From Synechococcus sp. ROS8604 (GTDB taxonomy: Bacteria > Cyanobacteriota > Cyanobacteriia > PCC-6307 > Cyanobiaceae): 64,000 bases of DNA. The notes under the pieces are model-generated. The model was given only the letters and a program-made list of their open reading frames with translations, had not been told where the DNA came from and did not search any database. The DNA is taken from contig NZ_CP047946.1 of NCBI RefSeq assembly GCF_014279655.1, forward strand, positions 1,116,001 to 1,180,000. The letters are read 5' to 3'. This document shows positions 1-64,000 of the stretch, piece after piece. How positions within the stretch are numbered: position 1 is the stretch's first letter; the number at the start of each line of letters is the position of its first letter. The position numbers were made by a program, and so were the translations under genes.

Positions 1-2
1 AT

Positions 3-668
3 CGGGATTTGGCGGCTGTGATGGCAGATGCCCTCAAGTTGGCCCGTGAGCTCGGACATCCAGTGCGTGATCTCAATGTCGGTGGGGGGCTGGGAATTCG
101 CTACGTCGAATCCGACGATCCACCATCGATTGATGCTTGGGTCAAGGTGGTGGCAGAAGCCGTGACCTTGGCCTGCAGGGAGCGTGGTCTTGAGCTACCG
201 CGCTTGATGTGCGAGCCGGGTCGTTCTCTGGTGGCATCCAGTGGGGTGACGGTTTACACCGTGGGCGCACGCAAGGTGGTTCCTGGCATTCGCACCTATG
301 TCTCTGTTGACGGTGGGATGAGCGACAACCCGCGTCCGATCACCTACCAGTCGCTCTATACGGCCTGTCTTGCTGACCGTCCCCTGGCAACGGCAGACGA
401 AACGATCACCTTGGCCGGAAAGCACTGTGAATCCGGTGACGTGTTGCTCAAGGATCTGCCGTTTCCGACTTGCCGCAGTGGGGAGGTGCTCGTGGTTCTG
501 GCGACGGGTGCCTACAACCTCTCGATGAGCTCGAACTACAACCGGATTCCAAGACCCGCTGCCGTGCTGGTGCATCAAGGCGAGGCGGAGCTGATTCAGC
601 GGCGAGAACAGCCAGAGGATCTGCTTCGTTATGACCTGATGCCAGATCGCCTGCGCTCGTTAAAGTGA
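3..668 (+). CDS. lysA: Diaminopimelate decarboxylase, C-terminal part (gene starts before the window)
   Basis: This is the C-terminal half of the PLP enzyme that decarboxylates meso-diaminopimelate to lysine, the last step of lysine synthesis in the cytoplasm. The frame is open to the left edge, so the N-terminal part of the barrel lies outside the window. Visible family motifs are GGGLG (phosphate binding of PLP), CEPGRS, DGGMSDNPRP, and CESGD, whose Cys and Glu complete the active site across the dimer. The C-terminal GAYNLSMSSNYN stretch is also typical. A TTG at 9 is only an internal codon. The gene is followed 30 bp later by cdaA in the same direction. Confidence 0.95.
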   Translation, partial: RDLAAVMADALKLARELGHPVRDLNVGGGLGIRYVESDDPPSIDAWVKVVAEAVTLACRERGLELPRLMCEPGRSLVASSGVTVYTVGARKVVPGIRTYVSVDGGMSDNPRPITYQSLYTACLADRPLATADETITLAGKHCESGDVLLKDLPFPTCRSGEVLVVLATGAYNLSMSSNYNRIPRPAAVLVHQGEAELIQRREQPEDLLRYDLMPDRLRSLK

Positions 669-697
669 GCTGAACGTATGAGGGGTGCATAAACGGA

Positions 698-1531
698 ATG
701 GCGGTGTTGCAACTTCGCCTGCTGATCGACGTTTTCTGCGCCTCTGCTCTTGGTTTTCTTCTCTTTACGAGGGTCAACGAGCAGCGAACCCTTTGGCTGT
801 TAAGGGGTTACCTGTTTCTTGTTGCTCTCGCTTGGTTCGTTAAACGGTTTTTCAATCTTCCACTCACATCGACGTTGGTCGATGCCTTGGTTCTTGCCTG
901 TTCGCTTTCTTTGGCCATCCTTTGGCAAGGGGAATTGCGCCGGCTGATGGAGCTTCTCGGCACCGGAAGGCTTGCCGTTTTGTTTGGGAATCCTCAAAGC
1001 AAGCTCAGAGCGACCGCCAGCACCGTTGCGCAACTCACGGATGCGGCTGGTCGGCTGTCCAAATCGCGCCGTGGTGCCTTGATCGTGGTGGATTTGGGTA
1101 GTGATTTGCGCCCCGAGGATTTCCTGAATCCAGGGGTGAGCGTCGATGCTCAATTGAGCAGTGAACTCCTTCTCAACCTGTTTGCTTCTGACACCCCTCT
1201 TCATGACGGTGCTGTGGTGCTGAAGGGAAATCGCATTATTTCCGCTGGCGTGATTTTGCCGCTGTCGCGGCAAGGGATTAGTCGCTACGGCACCCGACAC
1301 CTCGCGGCCTTGGGCATCACGGAACGCTTTGACCGCTGCATCTGTGTTGTGGTTTCGGAAGAAACAGGCACGCTGTCGCTCGCGAATCAGGGCAAGCTCG
1401 AACGTCCGATCACCAGTTCGCGTCTTCAGGATCTCTTGACCGAATTGATGGCGGCTCCCGTGACTTCAACGCCAGCGAAAACCGGGTCTTCACGTAGCGT
1501 GAAAAGTGCTTCCCAGGACTCATCGCCTTGA
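698..1531 (+). CDS. cdaA: Diadenylate cyclase (CdaA family, DisA_N domain)
   Basis: This enzyme is expected to condense two ATP into cyclic di-AMP, a second messenger tied to potassium, osmotic and cell-wall control. The first about 80 residues hold hydrophobic membrane segments. The DisA_N catalytic domain follows, with the DGAVVL motif and the RHLAALG stretch in the position of the family's RHRAA signature. At 277 aa the length matches CdaA. It lies between lysA and uppS, and its stop overlaps the uppS TTG start by 4 bp (TTGA), so the two are probably translationally coupled. The Arg-His pair is kept but Leu replaces the second Arg of RHR, which seems tolerated in cyanobacteria. Confidence 0.9.
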
Positions 1532-2301
1532 GTCAACGCTTGGTCACTAGTTCAGATGACGCTCGGATTGAGGTTTGTCCTGCCGAGATCAATCCTCAGC
1601 GTTTGCCGGCCCACGTAGCAGTGATCATGGATGGCAATGGACGCTGGGCCCAATCAAGGGGTTTACCGCGGGTGATGGGGCATCGGGCAGGTGTTGAGGC
1701 TCTGAAAGCGACTTTGCGTCGCTGTAGCGATTGGGGTGTGAAGGCTCTCACCGCCTACGCCTTCTCCACGGAGAACTGGTCTCGCCCTGGCGACGAGGTG
1801 AATTTTTTAATGACGCTGTTTGAGCGGGTGCTCGAACGGGAGCTTCAGGCCTTAGAGGCGGAGAGGGTGCGGATCCGTTTTCTTGGTGATCTTGAGCCCC
1901 TGCCGTCCCGTCTTCAGTCCTTGATTGAGGAGGCGACAAAGCGCACGGCGTCCAACGATGGAATTCATTTCAACGTTTGCACCAATTACGGCGGACGGCA
2001 TGAGCTGGTGATTGCTGCCAGACGGCTGGCTCAACGGGCAGCCAGTGGGGAGCTTGACCCCGCTGAGATCGACGAGCAGACCCTCTCAGGCGAATTGTTC
2101 ACCGCCGGTGAAATCGATCCTGATCTCTTGATTCGCACCAGTGGGGAACATCGAATCAGCAATTTTTTGTTGTGGCAGCTTGCCTATGCCGAAATCCACG
2201 TCACCGATGTTCTTTGGCCCGATTTCGATCGTGATGCCTTAATCGGTGCTTTCGTGGATTACCAAAGCCGAACCCGTCGCTTTGGGGGGTTAGTGGTCTA
2301 A
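1528..2301 (+). CDS. uppS: Isoprenyl transferase (undecaprenyl diphosphate synthase)
   Basis: This cis-prenyltransferase elongates farnesyl diphosphate with isopentenyl diphosphate to the C55 lipid carrier used for peptidoglycan and polysaccharide export. The first family motif [10 protein letters not shown] carries the catalytic Asp and lies near residue 32. Later motifs include [10 protein letters not shown], the NYGGRHE stretch and the [15 protein letters not shown]-type motif near the C-terminus. The 257 aa length is normal. The start is a TTG that overlaps the cdaA stop. An ATG inside the conserved MDGN motif is too late to be the start. Confidence 0.95.
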
Positions 2302-2349
2302 TCGCCGATGCTCTGGGATCCTGAGGGTTCGAGGTTTTCTCTCAGGGTG

Positions 2350-3327
2350 ATGACGGAAGCGGTTGAAGTGCGCCACGACTGGACGCGAAGCGAAATCGAA
2401 GCGCTTCTGGATCTTCCACTGATGGATTTGCTTTGGCGTGCTCAGGGGGTGCATCGTGCGTCTAACCCTGGATATCACGTTCAGTTGGCCTCGCTTTTGA
2501 GCGTCAAAACCGGAGGCTGTGAAGAAGACTGCGCCTACTGCCCTCAATCGATGCATCACAGCAGTGATGTCACGGGGCAGCCCGAATTGCAGGTTGCTTC
2601 TGTTTTAGAGCGTGCCAAAGCAGCCAAGCAGGCAGGTGCGGATCGATTTTGCATGGGCTGGGCTTGGCGTGAAATCCGCGATGGTGCCCCCTTCGACTCC
2701 ATGTTGAAAATGGTGAGCGGCGTGCGTGCCCTGGGGATGGAAGCCTGCGTGACCGCCGGAATGCTCACCGATGACCAGGCCCAACGCCTCGCTGAAGCGG
2801 GTTTAACGGCGTACAACCACAACCTTGATACCAGTCCTGAGCACTACGACAAAATCATCACCACCCGCACCTTTCAAGAACGTCTGGAGACGCTTGAGCG
2901 GGTGCGTAAAGCGGGTGTGACCCTTTGCTGCGGCGGCATTATTGGCATGGGGGAAACCGTGAAGGATCGAGCTTCCATGCTGGAGGTGCTGGCGTCGATC
3001 AACCCCCATCCAGAAAGCGTTCCGATCAACGCCTTGGTCGCCGTGGAGGGCACTCCGCTCGAGGAACTCCCCCCCATCGATCCCATCGAGCTCGTGCGCA
3101 TGATTGCTGTCACGAGGATCCTGATGCCAAGCAGTCGGGTTCGTCTGAGCGCGGGTCGGGAACAGCTCAGCCAGGAGGCTCAGATTTTGTGTTTGCAGGC
3201 TGGTGCGGATTCGATTTTTTATGGTGAAATGCTGCTCACGACGGGAAATCCCGCTGTGGAGGCTGACCGTGCCCTGCTCCGCACGGCCGGAGTGCAGCCC
3301 AACTGGCACTCCCCTGCGGCTGCCTGA
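2350..3327 (+). CDS. bioB: Biotin synthase
   Basis: This radical SAM enzyme inserts sulfur into dethiobiotin to make biotin. The CxxxCxxC cluster motif (CEEDCAYC) ligates the 4Fe-4S cluster that cleaves SAM, at about residues 57-64 from the start chosen here. YNHNLDT, the GGIIGMGE motif and the C-terminal RLSAGRE / [11 protein letters not shown] region with the 2Fe-2S arginine are all recognisable. An upstream in-frame ATG at 2308 exists, but the ATG at 2350 (MTEAVEVRH) fits the usual N-terminus better. The stop codon shares one base with the ATG of the next gene (TGATG). Confidence 0.95.
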
Positions 3328-4274
3328 TGGAACCGGCAATGGGAGCTGATGGAGTCCAGAGCGATCTGTTGGTGGCGGCGTTTTATGCCTTTACCCCGTT
3401 GGCTGAGGCGGATCAACAGGAGCTCCTCAGCACCCTTCCCCCCCTGGCTCAGGCCGAAGCCGTTCTCGGGTCAGTGCTGATTGCTGCTGAAGGCGTGAAC
3501 GGCACGGTGTGCGGTCCTTCGCTGGGAGTGGAGCGATTGCTCGCTCTTCTACGCAGCCAACTTCGGCTGGGTGATGCCCATTACGAGTGTTTGGAGGTGA
3601 AGCGCAGCTGGAATCCTGATCAAGTGTTTCGACGCTTTAAGGCCAGGAGCAAGCGAGAGATCGTGACGCTTGGACAACCGCAAGTGGATCCTCGTGACAG
3701 TGTTGGCACCTATGTGGATCCTCAGGATTGGAATGCCTTGATTGATGATCCCGACACGCTGGTGATCGATGCGCGCAACACCTACGAGGTGGCGATCGGC
3801 AGTTTTGCAGGGGCCTTGAATCCGCAAACGGAAAGCTTCCGGGACTTTCCCGACTGGGTGGATCAGACGCTTCGTCCTCGCGTTGCGCAAGAGGGCCCGA
3901 AGCGCATTGCCATGTTTTGCACCGGTGGCATTCGCTGTGAAAAGGCCAGCAGTTTTTTGCAACAGCAGGGCTTTGGTGAAGTCCATCATTTGCGTGGAGG
4001 CATTCTTCGCTATCTCGAAGAGGTTCCAGAGCAGAACAGCCGATGGCGAGGGGAGTGTTTCGTGTTTGATCAGCGCGTTGCGCTGAATCATCAGTTGGAA
4101 CGAGGTGACTACTGCCTATGTCATGCCTGCGGTTTGCCGGTTTCCTCTGAGCAGCAAACCCTGCCGAGCTACATCAAGGGCGTGCAGTGTTTGCATTGCA
4201 TCGATCAATTCACAGAGGCCGATCGCCGCAGATTTGCCATGCGCCAACAACAGATCGACCAGCTTCAGGCCTAG
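3327..4274 (+). CDS. trhO: tRNA uridine-5-hydroxylation protein, rhodanese domain (TrhO/YceA)
   Basis: The TrhO family uses oxygen to make 5-hydroxyuridine at position 34 of certain tRNAs. The protein has an N-terminal acylphosphatase-like domain, a central rhodanese domain with the active loop CTGGIRCEK (the first Cys is catalytic), and a C-terminal Cys-rich segment with CLCHACG and CLHC pairs that could bind metal. At 315 aa it matches the family. It starts one base inside the bioB stop, so it is probably co-transcribed with bioB. Confidence 0.92.
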   Translation: MEPAMGADGVQSDLLVAAFYAFTPLAEADQQELLSTLPPLAQAEAVLGSVLIAAEGVNGTVCGPSLGVERLLALLRSQLRLGDAHYECLEVKRSWNPDQVFRRFKARSKREIVTLGQPQVDPRDSVGTYVDPQDWNALIDDPDTLVIDARNTYEVAIGSFAGALNPQTESFRDFPDWVDQTLRPRVAQEGPKRIAMFCTGGIRCEKASSFLQQQGFGEVHHLRGGILRYLEEVPEQNSRWRGECFVFDQRVALNHQLERGDYCLCHACGLPVSSEQQTLPSYIKGVQCLHCIDQFTEADRRRFAMRQQQIDQLQA

Positions 4275-5287
4275 TGCTTCAGTGGCCATGTCTTGCTTTC
4301 AGACTTCGCTTGCTGCCCATCCTCTACAGCTTTCGCCGTTGTCCCTATGCGATGCGTGCTCGCTGGGCCCTGCTCCAGGCCGGTCTCATGGTGCAGTGGA
4401 GAGAAATTGAACTCAAAGCCAAGCCTGCAGCGATGTTGGAGGCCTCTCCTAAAGGCACGGTTCCGGTTCTGGTCTTAGCTGACGGCAGCGTGATCGATGA
4501 GAGTTTGGCGATCATGCGCTGGGCTTTGCAGAAGGCTGATCCCTGTGGCGTGTTGGAGGCTGAAGACTCAGCTCTTTTGATTGAAGAAAATGATCGGTCG
4601 TTGAAGCATCATCTCGATCGTTTCAAGTACACCGACCGTTATCCCGGAGCTTTAAAAGAGGACCATCGCCAGGCTGGTCTTGTGATTTTGCGCAGCTGGA
4701 GCGAACGCATCCGTCGGAACGGCTGGTTGCTGGCTGATCGGATGGCTTTGGCGGATGCGGCCCTATGGCCGTTTGTAAGGCAGTGGCGTCTGGCGGATGC
4801 GGCTGGATTTGATGCTGATCCTCACTTGGCGCCATTGCGGGAGTGGCTCATGCGCTTTCTCGATGACCCGATGATGGAACGGTTGATGCAACGGGCAGAT
4901 CCTTGGTTGCCTGGAGCCATGCAACCGATTTTTCCGGCGGATGCCATTGCGATTCCCATCGATCAGCCGTTGTTTCATCTCGCCTTGGAAGCCGATTGGC
5001 AGGCTGCGCTGCAGCACGGCGACTATCGCGTTTCAACCCGTGGCCTTTCTCTTGAGCAGGTGGGATTCATTCATTTGTCTTGGCAAGAGCAGCTGCAAGC
5101 CACGTTTGATCGGTTTTATGCCGACGCTGGTGCCGTCCTAACGCTCAGAATCAATCCGAAGCTGGTGTCTGCCCCCCTGCGAGCAGATGCCATCCATACA
5201 GGCGTGCTTTTCCCGCATCTGTATGGCCCACTTCCCATTGCCTCGGTGGTCGAGGTGAGTCCTTTCTCTTCTCTGCCCACGTGCTGA
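4274..5287 (+). CDS. Glutathione S-transferase-like protein fused to a DUF952 domain
   Basis: The N-terminal half is a thioredoxin-fold GST N-domain (LYSFRRCPYAMRARWAL), with a CPYA motif resembling Grx/GST active sites, then GTVPVLVLADG and the IDES-type glutathione-binding stretch. A helical GST C-domain follows. The last about 100 residues are a DUF952 domain (LFHLALEADWQAAL, GFIHLSW, FPHLYGPLP), usually a stand-alone protein of similar size. The probable start is the GTG at 4274, touching the trhO stop. Substrate unknown. The fusion suggests the DUF952 part works with glutathione chemistry, but that is inference. Confidence 0.8.
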   Translation: MLQWPCLAFRLRLLPILYSFRRCPYAMRARWALLQAGLMVQWREIELKAKPAAMLEASPKGTVPVLVLADGSVIDESLAIMRWALQKADPCGVLEAEDSALLIEENDRSLKHHLDRFKYTDRYPGALKEDHRQAGLVILRSWSERIRRNGWLLADRMALADAALWPFVRQWRLADAAGFDADPHLAPLREWLMRFLDDPMMERLMQRADPWLPGAMQPIFPADAIAIPIDQPLFHLALEADWQAALQHGDYRVSTRGLSLEQVGFIHLSWQEQLQATFDRFYADAGAVLTLRINPKLVSAPLRADAIHTGVLFPHLYGPLPIASVVEVSPFSSLPTC

Positions 5288-5790
5288 TGCTCAATGATTT
5301 AGAAGCTCAGGCGCGCGAGCGTGGCTTGCTGCTGCGCCTCAAGGTGGGACGCCCCCTAGGGCTGTGGAGTTTGCGTCTGGTGGTGGCTGAACAGTTGGCA
5401 GCTGATCGCTTGCAACTCCAGGGCGAGATGAAAGCCTGGGCCTATGGCGCCAGCGCTGGATTGCAGCTCGATACGATGCGCGTTTGTCCCCAAGCTCCGG
5501 CCGGAACAGGCGATTTGATCTGGGCCGCCACCATGGCTTGGGCGCTTGAGTCCACCCCTTGCCTAAGGGCCAGGTTGTTGGCGATACGGGATGCAGAGGG
5601 CCAGCATCGGCGCTTGGTGCGTTACTTCCAGCAACGTGGATTCAGCACGGTGCATGAGGTGGAAGCCGCTGTTTGGGACTTGCCTCTGCGGATGGTTTGG
5701 GGTGGTGCTGGCGCTCTGATGACGGCGGATTGTGCCGAGGTGCAGCAGCGAGCTGCGCAGCGCTGGACGGCTCAGTCTCCCGCTGCGTGA
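5281..5790 (+). CDS. Conserved hypothetical protein, GNAT-like fold
   Basis: A 169-residue protein read from a GTG that overlaps the end of the GST-DUF952 gene by 7 bp. The middle is hydrophobic and Trp/Ala-rich. Near residue 115 the sequence [11 protein letters not shown] resembles the acetyl-CoA-proximal end of GNAT acetyltransferases, followed by a C-terminal beta-strand-like segment. The acetyl-CoA loop is not clearly present, so a catalytic role is uncertain. Its 3' end overlaps the 3' end of convergent lipA by 19 bp. Confidence 0.65.
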
Positions 5791-6713
5791 TAGCTGCTGC
5801 GAACCAATGGCCCACTACGCACTTGAGTAAAACCAAGGTCTGTGGCGATGGCCCCAAGCTCTGCAAATTCCGTGGGGTGCCAGTAACGCGCTACGGGGAT
5901 ATGGGCCAAAGATGGTCGGAGGTACTGGCCGAGTGTGATGCGCTGACAATCCACATGGCGTAGGTCTTTCAAGGTGTCGATGACTTCCTCTTTGCTCTCG
6001 CCCAAGCCGAGCATCAGGCCACTTTTGGTGGGTATCGATGGGGCAAGTTCTCTGGCCGCGGCAAGCAGCCCGAGCGAGCGTGTGTAAGTCGCCCCACGGC
6101 GAACTTCGGCTTGCAGTCGCTTCACCGTTTCAAGATTGTGGTTGAAACAAACGGGCTGTGCCTTCAGAACGCTGGCGAGACGTTGCTGTTGAGCTTGGAG
6201 GGCTTTGGCTTGATCGGCTACACCGCCCCAGAAGTCTGGGGTGAGCACCTCGATAGCGATCAAGGGATTGCGGGCACGGATCGCCGCCATTGCGCTTGTG
6301 AACAAGCTGGCTCCATGGTCTTCAAGGTCATCGCGGGCTACGGCCGTGAGGACCACGTAGCGCAGACCCATGCGAAGCACGGCTTCTGCCACCCTTTCCC
6401 CCTCCTCAGGGTTCAAGGCTTCGGGCGCACGGCCTTTATCGACTTGGCAGAACGCACAACTACGGGTGCAGATGGAGCCGCCTAGCAAGAAGGTTGCGGT
6501 GCCGGCTGCGTAACACTCCCCCCGATTAGGGCAGCGTCCCTCCTCGCAGATCGTATTGAGCCCGTTTTGTTTGACCAGGTTTTGCACCTCTTCAATCGCC
6601 GAGGCATTACCGATGGGACGTCTCAACCATTCGGGTAAGCGCTCACTGGGGCGGATTTCGCTGTAACGGCTCATGCTCTTTTTCATGACCGCGGCTCTTG
6701 GAGTTTCATTCAA
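5772..6713 (-). CDS. lipA: Lipoyl synthase
   Basis: This radical SAM enzyme inserts two sulfurs into the octanoyl group on lipoyl domains. It has the two diagnostic iron-sulfur motifs: CxxxxCxxxxxC (Cys near residues 56, 61 and 67 of the open frame) for the auxiliary cluster, and CxxxCxxC (near 82, 86 and 89) for the SAM cluster. The C-terminal RSSYHA carries the family's terminal Ser ligand. Starts at MKKSM or MSRYSE, 27 to 39 bases inside the longest frame, are also possible. It overlaps the recR 3' end by 8 bp, so recR and lipA form one minus-strand unit. Confidence 0.95.
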
Positions 6714-7275
6714 CTGCTCGACGCCCTTCCAAAGCCCGACTCAAGGTGACATCGTCGGCATATTCCAGTTCGCTTCCAACGGGAAGGCCGTAGGCGATTC
6801 GACTCACTTCCGTAAACGGTTTGAGTAGGCGTGCCAAATAAAGACTCGTGGTATCCCCCTCCACGCTTGGGGTGAGAGCAAGGATCACCTCTTTGATTTC
6901 ATCTGCTGCGACCCTTTTGACGAGGCTGCTGATCTGCAGCATTTCTGGTCCGATGCCGTCCATTGGAGAGATCAGGCCACCCAAAACGTGGTAAGTGCCT
7001 ACATATTCTCTGGTGCGTTCGAGGGCGAGCAGATCCCTTGAATCGGCAACGACGCAAAGCAAGCCGATGGAGCGCTCTGGATTCCTGCAGATCTCACAGG
7101 TGGGTTCCGCACTGAGATGGAAACAGGTTTGACATTCCCCCACCTGACTCCTTGCTGCCAAGAGAGCATCAGCAAAACTATGGATCTGCTCTTCTGGTTG
7201 GCGCAGCAAATGAAGGGCCAGCCGTTGTGCGGTCCGTGGACCAATGCCGGGGAGACGTTCGAACTGGTCGATCAA
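6706..7275 (-). CDS. recR: Recombination protein RecR
   Basis: RecR acts with RecO and RecF to load RecA at gapped DNA. The helix-hairpin-helix [13 protein letters not shown] starts the protein, followed by a four-Cys zinc motif (near residues 48, 51, 60 and 63) and a Toprim domain ([28 protein letters not shown]). The only standard start in this frame is the TTG at 7275. The upstream codons, in the same frame, encode TRPLARL, which matches the usual RecR N-terminus. The true start may therefore be a rare codon such as CTG at 7305; an in-frame stop lies just before that. Confidence 0.92.
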
Positions 7276-7367
7276 CCGTGCTAACGGTCGGGTGAAGCCG
7301 CTCAGAACTCTTCTGCAAGTCTTTGAAATCTAGGCAGGGAGATCTCCGGGCAGAATGGGATGGATTC

Positions 7368-7934
7368 ATGAACGATTCGATGCGCTTTCCGTTGCAAGTT
7401 CCGCTCCGATCGCTCCTCAGCATTGTCTGTGTTGTGTTGCTTACCGCTTGCAGCGGTGCTGGAGCCGGCCTTAACTCGTTCCAAAGTCCTGATGGCAGAT
7501 ATGCCTTCCTCTATCCCACGGGTTGGACCCGGGTAGCGGTTACGGGGGGCCCCACGGTTGTTTTTCACGATCTGATCAACAGCGATGAAACGGTGAGCCT
7601 TGTGGTCTCGGAAGTGAATGCTGATAACGACCTGCAGGCACTAGGCAGTGCTGTTGCCGTTGGGGAACGTTTGCGCCGTGACGTGATCGCTCCAGATGGC
7701 AGCGGCCGCAATGCTGAGTTGATCGAGGCACGAGAGCGGGAGGCCTCAGGTCACACGTTCTATGACTTGGAGTACGCCGTGCATCTTCAGGATCGCGATC
7801 GCCATGAGCTGGCCACCGTCGTTGTGGATCGAGGCCGCTTGTACACCCTTGCCACAAGCACTAATGAAAGCCGCTGGCCTCGCGTTAAAGACTTATTTGA
7901 ATCTGTGATTACATCGTTTACGTTGTTGATCTGA
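7368..7934 (+). CDS. psbP: PsbP-family photosystem II lipoprotein (CyanoP-like)
   Basis: A lumenal photosystem II-associated lipoprotein. From the ATG chosen here, a basic N-terminus (MNDSMRF) and a hydrophobic stretch end in the lipobox LLTAC|S, so the mature protein should be lipidated on Cys. The PsbP fold follows: YAFLYPTGWTRV, VVFHDLI, and the C-terminal LYTLATSTNESRW...FESVITSF that typifies the family. ATG 7380 is an alternative start. An upstream in-frame ATG at 7323 overlaps the recR side and lacks signal-peptide character. Confidence 0.88.
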   Translation: MNDSMRFPLQVPLRSLLSIVCVVLLTACSGAGAGLNSFQSPDGRYAFLYPTGWTRVAVTGGPTVVFHDLINSDETVSLVVSEVNADNDLQALGSAVAVGERLRRDVIAPDGSGRNAELIEAREREASGHTFYDLEYAVHLQDRDRHELATVVVDRGRLYTLATSTNESRWPRVKDLFESVITSFTLLI

Positions 7935-8077
7935 TAGATGTCCTAGCCATGGAGGAGGGGCTGATCCTTGAACATTGTTGACATAAGATTAATGTTCTTA
8001 GACTTGCCCTCATCCATGGTTTTCAGGATGGACCTGCAGAAGAGATATTCCTTGTGGCTTTAATATCCCTTAGAAAG

Positions 8078-9373
8078 TTGAAAACGCGTTGGCATGGTCT
8101 TGATGACCATCGGCAGGTCGGGCTCTGTTGGCAGGGATGGGGGGATTGTTCACAGCTTGGCTTTTGTTTTGGCCAGTCCCTACTCAAGTTGAAGGGAAAG
8201 GCGTTCTGATCTATCCAGATAATGCTGGCGTTTTGAATGCCAGGTCTGCTGGTCAAGTGCTTGATCTTGATGTGCGTTTCGGTGATCGCGTTGAGAAGTA
8301 GCAGGTCCTCATGACGCTGTATTTGCCGGAGCTTGAACGTGAACTGGAGCAAGAAAAAGGAAATTTAAATCAGCTTCAAAAACAAAATATTGAGTTAAAT
8401 CAGCGCGATGCATTGAGGATTGAGACTGCACGACAGGCTCTCGATACCACGCTCGCCAAACTCAAAGATGACGAGCGACGGCTGGGTGACCTCCAGAGCA
8501 CGTTTGCGGGAAAGCTTCGCAACCTTGAATGGTTATCGCGTCGTGCGGTGGTCGCTCCCCTGTCCAATGAAGTGGTGTCAGCAGAGCAAGGACTGACCAG
8601 CACCAGTGTTGCCTTGGACGACCTCAAGATTCAAAGCAAACAATCGCTGACGATGTTTCAGCAAATCAAACTAGATCTTGAGTCTGAGCAGCTCGATCGG
8701 ACCTTTGTTATTGATGATCTGAAGCGCAAGACTCGCGTCAGTGAGGCGAAATTAGCCTTTGATGGCACGATGACAGCCCAGCGCGATGGCCGTGTGCTGG
8801 ATCTGCAGGTGATTCCCGGTCAGACCATCAAAATGGGGGATCGTCTTGGCACGATTGGACGGGGTGATGAGGCCCGAGGTAACGGCCGCGATCTGATCGC
8901 TGTCGCCAAAACGCCCCCTGCTGATGCGCGTCGCTTACCCCTAGGGCTCCCCGTTGCAGTGGTCCCGCGCTGGAACCAAAGGGGGCGTTTTGGCGGCATT
9001 GAAGGGAAGGTAACGAGTGTGCTCACCTTGCCTGCAACTCAAGAAGATATCGCCACAACAACTGGTAATGCACAGCTGGCGAAAGGCTTGGCTGGGGATG
9101 GCCCAGTGATGCGAGCTGAGATCAGTCTGCAGCGTCAATCCAACTCTGATGATGGATTCCTTTGGACGCTTTCTGATGGAAGTGGCGTCTTCTCGATTCG
9201 CGATGGTTTGACTGTGGACACCTTCGCTTATGTCGAACGCTTATGTCGAATGGCGTTCACCGGTCACCTATGTCTTGCCGGGGCTTCGTTCGCTCACCGG
9301 CGGTTATCGCTCCTTGAGGATTGACCGCTTCTTTGACATACCTTTTCTGCGCCAACCTGACACTCTTCCTTGA
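8078..9373 (+). pseudogene. HlyD-type membrane-fusion (adaptor) protein, broken
   Basis: Conceptual translation gives an HlyD-like secretion adaptor: a cytoplasmic N-terminus (KTRWHGLDDHRQVG), a transmembrane segment (GLFTAWLLFWPVPTQVEG), a biotinyl-lipoyl half (GVLNARSAGQVLDLDVRFGDRVEK), a coiled-coil hairpin, and the second lipoyl half (GRVLDLQVIPGQTIKMGDRLG). Lesions seen are a frame change near 8120-8130, an in-frame TAG at 8299-8301 (VEK*QVLMT), and a perfect 13-bp tandem duplication at 9225-9237/9238-9250 that shifts the last 40 codons (YVEWRSPVTYVLPGLRSL) into another frame. The family exports peptides or proteins with an ABC transporter and TolC. The next gene but one is a broken TolC. 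Confidence 0.85.
9225..9250 (+). repeat. 13-bp perfect tandem duplication inside the HlyD pseudogene
   Basis: The unit CGCTTATGTCGAA occurs twice with no spacer. Because 13 is not a multiple of 3 it adds one base to the frame. Removing one copy restores the normal HlyD C-terminal reading. Confidence 0.95.
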
Positions 9374-9386
9374 TTCTGTTTCCACG

Positions 9387-9557
9387 ATGTCATTGCGTCC
9401 ACTCCTCAAACAAGAGATTCCTTGGTTAATCTCTGAATTGGTTTTATTGATCGTGCTTTTGAATGCTAATCCACCAGAAGTATGGTTTTGGTTTGTCGTT
9501 TTTTTGGTGATTTTTGGATATCGAATTGAGCGCTGGTGGTCTTCAAAGTCTCATTAG
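9387..9557 (+). CDS. Small membrane protein, unknown function
   Basis: A 56-residue ORF starting at MSLRPLLKQE. A single long hydrophobic stretch (about residues 12 to 45) contains two short aromatic-rich segments (VWFWFVVFLVIFGY), and the C-terminus is basic. It follows the HlyD pseudogene by a few bases and may have been part of the same export operon. I do not recognise a family. The reading frame extends upstream to 9321, but that part overlaps the pseudogene end and looks non-coding. Confidence 0.5.
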   Translation: MSLRPLLKQEIPWLISELVLLIVLLNANPPEVWFWFVVFLVIFGYRIERWWSSKSH

Positions 9558-9569
9558 CTCGGGCTGCTT

Positions 9570-11215
9570 TCAAGGAAAATGAAGCGTTAATTGGGTTAAG
9601 ACGGGGTCGTTAGGATTCTTAGGCATGGGTAAGAGTTCACGCAGCATGCGTGCATAGGTGACATTCACATCTACAGTGGCGAATAATCGTCTCACTAAGG
9701 CATTCACGAGCTGTTCTTGGGTCATGGACAGATCCACTTCATTGCTCAGTCCGGCCTGGTAGCGTAGTCGTGTGTAGCGGAAGGCCTCTTTGCTGGCACC
9801 AACCGCTCGTCTGGCTGACACTAATTTCGCCAAACTTGCTTCATTATTTAAAAACGCTCGCTCGAGTCGTAAGCGAATCGCGCTTCGGGTCTTCGCGTAT
9901 TGCTAGGCGGCTGCTTGCTCTTGAAGTTGCAGTGCTTTCACTTTGACGACGCATCAGTGCCTGTTGTGTGGCAAAAATCGTTGTGAGCTCTGGATTGTCG
10001 TCATAAGCCGCCAACACCGTTTTTTCTAGGTTTAAGGGCCATCGTGGTTGGAGCGTGATCGGGTCGCTGGCACTGGGGGTGATCTCACTCGACAGGTTGA
10101 GAACGGTCCAAAGTTCACGGCGGGCGACCGCACGATCAGCCATCGCTTGGATCAAGCTTTCTTCGTCCAAAGCGAGAAGGCTGCTCCGTCTGAGCAGATC
10201 CACTCTTGGAACAAGACCAGCTTGTTTGAGATTAAGAGTGTCTTCTAAAACGACAAGATCGGTGCGAACGATCGCATCGCGAATGCGCACAAGTTGCTCA
10301 GCACGTTGAAGGTTGTAATAGGCCTCACTCACTTCAAGCTGAATCGCTCTTAACTGATTGGCATAGAGATTTTCTTGTTGCCTAAGACGGGCTTGTGCGG
10401 CTTGAACTCTGGGAGTTCGCGCAAAATTAATGATGTCGTAATCGACTTGAAGCCCCGCATCGGCGGAGACCCCATTGGAGACCAACCCGATGCCCCCCCC
10501 CGGGTGGCTGGTAAAAGGGTCCAGCACTCACTCCACTGATGTCTTTCCCATTCTTGGTCAGCGCAAAATTGGGAGTCTGATCTTCTTGATTAAAGAGCGA
10601 TCCCAGTCCGTAGGTGTTGTTGCCGTAGGGGGTGTAGATGGTTGTTCCGCTTTGAAATCCATCCAGATTGGCAAACACACTGATCGTTGGCCAATAGCGA
10701 CTTGATTCGGATGCAATGGTGGCGGCCTGCGCCTCGATTAAATCTCGCTGAGCGCCTAGGGAAGGGTTGTTGCGGAAGGCCGTCGTGACAGCCTTTTCAA
10801 GAGTGAGAGAAAGGACGCGTGTTTGGCTGTCAGTGGATGAAGGAAGGCGAAGAAGTGGATCAGGCTGCGCGTCTTGTTCTGTCAGCACACCGGAGGGGGG
10901 AGCATTGACATCGATCAGTCGTTCGGGGATTTCCAGGGTTCGGAGATCGTCACTGCTCTCGATCGCTGGTGCTGGACCGGTCAACGTGTCATTAGCGTTG
11001 ACCTGGGTGTTCAGTCGTTCCCAGTTTTTCTCAAGTTGTTCTGTTGTGTCGTCTCGATCAAGCGGAGCCGCAATGGTCTGAGCGGCGACGGGCGCGAAGG
11101 TGCTGCAAATCAATCCGAGCGCGGACAGGTAACGGCTGAGGACCAGATCACATCGGGAGGAATTCAACACGTGCTTCGGATGACTGCTCCTAAAGCCACT
11201 TTTGGGTATGTTCAC
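9570..11215 (-). pseudogene. TolC-type outer-membrane efflux protein, broken
   Basis: Read from 11215 downward, the first part has a signal-like segment (LGLICSTFAPVAAQ) and the TolC N-terminal region (TLEKAVTTAFRNNPSLGAQRDLIEAQ). The frame changes in or near a run of nine G (coding strand, 10493-10501), into GIGLVSNGVSADAGLQVDYDIINFARTPRVQAA. It changes again near 9940-9960 into VKALQLQEQAA, where an in-frame TAG at 9903-9905 interrupts QEQAAA*QYAKTRSAIRLRLERAF. The last part, RYQAGLSNEVDLSMTQEQLVNA, is the conserved second repeat. So at least three lesions spread over what would be a gene of about 540 codons. It would have been the outer-membrane duct for the adjacent adaptor. Confidence 0.88.
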
Positions 11216-11486
11216 GCACTTTGGTCAGCAGTCACAGGTGTCCATGGCACAAGTTGGTTGAGTTTGACCGTTCGCGATCCATCGTCATCATGACCATGAG
11301 ACTGTTTGCAAGCTGAACGACGCTGCAGCAATGGATCGCCAATTCCTTCCATAGACTTTTACCCTTGAAGGGGCAATGCATGGGAGGAAGCTTCGCCTTT
11401 TTGGATCAATTTTTTGGGTGAGACTCTCGGCCAGTTTGGATGGATCTTTGGGATGCTTATTAATTGGGATTGATTGAATCTTCTAT
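11216..11486. other. Non-coding gap between broken TolC and FUSC genes
   Basis: This 271-bp stretch should carry the promoter of the TolC gene (read leftward) and the 3' flank of the FUSC gene. I see no convincing ORF or RNA in it. Confidence 0.4.
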
Positions 11487-12632
11487 CTATGACTTGTTTG
11501 AGATGGCTGTCATGGATGGAATCGATACCGCTTCGATGATGGCCGATCGAATGTAGTCAATCAAGGTAACTCTTAGAATGATTTGTCTGAATCGTTGCTT
11601 GCTGATCTGGCTGAGTTCAGTGGCTAGGTGGTCGTAAGTGGTTTGTTCGAGCCATTGGCTATAATCACAAGAAAGATTCTTAATCTTAAGCATCGCCTGA
11701 GGATTTAATTTTTGATAGCTAATTGTTTCTGGGCTTCTGAGCTCGCTGCTAATCATTAGGATCTGCTTGCAGAGTATGTCTAATGATTCTGCTTCCTTTT
11801 GGTGAAGTTGCTTGATTTTCTCAGACTTCTGAATGGGCGCACTCAGGCTTCTTATCGCCCATAGGGAGGTGAGTGGTTGTGAAGCTAGAAGGTCGATGCT
11901 GCTCCATAGTTCATGCAGGGGATGCTGTTCAGGATTCACTCCTAGCTCCATTTGTGCCATGGCCTGCTGTTGTCTCGCTGCATTGAGTTGTATTTGGAGG
12001 GAGATGCGATTCGCCTGTTGTTGTTTTGGTGATCTGGCGCTTATGGAATTATCCTTCAGCCGATGACTCTCCGTTGATAATTCTTGTTCGATAGCTGCGA
12101 GTAGTGATGCAAATTGTTGATGGAGTGTGGGAATGCTTCGACTGGGCCATATCGATTGTGATGCCTATAGTGATATAACAATCCCAAGTCCAGTCCAGAA
12201 GAGGCGAATCGGGCCCCAGACGGTTTCTACCTGTTCATGGACAAGCCATTCCATCACAATGATATTCCCAGCCACTTTGCAGCCCACTTGTAGACCTAAA
12301 ATTCCTCCAAAAAGCCGCGTTGTGGCTAGAGCCAGTCCGAGCCCTAAAGGAAGAGGCAGCTCCATTCCTCGGGTGAAAATGATCAGAACAATGACACCCA
12401 TGAGGGAGCCCAGCAGTCTCTGAATGCCAAGCCTCAATGAATTTCCGTAGGTGCTTGCTAAGACAGCTGTTGTTGTGAGTGGTGAGTAATAGCCATAGGG
12501 AATAGGGCTTAGGAGACCAAGTCCGGCACTGAGTCCGGTGACGACGGCGAGGCGTAGATCTTGTCGAGTCAACCAGGGATGCTGCTCGTGATGATGTTTG
12601 CTCTGTTGGGCGGGATGGTTATGATCAAGCAT
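11487..12632 (-). pseudogene. FUSC-family membrane protein interrupted by one amber codon
   Basis: One frame runs from the ATG at 12632 to the stop at 11487, broken only by a TAG at 12165-12167 (GIVISL*ASQSIWPS). The first 155 residues form several transmembrane segments of the FUSC/aromatic-acid-exporter type (RLAVVTGLSAGLGLL, YGYYSPLTTTAVLASTYG, GIQRLLGSLMGV). The part after the TAG is a Gln/Leu-rich cytoplasmic helical domain of about 225 residues. With the TAG read through, the product would be 381 aa, normal for the family. Nonsense mutation is the simplest reading; amber readthrough is possible but no suppressor tRNA is seen here. Substrate unknown. Confidence 0.82.
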
Positions 12633-12852
12633 TTATTTTCTTCCCTGAATCAAAATTTGATTCAGGCATCTTTGACTGCTGACCAGTCGCAGAAAGCATG
12701 TGAACTCTTCCTCCAAGAGGATCCGTTGGGTGAGGCCAAGTGGATGATCTTGATCGTGGAGTTGTAATCGCTTCCAGCCAATCACGTAGTTTGGATCTTA
12801 CTGTTCAGCCAATTCAGGTAATCGTAGAGACTGGTTCCTGTGCGATAGATCA

Positions 12853-13592
12853 TCAAGAAGCCTCTCGCTTAAAATCCAGTGCGATCGAAGGCTGCGCCAA
12901 AGGCTGATGCATTGTTTCCAGCGCAGCCGAATGAGCTGGTGGCGATGCCGTGGACCGTGTTGTTGTTCGATATTGATCAGACGCTGAATTTATAAAAATA
13001 CCTCGCGTGATTGAGCCAGGATTTAATGGGGGTGGTGGAGTCGTGATCCCCTGCAGTGCTTGCGTGTGATGCTGCATCCGCCGATTCAGTGCGGTCATCA
13101 GTTTTTGATGAATCTCTTCCATGCGCTTCAAGCGATCTTTTGGCCAAAGCAAATGGCCCATCACTAAGGCGACGCAGATTCCAACGAGGGTGTCGATGCT
13201 CCTATTGAGGACATAACTCCAATTTAAGAGTGCGTAATCATGGGTCCCTAGAAGCATCACAGTAATCACAACAGCCGTAGATAAACCACTGGTCCCGCCC
13301 AGGCGCCGAAGCAGGGGGATGGTGATCAGAAGACTCACCAATATCCAGATCCAGCCTGATAAAAGTGTATGGACTAGAAAGACAACCAAGCCCCCACTGA
13401 TCGTGCCGAGAATTCTGCTTCGAGCTGCTCGTAGAGTATTTTCATCTTGATCATCAACCAAAAAATTACAGCTAAGACCGGATACCAAACGAAGTCGATT
13501 CGATCAAAGTGCTGAGCGATTGCGCAGGTAATTAAGACACTAATCCCGAGTCGCAGGCTTTGTTTGACAATGTTATCGTTCATGCCAGACAT
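12853..13592 (-). pseudogene. Second FUSC-type membrane protein with a frameshift in an A/T run
   Basis: The N-terminal frame starts at 13592 (MSGMNDNIVKQSLRLG) and reads through the first transmembrane segments to FVWYPVLAVIF. The protein then continues in another frame as VDDQDENTLRAARSRILGTISGG, further membrane segments, LLWPKDRLKRMEEIHQKL, and a Pro/Ser-rich tail. The switch lies at a run of six A (13460-13465; T6 on the coding strand). Seven would restore VIFLVDDQDENTL. The motif RAARSRILGTISGG is typical of FUSC/ArAE exporters. A sequencing error cannot be excluded for this single lesion, but three neighbouring genes are also broken. Confidence 0.82.
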
Positions 13593-13610
13593 GCTTACTT
13601 GCAGACGCCC

Positions 13611-14525
13611 TCAGAACAGCAACTGGAAGCGTCTGCTGCTGGATTCACTCGAATCGATGCCTCGTTCTGGAACATTTGCGGGCCATTGTGTGTCGAGATA
13701 ACTCACTCCGTTTTGATAGAAGGGACGGGCCTTGAGTCGACTGGTTTGGAGTTCTGTTGTTCCCATCGTGGTGATTAGTTTGCCTAACTCCATAGGGCCA
13801 AGATCTGTTTCAAGATTGCGTCCAGCTGCCGTGATGAGGGCTGGCAAACGGATGAGATGTTGTGGTTTGATGAGTTTATTGAAGAGGCTTTTCAAGACGA
13901 GTTGTTGTCGGTCAAGTCGGCCAAAGTCACCCTCTCCATCGTGGCGCCAGCGTAGAAAACCTTCAAGTTCACGGCCTTTGAGCAGCTGAGGGCCTGGCTG
14001 AAGATCAATCAGTAATCCTTGGCTTTTATCTTGGTAGTAGAGGCGTTTAGGTACATCAACTTCTAGGCCTCCAAGTAAATCACTAATGGTGCGAATTCCT
14101 TCGAGATTGACTAAAATATGATGATTGATTGGGCGGCCCATTAAGCGAGTTAATTCTGTCTTGACGGCATCTGGTCCTCCTCTCGCATGAAGTGCGTTGG
14201 CCTTCATGGAACCAAAGCTGCGAGAATCAATGTAGCTATCTCTTGGGATTTGAATGATCGAGGTTTCACCATTTTCAATGCCAAGGATGAAAATGGTGTC
14301 TGTATTGCCGCCTCCAGCATCCATCCCAAGAACAACGATATTCTCATTGTCAAAGCTGGACCAGCCTTCAAATGGGTTGCTGACGGAGACCAGATTAGGA
14401 ACTTCTGTTGATGGAATCAGGGATCGACTGAGAGGGATCGATAGCAACAAGCCACTAAAGAGTCCTAGCACTGCTGCTGTGAACAGGGTTTTTTTATTCG
14501 GACTTCTTTGAACGTTCATCTGCAA
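13611..14525 (-). CDS. LytR-CpsA-Psr (LCP) family glycopolymer ligase
   Basis: LCP enzymes attach polyprenyl-linked glycopolymers to peptidoglycan at the outer face of the plasma membrane. The sequence has one N-terminal membrane anchor (about residues 13-32) and the LCP catalytic domain: NIVVLGMDAGGGNTDTIFI, IIQIPRDSYID, LGGLEVDVPKRLYY, and FLRWRHDGEGDFGRLDRQQ with the conserved RxxD...R residues. At 304 aa the length is normal. ATG 14519 is an alternative start. The gene is intact, unlike its leftward neighbours, and may serve surface polysaccharide attachment. Confidence 0.88.
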   Translation of the reverse strand: MQMNVQRSPNKKTLFTAAVLGLFSGLLLSIPLSRSLIPSTEVPNLVSVSNPFEGWSSFDNENIVVLGMDAGGGNTDTIFILGIENGETSIIQIPRDSYIDSRSFGSMKANALHARGGPDAVKTELTRLMGRPINHHILVNLEGIRTISDLLGGLEVDVPKRLYYQDKSQGLLIDLQPGPQLLKGRELEGFLRWRHDGEGDFGRLDRQQLVLKSLFNKLIKPQHLIRLPALITAAGRNLETDLGPMELGKLITTMGTTELQTSRLKARPFYQNGVSYLDTQWPANVPERGIDSSESSSRRFQLLF

Positions 14526-14586
14526 ATTCTAGGTCTGTTCCTCCAACCGTTGAATTGTGTTGAAGTTTGTGTCGTGACAACCATGA

Positions 14587-16677
14587 TTAGTGGAGTGGAT
14601 CGCTAATCATTAGGGCCGGACAGCCCAACTGATGCACCAAGTTGCTCGTGCGATCACTGGCCGGAATGGGGAGGCCAGCAACGCGACGTCGTTGTGAACG
14701 CAGAATCACGAGATCTTGGTTTTGGCTGAACCAGTGGATTTTTGAATCGATGCCAGGTCCTTGCAGCAGTTTGATTTGAATCTGTTGGCTGGGGATGTTA
14801 CGCGGACACCAGCTCAGTAGTTGCTCTTCCATCCAGGATCGTTCGTGGCGATTAAAGCGCGGATCATGGATGTGAAGAAGGCTGATGGTGGTGGATGTCG
14901 GGTCAGGCGCGGTGGATAGGAGCCGTAGGGCGAGCTCAAATTGTTCGCGCGCACTGGCCGAAAGATCTTTGATTGGAACCAAAATTTGGTTGAGTTCCTT
15001 GAGGTCTCGCCGCCCCAGATTGGCTACCACCACAGGACAATGAGCCGTTCGGCAGACCCCATCGACCAGATCGCCCAGGAGCCATTTGCGTAGTGGGTCA
15101 GGGCGTCCTGCTCCGATTAAAAGCAGATCGGCTCCCTCCTCTAAAGCGCTTCTGCTCATGCCCGCAGCGATGTCGTCATCCACGCGTAGGAGGCAACGCG
15201 TGGTTGCCTTGAGGCCCTCTCCGTTGCTGGCTGCCTGACTCAGCCTGCTCCTTGCGGCGGATAGGGCCCGATTTAAGCCACCGCGAGCCTCCTCAAGGCT
15301 TGGGCTCACCAGTGCGAGCGGAAGGAGCTGCCCGTTGTGATCGCCCTCTCCCTGGGAGAGTCGAGCCGCCAACTTCAGCAGAATCAACTCTGTTTCTGGG
15401 TTGGCCACTGGCACCAACACTTTCAGCGGGCGTCGCACCACCTCTCCAGGTACATCCAGATCTTGATCGAGTCCTGGTGTTCCAAAGCCGGAGTGTTCAT
15501 TCGGTTCCATCAGGGCCACGACGGATCGAGTGGTGAGGGTTGGACCGAGCGTCGCCGTGACCACCATGACGGCCAGAACGCTGTTGAGAACTGTGTTGTC
15601 GAGCAATCCGGCTTGATAACCAATGAATGCCGTTGCAAGCGTGGCGGCCACCTTCGGCATGGCGAGCGACCACATCAGCAGCATTTGATTGCGGCTGTAG
15701 CGGAACCAGCGCCCGGCAATCACGGACGCCAGGGCTTTGCACCCCAAAGCGCCAGTGAGCATGAGGGCTGTGAATTCAATGTTGCTGATGCTGTCGGCGA
15801 GGCTGCCGAGATCGAGCAGCAGTCCTAGATGAATGAAGAAGATGGGGATGAATAAGGCTCCCCCCACAAAGATCACCTGCTCTTTGACCTTGCCTTCTGG
15901 AAGGACGGAATTCACGGCGAGCCCAGCCAGAAAGGCGCCCACAATTTTTTCAACCCCTGCGAGTTCAGCGCCAAGGGAAGCCACAAACAAGGTGAGTAAC
16001 ACCGCCAGAAACACCCGGTTTTCATCGATGACGCTGCGCATCCATAGATGGCGCCCAAGCATGCGAATGCCCCAGACGACGACGAAAGCAAACACACCGA
16101 TGCTGATCAGCAGCGCTGTAAAGCTGCTCGGTGTGAGGTTTCCCTTGCCCAGCCCTAGGGCTACAGCGAGCAGTAACAGCGCTGCAATGTCGGTGAAGAT
16201 CGTGCTTCCAACGCTCACAATCACGGATTCGTCACGCTGGGCTCCGTAACTCCTCACGATTGGATATCCCAGCGGAGTGTGTGTGGCCATCAGGGCCCCC
16301 AAGAGCAGGCTGGGCACGAAGGGGAATCCAAAGATCTGGCCGATGCCGAACCCCGTTCCAACCCCCAGAACAAAAATCAGAGCTCCGAAGGTCACGGAGC
16401 GACGTTTCACCCTGTTGAACTCTTCCAGGTCGATTTCCAGTCCAACCGTGAACAGCAAATAGATCGCTCCGATATCAGAAAGAAGCGTGATCGTTTCGCT
16501 TTTGGCATCGATCCAATGCAAGACGTGGGGACCAACCAGGACGCCAGCGACTAACAGTCCGACCAGATCCGGAAGCCTTAGCCGCCTGGTTAAGGGCGGA
16601 ATCAAGACGCTGATCCCAACAAGCTGAGCAAAAATGCCCAGTGGGTGATGCATTAGGTGGGACAGCGAAGCAGCCAT
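14587..16677 (-). CDS. CPA2-family cation/proton antiporter with C-terminal USP-like region
   Basis: An integral membrane Na+(K+)/H+ antiporter of the CPA2 type. The N-terminal about 390 residues contain 11 to 13 hydrophobic segments, including GLLVAGVLVGPHVL, FTVGLEIDLEEF and KIVGAFLAGLAVNSVLP, the positions of the family's transport residues. The C-terminal about 280 residues are hydrophilic and resemble tandem universal-stress-protein folds (VLVPVANPETELILLKLA; LLIGAGRPDPLRKWLLGDLVDGVCRTAHCPVVV), which may sense nucleotides. It likely supports pH or sodium homeostasis in a marine cell. Confidence 0.9.
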   Translation of the reverse strand: MAASLSHLMHHPLGIFAQLVGISVLIPPLTRRLRLPDLVGLLVAGVLVGPHVLHWIDAKSETITLLSDIGAIYLLFTVGLEIDLEEFNRVKRRSVTFGALIFVLGVGTGFGIGQIFGFPFVPSLLLGALMATHTPLGYPIVRSYGAQRDESVIVSVGSTIFTDIAALLLLAVALGLGKGNLTPSSFTALLISIGVFAFVVVWGIRMLGRHLWMRSVIDENRVFLAVLLTLFVASLGAELAGVEKIVGAFLAGLAVNSVLPEGKVKEQVIFVGGALFIPIFFIHLGLLLDLGSLADSISNIEFTALMLTGALGCKALASVIAGRWFRYSRNQMLLMWSLAMPKVAATLATAFIGYQAGLLDNTVLNSVLAVMVVTATLGPTLTTRSVVALMEPNEHSGFGTPGLDQDLDVPGEVVRRPLKVLVPVANPETELILLKLAARLSQGEGDHNGQLLPLALVSPSLEEARGGLNRALSAARSRLSQAASNGEGLKATTRCLLRVDDDIAAGMSRSALEEGADLLLIGAGRPDPLRKWLLGDLVDGVCRTAHCPVVVANLGRRDLKELNQILVPIKDLSASAREQFELALRLLSTAPDPTSTTISLLHIHDPRFNRHERSWMEEQLLSWCPRNIPSQQIQIKLLQGPGIDSKIHWFSQNQDLVILRSQRRRVAGLPIPASDRTSNLVHQLGCPALMISDPLH

Positions 16678-16707
16678 CGGCGAAGTCTTGGATGAAAAGT
16701 TTTGGCG

Positions 16708-18528
16708 TTAAAGCGTCAGCGCTTCGTCACTGCGTAAGCCAGCTTGAACCCGCCAAAGGTCGGCGTAAGCGCCTGGTTTGTGCAGAAGTTGATCATGGGT
16801 GCCCTGTTCAACAATGCGACCAGCGTCCATCACAATGATCTGATCGGCATGTCGCACGGTGCTAAGTCGATGCGCAATCACCAGTGTGGTCCGATTCGCG
16901 GTAATGCGCATGAGCGAACGCTGAATTGCCGCCTCTGTTTCATTGTCAACAGCGGCTGTTGCTTCATCGAGGATCAACACGGGTACATTTTTTAAGATGG
17001 CTCTAGCCAGGGCAATTCTCTGGCGCTGACCACCGGACAAACGCTGACCTCTTTCGCCTACAAGCGTGTCCAATCCTTGCGGGAGGCTTTCGATAAAAGC
17101 TAGGGCTTCGGCTTGTTCCGCTGCCCAAACGATGAACGACCTAGACGCTTCAGGAGATCCGTAGGCAATATTTTCTGCGACGCTTCCGTGAAACAAATAA
17201 ACATCTTGACTCACGAGTGCAATGCATCGGCGAAGATCTTGCAGATGCAGCGATGCAATCGGATGGTTGTCAAGAACAATCCTGCCGCTCGTGAGCGGAT
17301 AAAGCCTCAGGAGTAATTTAACCAGTGAACTTTTCCCTGAGCCTGTGGCACCCACAATGCCAATGGTTTCTCCTGCACGAATCGCTAGGTTGAAGTTGTT
17401 GAGTAGTGGTTCGCGATCTCTATAGGAGAAGCAAACATGTTCATAGCGTATGTCTCCTTTGATAGTCCTTGGGTTGAGGCGAGTGCTTCCACTGGCGATT
17501 TGAATTGGAGTGTCAATGAGATCGAGAACTCGCTGTGTGGAGGCCATTGAACGTTGGTAATCGTCCAAGGTTTGTCCCAATGTGGTGAGGGGCCAGAGCA
17601 GTCGCTGGGTAATAAAGACCAAGAAGCTGTAGGTCCCCACAGCGATAAGTCCTTGCCAAGCTTGGATGCCTCCGATCAGAAGGATCGCTAAAAAGGCAAA
17701 TAAGATTGCAAAGCGAATCAGGGGGATAAAGGCAGCAGAGATTCGAATCGCCTGACGATTGCACTGTCGGTAGGAATCACTGGCTGAACGTAGTTGTTCG
17801 AGTTCCCATGCTTCCGTTGCAAAGCTTTTGATCGTGAGCATCCCGCCAAGATTGTTAGAAAGTCGAGAGGCGAGATCTCCAGCTCGTTGGCGTACGTCGC
17901 GATATCGCGGCGCTAGGCGACGTTGAAAATTGAGTGATCCCACAAGGATGATCGGGATCGGTAGAAAGGCGAAGAGTGCTACTCCCGGTGCCATCAATGT
18001 CATGGCGCCACCGACCAGCAGAACGGTGGTGACTAATTGAAGAATTTCGTTTGCGCCCCGTTCAAGAAAGCGTTCTAGCTGATGGATATCATCACCAAGA
18101 ACGGTGAGAAGGCGCCCAGTGCTATCTCTTTCGAAGAAATCCATCTCTAGTTTTTGGAGATGGTCGTAGGCCTCCAACCTCAGACTGTGTTGGGTGGTTT
18201 GTGCAAGATTGCGCCACAAAACACCGTAGAGATATTCAAAGAGTGATTCTGCGGTCCAGACCAGGAAGGACAGCAGCGCCAGAACAATCAGTTGGCTGGG
18301 CACTGTTGCCGCACCCAAGGCCGCCAGCCATGAAGAATCTTGCTGAACAACAACATCAACGGCGAGGCCAATGAGGACTGGAGGCAGCAGATCAAAGACT
18401 TTGTTGATGATGGAGCAGCTCACTGCCATCCAGACCCGTCTTCTGTAGGGCTGTAGATGGCTTAAAAGCCTTGGCAGGGCAGGCTGAGTGCGACCAGGCA
18501 GAATTTGATCGGCCATCACTAATGGCAA
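16708..18528 (-). CDS. ABC exporter half-transporter (permease fused to ATPase)
   Basis: A type IV ABC exporter in which six transmembrane helices (about residues 30-320) are fused to one ATPase domain. The ATPase has Walker A GATGSGKS (393-400), signature LSGGQ (497-501), Walker B VLILDE (517-522) and the H-loop AHRLSTV. The family (MsbA/HlyB/LmrA-like) exports lipids, drugs or peptides as dimers. There is no N-terminal peptidase C39 domain, so it is not a maturation-export protein for double-glycine peptides. Substrate unknown. It starts 86 bp from the divergent small ORF at 18614. Confidence 0.9.
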   Translation of the reverse strand: MPLVMADQILPGRTQPALPRLLSHLQPYRRRVWMAVSCSIINKVFDLLPPVLIGLAVDVVVQQDSSWLAALGAATVPSQLIVLALLSFLVWTAESLFEYLYGVLWRNLAQTTQHSLRLEAYDHLQKLEMDFFERDSTGRLLTVLGDDIHQLERFLERGANEILQLVTTVLLVGGAMTLMAPGVALFAFLPIPIILVGSLNFQRRLAPRYRDVRQRAGDLASRLSNNLGGMLTIKSFATEAWELEQLRSASDSYRQCNRQAIRISAAFIPLIRFAILFAFLAILLIGGIQAWQGLIAVGTYSFLVFITQRLLWPLTTLGQTLDDYQRSMASTQRVLDLIDTPIQIASGSTRLNPRTIKGDIRYEHVCFSYRDREPLLNNFNLAIRAGETIGIVGATGSGKSSLVKLLLRLYPLTSGRIVLDNHPIASLHLQDLRRCIALVSQDVYLFHGSVAENIAYGSPEASRSFIVWAAEQAEALAFIESLPQGLDTLVGERGQRLSGGQRQRIALARAILKNVPVLILDEATAAVDNETEAAIQRSLMRITANRTTLVIAHRLSTVRHADQIIVMDAGRIVEQGTHDQLLHKPGAYADLWRVQAGLRSDEALTL

Positions 18529-18613
18529 GACGTTCTATTCAAGCGTTGTGTTGCCCAACAGCGTCAAACCTCCTGAAACGGTGTAGACCGGAATCAGAGA
18601 TCGAGGAGACTGG

Positions 18614-18799
18614 ATGACTCGTACAAGAGCTTTCAATCGTTTTCATCGCTTCTTAGCGCGGAAGCATCGTGATGAAGTACGCAATGCAGCCCCCGTTTTG
18701 CCTGTTGAAGAGACAAGGCCTGGGGATCGCTTTCAAAAGCTGATCGATCGTCGTTTTGAGCTGGATTGCAAGCTTGAAATGGAGGAGACGGCTCGATGA
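18614..18799 (+). CDS. Small basic hypothetical protein
   Basis: A 61-residue ORF rich in Arg at the N-terminus (RTRAFNRFHRFLARKHRDE) and acidic-basic mixed at the end. It has no recognised domain. It lies divergent to the ABC exporter and convergent with the RRM gene, ending 20 bp from the RRM stop. The codon pattern resembles its neighbours, so I think it is a real gene, but no function can be given. Confidence 0.5.
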   Translation: MTRTRAFNRFHRFLARKHRDEVRNAAPVLPVEETRPGDRFQKLIDRRFELDCKLEMEETAR

Positions 18800-18818
18800 G
18801 CTGTCTCCTCCCGATGGA

Positions 18819-19163
18819 TCACCAGCGGTTGCCGCCGCCGTAGCCGCCGCCGCCATTGCCACCACCGTTGCCGCCGCCGCCGTAACCGCCGCGGCCACCG
18901 CCACCGCCACCGCCAGTGCGCTCACGTGGGGTTGCTTTGTTAACGCGGATCATGCGACCCATCCACTCCACGTTCTGGAGGTCGTCGATGGCTTTTTGCT
19001 CATCTTCGTCTGTGGCCATTTCAACGAAGCCAAATCCGCGCTTGCGGCCTGTTTCGCGATCGAGAGGAAGACTTGCGCTCTTAACCTCTCCGTATTGACC
19101 GAATAGATCGAGAAGATCTTCTTGTTCTGCCTGGAAAGACAGATTACCGATGTAGATGGTCAT
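18819..19163 (-). CDS. rbp: RNA-binding protein, RRM plus glycine-rich tail (Rbp type)
   Basis: A cyanobacterial glycine-rich RNA-binding protein, typically induced in the cold. One RRM fills residues 1-80, with RNP2 IYIGNL (3-8) and RNP1 KRGFGFVE (41-48), followed by a GGGGGRGGYGG-type tail ending in GGGNRW. At 114 aa the length fits the family. The tail's codon repeats give long GC-rich ORFs on the opposite strand that are artefacts. It is close to a DEAD-box helicase gene, another common cold-response function. Confidence 0.93.
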   Translation of the reverse strand: MTIYIGNLSFQAEQEDLLDLFGQYGEVKSASLPLDRETGRKRGFGFVEMATDEDEQKAIDDLQNVEWMGRMIRVNKATPRERTGGGGGGGRGGYGGGGNGGGNGGGGYGGGNRW

Positions 19164-19424
19164 TTCCTGAGGGGACCGTTGGACATTTGATCAGAGAAGT
19201 TTTGGTCCGAAAAGGAAAGTCCTTGATGCTGAAGCTGGAGAGCTGAAGCCTGGGGGAGCGAGCCGATCAGAGCCGAACATGAAGCTGATGCTTCACCACG
19301 CTACAGGTTTGCATGGAGCGACATCACAACATTTGATGAGACAATCGAAAGGTTTCATTTTTTTCGATGTTCTGTCGCATGGTGAGGATCTCCTGACCAT
19401 GCGACAGGGATGTGTCAGGGGATA

Positions 19425-19718
19425 TCACTGGGTTTTCATGAGGGGGCCGTACTTCTCGGCGGCCAATTCTTTGCAGATTGTTTGGGCTTGCATGATAAAA
19501 GCAATGCCCTTCATTTCTCTTGCAAAGCATGAACAGGTGAAATCACCCATGCCTTCTGGTGGCGTTTGTCCAGCTTGAGACATGGCGGCATTAAAACCAG
19601 CCATGCAAAGCTTCTTGATTTCTTCCGAATCATCGGCGGCCTGCGCGATTGATCCGGTGGTTGTGATCAGCATGGGCGATAGGCAGAGGCTGATCACAAG
19701 GCGGAGAAGATGATTCAA
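19425..19718 (-). CDS. Small secreted Cys-containing protein, unknown function
   Basis: A 97-residue ORF with an N-terminal signal peptide (hydrophobic residues 5-27, AQAAD cleavage region) and four Cys in the mature part (LCMAGFNAAM, FTCSCF, TICKEL), suggesting disulfide or metal binding. It begins 3 bp after the stop of the DEAD-box helicase gene (upstream on the same strand), so the two may share a transcript. No family recognised. Confidence 0.65.
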   Translation of the reverse strand: MNHLLRLVISLCLSPMLITTTGSIAQAADDSEEIKKLCMAGFNAAMSQAGQTPPEGMGDFTCSCFAREMKGIAFIMQAQTICKELAAEKYGPLMKTQ

Positions 19719-19721
19719 GAG

Positions 19722-21530
19722 TTAGGAATCCTGGCGGATTTGAAGCTCTCGATTCATCACTTTCAGTCGGCGTAGTGAATTGAAAACGTTCTCAGGCATC
19801 CCTTTGGGAAGGTCCACCAGGCTGTGCGTTTCAAAGATTTGAATTCGCCCAATCATCCGCCCTTCGAGTCCTGACTCATTGGCGATGGCTCCAACAAGGT
19901 TGCCGGGTTTGACGCGATCGCGATGGCCGACCTCAACCCTGAACCGCTCCATATCATCTTCGGGTGGGCGTGATGCCCGCTCGGGTCGCCTGCCGCGCTC
20001 GTGACCACCGCGATCTCCGCGTCGGTCATCTCTCCTGTCGTTGCGCATTGGAGCTTTCAACCAGCTTTCATCGCCCTGCACCAACAGAGGTCCTTCGCCA
20101 ACGGCCAACCTCATGGCGGCCAGGGTGAGTTGACCGGGTTCCACCTCAAGCTCTTGGGCTACGCGTTGGATGAGTTCTTGAAGCAGAGCGGTTTCTTCAT
20201 CTGGTTTGTCTTCGCTGGTGGCTTCAGCGCTCAAGCGGGTGCGAAGACGGTCGAGTCGACTCTGGTTGATTTCGGCATTGCTAGGGATGTCCATCGGTTC
20301 AATGGCCTGTCCCACGGCGCGTTCGAGATTGCCAACGAATCTCCGCTCCCTGGGCGTGATGAACAGGATGGCTTCCCCACTGCGGCCCGCTCGGCCTGTG
20401 CGACCGATGCGGTGCACGTAAGCCTCACTATCAAAAGGCATGTCGTAGTTGATCACGAGACCGATGCGATCAACGTCGAGTCCGCGCGCTGCCACATCGG
20501 TGGCAACCAGGATGTTGACGGTTCCTTTGCGCAGGCGTTCCACAGTGCGCTCCCGTTGGTTTTGGGGCACATCTCCGTTGAGCACAGCCACGTCGTGACC
20601 AGCGGCTTCGAGGGATTCCGCGACGGTGAGGGTGATGGCTTTGGTGCGGGCAAAAATAATCACTCCTTCACCCGTCACCGCCTCGAGCACACGGTTGAGT
20701 GCTTCGAGCTTGTGAGAGTTCTGCATCGTGATGCAGCGATGACGGATGCGGCGCGCCTCCTTCTCCTTCGTTTTGATCGTGATTTCTGCCGGTTCACGCA
20801 AATAGCGCTTGGAGAGCCTGCGGATTTCATTCGGCATCGTCGCTGAAAACAGCACGACCTGACGCTCTTCAGGCAATTGTTCAAGGATCCATTCGACGTC
20901 GTCGATGAAACCCATGCGCAGCATTTCATCGGCCTCATCGAGGACGAGGCTGCGCAATCCGCTCGTATTCAGCGTTCCTTGGCGCATGTGATCCATGACC
21001 CGTCCTGGGGTGCCCACAACGACGTCAACACCACGCCTTAACGCGTTGATTTGGGAGCGGAAATCGGATCCCCCGTAGATCGCCAGCACATTGAGGTGAG
21101 GGTGCCCAGCGGAATAGGCCTTGAATGCTTCTGCGACCTGCATCGCGAGCTCACGGGTCGGTGCCAGCACAAGCACGCTCGGGAGCGGGCTGTCTCCTTG
21201 CAATCGCTCCAGCAAAGGCAGAGCGAAGGCGGCGGTTTTCCCTGTGCCGGTTTGCGCTTGGCCCACGAGATCACGTCCGAGCATGAGCTCAGGGATGGCC
21301 TCCTTTTGAATCGGCGAGGGCTCTTTATATCCCTTATCAGCAAGTGTTTTGAGCAGGGCTTCACTGAAGCCGAATTCTGAGAATCCAGACGGTGCCTCTG
21401 GCTCTTCGACTTTTTCAATCACCGTTGTAAACACGTCATCGATGGGTTCCGATGACGTGGTCTCGGAAATCTCAGACATGCTGAGATCCACTGAACAGGA
21501 CCCTTCGCCCTGAGCTGGTGTATTGGTCAT
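19722..21530 (-). CDS. deaD: DEAD-box ATP-dependent RNA helicase (DeaD/CsdA type)
   Basis: This RNA helicase likely unwinds structured RNA in ribosome assembly or cold response. The Q motif GFSEALLK precedes Walker A AQTGTGKT (92-99), then PTRELAMQ, GTPGRVMDH, the DEAD box, SAT, ARGLDVDRIG and HRIGRTGRAGRSG. The C-terminus carries an Arg/Asp-rich linker and a DbpA-like RNA-binding domain (LVGAIANESGLEGRMIGRI). The 602 aa length suits the CsdA class. It is preceded by an intergenic stretch of about 100 bp. Confidence 0.95.
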   Translation of the reverse strand: MTNTPAQGEGSCSVDLSMSEISETTSSEPIDDVFTTVIEKVEEPEAPSGFSEFGFSEALLKTLADKGYKEPSPIQKEAIPELMLGRDLVGQAQTGTGKTAAFALPLLERLQGDSPLPSVLVLAPTRELAMQVAEAFKAYSAGHPHLNVLAIYGGSDFRSQINALRRGVDVVVGTPGRVMDHMRQGTLNTSGLRSLVLDEADEMLRMGFIDDVEWILEQLPEERQVVLFSATMPNEIRRLSKRYLREPAEITIKTKEKEARRIRHRCITMQNSHKLEALNRVLEAVTGEGVIIFARTKAITLTVAESLEAAGHDVAVLNGDVPQNQRERTVERLRKGTVNILVATDVAARGLDVDRIGLVINYDMPFDSEAYVHRIGRTGRAGRSGEAILFITPRERRFVGNLERAVGQAIEPMDIPSNAEINQSRLDRLRTRLSAEATSEDKPDEETALLQELIQRVAQELEVEPGQLTLAAMRLAVGEGPLLVQGDESWLKAPMRNDRRDDRRGDRGGHERGRRPERASRPPEDDMERFRVEVGHRDRVKPGNLVGAIANESGLEGRMIGRIQIFETHSLVDLPKGMPENVFNSLRRLKVMNRELQIRQDS

Positions 21531-21633
21531 TCTTGAAAGGCAATTGCCTGATTAATCCTTTAAATCAGGCTTGCAACGTCCAATCGGCGTGAGCCGCGCT
21601 GTATTGCTTGCCTTTCGATCAAAGATTGAAAAT

Positions 21634-21987
21634 TTATCTTAACACTCTGCCGAAATCGTCCTCTAGGCGTTCGATATCGCTTTCTTCGAGGATCGAGCCA
21701 TGCTGGACCTCAATGATCAGCAGGTCGCCATCTCCGCCCAGCGCTCTGTGGATGGCTCCTTTGGGAATATGCAGGGTGTCTCCTGCTGAGACATTCGACC
21801 ATTGCCCCTGGCAGAACAGCTCGCCGCTTCCTTGCGCCACTGTCCAGTTTTCGCTGCGATGCTGATGGCGTTGCAGGCTCAAGCGTTGCCCGTTCTTTAT
21901 CAGCAAACGCTTCAGCTTGTAGCCCGGGCCACTGCCGAGATCTTCGTACCAGCCCCAAGGGCGGATCACTCTCTCGATCCCGCTCAT
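21634..21987 (-). CDS. Cupin-domain protein, mannose-6-phosphate isomerase type II-like
   Basis: A single cupin domain of 117 aa. It starts with RPWGWYEDLGSGPGYKLKRL and includes SLQRHQHRSENWTV and GDTLHIPKGAIHRA, the motifs that hold the metal-binding His and Glu. This matches the C-terminal isomerase domain of bifunctional GDP-mannose pyrophosphorylase/PMI enzymes, here as a stand-alone protein. It abuts the recD stop (1 bp) at the end of the recCBD operon. The tie to DNA repair is probably only positional. Confidence 0.85.
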   Translation of the reverse strand: MSGIERVIRPWGWYEDLGSGPGYKLKRLLIKNGQRLSLQRHQHRSENWTVAQGSGELFCQGQWSNVSAGDTLHIPKGAIHRALGGDGDLLIIEVQHGSILEESDIERLEDDFGRVLR

Positions 21988-23679
21988 CTACGCATCCCCG
22001 ATCCTGCTTTGATCTTCAGGATGCCGAGATCCTGCTGAGCGGCCTAGGGCCAATGCTGATGGATCTGCAAATAAAAGCAGTTGCTGTTTGGCGCGGGTGA
22101 TGGCTGTGTAAAGCAGCGAACTGCTTTGGCGATCGTCGAGTGCAGGCCAGAGCAGCAGCACCTTGTCCATCTCGCAGCCCTGAGCTTTGTGGATGCTGAG
22201 TGCCAGGGCTGGCTCTAGGTGTCGAAGACGGGCTGGATGCAACAGCGCATGCCGGCTCTCGCCCGAGGGGTCGCTGCTGAGAAACAGGGCCCGTTGATGC
22301 GCCCCCTCTCCGATCATCACCCCGAGATCTCCATTGGCGAGGCCCAGTTCTGGCTGATTTTCGCTGCACAACACTGGCAAGCCCGACGGCCAGCGCTGAG
22401 GTTCAGAGCTAGCAATCATCCGTTGATGGACGGCATCCACACCCCATGGCCCGCGACGTCGCGGGCAGAGCACCATGAGGGTGTCAAGGATGCCGAGAAG
22501 GTCTTGCGCTTGTTGTTGATGGGGTTGCCCATCAGCGTCGAGCTCTAAAGCTCTTGCTCTTGCTTGGAGATGGTCAAGATGCCGCGTCAGTACGGCATGC
22601 ACAGCCTCGGGGATCTGCTTTGTTTTGGGCTGAAACAGGCTGATGTTGGAGGTTTTCGGCAACGTGCTCAGTTGCGACCAGAACGGGTTCAAGCCTTGGT
22701 CACGGAGCAACGCACTCATCTGCGCGAGGGCACCTCGGTTGCGGTACACCTTCGTGAGGGTGATCGCCCCTTCCTCAAAACGCTCGTTTTGATCAGGGGC
22801 CTGAAGATGCTGCCAGACCGCTCCAGCACCAATCGGTGGCAACTGAGCGCTGTCTCCCACCAAGACCAGTTGGCAATGGCTTGGCAGTGCACTCAACAGG
22901 GCGCGGCCTAGCTCCAAGTCCACCATCGACATTTCGTCGACGATGAGTAGGTCCAAATGCAGGGGGTTGCGTCGGTGACGGCCAAAGCCTCCGGGACGGG
23001 CCTCCAGCAGGCGATGAAGAGTGGTGCAGGGCAAGGACGCGGTGGTTGGGTGGCTGCGAATGGCGTCCTGGAGGCGACGTGCGGCCTTGCCAGTGGGAGC
23101 GGCAAGTCGGGCCCGAAGATTTGGTTGATTCTCAAAGGCGCGGAGCAGCATGTGCAACACCGTGCTGGTTTTACCGGTTCCGGGACCTCCGCTGAGTAAA
23201 ACCACGCCGTAGCGATCGATGGCGTGAATCGCCGATTGCTGTTCGGGACTGAGATCGGAGGTCTTCGATCGCTGGCTGGTACGGCTGCCGTGGGGTGTGG
23301 CATGGCTTGGGGCATGGATTGGGGCCTGGAGGTAGCGGCGTTGAAGTTCGCGTTCGAGCTCTTGCATGGCTCCATGCCAGCGACGCCAGGAGAGGGTGTT
23401 GTGGTGCAAGACCAAGACGGATTGGTCACCGTCCAGCCATCCACTCGCCAGCAAGGCTTCCCGGTGAACCCTGGGCCAGCCATCACTCTCGATCCCCTCT
23501 GGAACCTCGGATCCATCGTGGAGTGCAAGGGAAATGTCCCCTCGGCCAAGCGCAAGGGTGAGGGCACGCAAGAGCTCCACAAGTGGTTCACTGTTTTGCT
23601 CCGGCGGCAAGCGCCGTTGAAGCGTGGCGAGCAATCCGCGCTGAAGGGAAAGGAGAGCCTCCGACGCTGCAGATTTCAT
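21988..23679 (-). CDS. recD: Exodeoxyribonuclease V, alpha subunit
   Basis: RecD is the 5'-3' helicase motor of RecBCD, which processes double-strand ends for RecA loading. The Walker A LLSGGPGTGKTST lies around residue 157, followed by LLIVDEMSMVD (Walker B), GDSAQLPPIGAG and the C-terminal SIHKAQGCEMDKVLL and LYTAITRAKQQLLL motifs of superfamily 1B. At 563 aa it is near the usual size. It overlaps recB by 4 bp. Confidence 0.95.
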   Translation of the reverse strand: MKSAASEALLSLQRGLLATLQRRLPPEQNSEPLVELLRALTLALGRGDISLALHDGSEVPEGIESDGWPRVHREALLASGWLDGDQSVLVLHHNTLSWRRWHGAMQELERELQRRYLQAPIHAPSHATPHGSRTSQRSKTSDLSPEQQSAIHAIDRYGVVLLSGGPGTGKTSTVLHMLLRAFENQPNLRARLAAPTGKAARRLQDAIRSHPTTASLPCTTLHRLLEARPGGFGRHRRNPLHLDLLIVDEMSMVDLELGRALLSALPSHCQLVLVGDSAQLPPIGAGAVWQHLQAPDQNERFEEGAITLTKVYRNRGALAQMSALLRDQGLNPFWSQLSTLPKTSNISLFQPKTKQIPEAVHAVLTRHLDHLQARARALELDADGQPHQQQAQDLLGILDTLMVLCPRRRGPWGVDAVHQRMIASSEPQRWPSGLPVLCSENQPELGLANGDLGVMIGEGAHQRALFLSSDPSGESRHALLHPARLRHLEPALALSIHKAQGCEMDKVLLLWPALDDRQSSSLLYTAITRAKQQLLLFADPSALALGRSAGSRHPEDQSRIGDA

Positions 23680-26600
23680 GACGACAGCCCCTCAAGCCAC
23701 TGATCCAGCCGGCGAATTCGCGTTAAGGGGGCCGGCTCGATCACGAGCCCTGAGCCCCCTTTCGGGCTGATGCCTCTGAGGAAGACATAGGCGTAGCCGC
23801 CGAGGTGGCGTTCGGGGTCGTAGCCATCGAGCCTCCAGCGCAGGTAGCGATCCAGGGCCAAAAGGTAGAGATGGGCCTGGAGCGGGTAGTGATGGGAGAG
23901 CATCTGCTCCTCCATCGCGGCTTGGCTGTAATGCCGGGGTCCGCAGGCGATGCCACGGCCAGCCTCGTTTCGTTCTCCAATCCAATTGCTTTTCCAATCC
24001 GCGACCCACCATCGGGCTGTCGCTGGATCATCCCCATCGGTGAACACCAGATCGATCGATCCCGTGAGAAACCCCCGACTGCGAATGTCCAACTGCCGCA
24101 GGCATTGCGCGTAGTGAGCCCCAAAACGATGGTCGCTGTCTGCCTCGAACGCATGGGCTAAGCCTGCAGAGCGCACTGGATCGCCTTGCTGGGCAACAGG
24201 TAGATCAAAGCTGAGCTCGTGAAGACGTCTACCCGCACCCAAATCGGTCAGCTTTAAGTGTTTGAGGGGGCCGCCTAGGGGTGCCATCAGCACGTTGTTG
24301 AGCGCTGAGATCACGGCATCACTGTGCTCGAGGTTGATTCCCGCTCGGCCAAGCTCCTCAGCTACCAACAGCTGATTGGGCGCTTGGTCTGCAGGACCTT
24401 GAAAGTTCACCTGTTCAAGAATTCTGTGCAGACAATCTCCCGCTCCTGGGCCTTTGGGAAAGGCGGCAAGCGGGCCATTTAGATCGGCTGAATCGTCCGG
24501 GTTAATGGGGGCTTCGCTGTCGGCTACAGCATCGATGTCACGCCCCTCTTCCAGCGTGCGTGGATCCGCGGGAGCTGGGGCGTGATGGGTGTTTTGAGAG
24601 GAGATCCAGGCGGAATAGCTGCTCCGACCCCAGCTGCGGTCGAGGCTGCGTTGAGGAACCTCCGACAACTGCAAGGTCTCAAGCCTCGGAGTTGGACGCC
24701 AGAACGGCTGGGTTGTGTGCTCGAACGGTGAATGGCGACTCATGCCTGGTGCATCGCCTAAGGAGAGCGCCTTCATCCAGCTGGCCAGAGGGTTGGCGTC
24801 CTGTCCAGCAGCGACGCACCAAAACACCACGAGATGGCGCTCCGCCCGTGTGAGTGCCACGTAGGCCAGCCGCTCTGCTTCGGCAGCACTGTCGTATTGA
24901 TCACGTTCGGCGGCTTTGTGTCCCCGGTCCCAATGGGGGTTGAGCGCCACCTGCCAAGTGCCTTCTGGATCGTTGGCTGGGTTTCGCCAAAGGGGGCCTT
25001 TGCTCTCCGCTGGTGCTTGCCATAAATAGGGGCAGATCACCACGGGGTACTGCAGACCTTTGCTTCGGTGCACGGTGACGACGGCCACCGCGCTTTCTGC
25101 CAAGTCGCTGTGGGGCTGTCTGATGTCGGGGGTGGGTTCGATCGGTTGTAAGCGTTGTCGCCTCAGCCAATCTGCGGCGCTGCCCAGGTCGAGACCTTGT
25201 CGATGCATGGCGTCTTGCACCAGTCGGGCACATTGCTGAATGTCGCCTAATAAGCGCCCGCGGCTGGAGAGATCAGCGAGCATTCGCCCCTCGAGGAGTT
25301 GGGACAGGCAACCGAGCAACCCGCGGTATGGGAGGTCGTCTTGCAGGCTGCGAAGTTGCCCTGCCAGACGGTCGAGATCACCGTTGCTCTCCGCGTTCTG
25401 CAACTGACGGCTTGTCCATTGCATCAAGGCAGAACAGGCGAGTCGCCGCAAGCGTCCGCCATCGGCGGGCGTGGCGAGGGCATCGAGGAGATGTTGCAGC
25501 TCTGTGGCACCGGTGGTGCTGAGGACATCTCCAGGACTGACCAGGCGGCTGGGAAGTCCTCTTAGGGCGAGCTGTTCTCGCACCGCCTCGGCCTGGCGAT
25601 GACGGCTCACAAGAACGCAAAGATCCGATGGGGTGAGAGAGGGATCGCTGTCCAGCAGGTGGAGGGCTTGGCCAGCGACCAAGGGCGGAATGGTCGATTC
25701 GAGGGATGTGCGGGAGGGGAGGTCGTCAGGGTTATCTGCTGGAAGCTCGATCAGTTGGAGAGGCTGCTCGCCGTCATGGAGGTCTAAGGGAAGGGCACTG
25801 GCGCAGGGGGTGACGGGGGGCACCTCGAGGTCCGACAAGATGAGGCCTGGAGCCATCCACTGGTTCATCGCCTCCATCAGGGAAGGCGTTGTACGCCGGT
25901 TGTCGAGCAGGTTGTCGATTCGATCGGCGCTTTGTCGGGCTTGTTTGTAGGTGTTGAGATCTCCTCCTCGAAAGCGGTAGATCGCTTGTTTGGGATCACC
26001 CACCATCAGCAAGAGATGGTCTGGCGTTGCGAAGCAGGTCTGGAGCAGGCGCCACTGCAGAGGATCCGTGTCTTGAAATTCGTCGATCAGAGCAACGCGG
26101 TAGCGCTGCTGAATCGGGGCTAGCCAGCGTTGTGGTTCCGCGTCTGATGGTTTGGGATCAAGGGCGTCGAGCAAGCCAGAAAAGCTGATCACGCCCTGTT
26201 GAGCGCGGCGGCTAGCCAGGGTGTGGAGTCCGTGGTTAAGCGCATGGCGCCAGACCTGCTCGGCTGGGCCATCCCATAGCGCCGCAATGGCTTGTTGCAG
26301 GGTTGGTTGTGGAAGGCTGGGATTGATTTCGCTGCAGCGGCGAGCTGTTTTGCTGAAACAACCCGGATGGAAGTAGTCAGCGAGCAGATGCTGTTTTCGC
26401 ACGTTGCCGTAATTAATGCGTAACGATTGCGTGTTGTTTTCCTGTTTAATCCAAGCGTCGATTGCGCTGGCGCGATCTTTTTTCGGTTTCGGTGCGTAGG
26501 GCTTGGTGTCGGTTTGGCCTTGGCTTCGCCAATCCGTGGCGCAGTCGCGAAAGGCTGTTTCTAAGGCGTGTCCGCTGGTTTCCCACTGCGCTTCAAATTC

Positions 26601-27329
26601 AGTCCAGCTCGATCGGAGCCAGTGGTCAAAGCACTCGATCAGCGGACGCGGTTGCTCGTGGGCCCCTTCCGTGTTGGCGATCCGAACAGCGCAATCGCTA
26701 TCCAAACGACGGAGGGCTTGGCTCAGTTGATCGGCTGAGAGGCCGGCGTGCAGGAGCCCGGAAACGTCGTCCGCTGGCAGGGCTAGCACCTGCTGTTCCC
26801 AGTAGTCGTAAGCCACCTCTTGGCAGAGATGGTGGCTGTCATCGTCAAGACACACCTCCATCGCTGTGCCGTTCTGGAGAGCTTGCCGGCGAAGGCTGCG
26901 CCGGCAGAAGCCATGGATGGTCGTGATATCGGCTCGCTCCAGTCCTTCCAGCGCTTCCAGCAGCTGGCTGGCAATGATCCGCCGGCTGTGGGGATCTTGC
27001 CCATGGATGGACAGCCACTCCTCCAACACGGCATCGCTGGGTGGGGAGTCGGCTTGGGAGCCGGATTTGGAGCCGGAGTCTTGCGCATGGGGTTGGAGCA
27101 GGGCTTGTAGGGCGTCGTTCAGACGCCGGCCAATGCGATCCCGTAATTCGGCAGCAGCGGCTTCTGTGAAGGTGACCACCAAAAGCTCTTTGAGGTTGAG
27201 CTTCCGCTCAGTCACCAGCCGCAAGACCAGGTGGGCTAATGCAAAGGTTTTGCCCGTGCCAGCACTGGCTTCTATGAGACGCACTCCGGCATCGAGGGGG
27301 TACTGATTGGGTTCAAAACGGCTCCTCAT
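23676..27329 (-). CDS. recB: Exodeoxyribonuclease V, beta subunit
   Basis: RecB is the 3'-5' helicase and the only nuclease of RecBCD. The Walker A ASAGTGKT is at residues 21-28. UvrD-type motifs follow (FTEAAAAELRDRIGRRL, LIDEFQDTDPLQW, VGDPKQAIYRFRG, VTVHRSKGLQYPVV, YVALTRAERHL). The C-terminal nuclease domain keeps the catalytic pattern SIDLVF and ADWKSNW. The 1217 aa length is normal. It overlaps recC and recD by 4 bp each, showing a tightly coupled recC-recB-recD operon. Confidence 0.96.
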   Translation of the reverse strand: MRSRFEPNQYPLDAGVRLIEASAGTGKTFALAHLVLRLVTERKLNLKELLVVTFTEAAAAELRDRIGRRLNDALQALLQPHAQDSGSKSGSQADSPPSDAVLEEWLSIHGQDPHSRRIIASQLLEALEGLERADITTIHGFCRRSLRRQALQNGTAMEVCLDDDSHHLCQEVAYDYWEQQVLALPADDVSGLLHAGLSADQLSQALRRLDSDCAVRIANTEGAHEQPRPLIECFDHWLRSSWTEFEAQWETSGHALETAFRDCATDWRSQGQTDTKPYAPKPKKDRASAIDAWIKQENNTQSLRINYGNVRKQHLLADYFHPGCFSKTARRCSEINPSLPQPTLQQAIAALWDGPAEQVWRHALNHGLHTLASRRAQQGVISFSGLLDALDPKPSDAEPQRWLAPIQQRYRVALIDEFQDTDPLQWRLLQTCFATPDHLLLMVGDPKQAIYRFRGGDLNTYKQARQSADRIDNLLDNRRTTPSLMEAMNQWMAPGLILSDLEVPPVTPCASALPLDLHDGEQPLQLIELPADNPDDLPSRTSLESTIPPLVAGQALHLLDSDPSLTPSDLCVLVSRHRQAEAVREQLALRGLPSRLVSPGDVLSTTGATELQHLLDALATPADGGRLRRLACSALMQWTSRQLQNAESNGDLDRLAGQLRSLQDDLPYRGLLGCLSQLLEGRMLADLSSRGRLLGDIQQCARLVQDAMHRQGLDLGSAADWLRRQRLQPIEPTPDIRQPHSDLAESAVAVVTVHRSKGLQYPVVICPYLWQAPAESKGPLWRNPANDPEGTWQVALNPHWDRGHKAAERDQYDSAAEAERLAYVALTRAERHLVVFWCVAAGQDANPLASWMKALSLGDAPGMSRHSPFEHTTQPFWRPTPRLETLQLSEVPQRSLDRSWGRSSYSAWISSQNTHHAPAPADPRTLEEGRDIDAVADSEAPINPDDSADLNGPLAAFPKGPGAGDCLHRILEQVNFQGPADQAPNQLLVAEELGRAGINLEHSDAVISALNNVLMAPLGGPLKHLKLTDLGAGRRLHELSFDLPVAQQGDPVRSAGLAHAFEADSDHRFGAHYAQCLRQLDIRSRGFLTGSIDLVFTDGDDPATARWWVADWKSNWIGERNEAGRGIACGPRHYSQAAMEEQMLSHHYPLQAHLYLLALDRYLRWRLDGYDPERHLGGYAYVFLRGISPKGGSGLVIEPAPLTRIRRLDQWLEGLSS

Positions 27330-30300
27330 GGCCGCTGCGCCTCCAGCATCGGTGCATACAAAGCTTGAAAGGCCTCTTCAAAGCAGGCGTCCGTTAAAAA
27401 ATTGTCGGCATCGAAGTGGTCGCCAAAACAAAGCTGCATCTCTGGACGCTCCCGCTCTCCCATGCCTGCAAATCCCCCATCCCAGCGGCTTTCAAACGCT
27501 CGGTTTGCTTTTTCAAGACCTTTGTTCAACGTGAGGGCTCTGGCCAACCCACTGGCAGGTGGGACCGGCCAGCACGTTTCAGCTCCTGCATGTGCCAAGG
27601 CCTTCAGAAACAAGAGAAGCTCCTGAGCTCGCTCTCGATCCAGAGGTTGCCAGTGAAGCGCGATTTGAAACTGATCGGCTTTGGTGCTGCTGTCACAACG
27701 ACAGATCACAGCCGTTGGGGTGGATCCTCCCGCCGCTTGCTGGATGAGGTGTGTGAACCAGCCGCCCAAGGCCGTGCGTGATTGGAGCCGTCCGGCGCTG
27801 ACCCAAACCGTGGTTGATCCAGCTCTGATCACGGTGCGTGACTCGCTCTCTGCGCGGATCGATTCACACTGCAAAGGCCCAAGTTGCAACAGGGTTTGTT
27901 GCAGGTTTTGCCAGCGCTGTTCGAGGCGATTCGCCGCCAGTAGGCCTGCTGCGCCAGGTGGAAGCATCCCTTGGCCGCGAAGCTGCTTCGCCCATTCCCC
28001 TGGAAGCGCGTGCTCCCACTTCAATCTCGAATCGGAAGCAAGCCAGTCGATCTGATCGAGGAATGACTGGTTCAGAAGAGATTGACGCTGCCGCTCCTCG
28101 AGTTCGAGCGCTGAGAGATCCTCTACGGGGGTGGACCACTCCCGTGTTTCCAACCCTCTCGCTTTGAGCCAATAGCGCTGGGGAGCCTCCAGCCAACGGC
28201 TGACGGCATCCGTATCCAAACCATCAGCGTCGCCCACTGGAGTCCAGTGCAGGGGATGGGCTAAGCCCAAGGAGTTCTTGCTCACGCCCATGGGATCGCG
28301 GCGATCCAGATTGAGCCTGGCGTCGAGGTGGTGACGATCAGAACTGAAGGCTGAGCCGGAGCGATTGGCAAGAAAATTGCGAGGATCCAAGGGGTTGGCT
28401 GGCTGCTCTAACACCACGCGCTCAAACTGTTCGGGGGTGAGTTGGTCCTTCAGCAAGGTGAGCCATTGTTGGACCGGAGGTGCTGGGGGAAGCGCTTCGC
28501 CCTTGCGTTCATCGCGTGCATTCCAGCTGATGAGGAGATGTTGTCGCGCGGACATCAAGGCTTCCAGCAGGACGTAGCGGTCCTGATCTGTGCTCGATGG
28601 ATCGCCGAGTCGGCGTTGCTGTTCCAAGAGGTGAAAGCCGGCGCGTTCCTGTTGACGTGGAAAGTCTTGTGAATCCAGCCCCATCAGCACGATCAGCCGA
28701 TGGGGAATCGCCCGCATGGGCTCTAGGGCGCTGATCGTTAGGGCACCACTGCGGTGGCCAAAACGACCGCTATCGGCGGAGAGGGCTTCATCAAGAATGG
28801 AGACCACGACGGAGAGGTCAAGGTCAAGAGTGCACTCAGATGCCTGTTGCTGCATCGTGTCGAGTGCTTGGACGATCGCTTGTTGTTCCCAGGCCCAGTC
28901 CCCTCCATCGCCATAAAGATGCTGGAGAAGCTGATTCAACTGGGAGGTCCAAGCGCTGGGGGGATGGGGTTGACGTAGACGCGTGATCCATTGCGCTAGT
29001 CCATCTAGAAGCGGCCACCATTGTTCGAGTTGCTGAATGGTGAGCCCCCCCTGGTAAGGAGCACAGCCTCCAGGAGCAAGACCTGGTTCGGCAGGCAGCA
29101 CCAGGCCAAGCAGCCAGCGATCAAGACACCAACGGAGGCTATGGGTGTCATCGCCACCCCGCTCTTCGCCATTCACCCCCCAACGGAAGCCGGTCTGTTG
29201 GAGGCACTGGGTGATTCGCACGGCATCCGTGGCCGTGATGCCTTGGAGGACTTGCAGGGCGGGGTTGGAGAGAAGAGCCTCAAGCCCGGAGGCTGTTAAG
29301 CGCTCACTTGCCAGCCTTAACAGGGCCATAAATCCCTGGCTCAGGCCTGGAGTTGATTGTTGGCTGCGATCGGTGAGTCTCCAGGGAATGCTCACTCCCG
29401 TGGCGTCTTGATCACCGAAGACGGAGGTGAGGAGCGGGGCATAGCGCTCCACATCAGGCGTCATCACCAAGACATCTCGCGGCTCCAGGCTTGGATCAGA
29501 GGCCAGCCATTGCAGGATCTGATCGCGGACCAGTTGCACTTCTCGCCATGGTCCTGCGCAGGCCAAAAAGCGCAACGACCGGTCTTGATCAGCAGGTGTG
29601 AGGGGTGGTGCGCTTCCATCCACCAGCTGTTGTTGCACTTGCTCCAGGAGCGTGGCTGGCCGACCTTCGGATGCAGCGATTTGTATCGGCGCGGCGAAGA
29701 GATCCCCCTGATCCCATTGGCCGAGAAAGCAATCACCGTTGCCTTCTAAGAGCAACTGAAACTCAGCTCCCATTCGTCCCAAGATCGCCTCCAGACGGGG
29801 CGATTCCAAGAGCCAGGGCCCATCGGGTGGGGTGTTCCATGCTTGTCCGAGCGTTTGTCTCCTCTGTTCGGAGCGTTGCCATAGCTCTGGACAGGGTGTG
29901 AGCAGGTAAAGCTCGATCGCCATCAGGCCCGATAAGCCCTGCAGGAGTTCCACCTGCACCGGGGCGAGATTGCTGATGCCAAACAGGCGCAATCGAGGCG
30001 GAAGGGCTGCTGCTGGAACATCACCTGCCCTCAAACGTTCAACGGCCTTTTGCACTTGGAGACCAAAGGGATCACAGGGGAGGCTTGCGGCCAGGGCCCG
30101 AACGAGTTGTGGTTGCCAGCGCAAATGAGCCGGCAGGTCAGCGTCTCCGTGGCCCTCAATCCATTGGCTCAGTTCCTGCGGTCGGTAGAGGGCGTAGTCA
30201 TCCACCGCATCGGCGAGGCAGCGGGCAAGCTGCCAATGATCACGATTAAGCTGTCCAGGAAAGCTTGCATGTTGCTCCCACCACAGTTTCAGGCTTTCAG

Positions 30301-30622
30301 CAGTGGGGTGTTCGAGAAGATCGGGGAGCACCTTTAAAACCGACCAAACCAGTCGTTCTGCCCGCCAAGGATCTTCGCTGCTTGGATCGAGATCCAAGAT
30401 GCAGCGCACCAGCTGACGTAAGCGCGATCCAGGAAAGGGAAAACGCACAAGAGCATTGATGCCGTTGGCTTTGGCCAGTTGCTCTCCGAGCCATCGGCTT
30501 GTCGGCCAGGTGTTGACGACAATCTCCAGCTCTTCAAACGGACCTGGGGGGTCAAGCGTCAGCGTTTGAGCCAGAAGCGTTGCAAGAAACTCTGTGCGAT
30601 TGCTGCGGTAAACCGTTAGCAA
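27326..30622 (-). CDS. recC: Exodeoxyribonuclease V, gamma subunit
   Basis: RecC is the inactive helicase-like subunit that splits DNA strands and reads Chi. Family features are the N-terminal YRSNRTEFLATLLAQ, the NTWPTSRWLGEQLAK stretch, PLRLFGISNLAPVQVELLQGLS-type sequence in the middle, and VLVMTPDVERYAPLL. The 1098 aa length is typical. It is first in the operon and itself overlaps the 3' end of the upstream metallophosphatase gene by 7 bp. Which Chi sequence it reads cannot be told from the protein here. Confidence 0.94.
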   Translation of the reverse strand: MLTVYRSNRTEFLATLLAQTLTLDPPGPFEELEIVVNTWPTSRWLGEQLAKANGINALVRFPFPGSRLRQLVRCILDLDPSSEDPWRAERLVWSVLKVLPDLLEHPTAESLKLWWEQHASFPGQLNRDHWQLARCLADAVDDYALYRPQELSQWIEGHGDADLPAHLRWQPQLVRALAASLPCDPFGLQVQKAVERLRAGDVPAAALPPRLRLFGISNLAPVQVELLQGLSGLMAIELYLLTPCPELWQRSEQRRQTLGQAWNTPPDGPWLLESPRLEAILGRMGAEFQLLLEGNGDCFLGQWDQGDLFAAPIQIAASEGRPATLLEQVQQQLVDGSAPPLTPADQDRSLRFLACAGPWREVQLVRDQILQWLASDPSLEPRDVLVMTPDVERYAPLLTSVFGDQDATGVSIPWRLTDRSQQSTPGLSQGFMALLRLASERLTASGLEALLSNPALQVLQGITATDAVRITQCLQQTGFRWGVNGEERGGDDTHSLRWCLDRWLLGLVLPAEPGLAPGGCAPYQGGLTIQQLEQWWPLLDGLAQWITRLRQPHPPSAWTSQLNQLLQHLYGDGGDWAWEQQAIVQALDTMQQQASECTLDLDLSVVVSILDEALSADSGRFGHRSGALTISALEPMRAIPHRLIVLMGLDSQDFPRQQERAGFHLLEQQRRLGDPSSTDQDRYVLLEALMSARQHLLISWNARDERKGEALPPAPPVQQWLTLLKDQLTPEQFERVVLEQPANPLDPRNFLANRSGSAFSSDRHHLDARLNLDRRDPMGVSKNSLGLAHPLHWTPVGDADGLDTDAVSRWLEAPQRYWLKARGLETREWSTPVEDLSALELEERQRQSLLNQSFLDQIDWLASDSRLKWEHALPGEWAKQLRGQGMLPPGAAGLLAANRLEQRWQNLQQTLLQLGPLQCESIRAESESRTVIRAGSTTVWVSAGRLQSRTALGGWFTHLIQQAAGGSTPTAVICRCDSSTKADQFQIALHWQPLDRERAQELLLFLKALAHAGAETCWPVPPASGLARALTLNKGLEKANRAFESRWDGGFAGMGERERPEMQLCFGDHFDADNFLTDACFEEAFQALYAPMLEAQRP

Positions 30623-31224
30623 GGCTCTACCTGGATCGATGGGGCCGTCCGGTTGCGTGGAGCAGCCGTATCCACCTGTACTCCCTCTACCTGCACAACG
30701 GCCTCTGTTTCTGGGCAGTAAGCCGAGAGTTTTCCTCCATACACCGCACCCGTGTCAATCATCACGATCTGACCATGTCGCTCCACATCAGCTCGAGGGG
30801 TATGACCAATCACGACCAGTCCAAGGCTGCCGTCGTAATGCTCCCAGAAGGTCTCACGGATGGTCAGGTTGAGAGAACCATTGGCGTCGAACCCTGCGTG
30901 GGTTGCCAGCCATCCGTCTCCCTGAAAAACATCGGGGAGCTGATCCAGCCTCTTGAGCCATGGGCTGGGGCTGGTCAGGGACGCTTCGCTGACGGTCTGT
31001 AGGAGCGCCTGCTCATGATTTCCGCGCAGCCAGGTCGCCCGTCCAGCCGTGACTAAAGACCAAACCAAGTGCATCGTGGAGGGGGTATCGGGCCCACGGT
31101 TGATCACATCTCCGCAAAACACGACGTGGTCACTCTTTGGTAGAGCGCTGAGTAGGCGCTGTAGCGGTTGATAGCAGCCATGCACGTCTCCGATCACCCA
31201 GTGGTTGCACGGGAGTGATGACAT
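30616..31224 (-). CDS. Calcineurin-like metallophosphatase (PPP/ApaH-type)
   Basis: A two-metal phosphoesterase of the PPP family. It shows the signature GDVHGC near the N-terminus, GDVINRGPDT, RGNHE, and later THAGF and GHTP, the full set of metal ligands. At 202 aa it is closer to small PrpE/serine-threonine phosphatases than to full ApaH. The substrate, a phosphoprotein or dinucleoside polyphosphate, cannot be decided. It is the first gene of the run leading to recC. Confidence 0.9.
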   Translation of the reverse strand: MSSLPCNHWVIGDVHGCYQPLQRLLSALPKSDHVVFCGDVINRGPDTPSTMHLVWSLVTAGRATWLRGNHEQALLQTVSEASLTSPSPWLKRLDQLPDVFQGDGWLATHAGFDANGSLNLTIRETFWEHYDGSLGLVVIGHTPRADVERHGQIVMIDTGAVYGGKLSAYCPETEAVVQVEGVQVDTAAPRNRTAPSIQVEPC

Positions 31225-31277
31225 GCCAAACAGGCTATGGAGTCATCACATTAATTCCCTTTACTGGTACGAATGCG

Positions 31278-31565
31278 ATGCGTGGAAATGCTTACCCTAA
31301 TGGCCGTTGTGAACACGATGTGGACCCACGATCATTGCCAGTGGCTCGTCGCGTGAGCTTGCTCGTGAACGCTCTCGACGGTGCACAACGCACCAATGAG
31401 GCTCTCGCTGCTTGTACCAATGGCGAAGAGATGCTCGACGTGCTCCTGGACGCGTCGATGAAATTAAGGCTTGGCCTAACGCGAGAGCAGCTTCGTAATA
31501 CACCACCGATTCGAGATTGGGTTTGGTGGAAAAATAAGAATGCTCTGGTCACCATTGGAGATTAA
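31278..31565 (+). CDS. Conserved hypothetical protein
   Basis: A 95-residue protein from ATG 31278 (MRGNAYPNGRCEHD). The longest frame begins at 31215, overlapping the divergent phosphatase start, and is less likely. The middle is helical (ARRVSLLVNALDGAQRTNEALAACT), followed by LDVLLDASMKLRLGLTREQLRNTPPIRDWVWWKN. I do not recognise a domain. It is the last core-like gene before the AT-rich region. Confidence 0.6.
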   Translation: MRGNAYPNGRCEHDVDPRSLPVARRVSLLVNALDGAQRTNEALAACTNGEEMLDVLLDASMKLRLGLTREQLRNTPPIRDWVWWKNKNALVTIGD

Positions 31566-32117
31566 ATTTTCGCTTTTTTGCGAATCAGGTTGTCTCTATT
31601 TAGTCAGGCTTTTGACCAGTAATTTTTGAATCGATTTAAGGTAGTGCTTACTGTAGCTTTTGTGTTCTTGATAGTGATTCAGACAGCGAGATTTATTTTC
31701 TGTGTAGGCGAGTATGCGGCATCAATACTTCATGCAAAGGCTGCTTAGTGGCAAGGGACTTTTGGCGATGCCTGTTACTGCTCTAGGCATGAATTAAGGG
31801 CAAATGTAAATTAATTTGATGTCGTGTAATCTCAGTAATTTTCGGACTCTTTAAGGCAATGGTCAACATTGTCTAATGTTTATAATTCTCGACTGGCTGA
31901 ACAGCGGTTTCCCCATTGCCTAGCCGAGTTCTTCAACTATCTTCTCAATAATGTGGTCTGGATAGAACTTGGCGTTGTTCAACTTTGCGGACGGATCGTG
32001 ATCATTGGTGGCCTTATCTGAAATCTCATTTTTGGTCTCAGCGTCTACAAGCCACTGTCTCAGTCATAGCCTGCAGCTCGAACATTGAATAAGCCAGATT
32101 TGTTTCTCCGTCGCAGC
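31566..32117. other. AT-rich gap with one possible coding relic
   Basis: No intact gene is seen. On the minus strand, 31920 to about 32090, a frame without a start codon reads WLVDAETKNEISDKATNDHD and ends FYPDHIIEKIVEELG before a TAG. It has protein-like composition and sits after a short frame MFELQAMTETV in another phase, so it may be a frameshifted remnant of a small gene. Confidence 0.35.
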
Positions 32118-32119
32118 CG

Positions 32120-32320
32120 CTAGCTCACAAGATCTGCTTCTGAGGCTGCTTTAACTACTTTAAGGTCGACAAACGACGCAGGCTTTAAATGGTCGATGAA
32201 GTGAATGCGTGCAGCATCCGACTTAATCCATTCGTTGAGCTGTTCCTTGGTTTGATGCTCTGGGACGTTTAAATTAACCGTGATAGTGGCAAGCAGAGTG
32301 ATCTTTTGCGAGTAATTCAT
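32120..32320 (-). CDS. Small hypothetical protein
   Basis: A 66-residue ORF (MNYSQKITLLATITVNLNVP...). The composition, with alternating beta-like and helical segments and few rare residues, is protein-like, and it stands alone in an AT-rich stretch. It has no signal peptide or recognised motif. Probably a real small gene of the variable region. Confidence 0.45.
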   Translation of the reverse strand: MNYSQKITLLATITVNLNVPEHQTKEQLNEWIKSDAARIHFIDHLKPASFVDLKVVKAASEADLVS

Positions 32321-32517
32321 TGTTTAAAATTTGAGAGATGATAGCGATTGCTCGAGCGATTAATCAACGAGCATTGAGATTTCGTGTGTATTTATTCCAA
32401 TTGTAGGGGATGCAGCAATTCTTGAGATTAATCATGGGTACTATCCGCATTTTTTGAACCATAAGCTTTAAGTTTCTATGCTGTGTCGATAGTGGTTATG
32501 AAAATTAACATGAAGTC

Positions 32518-32649
32518 TCAATTGTGTTGATGGTAAGTTTTTTGGATTTTATTTGATTCTGAGGAGATCGCAATCATCGCCGATGCCGGTGATAGCAGTG
32601 CCGTCATTGCTGCTGAGACGAATAGGCCTTTCATGAAATGATGAAACAT
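32518..32649 (-). CDS. Micro-ORF with signal-peptide-like N-terminus
   Basis: A 43-residue ORF starting MFHHFMKGLFVSAAMTALLS and continuing PASAMIAISSESNKIQKT. From the internal ATG at 32634 it has a basic start, a hydrophobic core and an ASA cleavage-like site, leaving a mature peptide of about 20 residues. It may encode a small secreted peptide or be a truncated exported protein. The evidence is only compositional. Confidence 0.35.
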   Translation of the reverse strand: MFHHFMKGLFVSAAMTALLSPASAMIAISSESNKIQKTYHQHN

Positions 32650-32865
32650 GGTCCAGCGATGCTTAAGCAATGATGTGGCAACTGCGATTAATAGAAAACT
32701 GAGTTAAGAATCACAGGTCCACGCGATTGTGTTCGTTATCCTTATCAGGGTCCATCACTTTTTTGAAGTGAGTCATCCAGTCTCATTACTCGGCTGATTC
32801 AAGAAACTCAGTGAATAAAATAATCTGGATGAACTTATGAGGAGATGTTCAGTTGATATCTTTGA

Positions 32866-33108
32866 TTAAGAGCCTCCAGCACAATAACGGACACTACCCA
32901 TTATTCTTGAGGAGTCGATCACTTCACCTTGTTTCGATGAATTTTTAACATGATGAGCAATACAAGTGTTTTGGGATGATGCCTGTTTGGCAATTGGGAT
33001 GAGCAAAATAAATCCTCCTATTATTGCTAGTACTACCAAGCATTTTTCGGGAATTCTAGAAAGCGACATTTCAAAGGAAATTGATTGATATAGCCAATGA
33101 TACAACAA
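32866..33108 (-). CDS. Small membrane or exported protein, unknown
   Basis: An 80-residue ORF. A start at the internal Met (MSLSRIPEKCLVV) gives 67 residues with one hydrophobic helix (LVVLAIIGGFILLIPIA) followed by a polar tail holding two Cys (NTCIAHH, VRYCAGG). This could be a single-span membrane protein or a signal-anchored peptide. No family recognised. Confidence 0.4.
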   Translation of the reverse strand: MLYHWLYQSISFEMSLSRIPEKCLVVLAIIGGFILLIPIAKQASSQNTCIAHHVKNSSKQGEVIDSSRIMGSVRYCAGGS

Positions 33109-33604
33109 TTTTTGACGTGATTTGAGAAATAAAAGGCTCCCTACTGGTTGTGTTTTGACTTATGTCTTGTTTGATGGCAGCTAAAATCGTCAAAACACTA
33201 CTTGATGTTTTTGATTGGCTTAGATTAGTCTTGCGTCGAATTTAATACAGCTTCATAGCGCTTAAAGTATTATAATGCTTAATATTTGCTTTATTTAGAC
33301 ACTAAGTTTATGATAAGTGTCATACATTTTTGGCCCTAAATGTATTTGCCAAACCATGCTGTTTCATTCGGCCATGAGGCTGTATTAAATTCGATTCAAT
33401 CCCCTTCGCCGATTAGGCTAGCCGCTTTCTGATGTTATTAAAAAGATTCGAAGGTCTGATGAATGCAGATGATTTTGATTGATATGTATGATTTTTGTAT
33501 CGATTTGTTTGCTATGTAATGGTCGATTCTACCTGCTCAAGGTTGTTATTGTGGTTAAAGTCTTGGTGTCTAGCTTGTAAGCATCCTGATAGAGGTATGA
33601 TTTG
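33109..33604. other. AT-rich stretch without recognisable genes
   Basis: About 500 bp with many stops in all frames. The 74-residue minus-strand frame at 33512-33736 overlaps the better plus-strand gene at 33605 and is probably spurious. I see no RNA gene here. Confidence 0.4.
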
Positions 33605-34135
33605 ATGGTAATGGTCAGAAAGCTGATGACAGTCAAGAATTTCAAGCCAGCTAGTTTGAAGCAGCGTATTTCCTTTCTTGCCAAGCAAATCAAAACCAAG
33701 AAAACCCTTATTCAAAAACTTATTGATCAAAAGCATGAGCTAAGACAATCTTATATCGTATCAATGGAAAAAATGCGCCAGAATATAGTGCAAAAACACT
33801 CAGGAAATCATAGTATTCAAGACGATTATAATTTTGAAATCGTTCGCCTCGACAAGGAGGAGCAAGTCTTAACTCTTGAGGTCGATGAGCTTTTAAATCA
33901 AAGAGATCGACTTAATAAAAGTCTTTTAGACCAGAACACCGGCCTATTCATTTCCAAAAAGTTTATTTTAGCTTTTTTAACGTTTTCTTTTTTTGTTGTT
34001 TGCTTGGGATTATTAGTTACGCAAAAGCATGTCCTTTTTAGCATGTTCTACAACAGCAAGGAGTTCAGGATTAACAACCCCTTGATCTCAATGAACCAAT
34101 TTGTAAGGCAAATTTCCCGTTTACCTCTCAGATAA
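33605..34135 (+). CDS. Coiled-coil protein with one membrane helix, unknown
   Basis: A 176-residue protein. Residues about 15 to 115 are charged and heptad-like (LAKQIKTKKTLIQKLIDQKHELRQ; VLTLEVDELLNQRDRLNKSLLDQ), predicting a coiled coil. A hydrophobic helix follows (FILAFLTFSFFVVCLGLLV) and then a short polar tail. The low-GC codon use differs from the core genes and suggests acquisition. Possibly a cell-envelope or chain-length-type protein, but no family is recognised. Confidence 0.55.
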   Translation: MVMVRKLMTVKNFKPASLKQRISFLAKQIKTKKTLIQKLIDQKHELRQSYIVSMEKMRQNIVQKHSGNHSIQDDYNFEIVRLDKEEQVLTLEVDELLNQRDRLNKSLLDQNTGLFISKKFILAFLTFSFFVVCLGLLVTQKHVLFSMFYNSKEFRINNPLISMNQFVRQISRLPLR

Positions 34136-34495
34136 AATAACTTTATTCATCAGTAGCGTTGCAATTTTCTCACAGGGCTTGTGATTTATCTCAGCGCAGG
34201 TTTACCCCATATCCCTCGAATAGAACTAAATCTTGATCCAAACTGCTGAGTGATCTGATTGTCTCTCGCTTCTTCAACGAATAAAGGCACCATCTATGCA
34301 GATACCTGCTCTGCTGCTAATTGTCTTCCATGCTTCTCGATACCGATAATCAGCCCAAACCCTTGCAGTATTCGGCATCATTTACGATGCGACTCATGAG
34401 GGTAGGAATCACTATTGAATCTACTCAGTATGCCTTCACTCCTAGGGGCCTCTGCATTCACGCCACTAGCTGCCTGTGTTCGATCAGCTTTGCTG
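34136..34495. other. Gap without a supported gene
   Basis: Several overlapping short frames exist on the plus strand (from 34321 and 34415), but the latter run antisense into the sigma-factor relic at their 3' ends and have poor protein character. Nothing else is seen. Confidence 0.35.
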
Positions 34496-35316
34496 CTAGT
34501 TATTTTTTGCGCGCTCAACTTTCTGACGAACCCGCTCCCGGCTTATTCCAATTTCGTTAGCGATCGATTGAAGACTCTCTTCATCAATCACATGGCATCA
34601 TAGCAATTCTTGGTCATTATTTTGAGCTAATTTTGTTTGTAGTTCGAGGCTGTCTCGGACTGCTTCCCATTGGAATTTGTCGATGTAAAGTGTTGACTGT
34701 TCGACGCAGAGCATTTCACTTAGGGTTGAGCCATCACCATCACCCCCCAGTCTCATGTCTAGGGATGTGGTACAAGTGCATGGCGCAAGTTTTTAAGTTG
34801 TTCGTCGCTGATGTGAAGCTGATCACAAATCTCTGGATCGGTTAATCCTCTTGGTAAGTGATTGAGCTTGGTGATCAACTGATTCAGGGAGTACGGAACT
34901 CGGATTGTGGATCCTGTCTGATTGATAGCCCTGCTGATCGATTGGCGTATCCACCAGTAGGCGTAGGAGCTGAATTTGTAGCCCAGTTCTGGGTCGAATT
35001 TTTCGACTGCGCGGTTTAGCCCAATGCAGGCTTCCTGAATTCCATCTACCAACACTAGTTGGCCAAGTTGGCGATGCATGTATTTTTTTGAAACATTGAC
35101 CACAATCCTGAGGTTAGCCTTGATCATTCGATCTTTAGCTCTTTTCCAGCTCTTTTTTGGCTGCGGGTTGCCTTGGGTGACTGGCTTAACTTCACAGCCG
35201 TTCCGAGAGTGATCTCCTCTGCCGCTGTGAGCGATGGGATTCTCCCCATCTCGTTCTTGAATTGGTCGATATTGCCGTTATCCAAGAATGGCATTCAGAT
35301 CAGAGCGAGGTTCCAT
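34496..35316 (-). pseudogene. Group 2 sigma-70 factor (RpoD-like), shattered
   Basis: Pieces of one sigma factor lie in order in three frames. Region 1.2 ([23 protein letters not shown]) is read from about 35294. Region 2 ([47 protein letters not shown]) and the start of region 3 are read from 35127 to 34759. Then [19 protein letters not shown] and region 4.2 (SLQSIANEIGISRERVRQKVERA) lie in a further frame that also contains a TGA. The first frame change lies near A-runs at 35142-35158. Cyanobacterial group 2 sigmas control stress and nutrient genes. The size, about 820 bp, is near a full gene, so this is in-place decay. Confidence 0.85.
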
Positions 35317-35804
35317 CAAAGGAACTTTCGCGTGCGTTGCCCTTCCTTGATGTGAGATCCATCACCATTGGCATGATCCTGCTTTAGTACTTATGCAATT
35401 GCTCATAACTTTGTGGGGGGAAAGTCGGGTGAGTGGCAATTGTCAAAAGGAAGCGCATGACGAGCCCTCGGATCTGATGCTTCGGTGGCCCTTGACGGAG
35501 TACTGAAAAATGCTTGAACTTCAGCTTCAGGCAACCGAAATCATTGCAAGCAGCCTTCCCTATGTGTGCGACAGCTGCGTCAATACGCGCCGCAAGCGTT
35601 TGTTAATGGAAAAGAGTAAATTCAAATGGTCAATGAGACCCATCCTTTCGAGTGAATTGATCTTATCTCAATGGGTAACCTCGCCAAACCGCTTAGTGGA
35701 TTGACAGTTCTGAGGAATCTCTCAATATAAACCAGTCCAACTCATCAAGGGGTTGAATTCCTCACCCTTACTGAATACGGTTTAGCCGCCTTTTTATATT
35801 TGAC
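35317..35804. other. Gap holding a truncated paralogue of the 39.3-kb island gene
   Basis: A plus-strand frame from 35510 to 35704 (64 codons) contains MRPILSSELILSQWVTSPN, which matches MRLILSSEWVSTQWVISPN of the island protein at 39322-39705 and stops soon after. The matching DNA is listed as a repeat. The rest shows nothing recognisable. Confidence 0.55.
35631..35695 (+). repeat. 65-bp imperfect direct repeat, copy 1 (partner at 39374-39438)
   Basis: The segment from CAATGAGACC to CCGCTTA aligns without gaps to 39374-39438 with roughly 85 percent identity by eye. In the partner it codes for the middle of the small protein following the integrase; here it belongs to a truncated relic. Confidence 0.8.
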
Positions 35805-36061
35805 ATGAAAAGACTATTTCTATTCATTGCTTTGCTTACCGCTGTTCCTGCACATGCTGCAAGAAATGATTTGGTCAGGGCGTAGTCGCAATGGCGTGTG
35901 CAATGTTGGATTCAGGTTGTTCTCAGCGAAGAGTAGAAGGAGTATTAGATGTACTTGAACAACAAATTATTAGAAGCGGGATTAGTGAGCGAGTGTAGGC
36001 GCAAATGGCGAGAGGTTTTAATTATCAGGCTTCGAGAAACAACTGTCCATTGAGATATTGA
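35805..36061 (+). pseudogene. Frameshifted small secreted protein
   Basis: A clean signal peptide, MKRLFLFIALLTAVPAHA, is followed by ARNDLV and then a stop (TAG 35883-35885). One frame over, the sequence continues as GVVAMACAMLDSGCSQRRVE and GVLDVLEQQIIRSGISERV, with a TAG at 35996 and a final TGA at 36059. A one-base deletion at the LV/QG junction explains the break. The original was probably a periplasmic Cys-containing protein of about 80 residues. Confidence 0.55.
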
Positions 36062-36555
36062 TATTTTATTGAGTGGTTTGGATGTTTAGACCTTCCTCCT
36101 GAGAATTGTCTTCACTCCTGTCGCCTGTCACGGAGTCTGGTGGCTTCTCGAAACCCCTCGTCGAAACAATTGGGGGACGACTATTGCTTGGGCAAAGAGA
36201 CAGGGTTACGCCCCCCCCCCCCCCCCCCCCACGTCGATACTGGTTGGTGTTTGATTTTTTTAATGCCTTACACCACCAAATCTCGTGATTCTCCGGTCAT
36301 GCTCCGTATGTGAACTGGCAAGAGATACTCCGCTGAGATTCATTTCTTGAAGAGGTCACTAGTGGTAGAGAGAAGCATCTGCGCTAAAAACGGTTGAATT
36401 TTATATGGTCATCCTTATGCATGCGAGGTTTTTATCAACCACTGACTCTGTGAACAGCATTACTGCATTGCTGGATGATGGTCTTCACCTCAGCCCTTCA
36501 TTCGGGAGATGCTCTGTTCCTTGGGGTTCAATACCTCCATCATACTTATAAACCA
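36062..36555. other. Gap with a long C homopolymer
   Basis: No supported gene. The only longer frame (36106-36288) exists because the C20 tract reads as poly-Pro. The stretch just before 36556 should hold the promoter of the small double-glycine peptide. Confidence 0.4.
36211..36230 (+). repeat. C20 homopolymer
   Basis: Twenty consecutive C, preceded by ACG and followed by ACG. It is by far the longest homopolymer in the window. It could be a hypermutable tract or a site of assembly uncertainty. Confidence 0.95.
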
Positions 36556-36645
36556 ATGAAAAATTCCGAACTCACACTTGATCAATTCACCACTATTTCT
36601 GGCGGTGTAATTGAGGCTCTTGATGGGAGCACATGCATAAATTGA
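36556..36645 (+). CDS. Micro-peptide with a double-glycine leader (RiPP/class II bacteriocin-like precursor, probably a relic)
   Basis: A 29-residue ORF. The leader MKNSELTLDQFTTISGG has the ELTLDQ...ISGG pattern of double-glycine leaders cleaved by C39-peptidase ABC exporters. The following core, VIEALDGSTCIN, has one Cys. After the TGA the same frame continues (HLTKPLKMVLGGSTGSFNP) into an 8-bp tandem duplication at 36692-36707. Removing one copy gives PFDRNSDNNFFSSADLVLDDI and a stop at 36773, so a precursor of about 70 residues may have been broken twice. No intact C39 exporter is in the window. Confidence 0.55.
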   Translation: MKNSELTLDQFTTISGGVIEALDGSTCIN

Positions 36646-36691
36646 CATCTCACTAAACCTCTGAAAATGGTTCTTGGTGGAAGTACAGGAT

Positions 36692-36707
36692 CCTTCAATC
36701 CTTCAAT
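36692..36707 (+). repeat. 8-bp tandem duplication downstream of the leader peptide
   Basis: CCTTCAAT occurs twice in a row, then CCTT. Collapsing one copy joins the leader-peptide frame to a longer open frame ending at 36773. Confidence 0.85.
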
Positions 36708-36929
36708 CCTTTTGATAGAAATTCAGATAACAACTTCTTCAGCAGTGCGGATTTGGTCCTAGACGACATTTGAGCAAACGGCAACAAACAATGGAGTTCA
36801 AAGCTTCGCCATGAGCGGGGTTTTTTATGACCAACGCAGTTGTTTGATGGAAACCGCTCTATAGGTCTTTTCTTTAGCCGTGTTTTGTCTAGCGGTCTTC
36901 AGCAGGGGTTAGTCCACTTTCAACCCTTA

Positions 36930-37385
36930 TCAGTCGTCACCTCCATCAAGATCCATTGATTTGAGCGCGAGGTTTATGCGGTCTTCTGCTTCAAGTGCTT
37001 TATTCGGTCCTCTTGTCGCCCCATCAACAGCAATCTTGCCTCCGCTCTTGAATACCAGCTCTTTGCACATGTCATCAAACACATCTGCTGCATTTGGATG
37101 CCGCCTGAAATAGTCGGCAAGCCATCGGTTGACCTCCTCCGGTAACTCGACATCACCTATCAGCTTCTTGTCAAGCACTGCTCTCGCAAACGAGACGGAT
37201 GGCTCCTCTTCCGGTGTTTCAGCCTCAGCGATCACCCTGACCTTCACTTCAAAGGTCTGTGCAACCTTCCAGAAGTCAACACCTGGGTAAGCGTCTTCCA
37301 AAAATGAGGCTTCGAGTTTCATTGCTCTACTTTCGGCGCTTAGTCGGTTTTTTAGTGGTTGATTGATAGACAAAGGTCTTACCAA
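36930..37385 (-). CDS. Hypothetical protein of the older mobile element
   Basis: A 151-residue frame. ATG 37322 (MKLEASFLEDAYPGVDFW) gives 130 residues and is the more natural start. The protein is acidic and helical (ELPEEVNRWLADYFRRHPNAADVFDDM; EAEDRINLALKSMDLDGG), without signal or membrane segment. It resembles small phage or plasmid proteins in style, but no family is recognised. It sits just left of a degraded island gene and the left att repeat, so it probably belongs to the earlier insertion. Confidence 0.6.
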   Translation of the reverse strand: MVRPLSINQPLKNRLSAESRAMKLEASFLEDAYPGVDFWKVAQTFEVKVRVIAEAETPEEEPSVSFARAVLDKKLIGDVELPEEVNRWLADYFRRHPNAADVFDDMCKELVFKSGGKIAVDGATRGPNKALEAEDRINLALKSMDLDGGDD

Positions 37386-37559
37386 ACAAGACCGACCTCT
37401 TCACTCCATTGTTACCAAATTTGGCTTCTGTTGGTGTCTCAGCGCTCCGGTTCAACCATTGCCCTATGCCACTCGATGTTCAGCGATCGATCCACTGCCT
37501 TTTACTTAGTGACGCTGGACCACTACGGTTCCATCTCTTGGCTCGTTGCTTCTGCTCCG

Positions 37560-37660
37560 CCCAAACCGGGTTCATTGAGCAAGCAACGTGATCGTTTCAA
37601 TGGCGTTGATTTTTCTGCCTTGCTTGCCAGCCTGTCCGTGCGGTCGATGTCAACATGATT
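37560..37660 (-). pseudogene. Degraded copy of the small HTH/terminase-like gene at 46069
   Basis: On the minus strand the frames read HVDIDRTDRLASK, then (another phase) QGRKINAIETITLLAQ*TRFG. These match VDIDRTDMLASK and SGRENNAIGAIRLLAELTGFG of the intact protein at 46069-46404. About 36 bp between the two blocks is missing here. This paralogue relic lies about 50 bp left of the att repeat, as expected for the right end of an older related element. Confidence 0.7.
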
Positions 37661-37677
37661 AGCCTTAGCGATCAATG

Positions 37678-37697
37678 CTTTGTACACCACTTGCGCC
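37678..37697 (+). repeat. Degenerate terminal repeat of the older element's right end
   Basis: CTTTGTACACCACTTGCGCC aligns with CTTTGCACACATTTTGCACA at the right end of the island (from 49597), at the same distance from the conserved CTGCAGGCAATAAAAA that opens both att repeats. It looks like a decayed recombinase arm site. Confidence 0.55.
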
Positions 37698-37704
37698 AAT
37701 CACT

Positions 37705-37818
37705 CTGCAGGCAATAAAAAAGCCGCCTTGGGTGGGCGGCTCATATGCCAGTGCTGGACTGACTGGTTTTGCAGTCGGGGTGACAGGATTCGAACCTGCG
37801 ACATCCTGCTCCCAAAGC
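37705..37818 (+). repeat. att direct repeat, left copy (tRNA-Pro 3' part plus terminator)
   Basis: About 114 bp nearly identical to 49624-49736, starting CTGCAGGCAATAAAAA and ending CTCCCAAAGC. It contains the tRNA-Pro terminator hairpin (37721-37741) and, from 37775 or 37776, the 3' half of tRNA-Pro on the minus strand up to the anticodon. Beyond 37818 the sequence departs from the tRNA, so this copy is not a functional tRNA. It marks the left boundary of the integrated element. Confidence 0.93.
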
Positions 37819-37920
37819 GGTTGCTCACCCTAGTAGGCATGGGCTTTCGAAATTAAGATCCCAGTCATAGAAAGCATTCTGTGTTGCCTAATGTTATCTG
37901 GTGTTATCTGCTGCTTGACG

Positions 37921-37942
37921 TTTTGCACACATCTTGCACACA
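37921..37942 (+). promoter_or_regulatory. Possible integrase arm-type sites, left end
   Basis: Two copies of TTGCACAC, spaced by about one helical turn, lie between the left att repeat and the integrase start. Nearly the same sequence stands at 49598-49619 beside the right att repeat, with an inverted GTGTGCAAAA at 49569-49578. Their position at both ends suggests binding sites for the recombinase or an excision factor. Confidence 0.6.
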
Positions 37943-37969
37943 ATGGGAGAGCAGGATGTCGCTATGTAG

Positions 37970-39118
37970 TTGCCACGCATCAGTCAAATTGAGCCTTGGG
38001 TGAAGCCCTTTAGGGACCAGATAAAGGTGTCTTGTGGACCTGGTTGGAAGGTGCTGAATAGTCGTGGAACGATGCGACTTCAGGTCGTTGATGTGGGGTC
38101 AGTGATGCTCCCTTACGAGTGGACGCTGAAAGGATCAACGCAAGCCTTGCCTCGTATTCAGCAGATCTTTAAGCGTTGGGATGGTGGACGCGTCACCCTT
38201 ACTGCTGCATCGCAAATCGCCAACACAAGCAGTTCACATCAGAAACTCGATTTCACTCAGTTAGTTGATGCTTTTCACAAGTTCGTTCCTTATGCAGGCG
38301 AGAAAACGTGGAAAGAGAATTACGTGCCTGTTCTCCGCAACTGCCGCGAGCAATTCAAAGACCGCCCCCCAGTGGACGGTGAAGCTCTTTGTATGGCAGC
38401 ACTGGCGCAATGGGAACAGGGCACAAGGATGCGACAAATCAGCCGCAGAGTCCTTTCCAAGTTCTTGGATTGGGCGGTGCAAAGGGGTCACCTAAAACCC
38501 ATCTACAGCCCACCTGCTCGTTTGCCTGAAACGTTGAAGCCAAAGCGGATTGGATACCCCCTGAGCGATGCACAAATCCTTTCCTTGATTGAATCAATCC
38601 CTGACCCCCGATGGCAGTTCGCCGTTCAACTGCTCGCCGTATACGGGTTACGTCCTGAAGAGTTGCGTTGGTTGCGAATCAAGGATGGTGCTCTTTGGTG
38701 CATCTATGAAAAATCAATGGGTGGCATCAAAGGTCAGAAGACAGAACCCCGTCGCTTGCATCCGTTGTTTGTCCGTGATGTAGATGGCACCGCTATTGAT
38801 TGGAAGCTTCAGGCACGACTTCAAATCGGTGAGGAATTGCCGCCATTGAGAACTGAAGGGAAAGGTGCTCAAGCTGTCACTTCATATCTGCGAAGACGTA
38901 AAACCTGGATGGCAATGATTGAGGAGGCAGACCATGCAGGTGAACAGCTCACGACTTACTCATTCAGGCATCGCTATGCCAAAGAAAGCCATACCAACAA
39001 CCTTCCTGTCGCCAATATCGCTGAGGCAATGGGACACACGATGGAAGTTCATCTGAAGAACTACGGCAGGTTCAAACCATCAGGAACAGGCAATCTCTAT
39101 GCCGAGGTGAATGTTTAA
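37970..39118 (+). CDS. int: Tyrosine recombinase (integrase)
   Basis: Site-specific recombinase that would integrate and excise the island at tRNA-Pro. The 382 residues comprise an N-terminal DNA-binding half and the catalytic domain: Arg228 in YGLRPEEL, Lys near KSMGGIKG, Arg333-His334 in YSFRHRYA, His356 in AMGHTM, and the nucleophile Tyr365 in HLKNYGRF. The first His of the usual HxxR box is Tyr here, which occurs in some phage integrases. The start is a TTG, because a TAG directly precedes it in frame. The frame is intact, so the element may still be mobile. Confidence 0.93.
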   Translation: MPRISQIEPWVKPFRDQIKVSCGPGWKVLNSRGTMRLQVVDVGSVMLPYEWTLKGSTQALPRIQQIFKRWDGGRVTLTAASQIANTSSSHQKLDFTQLVDAFHKFVPYAGEKTWKENYVPVLRNCREQFKDRPPVDGEALCMAALAQWEQGTRMRQISRRVLSKFLDWAVQRGHLKPIYSPPARLPETLKPKRIGYPLSDAQILSLIESIPDPRWQFAVQLLAVYGLRPEELRWLRIKDGALWCIYEKSMGGIKGQKTEPRRLHPLFVRDVDGTAIDWKLQARLQIGEELPPLRTEGKGAQAVTSYLRRRKTWMAMIEEADHAGEQLTTYSFRHRYAKESHTNNLPVANIAEAMGHTMEVHLKNYGRFKPSGTGNLYAEVNV

Positions 39119-39130
39119 CGAGGATCAGGA

Positions 39131-39349
39131 ATGAATAATTTCCAGAAAACCCTTCTCACTGCAGCTCTTGCATGGGTATGCATCGTCATCCCAAATATCG
39201 CTTGGCAAGCACTCGGCAGGAGTCTCTTATGGGATCTGTCCTATGTGCTGCCGCCAGCTTTTGTTGGACCAACTGTCCTGCTAGTTGCCGCTTTCTGGGT
39301 GGCTCTGTTTGCTTGGGCGATATGGCGGCTTTGGAAGACGAACGGCTGA
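39131..39349 (+). CDS. Small two-span membrane protein
   Basis: A 72-residue ORF 12 bp after the integrase. Two hydrophobic helices (LLTAALAWVCIVIPNIAWQAL and VGPTVLLVAAFWVALFAWAIW) are joined by a short loop, and the tail is basic. Its 3' end overlaps the next gene by 28 bp in another frame. Function unknown; it is part of the integrase-proximal module. Confidence 0.6.
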   Translation: MNNFQKTLLTAALAWVCIVIPNIAWQALGRSLLWDLSYVLPPAFVGPTVLLVAAFWVALFAWAIWRLWKTNG

Positions 39350-39705
39350 AGGAACAGGGCTTACCCGAACGGGCAATGAGACTCATCCTTTCGAGTGAAT
39401 GGGTCTCAACCCAATGGGTAATCTCGCCAAACTGCTTGATGTGGCAGCAGCAGCCTGATTACGCCAGATACAAAGAGAAGTCCAACGGTGAAGGCTGGCT
39501 GGTCAACAGACAGGAAGGGATGCTCCTGCAGATCAAGCCAGATGCGCCAACCCAACATGCTCAGTTCGTTCTGGTGAGCTACTACCGCTTGTCAGCTCGC
39601 ATTGGGAAACCCATCAGGCAGCAAAGGATGCTGAGACACCTAGGCATCGAGATGTGGATCAACCTGCAGAAGATCGGTTGGCAACGCTGCTCATCGCCCA
39701 ACTGA
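39322..39705 (+). CDS. Hypothetical island protein (paralogous relic at 35.6 kb)
   Basis: A 127-residue protein from ATG 39322 (MAALEDERLKEQGLPERAM). It contains RLILSSEWVSTQWVISPN near the N-terminus, a central YARYKEKSNGEGWLVNRQEGMLLQIKP, and a C-terminal helical half. A longer frame from 39172 overlaps the membrane-protein gene and is unlikely to be used. A truncated paralogue at 35510-35704 shows that this family came with more than one insertion. Function unknown. Confidence 0.55.
   Translation: MAALEDERLKEQGLPERAMRLILSSEWVSTQWVISPNCLMWQQQPDYARYKEKSNGEGWLVNRQEGMLLQIKPDAPTQHAQFVLVSYYRLSARIGKPIRQQRMLRHLGIEMWINLQKIGWQRCSSPN
39374..39438 (+). repeat. 65-bp imperfect direct repeat, copy 2 (partner at 35631-35695)
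   Basis: Aligns without gaps to 35631-35695. Here it lies within the small gene after the integrase. Confidence 0.8.
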
Positions 39706-39829
39706 CTACCTGTTTGGGGGATACGTCAGCGACGAAACACTCCGATGGGGTTTCTTTAAATAGCATTATAGTGAGACTGAAAATAGTATTAGCCTGCTCT
39801 AAGTTACCCTATTAATTGCTTGCAATAAA

Positions 39830-40723
39830 TTGAAAGATAACGCTGATGCGCAAAATATGGGGATTGGGCTTTGGTCAGCATTGGTTTCAAGTGCTTACTT
39901 GATTCTGGCAGACTATCTACTGAATCATTTTTCTGCGTTCTGGCTATTGTTCACATCATTGATGATTCTGCCTTTTTTTGTGCCAGTGGCATGGAGAAAT
40001 AAAAGCAAATACTTGTCATGGACAAAAACAGCCTGGTTTGCATTTGCATTGGTAGGAATCCTCAGCGGTGCATATAATTTAGCCTTTCTATTGAGTGCTG
40101 ATAAGTTGCCAATCTCCGTCGCTTCAATGTTTCTTTCCATAGCCTCAGTAATGGTTTTACCTTTGACATGCTTGATGTCAAACAGGTTTCCGCAACTGCT
40201 AGAGCTGGCTTCGATTGTAATGGTTCTAATAGGAGTCATCCTAGTCTTGCAGCTCCATGAAGCAAAATATTCATTACTTGGAATAATACTAGGATTATTG
40301 ACAACATTTTTAACCGCTAATGCAACGATTTACTCAAGCAAATCTAGACACCTTCTTGTCGCAAGTGAAGCAATGATTTCCAAGCAGCTAGGGAAACTTG
40401 TATTCGCAGTTATTGGATTGACGTTTTTTATAAAAGAAGATTTAGAGCCTAATGATTCAGCGGCATACCTGTGGTTAATTCTTGGATTATACGGGTTGAT
40501 TAAAATATATGATACCTTTGTAGCTTCTCGTGCGCAGTTTCTGCTACCTCCACTCATATTTCAAAATCTCAGCCTTTTGAGTCTTCCTGTGGTTTGCATA
40601 GCAGAACTAATTCTTTTTAATGGAACTTTTTCTATTTGGCAGTGGATGGGGGTAATTGCAATAATTCTTGCTGGGTTTTTGGCTTCGCGCTCAAAACAAA
40701 TTAAAATAAATCCTATCCAGTAA
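39830..40723 (+). CDS. EamA/DMT-superfamily transporter
   Basis: A 297-residue membrane protein with about ten hydrophobic segments in two five-helix halves, typical of drug/metabolite transporters that export small molecules. The segment LSADKLPISVASMFLSIASVMVLPLTCL is typical of the EamA fold's helix 3-4 region. The longest frame starts at a TTG; ATG 39857 (MGIGLWSALV) is an alternative. Codon use is AT-rich compared with the core. A terminator follows at 40811. Cargo gene; substrate unknown. Confidence 0.85.
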   Translation: MKDNADAQNMGIGLWSALVSSAYLILADYLLNHFSAFWLLFTSLMILPFFVPVAWRNKSKYLSWTKTAWFAFALVGILSGAYNLAFLLSADKLPISVASMFLSIASVMVLPLTCLMSNRFPQLLELASIVMVLIGVILVLQLHEAKYSLLGIILGLLTTFLTANATIYSSKSRHLLVASEAMISKQLGKLVFAVIGLTFFIKEDLEPNDSAAYLWLILGLYGLIKIYDTFVASRAQFLLPPLIFQNLSLLSLPVVCIAELILFNGTFSIWQWMGVIAIILAGFLASRSKQIKINPIQ

Positions 40724-40810
40724 AATTTTCAGGCAACATATCTAATACAACATCAAAAAAGCAGGGGGCGTTATGTGTCGCTATTATTCTCCCGACTGAA
40801 TATTCACTAG

Positions 40811-40833
40811 CCCTGCCAGGAGCGGGGTTTTTT
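40811..40833 (+). terminator. Rho-independent terminator
   Basis: Stem CCCTGC / GCGGGG with loop CAGGA, then six T. It closes the EamA transcript and lies just upstream of the beta-barrel fragment. Confidence 0.7.
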
Positions 40834-40859
40834 ACTGCAGCGGGGAACGCTTCAGGCAG

Positions 40860-41219
40860 TTGCCCCAAACCAATGACCCTCGACACTCAGATTACTCTCG
40901 CTCTACTTCAAGAGCTGCTGATGGCTCTGGCGTACTCGGACGCTTAGCCTATGAAATGACCAGTGGCGTCACAGCAGGAGTAAATGTCTCCTATGACGAA
41001 GCATTCGATACAAGAGTTTCAGCTGATCTTAAAGTGCGCTTTGGTGGCCCAAGTACAACAGCAGCTAAGAAGAAAAAGTGGGAGAATCCAACTATCAATG
41101 CGTTAACAGCATCACCCAAGAATAGGGATGTGAGGGTGCATGATAAAACAGGAGATGGTAGAAAGTGTATTTCGGATCAATATGTTACTGTTAATTGTGG
41201 TCCTCAACCAGGTTTTTGA
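40860..41219 (+). CDS. Outer-membrane beta-barrel fragment (inverse-autotransporter-like), N-terminally truncated
   Basis: The 119-residue frame opens with a TTG directly after a terminator. Residues about 20 to 62 (GVLGRLAYEMTSGVTAGVNVSYDEAFDTRVSADLKVRFGG) have the alternating pattern of the last strands of a cyanobacterial inverse-autotransporter-type barrel. A soluble tail follows with a Cys pair (KCISDQYVTVNCG). There is no signal peptide and too few strands for a barrel, so this is probably the 3' end of a larger gene moved or cut by recombination. Confidence 0.5.
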   Translation: MPQTNDPRHSDYSRSTSRAADGSGVLGRLAYEMTSGVTAGVNVSYDEAFDTRVSADLKVRFGGPSTTAAKKKKWENPTINALTASPKNRDVRVHDKTGDGRKCISDQYVTVNCGPQPGF

Positions 41220-41496
41220 AAGTCGTGGATGGTGAACTGTTGTCTAACATTATTTGTGCTTAACCCCCAAAGCTCACGCCACCAAAGAGGCTTTTTGTTT
41301 GTTTACTGCCTAATCACGCATAAAAGACAACCAATGCCTGGCATGATCTGAGCATAGAGTTGGCTTGGTTTGATCGGTTTATTTAAAATCTAAGTTGAAT
41401 TAAAGCCTAGGCACAGTAAATACTGCTTCCGATTTTGTTCTGCTAGTAATATAGGCATCGGTTCTATTATTGTACTGTTAATAGTGAAATAATTGA
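41220..41496. other. Non-coding gap before the RAYT transposase
   Basis: No ORF or clear REP palindrome is seen. A weak stem with a T tract lies near 41270-41300 (AAGCTC ... GAGGCTTTTT) and may be a terminator. Confidence 0.35.
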
Positions 41497-42279
41497 TTAA
41501 AGCATCATTCTTGTATCGCCATCGCGGATGCCATTTGCTCTTCTAAATCTCACCGCAACTTGATGCCACTCCTCTGGAATTTGATTAAGGCGAATGTCAA
41601 ATGCAAAGGGTAATTTCTGCTGTCCTGGTGAGACCCGGTTCTTCCTGCTTTGGCTGCTTCTGCCTTTTTCTACCAGTCGTTTCAGCATTTTTGAGCCCCA
41701 ATGGCACCTAGAACCGCCTTTTCCTTTGTGTCGGTAGTACTGGCAGAACCGTGCATATCGCCTGGAACAGCCTTTTAGGCTTGATGCCAATTGCAGAAAG
41801 CTGGGGTGCCACTCACTGATGCCATCACACTCCAATCTTCCGTAATGCCCGTAATTGGAACAGGGGTCATAAAACCCTTTCCTGATTCCTGCTGCCTTTG
41901 GATTAGCGTGGATGTAGCGCAATGTATTCAGCACTCGTCTGTGATCTTTTGGTGCAATCGCAGTGGCGTAATACCTGGCTTCCCAGAAATGCCCGCAACG
42001 ACCCGACAAACGATTGAGTGCCATGGCTGAGTACCAGCCAATCCAATGCATCAGCTTTGGCAGCTTTGATGCATCATCAGGACGCAGAAGCAGATGCAGG
42101 TGATTAGCCATCAGACACACCGCATACAAGCAATGAGGCACCTTCTGCTTGGCCTTAGGGAGCACAGCTAACAGAACATCACGTCTCAATCCTTTGGCGA
42201 TCAAAAACTGACGGCTATTACACCTGAGTGTGATGTGAAAGGAATGACCTGCTGGTAGAAAGCGCGGTTGACGTGCCAT
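41497..42279 (-). CDS. REP-associated/IS200-like tyrosine transposase (Y1_Tnp, RAYT)
   Basis: A single-strand HUH transposase. The HUH motif is HLH (His60, His62 in ANHLHLLL) and the nucleophile is probably Tyr122 in RYIHANPKAAG. The N-terminal RQPRFLPAGHSFHITLRCN is typical of RAYTs. At 260 aa it has a basic C-terminal extension. No flanking IS ends are recognised, which fits a domesticated RAYT rather than a full insertion sequence. It may have helped shuffle cargo in the island. Confidence 0.88.
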   Translation of the reverse strand: MARQPRFLPAGHSFHITLRCNSRQFLIAKGLRRDVLLAVLPKAKQKVPHCLYAVCLMANHLHLLLRPDDASKLPKLMHWIGWYSAMALNRLSGRCGHFWEARYYATAIAPKDHRRVLNTLRYIHANPKAAGIRKGFYDPCSNYGHYGRLECDGISEWHPSFLQLASSLKGCSRRYARFCQYYRHKGKGGSRCHWGSKMLKRLVEKGRSSQSRKNRVSPGQQKLPFAFDIRLNQIPEEWHQVAVRFRRANGIRDGDTRMML

Positions 42280-42340
42280 ATCCTGACCAAGGTTCTATAC
42301 CATTATTGACAAGATGCTAATGATGCGTTTTAAAAGTTAA

Positions 42341-42622
42341 ATGGTAAGTAGCACCAAACGCTTTAAGCAGCATCACCAAGCTGTCTGTACTGAACTCGAT
42401 GGCGATGTAGCTTTATTTCAAAGCAATACCTGCGACTATCTTGTTCTTAACGAGACAGGCTCAGCCATTTGGAATGCACTCAAGACTCAGCCAACACTGC
42501 CTGAACTTTGCAAGTATTTGGAGGAGGAATATGAAGTCACTCCAGATGAATGCAAGTCCGCTATCGAAACTTGGCTGGAAGCGGCATTAGATAAAAAAGT
42601 GATTGCCGTGGTTGATGATTAA
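42341..42622 (+). CDS. PqqD-family peptide-binding protein (RiPP recognition element)
   Basis: A stand-alone PqqD-like domain of 93 aa (DGDVALFQSNTCDYLVLNETGSAIWNAL, then LCKYLEEEYEVTPDECKSAIETWLEAAL). Such domains have the winged-helix fold that binds the leader of ribosomally made peptides and presents it to modifying enzymes. It is convergent with the GNAT gene, their stops overlapping by 4 bp, and the neighbouring minus-strand operon encodes an HPr-kinase-like protein and a sulfotransferase. No precursor peptide or radical SAM enzyme is seen nearby. Confidence 0.85.
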   Translation: MVSSTKRFKQHHQAVCTELDGDVALFQSNTCDYLVLNETGSAIWNALKTQPTLPELCKYLEEEYEVTPDECKSAIETWLEAALDKKVIAVVDD

Positions 42623-43185
42623 AACGAGAAATGCGTTTTTAGCTTTCTTACCCAAATTTCACCACCAAGTTGATTTCCTCCAAGCATTTGGAACCCAAGT
42701 CGTGCAAAATAACGGCGCATGGATGCTTTCTGCAAGCCAGGATTAATGTTTTCAGATAGTAATACTTTTGCTCGATGATCACGCTTTTCTACTTCACGAT
42801 AAAACCCTTTAAGGAATGCTCTAAAGAGCTGATTTGTCAGACGTGGATTCCTGGATTCTGGAATTACATACATCCGTTGAAAGTAGGCATGGCTTCCAAG
42901 CTCTAGTGCAGTTTCTAGCTCTCGTAATACGACAAATACAATGCCGTTAATTTTGCCTGACTGATCACGTGAGATTGCGGCTGGCTGTCTCGATATAGGC
43001 TTTTTAAGTAGACCCATGCGCTTCTGGTTATTGCTTAGTGTTGCTCGAAACGACTTCAATTCTTCTTGATGTGGCTTGCCATACTGTATCCAGAAAGCTT
43101 TCAACTCATGTTTTAGCTGATTATTCACCTCTCCAAACACGAATTCAATGTGAGGATCAGTCAACTTCTGGACCCTCATATTCAA
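42619..43185 (-). CDS. GNAT-like N-acyltransferase
   Basis: A 188-residue protein with GNAT character: INGIVFVVLRELETALELGSHAYFQRMYVIPESRNPRLTNQLFRAFLKGFYREV matches beta strand 4 and the acetyl-CoA helix, and a late RRYFARLGFQMLGG matches the terminal part. The start overlaps the sulfotransferase 3' end by 29 bp (less if the second ATG is used), so it is the third gene of a minus-strand operon. The acceptor is unknown and could be a peptide or sugar amine. Confidence 0.7.
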   Translation of the reverse strand: MNMRVQKLTDPHIEFVFGEVNNQLKHELKAFWIQYGKPHQEELKSFRATLSNNQKRMGLLKKPISRQPAAISRDQSGKINGIVFVVLRELETALELGSHAYFQRMYVIPESRNPRLTNQLFRAFLKGFYREVEKRDHRAKVLLSENINPGLQKASMRRYFARLGFQMLGGNQLGGEIWVRKLKTHFSF

Positions 43186-44038
43186 AGCGATTCATCACGT
43201 CAGACAATCCCTTAGCGAGTCGCTTTCGCTGCTCAATTGAAAGCTGTTGTGCTCCTTCTCCTGTGCGCCCTGAGCGAAAGAAGCGTTCACAACCGGCAGG
43301 CTTTTCTGCAAAGCCATTAACATCTTCCTCCAGCTTCTTGAGTCGATCGATGGAGGTATTTTCCAGTGCTTGATCAATTAGATGAGCGTCATTCGGGAGG
43401 CCCAAAAAGGTTGCTAATTTAGTGAATGTTTCTGATCCTTTTGCCAACATATCCTCATAGCGCATGATCAAGACTGGAAGCTGAGTTTGATCAGCCCATG
43501 AGCGCACATGTTGATCCCAGCGGCCCATGTGTTGTCGTACTTGATGGCCGCCAAAGCGTTCCCCTGGCACCAGCGCTGCATTGGGATCCAGTAGGGAATC
43601 AACGCATCGATCCAGCGGCCATGAGAAGAAGTGACTAAGTGATACAGCCACATCTTCCGGGTGGCGCAGGATATAAACAACACCAGAGCAACCTGTTGTA
43701 CTCACCACCGGGCGCCCACGCGAATCAGGAGATTTAAATGCATCATGCACTTTATGAAATCGCTCTCCTTCTGCGAATAGCCATGCACTCGCACCAGCAC
43801 GTCCGCGCATGGGATCGAGTTCGCTAAAACTGAGATCACAACTATTAATTCCTAATTGATCGTCCAGCCAAAGTCTTGATGAGGCAATCGCTCCAGTTTC
43901 AATATCTTGATTAAGATTTAATTCTTCTTCAGGATTGTCTCCTGCCAGCCTCATTAATTCAGTAATAAAAACCCTGCATCAGGTGTTGCCTGATTTTGGA
44001 TACGAGGCTAAATACCAGTAGCTGTTATCTTCAGTCAT
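43157..44038 (-). pseudogene. Sulfotransferase with a TGA in place of the PAPS-loop Trp
   Basis: The start ATG at 44038 overlaps the end of the upstream kinase-like gene by 8 bp. The N-terminus reads YWYLASYPKSGNT, the 5'-phosphosulfate-binding loop, and codon 20, where the family has Trp, is TGA (43979-43981). The frame then continues uninterrupted (CRVFITELMRLAGDNPEEEL) for 273 codons, with GVVYILRHPEDVAVSLSHFF (the 3'-phosphate-binding Arg/Ser region), PVLIMRYEDML, and FRSGRTGEG near the end. Apart from this one codon the gene looks intact. Either a single Trp-to-stop mutation or UGA readthrough fits. Confidence 0.85.
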
Positions 44039-45041
44039 TGCTTGCGTCCTCTTCTGTAGCTTCTCTGCGCTGTTGCATCGATTCGGGTTGCATGAGGTCC
44101 ACCTCCTTGAGGCTTTCGGCCATTGCTTTGATTCCATCTGGAACGATCAAGGCATGCAATGGCACCGTTCGAGCTAGTGCAGCTGCCTGCATAAACAATT
44201 GAGCTTCTGCGTCCATGCCTCGATACATCCTGGCGTGAAAGGCTTGGTTGCGCAGGCGCATTAAGGCATTTGTTTGTGAGAAATTTCGTGAAGCCTTAAG
44301 AGATACTTTTTCCATTTCATCTCCTGCCTCATCGGCATCCTCCTCTTTACCTGAATCTTCTTTGGCGCGATTTAAGGCATAGATCAGCCGTAATGGTGTT
44401 GGCTGTGGCATGCAAGTTAACTCTTCAGCTAGCAATGCATATCGCTTAAGTCCCTTTCTTACAGGTTGTAGCTGTGCATAATCCAATTCCAAGGTCATAG
44501 CAGCGTCGTACCAGAGCTTGAGTTGATGCATCCCTGGCTGAACTATCCCATCACTGCCAACGGCAACTAGCTCACTACTGAGTAAGTGCCAACCTTCTTG
44601 GATTAAACACCAGGCCAGGGTGGACTTTCCTGCAGCTGGATGGCCCAATAAGAGAATCGCCTCTCCGTCACGCTCCAGAGCTGTTCCATGCAAAACCAAC
44701 GCGCCACGCTGGATCGCTAGGGCTCCAAGCCCACTGGTTACAGCAAACGTGCGGATGTCGCGGTCGCTAACGCTGTCGTCCCAGCGCTGCCATTCCAAAC
44801 GCTCACCACCAGTGGCACGAAACCAGCCAATGCCTTCCAGTTCTAGGCGCCAATCCTGGGGTGCTAACTGCAGTGTTGGCGTGCTGTGAGGGCTCGGCTC
44901 AAGGCTGGGCCATTGCTCATGATCTCCCTGTTGGATTTGCACCAGCGCATTAATGGTCGATTCGGAGACGGTCAGTTCAGGTAAAACCAAATCACTGCTG
45001 ATCTCTGCCCCAAGGGCGCAATAGCGATGAGGTTTAATCAA
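44031..45041 (-). CDS. HPr-kinase-like P-loop protein of RiPP/PqqD type clusters
   Basis: A 336-residue protein with the Walker A GHPAAGKST (133-141) inside GALVLHGTALERDGEAILLLGHPAAGKSTLA, the arrangement of the HPr serine kinase C-terminal fold. LHGTAL and HLLSSELVAV (a Walker-B-like position) follow. Relatives occur beside PqqD and lasso-peptide genes, where some phosphorylate peptide serines. It is the first gene of the operon kinase-sulfotransferase-GNAT. The acidic insertion near residue 230 is unusual. Substrate not known. Confidence 0.75.
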   Translation of the reverse strand: MIKPHRYCALGAEISSDLVLPELTVSESTINALVQIQQGDHEQWPSLEPSPHSTPTLQLAPQDWRLELEGIGWFRATGGERLEWQRWDDSVSDRDIRTFAVTSGLGALAIQRGALVLHGTALERDGEAILLLGHPAAGKSTLAWCLIQEGWHLLSSELVAVGSDGIVQPGMHQLKLWYDAAMTLELDYAQLQPVRKGLKRYALLAEELTCMPQPTPLRLIYALNRAKEDSGKEEDADEAGDEMEKVSLKASRNFSQTNALMRLRNQAFHARMYRGMDAEAQLFMQAAALARTVPLHALIVPDGIKAMAESLKEVDLMQPESMQQRREATEEDASND

Positions 45042-45104
45042 CGAAATAGTGAGGTTTCATGGAGTCTCTCGTGATTAGGCCTGAGCTGGCAAGAACTCAC
45101 TGAG

Positions 45105-45263
45105 ATGCCTCTTGATCCAGGAGAAGAGTCTTCTCTTGCAGCGCTTACCAAAATGGCTGAGGAACTAAGCAAGACACCGGCAGAAGCGTTATCCCGGTTG
45201 ATGGCAAAACAGTTTCTCCGCAGAAAAGGTGGCGGAGAGTTCTTCTGTGAGGGGATTCGGTAG
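45105..45263 (+). CDS. Small hypothetical protein, uncertain
   Basis: A 52-residue plus-strand ORF (MPLDPGEESSLAALTKMAEE, then LSKTPAEALSRLMAKQFLRR, and a GGGEFF end). It is helical and amphipathic, resembling small antitoxin or regulator peptides, and it opens opposite the kinase-like gene. A longer minus-strand frame over the same DNA has worse composition. It is also the only small ORF close enough to be considered as a substrate peptide of the cassette, but it lacks a leader motif. Confidence 0.35.
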   Translation: MPLDPGEESSLAALTKMAEELSKTPAEALSRLMAKQFLRRKGGGEFFCEGIR

Positions 45264-45561
45264 TTGCACAAAGACAGCGTTGATTGACTCACCCTGCGCT
45301 TCGCTGTGCCAGTTTCCGTTGGTTCTTGTCCAGAATCACCTCTCAGGAATGAGGAATCTCATCAGTACTGGGTCGTTCATCTCTTGATCATCTGTGGTTG
45401 TGACAGGTACGCGGACATTCCGCCTGCGTAGGGCTTGGTGATTGCGTTAACTGGGTTACGAACAGGGGTCAGCAGCAGATGCAGCAACAGCAGTAGACAG
45501 CCAAGGTTTATAACTGCCAAAATTGGCTAGTGAAACGACTCCTTCATAAATCTGAGAAGAT
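45264..45561. other. Intergenic stretch in the island
   Basis: About 300 bp with no supported gene. It separates the tailoring cassette from the secreted protein and replication module. Confidence 0.4.
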
Positions 45562-46053
45562 TTGGGGGCACTTAGATCGTCAATCTTATTTATTTACACA
45601 ATCAATGCATTCTTTGATTCAAAATACATAAAATCACTCGCTTTAATACCATTAGAATTACTATTCCTCTCCTCTTTGTGGACAATTCAACCCGCCCTTT
45701 CTGAATCACTCGTCGGCGAATATCGATGCATCGGCAAGAATAGTAACGGTGGACAATATACAGGAAAAATAACTATTTCAAAGGAAGGCCAGGGATATTT
45801 CCTGACCTGGGTAATTGGTGGATCTACTCATCACGGGGTAGCGATTAAACGTGGAAACGTACTAGCCTCAAGCTGGTCACCAAGCCCTAATCAGCACGGG
45901 CTAGTTATTTATGAGATTGAGAGTCACGGACAATTAAAGGATCTATGGTCGCAATACCCAGACGCGAGAACAATTAATTCGGAAGATTGCGAGCTAATAA
46001 CGCTTAATTCATCTTTGCATTTGCATCAAAGATTCGCAGCTCGATTGTCTTGA
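45562..46053 (+). CDS. Hypothetical exported protein
   Basis: A 163-residue frame opening with a TTG. Residues about 5 to 45 are hydrophobic (SLALIPLELLFLSSLWTIQPALS), looking like a long signal sequence. The mature part is beta-rich (LVGEYRCIGKNSNGGQYTGKITISKEGQGYFLTWVI, HHGVAIKRGNVLASSW) with a Cys pair, and resembles small lipocalin-like domains found in many cyanobacteria. No in-frame ATG exists early, so the start is uncertain. AT-rich codon use. Confidence 0.55.
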   Translation: MGALRSSILFIYTINAFFDSKYIKSLALIPLELLFLSSLWTIQPALSESLVGEYRCIGKNSNGGQYTGKITISKEGQGYFLTWVIGGSTHHGVAIKRGNVLASSWSPSPNQHGLVIYEIESHGQLKDLWSQYPDARTINSEDCELITLNSSLHLHQRFAARLS

Positions 46054-46068
46054 GATCGTCTTCTTTCC

Positions 46069-46404
46069 TCATCGCTTGTGCTCCACTCCAAAGCCGGTTA
46101 ATTCCGCCAGCAACCTGATTGCCCCAATGGCATTATTCTCCCTGCCTGATGCAACACTATCCCGTGCGATCTGTTCAAGCATCTGAACCTTGCTAGCGAG
46201 CATGTCAGTGCGGTCTATATCAACGAGATCGTCCTTCACTACATCCCTAGCTTCGCGGATATAGAGATTGGCTGAATCTTCACTGAGCCCCCATCGTTGC
46301 TGAACATGGCGCTTTAGCTCACGTTGTGAATAACCCTTGACGATCAGGTCAGCCAGTTCTTCTATGCGAGCTTTCTTTTCGACTTTGGTACATTTTTTTC
46401 CCAT
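46069..46404 (-). CDS. Small HTH protein, phage terminase small-subunit-like
   Basis: A 111-residue protein. The N-terminus is basic, with a homeodomain-like helix-turn-helix (ELADLIVKGYSQRELKRHVQQRWGLSEDSANLYIREAR), followed by a helical oligomerisation-like part (VDIDRTDMLASKVQMLEQIARDS, NNAIGAIRLLAELTGFG). This arrangement matches small terminase subunits or their relatives in phage satellites. A degraded paralogue lies at 37560-37660. It follows the primase-helicase gene on the same strand by 57 bp. Confidence 0.65.
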   Translation of the reverse strand: MGKKCTKVEKKARIEELADLIVKGYSQRELKRHVQQRWGLSEDSANLYIREARDVVKDDLVDIDRTDMLASKVQMLEQIARDSVASGRENNAIGAIRLLAELTGFGVEHKR

Positions 46405-46460
46405 GAGATCAGGCTAAATAGGTCAAAAGGAAGAGATGAAGGTGAACTGGTGACGAGCGA

Positions 46461-48740
46461 TCAGATTTCTTCGTCATCGTCGAACTCGTAGACGGGTGGA
46501 CCTTCGGCAATTAATGCCTTGGCTTGTGCGCCGGAGATGGTGCGCTTGGTGACGTGTTGAAACTTGTTGGCGATCTGAACAGGCAACAAACCAGGGCTGT
46601 CTTTGACGATTTTCCAGAAGGCATCGGTGTGATCGTTCAAGGAGTGGGGAGAGAGAGACACCCCGGAAAGGTCTGGGGTGTTTTGTTGGAAGTCATTGCC
46701 TTCAGCTGTTGAAGGTTGGATGCACATTGGAAGTGTTGTTAGAAGTTCAGGAAGTAGTGGTGAACTACCTTCTTCACCTACTTCCAACATTTCTTCCTCT
46801 TTTATTAGGGGGTGTCTCTCTCTTGTTTGAACCCCTTTCTCTTTTTGTGGCTTTTGTTGGAAGCTATTTCTGAACTCATGCGGCATGAAGTACAGACCAG
46901 CAACCCCTTGGCGTGGCTTTTGAACTAACCATCGACGGCAAGCAGTGTCACGACCGACAGAGCTTCTGAGGGTGTTTCCTTCATCAGAAGAAAGCCCCAT
47001 CAACTGTTCTGCATCACGAAGCCCGATGGGCTTCTCTTGCAGCTTCAAAAGGTTTTGAAACTTGGTCCGCCAGCTTTGGTCTGGAGCCATGTGACTCAGA
47101 TCGGAATCAAGAGTCCAAGCCCAACCGTTTGGCAGCCCATCAATCAGCTCAGTCCTTTGAACTCGTAATTGCCAAAGGATGCCTGTTTCACGCTTCTTGT
47201 CGGTCTGAAGAGTCCGTAGCTCCTCCTCTCCCTCTACCTGCTTGAGATTGAACAGACCCCACACACCTGCAGGGGTGTCTTTTGTTCCGCTTGCTTTACC
47301 TCCACCATTGTTGTGGTGAATGATGATTCCAGACTTGCCGCAATCATTGATGAACTTGGCAATCTTGCGAATCACCAGCTTTCCGAAATCAGCGTGATTT
47401 TCATCAACGCTCAGGCTGCGTGCGACAGCGCGAGCAGAGTCAACAATCACCAGATCAACGTTGTTGCGGATGAGGAGCTTCAGCTGTTCAACGTGACGCC
47501 CCTTTGCAAGATCAAAGGTCTTGCTAAAAAACCAATCCTTTCCAACCTCTAGCCCAGGATGGAATTCACTTTTTGCCATGCCAATCGCTTTGACGCGACG
47601 GCTGAAAGTGCCACCTTCCTCCAACTGAAGGATTAACGGGACACCTTTGGCAATTGGGAAGCCAAGGAAGTCAGAACCTGTTGCTACAGCATGAGCAATG
47701 GAATAACAGAGCAGTGATTTGCCTGTACCCGGGTCAGCACTGATAACAATGGTTTCTTCCTTTGGCAGCAGGAATGGGATGACCCAACTGCTGTCGATGT
47801 CGTCATCGCCTTCGAGGTCTTCTGCACTCCCAAGGAATCCGTTTTCAGTGGTTCCAGCGCGGCAATCATCGATGTCAGCCAGAAGCTGACTGAATGGAAT
47901 CCGCAGCTTGGTTGCAAGCACCCTGCAGGTGTCATCAACGGTCTGAACATCACTTACTTCAGCTAATGCCTTCACCAGACGTTTGCGCTCAGCTGGGGTG
48001 TAGCTGCGCTTCAATTCACCATCGTGTTGCAGCAAAGGCGCTGGCAATGGCCATCCTTCGACCTCTGCAGCATCTAAGTGCTCCTGAAGAGCTTCTGCTC
48101 CATGTCTTACCAGGAAATCATCGGCGCCATTCTTGGCACCGTTTGGCTCGCTAGGGAGCGTGCAGCGGTGTGGTTTTGCTCCACGCTTACGGGTCCAATT
48201 GCCAATATCTGTGGCGGCATCATCAACACTGATGTTGTCTTCAATGTCGGAGTCAAAAAGGATGATGACCTTGCGACCACGCATCGGAATCGTCTTTAGT
48301 TCAGGCAAAAGATGGGTGTCATTGTCTGGATCCCAATTGCCCTTTTCGTCACGGCAATCTTTGGTGTTCCAAGTGCCTGTCAGACCGACAAAGCAGAACC
48401 CTGTTGGGATGTGCTCGAAGCAACTATCAACCTTGACTGGACCCTCAATAAATACCAGCGGGGTGTTGATGTTGTCGAGGTAACCCTCTGGCATCAACGG
48501 GCTGAAATAAGGTCGCGAACCACTTCCTTTTGGCGCTTTGAATTTGGGCTTACCTGTAGGGAACAAACGTCTGACGATGTAATCATCGCCGTTGCTGTCT
48601 ATGTATGGCTTGCCCTCAGGGTCGAGGTAGCGAATACCAAGATGGCAGCCATCACTGAAATAATTGTTTTCAGGCAGCTCTGTTTTGACTCCTCTTTTTC
48701 TCAGGTATTCGACGTGATCTTTTCGGAGCTTTGGCATCAC
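46461..48740 (-). CDS. Primase-helicase type replication protein (Toprim-like DUF3854 plus RepA-like ATPase)
   Basis: A 759-residue protein. The first about 230 residues resemble the DUF3854/Toprim-like primase domain (VFIEGPVKVDS, VIILFDSDIED with the acidic metal site near residue 163). Residues about 320 to 560 form a RecA-fold ATPase of the RepA/AAA_25 type, with Walker A ADPGTGKS (335-342) and Walker B LVIVDSARAV. The C-terminal about 150 residues are Pro/Ser-rich and end in a winged-helix-like segment (PVQIANKFQHVTKRTISGAQAKALIAEG). It probably initiates autonomous replication of the excised element. It overlaps the upstream gene by 4 bp. Confidence 0.8.
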   Translation of the reverse strand: MMPKLRKDHVEYLRKRGVKTELPENNYFSDGCHLGIRYLDPEGKPYIDSNGDDYIVRRLFPTGKPKFKAPKGSGSRPYFSPLMPEGYLDNINTPLVFIEGPVKVDSCFEHIPTGFCFVGLTGTWNTKDCRDEKGNWDPDNDTHLLPELKTIPMRGRKVIILFDSDIEDNISVDDAATDIGNWTRKRGAKPHRCTLPSEPNGAKNGADDFLVRHGAEALQEHLDAAEVEGWPLPAPLLQHDGELKRSYTPAERKRLVKALAEVSDVQTVDDTCRVLATKLRIPFSQLLADIDDCRAGTTENGFLGSAEDLEGDDDIDSSWVIPFLLPKEETIVISADPGTGKSLLCYSIAHAVATGSDFLGFPIAKGVPLILQLEEGGTFSRRVKAIGMAKSEFHPGLEVGKDWFFSKTFDLAKGRHVEQLKLLIRNNVDLVIVDSARAVARSLSVDENHADFGKLVIRKIAKFINDCGKSGIIIHHNNGGGKASGTKDTPAGVWGLFNLKQVEGEEELRTLQTDKKRETGILWQLRVQRTELIDGLPNGWAWTLDSDLSHMAPDQSWRTKFQNLLKLQEKPIGLRDAEQLMGLSSDEGNTLRSSVGRDTACRRWLVQKPRQGVAGLYFMPHEFRNSFQQKPQKEKGVQTRERHPLIKEEEMLEVGEEGSSPLLPELLTTLPMCIQPSTAEGNDFQQNTPDLSGVSLSPHSLNDHTDAFWKIVKDSPGLLPVQIANKFQHVTKRTISGAQAKALIAEGPPVYEFDDDEEI

Positions 48741-49132
48741 CCTTGTCCCCCATCAACTAGTTGATCAAGGGTTGTCTCCTCGTAGATCTCGATGGCTTGT
48801 TGGAGATGCTTTAGTTCTGCGGCTCTACGTTCGTCTTCTTTGCGCACCGCTTCAACAGTCCGTCGACGCTGCATCTCCCGAATTGCAGGGATGCAATAGA
48901 GGACAGGTCCACCGATGGATCCTGTTGCATAAACCCAATGCGTTCCAGGATCGAGACTGCGCTCACGGCGCATATTTCTAAGGGTGCTGGGCTTTAAAGC
49001 CAAAATCTTTGCGGCTTCAGGCTCATGCACCCATTCAGGAATGTAGTTCCCTGCTCTTAATCGGTCCCCAGATTCGCTCGAAATAGGCGCAGATTTCTGG
49101 AGAGTCTTCTGGCTTAGATGCGTTGATGACAT
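48737..49132 (-). CDS. Small HTH protein, excisionase/MerR-like
   Basis: A 131-residue protein. Its central part WVHEPEAAKILALKPSTLRNMRRE matches the helix-turn-helix of HTH_17/excisionase proteins, in which a Pro-Ser-Thr-Leu turn precedes the recognition helix. The tail is a charged helix (RRRTVEAVRKEDERRAAELKHLQQAIE). It overlaps both neighbours (4 bp with the primase, about 96 bp with the next gene). It likely controls excision or element genes. Confidence 0.65.
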   Translation of the reverse strand: MSSTHLSQKTLQKSAPISSESGDRLRAGNYIPEWVHEPEAAKILALKPSTLRNMRRERSLDPGTHWVYATGSIGGPVLYCIPAIREMQRRRTVEAVRKEDERRAAELKHLQQAIEIYEETTLDQLVDGGQG

Positions 49133-49424
49133 CTTGAGCCTCCTGCCTTAATTCGGCAGAGGGCCATCCTTCAGTTTCAAGAATTTCTATTTGAAGTGCT
49201 CGAAGAAACCCGTTGATCTTGTAATTCAACAGATCCCCTTTTTTGCTTTCGCCTTTCATGTCTTCAAGACGGCAACCGACAGCGGTTTGTCTTCTGACAA
49301 ACCTACGAGCCGCTACTGGATCAACATCCTTGGGGATGTTCAAACGTGATGCGCGCCGACATGCAATCGGCTTGCTCATGTAGGACTCCAGGGAGCCTTC
49401 AATCGGGCGTGGCTCAATCAGCAC
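49035..49424 (-). CDS. Hypothetical protein at the island's right end
   Basis: A 129-residue frame. An internal ATG at 49379 (MSKPIACRRASRLNIP) is an alternative start. It is basic at the N-terminus and helical after (LLNYKINGFLRALQIEILE; SPEICAYFERIWGPIKS). It overlaps the HTH gene start by about 96 bp, typical of compact phage-like modules. It is the first gene read inward from the right att repeat. No family recognised. Confidence 0.55.
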   Translation of the reverse strand: MLIEPRPIEGSLESYMSKPIACRRASRLNIPKDVDPVAARRFVRRQTAVGCRLEDMKGESKKGDLLNYKINGFLRALQIEILETEGWPSAELRQEAQDVINASKPEDSPEICAYFERIWGPIKSRELHS

Positions 49425-49568
49425 TTCAAAAGATTTGGTCTGATGGATGACGCGAGTGACGAAAACGGCGGTCCAGGGGCACTGATGCGGCTATTTCTGT
49501 CGGGCTCAATGAGCTTGTTATCAGTATGGCGAGGGTGCCCGTAGGTAGGGCGTAACGCTCGGAAAGTC

Positions 49569-49619
49569 GTGTGCAAAACCAGTCCCTCACTCAATGCTTT
49601 GCACACATTTTGCACACAC
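49569..49619 (+). promoter_or_regulatory. Possible integrase arm-type sites, right end
   Basis: An inverted copy GTGTGCAAAA (49569-49578) and a direct pair TTTGCACACATTTTGCACAC (from 49598) mirror the repeats at 37921-37942. They lie just inside the right att repeat. The same location in the older copy carries a decayed version (37678-37697). Confidence 0.6.
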
Positions 49620-49623
49620 CACC

Positions 49624-49736
49624 CTGCAGGCAATAAAAAGCCGCCTTGGGTGGGCGGCTCAGATATCAGTGCTGGACTGACTTGTTTTGCAGTCGGGGTG
49701 ACAGGATTCGAACCTGCGACATCCTGCTCCCAAAGC
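49624..49736 (+). repeat. att direct repeat, right copy
   Basis: Nearly identical to 37705-37818 and continuous with the complete tRNA-Pro. The recombination crossover must lie within this repeat, most likely in the anticodon-to-3' part of the tRNA. Confidence 0.93.
49634..49659 (-). terminator. tRNA-Pro terminator
   Basis: On the minus strand, the stem AGCCGCC / GGCGGCT is followed by a run of T, about 35 bases after the tRNA 3' end. The same hairpin is carried in the left att copy (37721-37741). Confidence 0.85.
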
Positions 49737-49766
49737 AGGCGCGCTACCAAACTGCGCTACACCCCG
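49693..49766 (-). tRNA. trnP: tRNA-Pro (anticodon TGG)
   Basis: The 74-nt minus-strand sequence begins CGGGGTGTAGCGCAGTTTGG, has the anticodon stem-loop CCTGC-TTTGGGA-GCAGG with anticodon TGG, the T-arm GCAGGTTCGAATCCTGT, and closes with CACCCCG plus discriminator A. CCA is not encoded. It is the integration target; its 3' part is duplicated at the left end of the island. Confidence 0.97.
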
Positions 49767-49844
49767 TAGCTTCTCCACTTTAAAGGAATGGGTCCTCCTG
49801 ATTGCAGGGATGAGTGTCTAAGCTGACAAAAAGCTTTTCCGGGT

Positions 49845-50228
49845 ATGTCACAGTCCTGGACGCCAGGTGCTGTCGATGCGTTGAGGCAGCAACACAATCT
49901 CCCTTTCGTCCGAACGGATGAGCAGGGGCAGGTGGTTGAGTTCAACGACCGCTTTCGTCTGATTTACGGCTGGGACGATGGCTTAGTTGGTCAAACCATT
50001 GGGATGATTCTGCCAGCGTCCTTTCGTGAGCTCCATCACGCTGGATTCTCTCGTTTTAAGCTCACAGAGATATCAAAGCTTGTTAATCACCCTCTTGAGT
50101 TGGCGACGATTTGTCGTGATGGAGCTGAAATTCGTAGTGAACATTTCATTGTTGCTGAGCGTAGTGATGATGGTGGATGGAGTTTTGCAGCAACGCTGAG
50201 GCCCCTGGAAGGACCCCATGCTTGCTGA
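49845..50228 (+). CDS. PAS-domain protein
   Basis: A 127-residue single PAS domain: LPFVRTDEQGQVVEFNDRFRLIYGWDDGLVGQTIGMILPASFRELHHAGFSRF is the typical PAS core. There is no output domain. It overlaps the next histidine-kinase gene by 11 bp, so it is probably a detached sensory input for that kinase, or a partner that heterodimerises with its PAS region. Confidence 0.85.
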   Translation: MSQSWTPGAVDALRQQHNLPFVRTDEQGQVVEFNDRFRLIYGWDDGLVGQTIGMILPASFRELHHAGFSRFKLTEISKLVNHPLELATICRDGAEIRSEHFIVAERSDDGGWSFAATLRPLEGPHAC

Positions 50229-51405
50229 AAACAGCTCTTCTGGGTCAGCAGATTCTGGATCTCTGATCCAGCAGATGAGTCAGTCGCTCGGACTGCTGAG
50301 AGTTGCCTTTGATTCCACGGGTGAAGCGATGTTGATCGTGGATGAATCCTCTGCAGTGCGCTGGGCTAATCAGCAAGCTGCAGATCTCTGGGGAGGAGGA
50401 ATCACATTGCAGATGGTTGGACGGCCTCTTTCCGCTTTGCTGCAGTTCCACCATCTTGATCGAAGCCCCATTGGGGATCAAGAGCCAACTCACCCTTTAC
50501 AAAAAGCCGTTTCAGCTGAAGGTCGTAATTCTTATCTAATACAAGCACTTTCTGAGCCTGGTCTCGATCAGTCGCAACTAATTACTCGCTTGGTGAGTTG
50601 GCGTCAGATTATTCAGATGAACCAGAGCTTTGTTTTGTTGATTTTTCGTGATCTTGAGCCCTTAGAGAAAGCTTTGGCAAGACAACGGCAATTTATCGAT
50701 AAGCTTGCTCATGAGTTAAGAACTCCGCTTGCGATTATTACCGGAAATTTGCGTCGGATGAAGCGTAAAGAGCATCTGTCTGGGAAAAATCTCCAATCCT
50801 TATCCGATGCCACCGCAGAGACACATCGTATGGCAAGTCTTGTTGATAATCTTTTGTTGCTTTCGGAGTTAGATGCTGACTGCCGCCGTTGGACGTTGCA
50901 AATAGATGATTTGCGAATTTACGTTGATCAATGGGCTGCTAAGCTGAATCCTGAATCAAGAGAATGTCTACAGACGATTGTTGCTAATGAAAATGATGAA
51001 TATCAGGTTCAGCTTGACCAAGATGCTTTTCATCTGATTCTCGATAACCTTCTCGATAACAGCCGTCGGTTTTGTCGTTCTCGGCTGTTGATCCAGATAC
51101 GCTTAATCAAGAATCCATCACACGTTGAGCTGCAATTTATAGACAATGGACCTGGGATGCAAAATGATGACAATTACGATGCCGCCTTTGAGAGGTTCGT
51201 CCGTATTGAGGAGCATCGAAAGGCTGATATGACCGATGGAGGTGGACTTGGACTCCCATTGGTGAAAAGTTTGATGGAAGGAATGGGTGGGTCAGCAAGT
51301 TGTATGTCGTTTCAAGAATTCACAGGCTCGATCAGTCAGGGTCTCGTTGTGACATTGCGATTCCCATGCCCTAGGTCGTCTGTTGGAGTAAAGAGCTTTC
51401 TTTAA
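50218..51405 (+). CDS. Sensor histidine kinase (PAS-HisKA-HATPase)
   Basis: A 395-residue kinase without clear membrane segments, so probably cytoplasmic. A PAS-like N-terminal part (GEAMLIVDESSAVRWANQQAADLW) is followed by HisKA with the phospho-acceptor His165 in DKLAHELRTPL, and HATPase with N box (LILDNLLDNSRRF), DNGPGM and GGGLGLPLV. It is the second gene of the PAS-kinase pair. Its stop overlaps by 4 bp the stop of a convergent response regulator, its likely partner. Confidence 0.93.
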   Translation: MLAENSSSGSADSGSLIQQMSQSLGLLRVAFDSTGEAMLIVDESSAVRWANQQAADLWGGGITLQMVGRPLSALLQFHHLDRSPIGDQEPTHPLQKAVSAEGRNSYLIQALSEPGLDQSQLITRLVSWRQIIQMNQSFVLLIFRDLEPLEKALARQRQFIDKLAHELRTPLAIITGNLRRMKRKEHLSGKNLQSLSDATAETHRMASLVDNLLLLSELDADCRRWTLQIDDLRIYVDQWAAKLNPESRECLQTIVANENDEYQVQLDQDAFHLILDNLLDNSRRFCRSRLLIQIRLIKNPSHVELQFIDNGPGMQNDDNYDAAFERFVRIEEHRKADMTDGGGLGLPLVKSLMEGMGGSASCMSFQEFTGSISQGLVVTLRFPCPRSSVGVKSFL

Positions 51406-51755
51406 AGATAACGCGCGAGTAATTCAGGCAAAAGTTCGAATAAGTCTGGTTTAAGAATAAAGTCACTAGCACCTAGGGCCTTGGCTTCGCTGCGTTTATT
51501 GTCTTCATTGAAAGCAGTGACGACTAGAACCGGCACAGCATTGGAGCGGTCCCGTAACTGTTGCAGGCAGGTCATTCCATTCATGTTTGGCATCATCCAG
51601 TCGAGCAAAATCAAGTCAATTTGACGTTGATCCAATAGCTCCAACAAGGCTTCTCCGTCTGAACAAACCACAGGATCAACGCCCTCATCGATTAATTCGT
51701 CTCGAATTAATTCACGTAACCGCGGATCATCATCAACAATGGCGACGCATTTCAT
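51402..51755 (-). CDS. Single-domain response regulator (CheY-like)
   Basis: From ATG 51755 the 117-residue receiver has the acidic pair VDDD near residues 8-10, phospho-acceptor Asp52 in LILLDWMMPNM, Thr in VVTAFNE and the Lys in FILKP. There is no output domain, so it acts by protein contact or phosphotransfer. It converges on the histidine kinase with overlapping stops. A longer frame to 51791 is unlikely. Confidence 0.92.
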   Translation of the reverse strand: MKCVAIVDDDPRLRELIRDELIDEGVDPVVCSDGEALLELLDQRQIDLILLDWMMPNMNGMTCLQQLRDRSNAVPVLVVTAFNEDNKRSEAKALGASDFILKPDLFELLPELLARYL

Positions 51756-51827
51756 CGTTTCTCGATAAGAGGTGCCTGCGCCTGAAACCACTAAAAAGGA
51801 ATGGAGAAAGGTGTAGCTTTGAACTAA

Positions 51828-51899
51828 TGGGTCGCCTGAGATTCGAACTCAGGACCAATCGGTTAAAAGCCGAGTGCTCTACCGCTGAGCTAGCGACCC
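51828..51899 (-). tRNA. trnK: tRNA-Lys (anticodon TTT)
   Basis: The 72-nt minus-strand sequence begins GGGTCGCTAGCTCAGCGG, has anticodon loop CTTTTAA (anticodon TTT) between CTCGG and CCGAT, T-arm CTGAGTTCGAATCTCAG and acceptor end GCGACCC plus A. CCA is not encoded. Confidence 0.97.
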
Positions 51900-51960
51900 G
51901 CCGCATGGGCATGCCATTCAGGCACCTGTGGAGGTTATCACTTAACGATCCACCTGCAAG

Positions 51961-52542
51961 ATGCTTGTCCCCCCGTTGATGACCGAGTTGGGAATGAACA
52001 ACCCATGGCCCCAACCCAGCATCGCTTCGGATGCCTGGATTGCACCTGGAGCGGTGCTGATGGCCGATGTGACTGTGAGTTCAGGAGCAAGCATTTGGCC
52101 AACCGCCGTTGTCCGTGGAGACATGGCAGCCATTCATATCGGTGCTCGTAGCAATGTTCAGGAGGGAGCTGTTCTGCATGGCGATCCGAATTTTCCTGTT
52201 CAAATTGCCGAAAACGTGACGATTGGACATCGAGCCGTTGTTCATGGCGCCTTGCTGGAGGCTGGTTGTTTGATTGGTATCGGTGCCGTTGTCCTCAATG
52301 GCGTCACCGTTGGGCGTGGGGCTCTTGTTGCAGCCGGGTCTGTGGTCACGAAAGATGTTCCAGCCCAAACCTTTGTGGCGGGTGTGCCTGCCAAGGTGAA
52401 ACGTGAGCTGAGTCAGGAGGAGATCGAAGATCAGTGGCACCACGCAGATCACTACGCCGAACTGGCTGCGCAGTGGTCTCAATTGCTGCAAAACCAAACG
52501 GACTGCCCACTGTTGATCCCGGCTTCTCCCGACTGTCCTTAA
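51961..52542 (+). CDS. Gamma-carbonic-anhydrase-like hexapeptide-repeat protein
   Basis: A left-handed beta-helix protein of the YrdA/gamma-CA type: IWPTAVVRGDMAAIHIGARSNVQEGAVLHGD, NVTIGHRAVVHGALLEAGCLIGIGAVVLNG and GRGALVAAGSVVTKDV contain the hexapeptide turns and the metal-binding His residues. A C-terminal helix closes the trimer. The start may be ATG 51994 (MNNPWPQ). Activity as a carbonic anhydrase is not certain for this subfamily. It is followed 27 bp later by psbY. Confidence 0.88.
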   Translation: MLVPPLMTELGMNNPWPQPSIASDAWIAPGAVLMADVTVSSGASIWPTAVVRGDMAAIHIGARSNVQEGAVLHGDPNFPVQIAENVTIGHRAVVHGALLEAGCLIGIGAVVLNGVTVGRGALVAAGSVVTKDVPAQTFVAGVPAKVKRELSQEEIEDQWHHADHYAELAAQWSQLLQNQTDCPLLIPASPDCP

Positions 52543-52569
52543 ACTCCAAAAGCTTTTCTAAATGGACTC

Positions 52570-52692
52570 ATGGACCTTCGGCTTGTGCTCGTGGCTTCTC
52601 CGATCCTTCTGGCACTTGCCTGGGCTGGGTTCAACATTGGTCGTGCTGCCGTTGGTCAGCTCCAGCTGATGATCAAACGAAGCCGCGCTTGA
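52570..52692 (+). CDS. psbY: Photosystem II protein PsbY
   Basis: A 40-residue single-span thylakoid protein: MDLRLVLVASPILLALAWAG followed by FNIGRAAVGQLQLM and a basic tail. The AWAxxNIGRAA motif is the PsbY signature. It sits between the hexapeptide-repeat gene and trmFO on the same strand. Confidence 0.92.
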   Translation: MDLRLVLVASPILLALAWAGFNIGRAAVGQLQLMIKRSRA

Positions 52693-52735
52693 TGGTGATC
52701 GATAGGGTTGAGTTGAGTTCTCGATCCCATCGTCC

Positions 52736-54115
52736 TTGAGCGAACAGTCTTCGGTTGTTGTGATTGGTGCTGGCCTTGCTGGTACGGAAGCTGCTTGGCA
52801 GGTCGCAAAAGCAGGCGTTCCCGTCACGCTCTGGGAGATGCGCCCTTACAAGCGCTCTCCTGCTCATCACAGCTCTGAGTTTGCAGAGCTTGTTTGCAGC
52901 AACAGCTTCGGCGCTCTTAGCAGTGATCGTGCAGCAGGGTTGTTGCAGGAAGAATTAAGACGTCTTGGATCCTTGGTTATCCAAACGGCAGACCATCATT
53001 CCGTCCCCGCCGGCGGTGCTCTTGCTGTTGATCGTGGTCGCTACAGCGCAGCACTCACCTCTGCTTTAGACGCCCATTCTTTGGTCACGATTCGTCGAGA
53101 AGAGCAGTTAGCGCTGCCGGATCCTGATCAGATCACCGTTCTGGCCACAGGTCCGCTTACGAGTGAGGCACTGGCTGATGATCTACGTGCTTTCACGGGC
53201 CGAGATGATTGCCATTTTTTCGATGCGGCGAGTCCGATCGTTGAAGGGGAAAGCATCGATATGACCAAGGCCTTTCGTGCCAGTCGTTACGACAAGGGCG
53301 ATGCCGATTACATCAATTGTCCGATGGATCGAGACCAGTTTTTGGCGTTTCGAACGGCTCTTTTGGAGGCCGAACAAGCCGAACTCAAGGACTTTGATCA
53401 GAGCAGTGCCACTTTTTTTGAGGGCTGTTTGCCCATTGAAGAGTTGGCCCGTCGTGGCGAGGACACGATGCGGTACGGACCTCTCAAGCCAATCGGGTTA
53501 TGGGATCCGCGCTGGGGGGATGTGAATGACCGGGATGTACGCCGTGCCAAACGGGCCTATGCCGTTGTGCAATTGCGACAGGAAGACAAGGACGGCCGAC
53601 TCTGGAATCTGGTGGGCTTCCAGACCAATCTCAAGTGGGGGGAACAGAAACGTGTGCTGCGTCTCATTCCAGGCCTGGAGCAGGCCGATTTCGTGCGTTT
53701 TGGCGTGATGCATCGCAACACCTTTTTGGAGGCACCAGAACTGTTGGATCCGACCCTCCAGTTCCGACGCAGACTTCATCTGCTAGCCGCTGGCCAAATC
53801 ACGGGAACTGAGGGGTATGCAGCTGCTGTTGCAGGAGGCTGGTTGGCTGGCACCAATGCAGCACGGCTGGTTCAGGGTCAAGAACCGATTCAGTTGCCGC
53901 ACACCACGATGATCGGAGCACTCACCCATTTCATCAGTGAGGCACCATCGGGCAAATTCCAGCCCATGCCCCCAAATTTCGGCTTGATGCCTGAGCTTCA
54001 GGAGCGCATCAGAGATAAGCGCGCCCGTTATGGCGCTTACCGCGATAGAGCCTTGGCGGATCTTCAAAGCACCATCGAAGAGAGCCAGGTTGCCCATGCC
54101 GCTTGCCCCGCTTAA
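52736..54115 (+). CDS. trmFO: Methylenetetrahydrofolate-tRNA-(uracil-5-)-methyltransferase
   Basis: A folate- and FAD-dependent enzyme that methylates U54 of tRNA. The N-terminal FAD Rossmann motif [18 protein letters not shown] and the WEMRP sequence, [38 protein letters not shown], and the C-terminal [16 protein letters not shown] are diagnostic. At 459 aa it is full length. It starts with TTG, 43 bp after psbY. The active-site Cys is in the NCPMD segment. Confidence 0.96.
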
Positions 54116-55049
54116 AGCGCGTCAAATTGAACGGCGCTCACTGCGCATCGGGGTTTATGCCAGCGCCTGTATGGCGGTCGCTGGTGTTTGCGTTCATGTG
54201 CTTTCAGGGTCGTATGCCCTTCTCCTCGATGGGCTTTATTCCGCGGTGATGGTGGGCTCAGGTCTTGTCGCTTCGAGGATTAGCCGCAATGTGGTTCGTC
54301 CCCCGGACAGGGCCTATCCCTATGGCTACGACGGTCAAGAAGCGTTGTACGTCCTCTTCCGCTCACTGGTCCTAATTGGTGTCCTCAGCTTTGCGGCCAT
54401 GAGTGGTCTGAGCACCTTGATTGATTACGCCAGCGGCCGTGCCATTGCCGTGGTCACGCTCGGGCCCGTGGCGCTTTACTCCACCTCGATGGTGGCGATT
54501 TGCTGGGGTTTGGCATGGCGCCATCACCACGATTGGATTCGCTCCGGTCGTCAGTCTCAATTGCTGTTGATGGAAGCGAAGGCCGCGAAAATGGATGCCT
54601 TAATCAGCGGGCTGACGGGCATTGCATTGCTGGGCTCACCGCTGCTCAAGGGAACCCCCCTGGCCGCCATCAGCCCGATCACCGATTCGCTGTTGGTGTT
54701 GGTGGTCAGCTTGGTCATCCTGAAAGACCCTTTGCAGTCCTTTTTGAATGCGCTCGGACAGGCTGCTGGTGCATCGGCAGAAACGGAGGTTGTTCGCAGC
54801 ACTCGACTCGCTTTGGAAGATTTGCTGGCCGGGTTGTCGTGTTGGCTGCTCGACCTCACCGTGATGCAGGTGGGGCGTACAGCCTTTGTGGTGGTGTATC
54901 TCAACCCAAATCAACCGATGGATGGTGCAGCCATCGATCTGATCCGAGAACGAATCGAGGAGCGCTGCCGGGAGCTTTTAGCCATGCCGGTGAGATCAGA
55001 GGTGATTTTGACCGCCACTCCTCCCTTCTCCACGACCGGCGCCTCCTAG
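54096..55049 (+). CDS. Cation diffusion facilitator (CDF) transporter
   Basis: An efflux transporter for divalent metals such as Zn, Mn or Fe. From ATG 54096 ([10 protein letters not shown]) it has six hydrophobic segments and the CDF landmarks [30 protein letters not shown], and [18 protein letters not shown] with an Asp in helix 5. The first segment shows only one Asp (LLDGLYS) and lacks the usual HxxxD, so metal choice is unclear. A C-terminal cytoplasmic part follows. It overlaps trmFO by 20 bp. Confidence 0.83.
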
Positions 55050-55080
55050 GGTCTGGATCAAAGGATGAATCGTCGCTCCG

Positions 55081-56616
55081 ATGCCTGACTGGGATGTAAT
55101 CGTCATCGGATCCGGGATCGGTGGCCTGGTCACAGCATCACAACTGGCTGCGAAGGGGGCGAAGACGTTGGTCCTCGAGCGCTATCTGATTCCAGGCGGG
55201 TCTGGTGGGAGCTTTCGCAGAGAGGGATACACCTTTGATGTTGGTGCGTCGATGATTTTTGGATTTGGAGAGAAGGGGCACACCAACCTGCTCACGAGAG
55301 CGTTGGCGGACGTCGGCCAACACTGCGCGACGGTTCCTGACGCTGTGCAGCTGGAATACCATCTTCCAGATGGCCTCACGATGGCCGTAGACAGGGACTA
55401 CGACGATTTCATCACGCGAATGAGTGCCCGCTTCCCCCATGAAGCCAAGGGGATTCGCGCTTTTTACGAGACCTGCTGGCAGGTGTTTCGTTGTTTAGAT
55501 GCGATGCCATTGCTGTCTTTGGAGGATCCTGCCTATCTCGCCAAAGTTTTTTTTAAGGCCCCATTGGCTTGTCTTGGTCTGGCGCGGTGGCTTCCTTTCA
55601 ATGTTGGAGATGTGGCGAAAAAGCACATCAAGGATGAGGATCTCTTGCGTCTGATCGATATGGAATGTTTCTGCTGGTCGGTGATGCCAGCAGATCGCAC
55701 ACCCATGATCAATGCCGGCATGGTGTTCTCCGATCGTCATGCTGGCGGCATTAATTATCCGAAAGGGGGTGTCGGTGTCATCGCCGAAAAACTCGTGGCT
55801 GGTTTGGAAGCCAATGGCGGCGAAATTCGCTACAAACATCGCGTCACCAACGTTCTGATTGTGCAGGGTGAGGCTGTTGGCGTTCGGCTTGCTGATGGTG
55901 AGGAGCTAAGAGCAAGACGGATCGTGAGCAACGCCACGCGCTGGGACACCTTCGCTGGAGAAGGATCAGCACAGTCAACGCTGGTTGGTCCGGAGCACAC
56001 CCCAGCCGCTGAAACCACTTGGCGCAAGCGCTACCAGCCCTCTTCATCATTCCTTTCCCTCCATCTCGGCATCGACGCTTCAGTGGTTCCCCCTGGTTTT
56101 CACTGTCACCACCTCTTGCTTGAAGACTGGGCTGAGATGGAATCCGAGCAAGGTGTGGTGTTCGTTTCGATGCCATCGCTTCTGGATCCTTCGTTGGCTC
56201 CAGCTGGACGAGACATCCTGCACACCTTTACCCAGAGCGATATGCGCCATTGGAAAGGTTTGTCCCCAAGCGCTTATGCCGAGAAGAAACAGCAGGATGC
56301 CGATCGCTTGATCGATCGTCTGGAAGCTCTTATCCCCGGCTTGAAGAGCGCCATTGAATTCAAGGAAATTGGCACACCCCGGACGCATCGTCGCTTTCTT
56401 GGCCGCATGGGTGGGAGCTATGGGCCGGTTCCTGCGACCCGACTTCCTGGCTTGTTGCCGATGCCGTTTAACCGCACCGGCCTGAAAAACCTGTATTGCG
56501 TTGGTGATTCCTGCTTCCCTGGCCAGGGGCTCAATGCCGTGGCTTTTAGTGGCTATGCCTGCAGCCACCGAATCGGCGCGGATCTTGGCCTGAATCCTTG
56601 GTCCCTTCCCGCTTAA
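55081..56616 (+). CDS. crtH: Carotenoid isomerase CrtH (CrtISO)
   Basis: A FAD-dependent isomerase that converts poly-cis to all-trans lycopene. The N-terminal VIVIGSGIGGLVTASQLAAKGAKTLVLE dinucleotide fold, PGGSGGSFRREGYTFDVGASMIFGFG, and the C-terminal GQGLNAVAFSGYACSHRI motif are typical. At 511 aa it is full length. It starts 31 bp after the CDF gene stop. Confidence 0.92.
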   Translation: MPDWDVIVIGSGIGGLVTASQLAAKGAKTLVLERYLIPGGSGGSFRREGYTFDVGASMIFGFGEKGHTNLLTRALADVGQHCATVPDAVQLEYHLPDGLTMAVDRDYDDFITRMSARFPHEAKGIRAFYETCWQVFRCLDAMPLLSLEDPAYLAKVFFKAPLACLGLARWLPFNVGDVAKKHIKDEDLLRLIDMECFCWSVMPADRTPMINAGMVFSDRHAGGINYPKGGVGVIAEKLVAGLEANGGEIRYKHRVTNVLIVQGEAVGVRLADGEELRARRIVSNATRWDTFAGEGSAQSTLVGPEHTPAAETTWRKRYQPSSSFLSLHLGIDASVVPPGFHCHHLLLEDWAEMESEQGVVFVSMPSLLDPSLAPAGRDILHTFTQSDMRHWKGLSPSAYAEKKQQDADRLIDRLEALIPGLKSAIEFKEIGTPRTHRRFLGRMGGSYGPVPATRLPGLLPMPFNRTGLKNLYCVGDSCFPGQGLNAVAFSGYACSHRIGADLGLNPWSLPA

Positions 56617-56680
56617 ATCGGCAGCAGGATCACGCGTTCACCACGCTAACGATGGTTGTCAGTGCCTAAGGTTTGCTCCT

Positions 56681-56977
56681 TTGGCAACGCCCATCGTGGA
56701 GTCCACTCCTCCCAGCGCCGCTGAATTGGCCCGCTATCTCGAGAGTCGAGGGGACCTCAGTAAGCCCTGGATGCTGCAGATGTTGCGCATGGCCAAGCTC
56801 AAAGAAGCTCGCTGCAGCATGAGCCACGAGGACTACATGAGCAGTCTCAAAGAGGCCCACTCCGATCTGATGCGTTTGGGTGAGTTCTGGAAAGGTCGCG
56901 AGGCTGAAGTGTTTGGCGGGACCTATCGGCCCAATGACGTGATTGAGCCATTACCAGGATCTCCGGAGGATCGATGA
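56681..56977 (+). CDS. Conserved cyanobacterial hypothetical protein
   Basis: A 98-residue protein from a TTG. Helical: AELARYLESRGDLSKPWMLQMLRMAKLKEARCSMSHEDYMSSLKEAHSDLMRLGEFWKGR, then a Pro-rich tail. No enzyme motif is seen. Its stop overlaps the ATG of the next gene (ATGA), so the pair is probably co-translated. Confidence 0.7.
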   Translation: MATPIVESTPPSAAELARYLESRGDLSKPWMLQMLRMAKLKEARCSMSHEDYMSSLKEAHSDLMRLGEFWKGREAEVFGGTYRPNDVIEPLPGSPEDR

Positions 56978-57513
56978 ACAACAACCATTGTTTTCAGCTC
57001 TCGCCGTTAATTCGCGGGACATTAATCACCGTCTATTTAGCCTTGGTGCTTCCTTTGCCGGCCTTGGCCCCGGAATCCCTGAGGTTATGGCTTCTTGCCG
57101 CTGTCCCACTGGGATTGCTCGCTGTTTTGGCGATGCTGAGTGAACAAGTCACCGTTACAAATTCTGGAATCACGGTTGGACACCCTGCCTGGTGCAGCTG
57201 GTTGCTGCGTCGTGGCTGGAGCCTCAACTGGAGCGAAATGAAAGCCCTCGTTCCTGTGGGTACCAGTCAAGGGGGGAAGGTGTTTTACATCACAACCCAT
57301 GATCAAAGCCAACGGCTGCTTCCACAGCGCCTTGAACACTTTGATCGTTTTCTGGACTTAATCCAAGCTCGGAGCACCTTGCGAACCAAGGGGGTTGGCA
57401 GGTTGACGCCTCCTTGGACCTATCAACTGCTTGCAGTGTTGGCCGCTTTGATGCTTCTTGGTGAAGGATCTGTAGCGTTTGCTGTCCAGCAGGGCTTGAT
57501 TCTTATCCCTTGA
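56974..57513 (+). CDS. Hypothetical membrane protein with PH-like region
   Basis: A 179-residue protein with two close hydrophobic segments at the N-terminus (about 15-60), a soluble beta-rich domain (VTVTNSGITVGHPAW, LNWSEMKALVPVG, FYITTHDQSQRLLPQ), and one C-terminal helix. The layout resembles bacterial PH-like (DUF2244-type) membrane proteins, but I cannot assign a family with certainty. It is coupled to the preceding small gene. Confidence 0.65.
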   Translation: MNNNHCFQLSPLIRGTLITVYLALVLPLPALAPESLRLWLLAAVPLGLLAVLAMLSEQVTVTNSGITVGHPAWCSWLLRRGWSLNWSEMKALVPVGTSQGGKVFYITTHDQSQRLLPQRLEHFDRFLDLIQARSTLRTKGVGRLTPPWTYQLLAVLAALMLLGEGSVAFAVQQGLILIP

Positions 57514-57658
57514 TAACTCGAATCACTCAAAACATATGATGACGTGAAGGCTGGAAATTCGAACCAGGATAATCCTTGAATCGGTAAAGACTAAGTGGTT
57601 AATTAAGTAAATTTAGCTTTAACAATTTTATCGGCACTGATAGCAGATTGTAGAGATC

Positions 57659-57969
57659 ATGGCCAAATTCAAGACGACAAGACTGCTCGCAATCACAAAG
57701 CTAGTCATGGATTTCGAGCAGGGCGAGACCTGACAGGACACTGATCAATTGCTGCTGGTTAAGGCGCGCAGAAAGCAGTTGACATCAACGCTGCTGGAAT
57801 CAAAGACACTGCCGATGATGTTTTGGTCGCAAACCGTTTAGCGGCAGAGGTCAACGCTGTTCTTATTCGCCATCGTTTGTTCGATCCCGTTGGGACAAAT
57901 GGAATGGGTCTTCCTTACCAAATGCCCCCCTTTCGTTTCAGCAAAAGCCATGCAATGACTGCTCTTTAG
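57659..57969 (+). pseudogene. Possible frameshifted small protein
   Basis: A short frame MAKFKTTRLLAITKLVMDFE ends in TGA. One phase over the sequence reads AQKAVDINAAGIKDTADDVLVANRLAAEVNAVLIRHRLFDPVGTNG without a start codon and ends in TAG at 57967, just overlapping the stop of the convergent regulator. The composition is protein-like. It may be a degraded gene of about 90 codons. The 57514-57658 stretch before it shows nothing. Confidence 0.4.
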
Positions 57970-58730
57970 TCCCTGATGTTTTCAAGACTGAATCGGTAGC
58001 CCTGCTGGCGAACGGTGGTGATACCACCGCCGTCTCCCAACCCTGCTTGTTCCAGTTTGCGACGCAGGGTGAGCACCTGAGTGTCAACAGATCGCGGACC
58101 TCCACTAAAGGGAGGCCACGCCATTCGCAGCAATTCCTGACGACTCCGCACCATGCCGGGAGGCATCAACAAAGCGCAGAGCAAGGCGAATTCCCGTGGG
58201 CTGAGTTCCACAGGCTTCTCGCGCAGGGTGACCTGGCGAAGAAGGAGATGAACTTCTAACGGCCCCACACTGACGCGCTCTTGAAGACCGCTATGGCCCC
58301 GCTTAAGCAGCGTGCGGCAGCGTGCCGCTAATTCCTCAAGACCGAAGGGCTTGCGGAGCACATCGTCAGCACCGTCGTCGAGGAGACCAACGACCGGCTC
58401 AGCGCCGGTACGAGCGGTTAAGACGATGACGGGCGACCGCAATTGTTGGGCCAAGCGCAAAGCCGAACTTTGCTCGAGGAGCTCAGCACAAACCAATAAA
58501 TCAGGAGATTGGTCCTGGCAAAGCTCCTGAGCTTCAGCAGGGGAGGAAACCGCTGCCGTCAGATGACCGTCTTGACGCAAACGCTGAACCAGAACAGTTC
58601 TCAGCGTGGGGTGAGGCTCAACAACCAGAACCCGGAACGGTTCTCGAGGCTGACCTGCAGTCGGCACGAATTGTGAAGTGGAGACCAAGTCAGGACTGTT
58701 GTCCAGAAGGTCCCGGGATGAGGAGGTCAC
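57966..58730 (-). CDS. OmpR-type response regulator with degenerate receiver
   Basis: A 254-residue protein. A receiver-like domain (about 32-145) is joined to a winged-helix DNA-binding domain (ELSPREFALLCALL ... SVDTQVLTLRRKLEQ ... TTVRQQGYRF). In the receiver the acidic pair is VVEPHP rather than DD, and the phospho-acceptor position, inside DLLVCAELLEQS, holds Ala instead of Asp. The Lys in LRKPF remains. It probably works without phosphorylation, as known for some cyanobacterial orphan regulators. No kinase is adjacent. Confidence 0.85.
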   Translation of the reverse strand: MTSSSRDLLDNSPDLVSTSQFVPTAGQPREPFRVLVVEPHPTLRTVLVQRLRQDGHLTAAVSSPAEAQELCQDQSPDLLVCAELLEQSSALRLAQQLRSPVIVLTARTGAEPVVGLLDDGADDVLRKPFGLEELAARCRTLLKRGHSGLQERVSVGPLEVHLLLRQVTLREKPVELSPREFALLCALLMPPGMVRSRQELLRMAWPPFSGGPRSVDTQVLTLRRKLEQAGLGDGGGITTVRQQGYRFSLENIRD

Positions 58731-58806
58731 ACAGCACGGAAAACCGCGCTTACGCTAGTACCATTCCATTGATTGCTGGTCGCAGAGGCTGCAGCTCACA
58801 CTAAAG

Positions 58807-59079
58807 ATGACATCCCTTCAGCATCCGGAAGCCATTCGACACTTCCAGTCGCTGTGTGATGCCTGTCAGGAACTGACTACCAGGTACCACACCCCATCTG
58901 AGCTGAGACTGTATGCCGATGGGTATTTGCACGCACTGAGGCGCAGTAGCGCCTTGGAAACCCCCGAAATGGCTCGCCTCGAGTCGCTGGTTGAGCGATG
59001 GATCATGGATCCATCCAGCTTTATTGGCCCCGATGGGGACGTCAGTACGTTGTACAGCCATCCCCATCGCGATTGGTAA
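58807..59079 (+). CDS. Conserved cyanobacterial hypothetical protein (DUF6761-like)
   Basis: A 90-residue soluble protein (MTSLQHPEAIRHFQSLCDAC, then LRLYADGYLHALRRSSALE and the end LVERWIMDPSSFIGPDGDV). Conserved small families with YADGYLHALRRS-like motifs are common in cyanobacteria; the exact family name is from memory and uncertain. It is convergent with grxD and divergent from the regulator. Confidence 0.7.
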   Translation: MTSLQHPEAIRHFQSLCDACQELTTRYHTPSELRLYADGYLHALRRSSALETPEMARLESLVERWIMDPSSFIGPDGDVSTLYSHPHRDW

Positions 59080-59102
59080 GGCTCCGATCCAATCGCACAG
59101 AT

Positions 59103-59426
59103 TTAGCTGGCGAGCTCGATCTCCAATTTTTCCTTCAGCTCGCCAGAGTTATACATTTCGATCAGGATGTCCGATCCACCCATGAATTCCCCTTTCACAT
59201 AGACCTGGGGAATCGTGGGCCATTCTGAGTAATCTTTGATGCCCTGACGGATTTCCATGTCCGACAACACATCGAAGGTTTCAAAATTCATGCCTAGGGC
59301 ATTGAGGATCTGAACCACATTGTTTGAAAAGCCGCATTGAGGCATTAATTTCGTGCCCTTCATGAACACAAAAATTGGGCTGGACTGGATCAGCGCCTGA
59401 ATGCGCTCTTTGGTTTGGGAATCCAT
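59103..59426 (-). CDS. grxD: Monothiol glutaredoxin (Grx4/GrxD type)
   Basis: A monothiol glutaredoxin that carries iron-sulfur clusters with glutathione. It has the CGFS active site (residues 31-34, within MPQCGFSNNV), WPTIPQVYVKGEFMGGSDILIEM for glutathione binding, and 107 aa length. The next gene upstream on the strand encodes BolA, its known partner in iron signalling, so the two are likely co-regulated. Confidence 0.95.
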   Translation of the reverse strand: MDSQTKERIQALIQSSPIFVFMKGTKLMPQCGFSNNVVQILNALGMNFETFDVLSDMEIRQGIKDYSEWPTIPQVYVKGEFMGGSDILIEMYNSGELKEKLEIELAS

Positions 59427-59475
59427 AGATCAAAGTTTGAGTAAGAAGATAAAGACTTAACGAACGAGCGAATAC

Positions 59476-59709
59476 TTAGCCAGGAGTTGAAGTGATAAGC
59501 GCCAATGCGTGAATCGCCTCACTGGCAAAATCTTCACGCAAGGCCCCGTAGACCAATTGGTGCTGTTTGATTCGGGTGAGACCCTCGAATTTTGCAGACA
59601 CCACTTTCACTTGAAGATGATCTCCACCCCCTGTGAGGTCTTCCACTGAGACCTGAGCATCGGGAAGAGTTCGGCGAATTGCCGAACTCACCGCCTCTGA
59701 CTGAACCAT
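59476..59709 (-). CDS. bolA: BolA-family protein
   Basis: A small class II KH-like protein of about 77 residues from ATG 59709 ([18 protein letters not shown]); the frame extends to 59748. It has [33 protein letters not shown], typical of BolA, with the His that shares a cluster with monothiol glutaredoxins. It lies 49 bp upstream of grxD. Confidence 0.9.
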
Positions 59710-59777
59710 GCAACGCCGGATTGAACTGAGCTGATGCTGGCAGATCAACGTCGTGAATGACTTCTCTGGATCACTTC

Positions 59778-60317
59778 TTATTTCGCTGCTTTTGCTCCTG
59801 CGAAGGGGGTCTCTACAAATCCCAGCTCAAGCAAGCTTTGATAGGCCTTTTGACCTTCGTTGCTGGTAGGAGTCATCAGACGAACGACCTCAACCAGAAC
59901 TGGTACAGCAACTTCGGGCTGATTTTGCCGCCTGAACAAAGCGGCTAAGCGCAGATTGGCCTGGGCCAGAAGGGATAGAGCTTCGCGTCCTTTGGAATCC
60001 ATCTCCCTGGGGATGCGTGCATCCAGACCTCTGAACGCACCACTGAGATCTCTGTAGAAAGCCAGCAGTTGCTTTGCAGCAGTCCGAGCATTGTCATAAT
60101 CGGTCTTAGCTTTGCCAAGATTTCCTGATGCGACCGCTGCATCGCCCCGGTTGAGAAGGGTGCGGACAGCAGCAACATTGAAGCCAGCACCGCTGGACGC
60201 CAGAACTTTGCTCACAGAGGAGTTGGTTCCATCTGAAGACTGAGCCAACACCTGCACGGGAGCTGCAGCCAAACCAGCCAAAAGGGCTAAGGCGGTGATG
60301 GTGAGACGGGAACGCAT
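59778..60317 (-). CDS. Hypothetical exported protein
   Basis: A 179-residue protein with a clear signal peptide ([20 protein letters not shown], cleavage near VLAQ). The mature part is helical ([77 protein letters not shown]), like tetratricopeptide-type exported proteins in cyanobacteria. Function unknown. It is likely periplasmic or in the thylakoid lumen. Confidence 0.7.
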
Positions 60318-60343
60318 GAACTGAGCAGGACAGTGGGCGGACT

Positions 60344-60997
60344 TTAGTGGCTTCTTAGCGGTCGGCCCACTGCCTGTCGGGCCGCTTGTTCAGCCGTATG
60401 CATCCGATCTGCTAATTGTTGACTCATGTGAGCTGCAGCTTCTCGACCCGTTCCCTCGGCTAGGAGGGGGGCTTCAAAGCAGATTGCAGCACTACTAAAA
60501 GGGGAGGGACTGGCCTCGCTGTAGGCGATCCCTACGGGAACCACGCTGACGGGAATCCCATTCGTTTTGGAAAGTTGGGCAAGACGAACCAGCCCCTGGC
60601 GCAACCGAATCGGTTCGTCGGTGCGGTTGATTTTCCCCTCGGGAAACACCACCACCTGCTGGCTAGACGCCAAGAGATCGATTGCGTAGCGAAGCGTCGT
60701 CAGTGTGGGACGTCCTTGGTCCACGGGAAAGCAGCCCAGCCGATAAAGAAACCAGCCCTGAAGGCCAATCATTTCACTGCGCGTCACCATGAAGCGGCAA
60801 TCACGGCCGGTGATGCGTCGACCTGTCGCCATGGGCAAGATCAGAGCATCCCAGCGAGCTCGATGGGTCGGAGCCAAAAGCACAGGACCCTCCTTAGGCA
60901 AATGATGGGCTCCGAGCACATGACGCTCTCGGAAATACCAAGGCAAAGCCAAGTCTTGCGTGAACAACATCGCAAGCGATGACCAAAACGGATTCAT
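60344..60997 (-). CDS. plsC: 1-acyl-sn-glycerol-3-phosphate acyltransferase
   Basis: A membrane-associated acyltransferase of phospholipid and glycolipid synthesis, acylating lysophosphatidate. The catalytic HX4D motif is in THRARWDA; RLGCFPVDQGRPT and VVFPEGKINR are the other PlsC boxes. The ATG at 60997 (MNPFWSSLAML) gives a normal length of 217 aa. The frame extends to 61087 but that part looks non-homologous. Divergent from pdxJ. Confidence 0.9.
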   Translation of the reverse strand: MNPFWSSLAMLFTQDLALPWYFRERHVLGAHHLPKEGPVLLAPTHRARWDALILPMATGRRITGRDCRFMVTRSEMIGLQGWFLYRLGCFPVDQGRPTLTTLRYAIDLLASSQQVVVFPEGKINRTDEPIRLRQGLVRLAQLSKTNGIPVSVVPVGIAYSEASPSPFSSAAICFEAPLLAEGTGREAAAHMSQQLADRMHTAEQAARQAVGRPLRSH

Positions 60998-61175
60998 CGC
61001 TGAACCCAAAACTTCTCCTCTATTTTTCTGAGCTCTGCCCACGGCTACATACCGTTGTCCTACAGCATTGAAATGTAGGCGGATCATGTCTTCCCATCGC
61101 TCAAGCTTGGGCAGTTAGAGCGGCGTCTCGTTCGGAGACCACCCGCACATAAAATGAATCCTTTGAACGAGGGTT

Positions 61176-61925
61176 GTGGCCAGTCTCGGGGTCAACATTG
61201 ATCACATTGCCAATGTCAGGCAAGCCAGGCGCACGGTCGAACCCGATCCTGTGCCGATGGCCTTAATGGCTGAATTGGGTGGTGCTGATGGGATCACGAT
61301 TCACCTCAGGGAAGATCGCCGTCATATCCAAGATCGTGACTTAACGCTCTTACGGCAAACCGTTCGGACCCGCTTGAATTTGGAAATGGCGGCCACTTCA
61401 GAAATGGTGGAGATTGCGCTGCGTGAACAACCAGACATGGTCACGTTGGTTCCCGAACGGCGAGAAGAAGTCACAACAGAGGGTGGCCTAGACGTTCGAA
61501 GTCAGTGCAAAAGCTTGTCCTCCGTGATCGATACGCTCCAAAGCAATGACATTCCTGTCAGTTTGTTCGTAGATCCAGATCGAAACCAGCTGGAGGCTTG
61601 TCAGCAAACCGGTGCCCGTTGGGTTGAACTTCACACCGGACGCTATGCGCAGGCCAGCTGGAGGGAACAACCCATGACCATGGCGCGTCTGATCGAGGCA
61701 ACGGAACAGGCTCGGTCGATGGGATTGAGGGTGAATGCAGGCCATGGATTGACGTATCAAAACGTGGAGCCCATTGCTGCAATTCCAGGAATGGAGGAGC
61801 TCAACATCGGTCACACCATCGTGGCTAGGGCTCTTTCTGTGGGCTTACAAGAAGCAGTAAGAGAGATGAAGTGTCTGGTTCAGAATCCCAGACGTGACCC
61901 CTTGTTCGGAAGCAGTTGCTCATGA
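61176..61925 (+). CDS. pdxJ: Pyridoxine 5'-phosphate synthase
   Basis: Condenses 1-deoxyxylulose 5-phosphate with 3-amino-2-oxopropyl phosphate in vitamin B6 synthesis. It starts with GTG. Motifs: [83 protein letters not shown] and [13 protein letters not shown], covering the active-site residues. At 249 aa it is full length. It overlaps ycf54 by a few bases. Confidence 0.96.
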
Positions 61926-62242
61926 CCACCCATCATTTTGTTGCAGCCAGTGCTCGCTTTTTGACAGAAGAGGAACCTCTGGAAGAAGTGCTTAAAGAAA
62001 GACGCAGGCATTACGGCGAACAGGGCAAAACCATTGATTTTTGGCTGGTTCGCAATCCAAGTTTTCTCAATACTCCTGAATTATCTGAAATCAAAGCCAA
62101 GGTTCCCCAACCTTCCGCAGCAGTGGTTTCTACAGATGCAACCTTCATCACATTTATGAAGTTGAGGCTGGAATATGTGATCGAGGGACAATTCGAAGCA
62201 CCAACTGATTCCATTCCAGATCCTCTTGCTGAAGCGAACTGA
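61922..62242 (+). CDS. ycf54: Ycf54 (Mg-protoporphyrin IX monomethyl ester cyclase assembly factor)
   Basis: Ycf54 helps form the cyclase that makes the fifth ring of chlorophyll. The sequence shows [57 protein letters not shown], typical of DUF2488/Ycf54. At about 106 aa it is full length. The start ATG at 61922 overlaps the pdxJ stop by 4 bp. Confidence 0.95.
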
Positions 62243-62556
62243 CCAAATAGAATTTAACCCCACCTCTGACGGTGATGACTGGGGGCAATGAGTGGCGATC
62301 CTTATCAAGTTAAATAAAATGTGCGATCGTTAGACCTCTAATGATTGATATTGGCTAGGCAAGCTTCTTGCTAAAAATCGAGCTCGCGATTTTGTTTAAT
62401 GATGGAAAGAGTCTGATTCGCGATTGTTGCGTTAGGGATTGCTTCGGTTTAGCCATATAAATGTGCACGATTGGGATCAGTTTCCTTCGCTGAGCTGGTG
62501 CAAAAGTGTTTTAATAAAATTAGAAAAGTTTAATTTTTGAGATCTCTGCTTCCGTC
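62243..62556. other. Intergenic stretch after ycf54
   Basis: No gene is recognised in these 314 bp. A hairpin AAAATCG-AGCTCG-CGATTTT at 62374-62393 with a following GTTTAAT may be the terminator of pdxJ-ycf54. The end of the stretch should carry the promoter of the micro-ORF at 62557. Confidence 0.45.
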
Positions 62557-62712
62557 ATGGTGATTCGACTTCCCTTGCTCGCCGCAATGTCTGCTTTCGT
62601 GTTGGCTCTCGGCTTGGCAGCAGCATCCAATGCTCAGCAGGAACTCTTGAGGAGGCAGGTCTGTTGTGAGGGCTGTTCAATGAAAGCCGAGGTTTGTAAG
62701 CCAAAGGCGTAA
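62557..62712 (+). CDS. Small secreted cysteine-rich peptide
   Basis: A 51-residue ORF. It begins MVIRLPLLAAMSAFVLALGL, a signal sequence ending in AAASNAQ, and leaves a mature peptide of about 25 residues with four Cys (RRQVCCEGCSMKAEVCKPKA, spacing CCxxC...C). The Cys pattern could form two disulfides or bind metal. I do not recognise a family. The frame is too short for most gene callers and stands between ycf54 and the next small ORF. Confidence 0.55.
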   Translation: MVIRLPLLAAMSAFVLALGLAAASNAQQELLRRQVCCEGCSMKAEVCKPKA

Positions 62713-62873
62713 GCGGTGTTTTCGGCTCAAAGATTTTGCTCTTATCGTTGACATCCCTATTGGCTTGTTTGTAATCCTGCTGAGGGAACGATCGGTTTTG
62801 ATCGTATGATTGGCTAATCAAAGCATCGAGGCGGGCGGTGCTTTGATCATGAAGAGTATTTAGTCAGTCGCTC

Positions 62874-63080
62874 ATGGAGTTTAGTCGAGTCCAAATTATT
62901 CAAGCGTTGTGCAATGAATATCTTCATTTGTTTAAAGATGCCTATGATCCGAGGTTTGATCTCTCATTTAAAGAGTATCAATTGTTGATGGAGCAAAAAA
63001 CTCTTGAAGAATTAATCAAAGAAACCTCCACAGATAAGGAGTTTTACACCCTGGATGACTTTATGAAGCGGTATGGTTAA
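62874..63080 (+). CDS. Small hypothetical protein
   Basis: A 68-residue soluble helical protein (MEFSRVQIIQALCNEYLHLF, FDLSFKEYQLLMEQKTLEEL, TDKEFYTLDDFMKRYG). The composition and a good ATG support a real gene. It has no recognised motif. Confidence 0.55.
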   Translation: MEFSRVQIIQALCNEYLHLFKDAYDPRFDLSFKEYQLLMEQKTLEELIKETSTDKEFYTLDDFMKRYG

Positions 63081-64000
63081 GCCGTTCATGTTGTTGGTCT
63101 GGTTTTTTCTGGTGCGAAGTTGATCACGACGTCAATCAAGGCTTGGCCTGGATGCAGTGAGTGCTCGCTCCTTAACTGCCACAACAGATTCGGGTCCTGT
63201 TGATTCTCTTTGATCTTGATGACAGCACAGAGGCTGGCGCCCTGCTTGAAAGCAGTTATGAATTACTTGGTAGCAGCATTCACTGATGCAAATCAGTATC
63301 GCCTCAGCACAGCCTATTGGAACCGTGATTTGCGAAGGAGAGCATAAGCCTTTCAAAGCATCGGCGTGCCCTATTCGAGCGCTTGACTATGACGAATCAC
63401 AGATGAGAGATGACGACGTCATCCGACATCAACAGCGTTCAGAAGTGGAATATGACTGCTAATGATTCATGGCTGATACAGTGTTGATTGGCTGTTATCT
63501 TTCACAGAGAATTTAATAAATGCAAATCAAATGCAAGTTGGATGCAAGTTAAATGCAAGTAGTGAGATCGTCTTCATCGCATCAAGGGTTGGTGAAGTTG
63601 TGAGTCGCCTTATGACGTCAGATTGGCATGATGTGCTGAAGAATGAGGCATCTCTCTAGTCGTTATCTCTCTGATCTCTTTTCATCCAAGGCCTTGATCG
63701 TGGACCACAGCATCTGGCGCAGATAGGATTCGTAGCAATTCAAGCTCTTCTTTGTAACACATTGGTTTGAGCTCATCTCAAGATAGATGTCCAAGCAATT
63801 CAATGATGCCTATTTTGCCCCAGCTCACGATGAAGGTAGAGCGTCAAGAACTTGTCAAAAAGATGGCAAAGCCTTTTATAGAAGAGCCCAATTATCTCCA
63901 AACCAAGCACTCGTTTACCTGTTTTGTTTCTCGGATGTCAGCGCCAACAGTTCTGCATTGTCTTGCTTTGATGGATGAGTAACTGCTTCTTTTGTTGGCT
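63081..64000. other. Sparse region at the right edge
   Basis: No confident gene is seen. On the plus strand 63219-63347 a 42-codon frame (MTAQRLAPCLKAVMNYLVAA, then FTDANQYRLSTAYWNRD) has protein-like composition and may be a small gene. Overlapping frames from 63767 and 63787 cannot be told apart. An 11-bp tandem repeat array lies at 63521-63564. Confidence 0.35.
63521..63564 (+). repeat. Four 11-bp tandem repeats (TGCAA box)
   Basis: Units TGCAAATCAAA, TGCAAGTTGGA, TGCAAGTTAAA and TGCAAGTAGTG follow each other without spacer. Each starts TGCAA, so the boxes face the same side of the helix roughly every turn. This suggests a binding array for a protein or an iteron-like element, or slippage. 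Confidence 0.8.

Follow-up and report, generated by a model that had tools for sequence, protein, structure and literature searches.

It is very likely that the genomic island at the tRNA-Pro(tgg) gene of this Synechococcus genome arose by serial integration, with an older element of the same family having entered at the gene and decayed before the present island was inserted at its end. The stretch of DNA analyzed here (the window, 64,000 nucleotides; G000:C1:1116001-1180000) lies in a 2.88-Mb single-contig genome (G000), and the genomes with which it was compared belong to the same genus or family. The features that bear on this history are collected in Table 1.

Table 1. Features of the tRNA-Pro(tgg) locus, in window positions.
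Feature	Position	Strand	Basis
Backbone common to related genomes, outside any element	31600-32379		Colinear matches in G005, G007, G013, G019, G020 and G023, and in G232
Stretch without G232 counterpart (458 unrelated bases there); holds DUF1651 fragment 35608-35694	35421-36807		G232 alignment
ORF of 151 aa adjoining the relic	36930-37385	-	Four of 300 genomes have it, each of the same genus
Remnant of the stretch directly downstream of the HTH gene, G007-island type	37440-37535	-	Shuffle-tested similarity to G007
Small HTH gene remnant (3' part), disrupted by internal gap and frame changes	37536-37654	-	Blocks against 46062-46147 and 46188-46224
Deletion junction; live-element 46225-49590 (~3.35 kb) without counterpart	37655-37671		Positions of flanking blocks
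Arm-like site of the old element, decayed; corresponds to 49591-49634	37672-37716		80%, 40.1 bits
Displaced element-type terminator and tRNA-Pro 3' half; formerly the right end of the old element, now the left att of the present island	37717-37818	-	96% against 49635-49736; terminator class; end of G232 alignment
TTGCACACA pair adjoining the integrase, putative arm site	37922-37942	+	95% identity to 49598-49618
Tyrosine integrase of the present island	37970-39118	+	PHROG integrase, 1.3e-18
Small HTH-type gene, intact, counterpart of the remnant	46069-46404	-	phrog_34910, function unknown
Primase/helicase-like gene	46461-48740	-	DUF3854 and AAA_25, both above Pfam cut-offs
Small regulator, weakly excisionase-like	48737-49132	-	HTH_17 19.6 bits (below cut-off 27); phrog_66 E 0.0018
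TTGCACACA pair at the right end, putative arm site	49598-49618	+	95% identity to 37922-37942
Right repeat copy: terminator and tRNA-Pro 3' half, from the present island	49635-49736	-	96% against 37717-37818
Intact tRNA-Pro(tgg)	49692-49766	-	ARAGORN

The present island, of ~11.9 kb, carries at both ends a direct repeat of the tRNA 3' end (102 bp at 96% identity, with 45 identical nucleotides of the tRNA), its integrase adjoins one att site, with 152 bp between its start and the tRNA fragment, and a close relative, G232, has the site empty. The match of the integrase to Pfam Phage_integrase, at 19.2 bits, is under the cut-off of 27.1, and its three named relatives are Synechococcus records. The label of the small HTH gene comes from the preliminary description of this DNA, and no Pfam family matches the gene above its cut-off. 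The interior carries genes for an EamA transporter, an IS200-like transposase, PqqD and sulfotransferase, together with a weak match to HPr kinase; we saw no conjugation genes in the island. The same island core is found at the same tRNA in G007, where the integrase is 97%, the primase/helicase-like gene 92% and the right-hand 3.7 kb as a whole 91.7% identical, with a mostly different interior; a shared core with different cargo suggests that the island is, or has been, mobile. Regarding the cargo itself, the PqqD, sulfotransferase and weak HPr-kinase matches fall within 42341-45041 and are perhaps a peptide-modification cassette, the sulfotransferase appears to be split, with its YPKSGNT start in a separate ORF, and three more similar copies (67-72%) of the stretch at 40983-41151 occur within the G007 island. 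We rejected a phage origin for the island, given that neither the integrase nor the primase/helicase had relatives in viral contigs in single-protein scans, which reach close relatives only. A search of phage DNA with 31.5-37.9 kb of the window gave 233 records; among the 20 listed, 17 show a tRNA-Pro gene and two a sigma factor gene, and one has no annotation.

To the left of the island, window positions 32400-37716 were compared with the island interior by word-7 blastn, with 200 dinucleotide-preserving shuffles as the null (best match 38.3 bits, 95th percentile 31.9). Four same-strand blocks exceeded the best shuffle, so that there is similarity beyond chance outside the repeat, as a comparison of 31-38 kb with 38-50 kb had been expected to reveal. 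The highest scoring of these (82.4 bits, 86%) pairs 35625-35694 with 39368-39437 and is a DUF1651 block. Two blocks match the HTH gene, 37536-37620 with 46062-46147 (72%, 44.6 bits) and 37618-37654 with 46188-46224 (84%, 41.0 bits), leaving in the remnant an internal gap of about 40 bp relative to the live gene, and the fourth pairs 37672-37715 with 49591-49634 at a score (40.1 bits, 80%) that none of 5000 simple shuffles reached. These last three blocks, from 37536 to 37715, are arranged and oriented as in the live element and run up to the 102-bp repeat. Similarity beyond the stop codon of the HTH gene, as far as about 37440, exists against the G007 island only: 37440-37535 scored 64 there, the highest of 2000 simple shuffles being 34, whereas against the G000 island, whose cargo differs at this point, it is at chance level, with 1079 of 2000 shuffles reaching the score. 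The preliminary description had noted a paralogue of the HTH gene at 37560-37660 and a likeness immediately to the left of the att; both matches are real, but the former extends further to the left and the latter begins at 37672 and not at 37666. The relic that can be demonstrated is thus about 37440-37818, only ~0.38 kb, rather than the 35510-37818 originally proposed. Neither an integrase nor a left att of the old element was found left of 37.7 kb. The third partial tRNA-Pro copy that the preliminary description proposed to look for did not appear in 31.5-37.7 kb either, where no 45-nt stretch has 24 or more matches (the best per shuffle in 20 shuffles being 22-25). Taken against the right end of the live element, these remains support the view that the relic on the left of the island was once the right-hand end of an older, related element, and its arm-like block (37672-37716) may formerly have been an integrase arm site.

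The order of events could be read from G232 (L166, L167), the flanks of which are 97.4% (21.1 kb on the left) and 97.5% (5.5 kb on the right) identical to the window, and which, having no island at tRNA-Pro, provides a natural empty site. G232 is colinear with window positions 31000-35420 (87.2%) and 36808-37818 (91.6%), and the alignment stops at 37818, precisely at the edge of the tRNA fragment, after which G232 runs into its intact tRNA-Pro. The HTH remnant, which in G232 still matches residues 55-111 of the HTH protein at 40% (E 1e-5), the deletion junction, across which the alignment of the two genomes is unbroken, and the decayed arm-like site are all present in G232, and there the relic lies directly against the intact tRNA-Pro. 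Comparison of the locus across strains, as advised in the preliminary description, therefore yielded a genome with the relic and without the island, and since the alignment ends at 37818 the relic is older than the island. On this evidence both the arrival and the decay of the old element preceded the entry of the present island and the split between the lineages of G000 and G232, and the order would be the same even if G232 had formerly carried the present island and exact excision had since removed it. At this locus the att of a related element already in residence thus received a second insertion, which is what defines tandem accretion, with the order supplied by G232.

Further evidence came from the terminators downstream of tRNA-Pro, which were compared at nine sites over 63 bases. 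Two classes were apparent, within each of which 56-61 of 63-64 positions were alike: a first, element type, comprising both G000 copies (left and right), the right copy of G007 and G232, and a second comprising the displaced copy of G007 together with G005, G013 and G023. Between the classes, 41-49 of 66-70 positions were alike, and the terminator of G020 fell outside both. It follows from these classes that the G007 island entered beside a tRNA of the second type and the G000 island beside a tRNA that was already of the element type. The marker is imperfect, as arm-like sequence adjoins the second terminator type in G023 and part of the G232 hairpin (GGGGAGG) is common to the second class. 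In G043 and G165 the terminators on the two sides of the island are alike, so a long repeat is not by itself diagnostic.

The empty site in G232, the terminator type and the colinear HTH and arm-like remains strongly support the central claim of the preliminary description, in which the left att marks where an earlier related insertion had its right end and the island came later. As far as comparison of the sequences goes, the order of events, the element-type end and the colinear remains are all directly given by it, and we propose the following history. A first element of the family would have integrated at the tRNA-Pro 3' half, whereupon the tRNA gene took the 3' half and terminator of the element. 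During the decay of this element its integrase end would have disappeared or changed beyond recognition, and the loss of about 3.35 kb would have joined the old HTH gene to the old right end. The old terminator and tRNA 3' half would have remained identifiable, presumably owing to their use by the tRNA gene, and we infer that the terminator was kept by selection. A second element of the same family would then have crossed over within the tRNA 3' half, the end of the dead element acting as attB, and this insertion would have supplied the tRNA with a new 3' half and terminator (the right copy), the previous ones coming to lie 11.9 kb away (the left copy). Both insertions were presumably made by the integrase family of the island, for which the TTGCACAC pairs are the probable arm sites.

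The same observations might be explained by a single insertion if G232 were a deleted version of the present island, which decayed there and had its end duplicated only in G000. The colinearity of the relic with the right end of the present element would agree with this explanation; it is nonetheless very improbable, given that a single insertion yields no second HTH gene outside the att, that the relic and the full island stand side by side in G000 and differ by about 20% outside the repeat, and that beyond the HTH stop codon the remnant resembles the G007 type and not the G000 island. A second explanation is that the two att copies of a single island underwent gene conversion, which overwrote the left copy and made it look like an element end, and the fall in identity from 96% in the 102-bp repeat to 80% in the adjoining 44 bp is such as a conversion tract might leave. 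However, neither the arm-like block nor the HTH remnant beyond the repeat would arise by conversion, and the single copy with an element-type end in G232 largely refutes it, so that we give this explanation very little credence. Finally, the blocks outside the repeat are, the DUF1651 block excepted, short and of moderate identity, as chance similarities might be, but the probability that they are so is practically negligible: four of them score above the best of 200 shuffles, three are colinear into the same att and the sister genome G232 has them.

While serial integration accounts for the relic itself, it does not extend to the gene-poor region at 31.6-37.7 kb, which nested accretion had been thought to explain. 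The segment 31.6-32.38 kb is backbone common to six related genomes and 32.4-37.4 kb is nearly without element matches, the only ones to exceed the shuffled 95th percentile being the DUF1651 piece and a 20-bp terminator-like match to the live element. Identity to G232, in 500-bp steps, is 83-91% at 31.5-35.4 kb, 96% at 37.0-37.5 kb and about 95-99.6% in the flanks; since the zone of low identity includes shared backbone, it marks little-constrained DNA and not island origin. The likeness of 35631-35695 to 39374-39438 that had been attributed to an island gene is real (86%) but not island-specific. DUF1651 is a dispersed family with 10 matches in this genome, one of them within the island, and stretches similar to the fragment occur at four other places outside the window, although its best relative among the matches listed is the island copy (86%). 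Because the stretch is also absent from G232, where later loss is possible, the fragment is unproven as a gene of the old element. The zone between the backbone and the relic is variable and decayed, and nothing links it to the old element, except possibly the ORF at 36930-37385, which in G232 is the neighbour of tRNA-Pro. The dN/dS values of this ORF (0.34 and 0.37 against G020; 0.65, on 13 differences, for G000 against G232) indicate at most a weak constraint, and its homologue and an HTH remnant have the reversed relative order in G020; found in 4 of 300 genomes, it is a candidate rather than a proven gene of the old element. The G020 homologue (L042 2714-3190) lies about 1 kb from that other HTH-gene remnant (73%, 33 aa), near a gene that by eye is ParA-like and about 16 kb from tRNA-Pro, and is perhaps part of a further fossil end. 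Elsewhere in this region, a sigma-70 factor gene at 34759-35294 is split into two ORFs (regions 1.2 and 2) and is also present in G232, at about 90% identity. There is also a run of 20 C at 36211-36230, within the stretch absent from G232, and a short ORF at 36558-36645, to which similar stretches occur in G020 and G005; it has no family match and contains what we take to be a double-glycine-leader-like sequence.

A search with the integrase gave matches in 120 of 201 genomes of the family, and its surroundings were compared in 13 genomes (G000, G007 and the 11 next-ranked). Twelve of the 13 full-length integrase loci are preceded by a tRNA-Pro 3' fragment of 43-47 nt, which lies upstream at 152-364 bp from where the integrase match begins. 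The exception is one of two integrase loci in G099, with no such fragment in 20 kb; the truncated integrase of that genome has one. More than one partial tRNA-Pro copy was found in at least three of the 13 genomes (four copies in G056, two each in G096 and G042), a lower bound because some of the contigs compared end early. Among 31 genomes of the genus, the tRNA-half form seen here, allowing for at most two mismatches, occurs in nine, and in three of them (G000, G007 and G233) in two copies. In G056 (L162, G056:C4:116001-136000) the four 3' copies lie in about 6 kb, the last of them 152 bp before the integrase, which looks like serial accretion. In G008 (L046, G008:C10), an intact tRNA-Pro(tgg) has broken integrase pieces (60% and 72% identity) at a distance of about 0.5 kb, probably the remains of another one-ended dead element. 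In G233 (L164 and L165, G233:C8), where two 3' copies are 17 kb apart and only a distant integrase match (33%) adjoins the tRNA, a different element may be using the same tRNA-Pro site.

Stacking of islands at a tRNA gene by tandem accretion and decay is already known as a general process, and what sets the present case apart is an unusually clear event order. Tandem accretion of integrative elements with decayed neighbours was reportedly described by Pavlovic et al. in 2004. Unlike a CIME with both att sites, the older element here is one-ended, its far att having been lost and only one end found. In the accretion of ICEs, IMEs and CIMEs, as outlined in PMC5704250, an element inserts at the 3' end of a target gene, the resident decays and a further element enters the att by the target gene; the course of insertion, decay and insertion is the same here, but the host is a picocyanobacterium and the island lacks any conjugation genes that we could see. 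The tandem islands at ssrA of Dehalococcoides, as they are summarised in PMC3146451, likewise stand several in a row at one RNA gene, with 3'-end repeats and modules of separate histories, but involve a serine recombinase and the tmRNA gene, in contrast to the tyrosine integrase and tRNA-Pro found here. A tRNA border, a tyrosine recombinase and variable cargo are also shared with the tycheposons of Prochlorococcus, whose size, given as 4-200 kb, spans that of the island (outlined in PMC10872708) and whose definition further involves seven tRNA genes and a set of core genes, and genomic islands of marine Synechococcus are themselves already known, as stated in PMC2441476. A search of the literature for tRNA-Pro genomic islands and integrases in cyanobacteria returned titles on other organisms or general topics, and we do not claim that this locus is absent from print.

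The merits of the locus lie in its clear order of events and in a sequenced relative where a dead element's terminator still forms the end of the tRNA gene. With G232 representing the state before the second insertion, the two genomes form a before-and-after pair for island turnover at a picocyanobacterial tRNA hotspot. The locus also suggests that the end of an element can outlive the element as the end of a host tRNA gene, and the type of terminator on the tRNA side may reveal islands that have vanished. Whether this extends to the lineage as a whole is, in our judgment, evenly balanced: mobile elements would time and again have overwritten the 3' half and terminator of tRNA-Pro(tgg) in these picocyanobacteria, at least one sequenced relative (G232) would have a tRNA gene ending in a dead element's terminator, and tRNA-side terminator types would thus be a readable record of past insertions, including those whose bodies have vanished.
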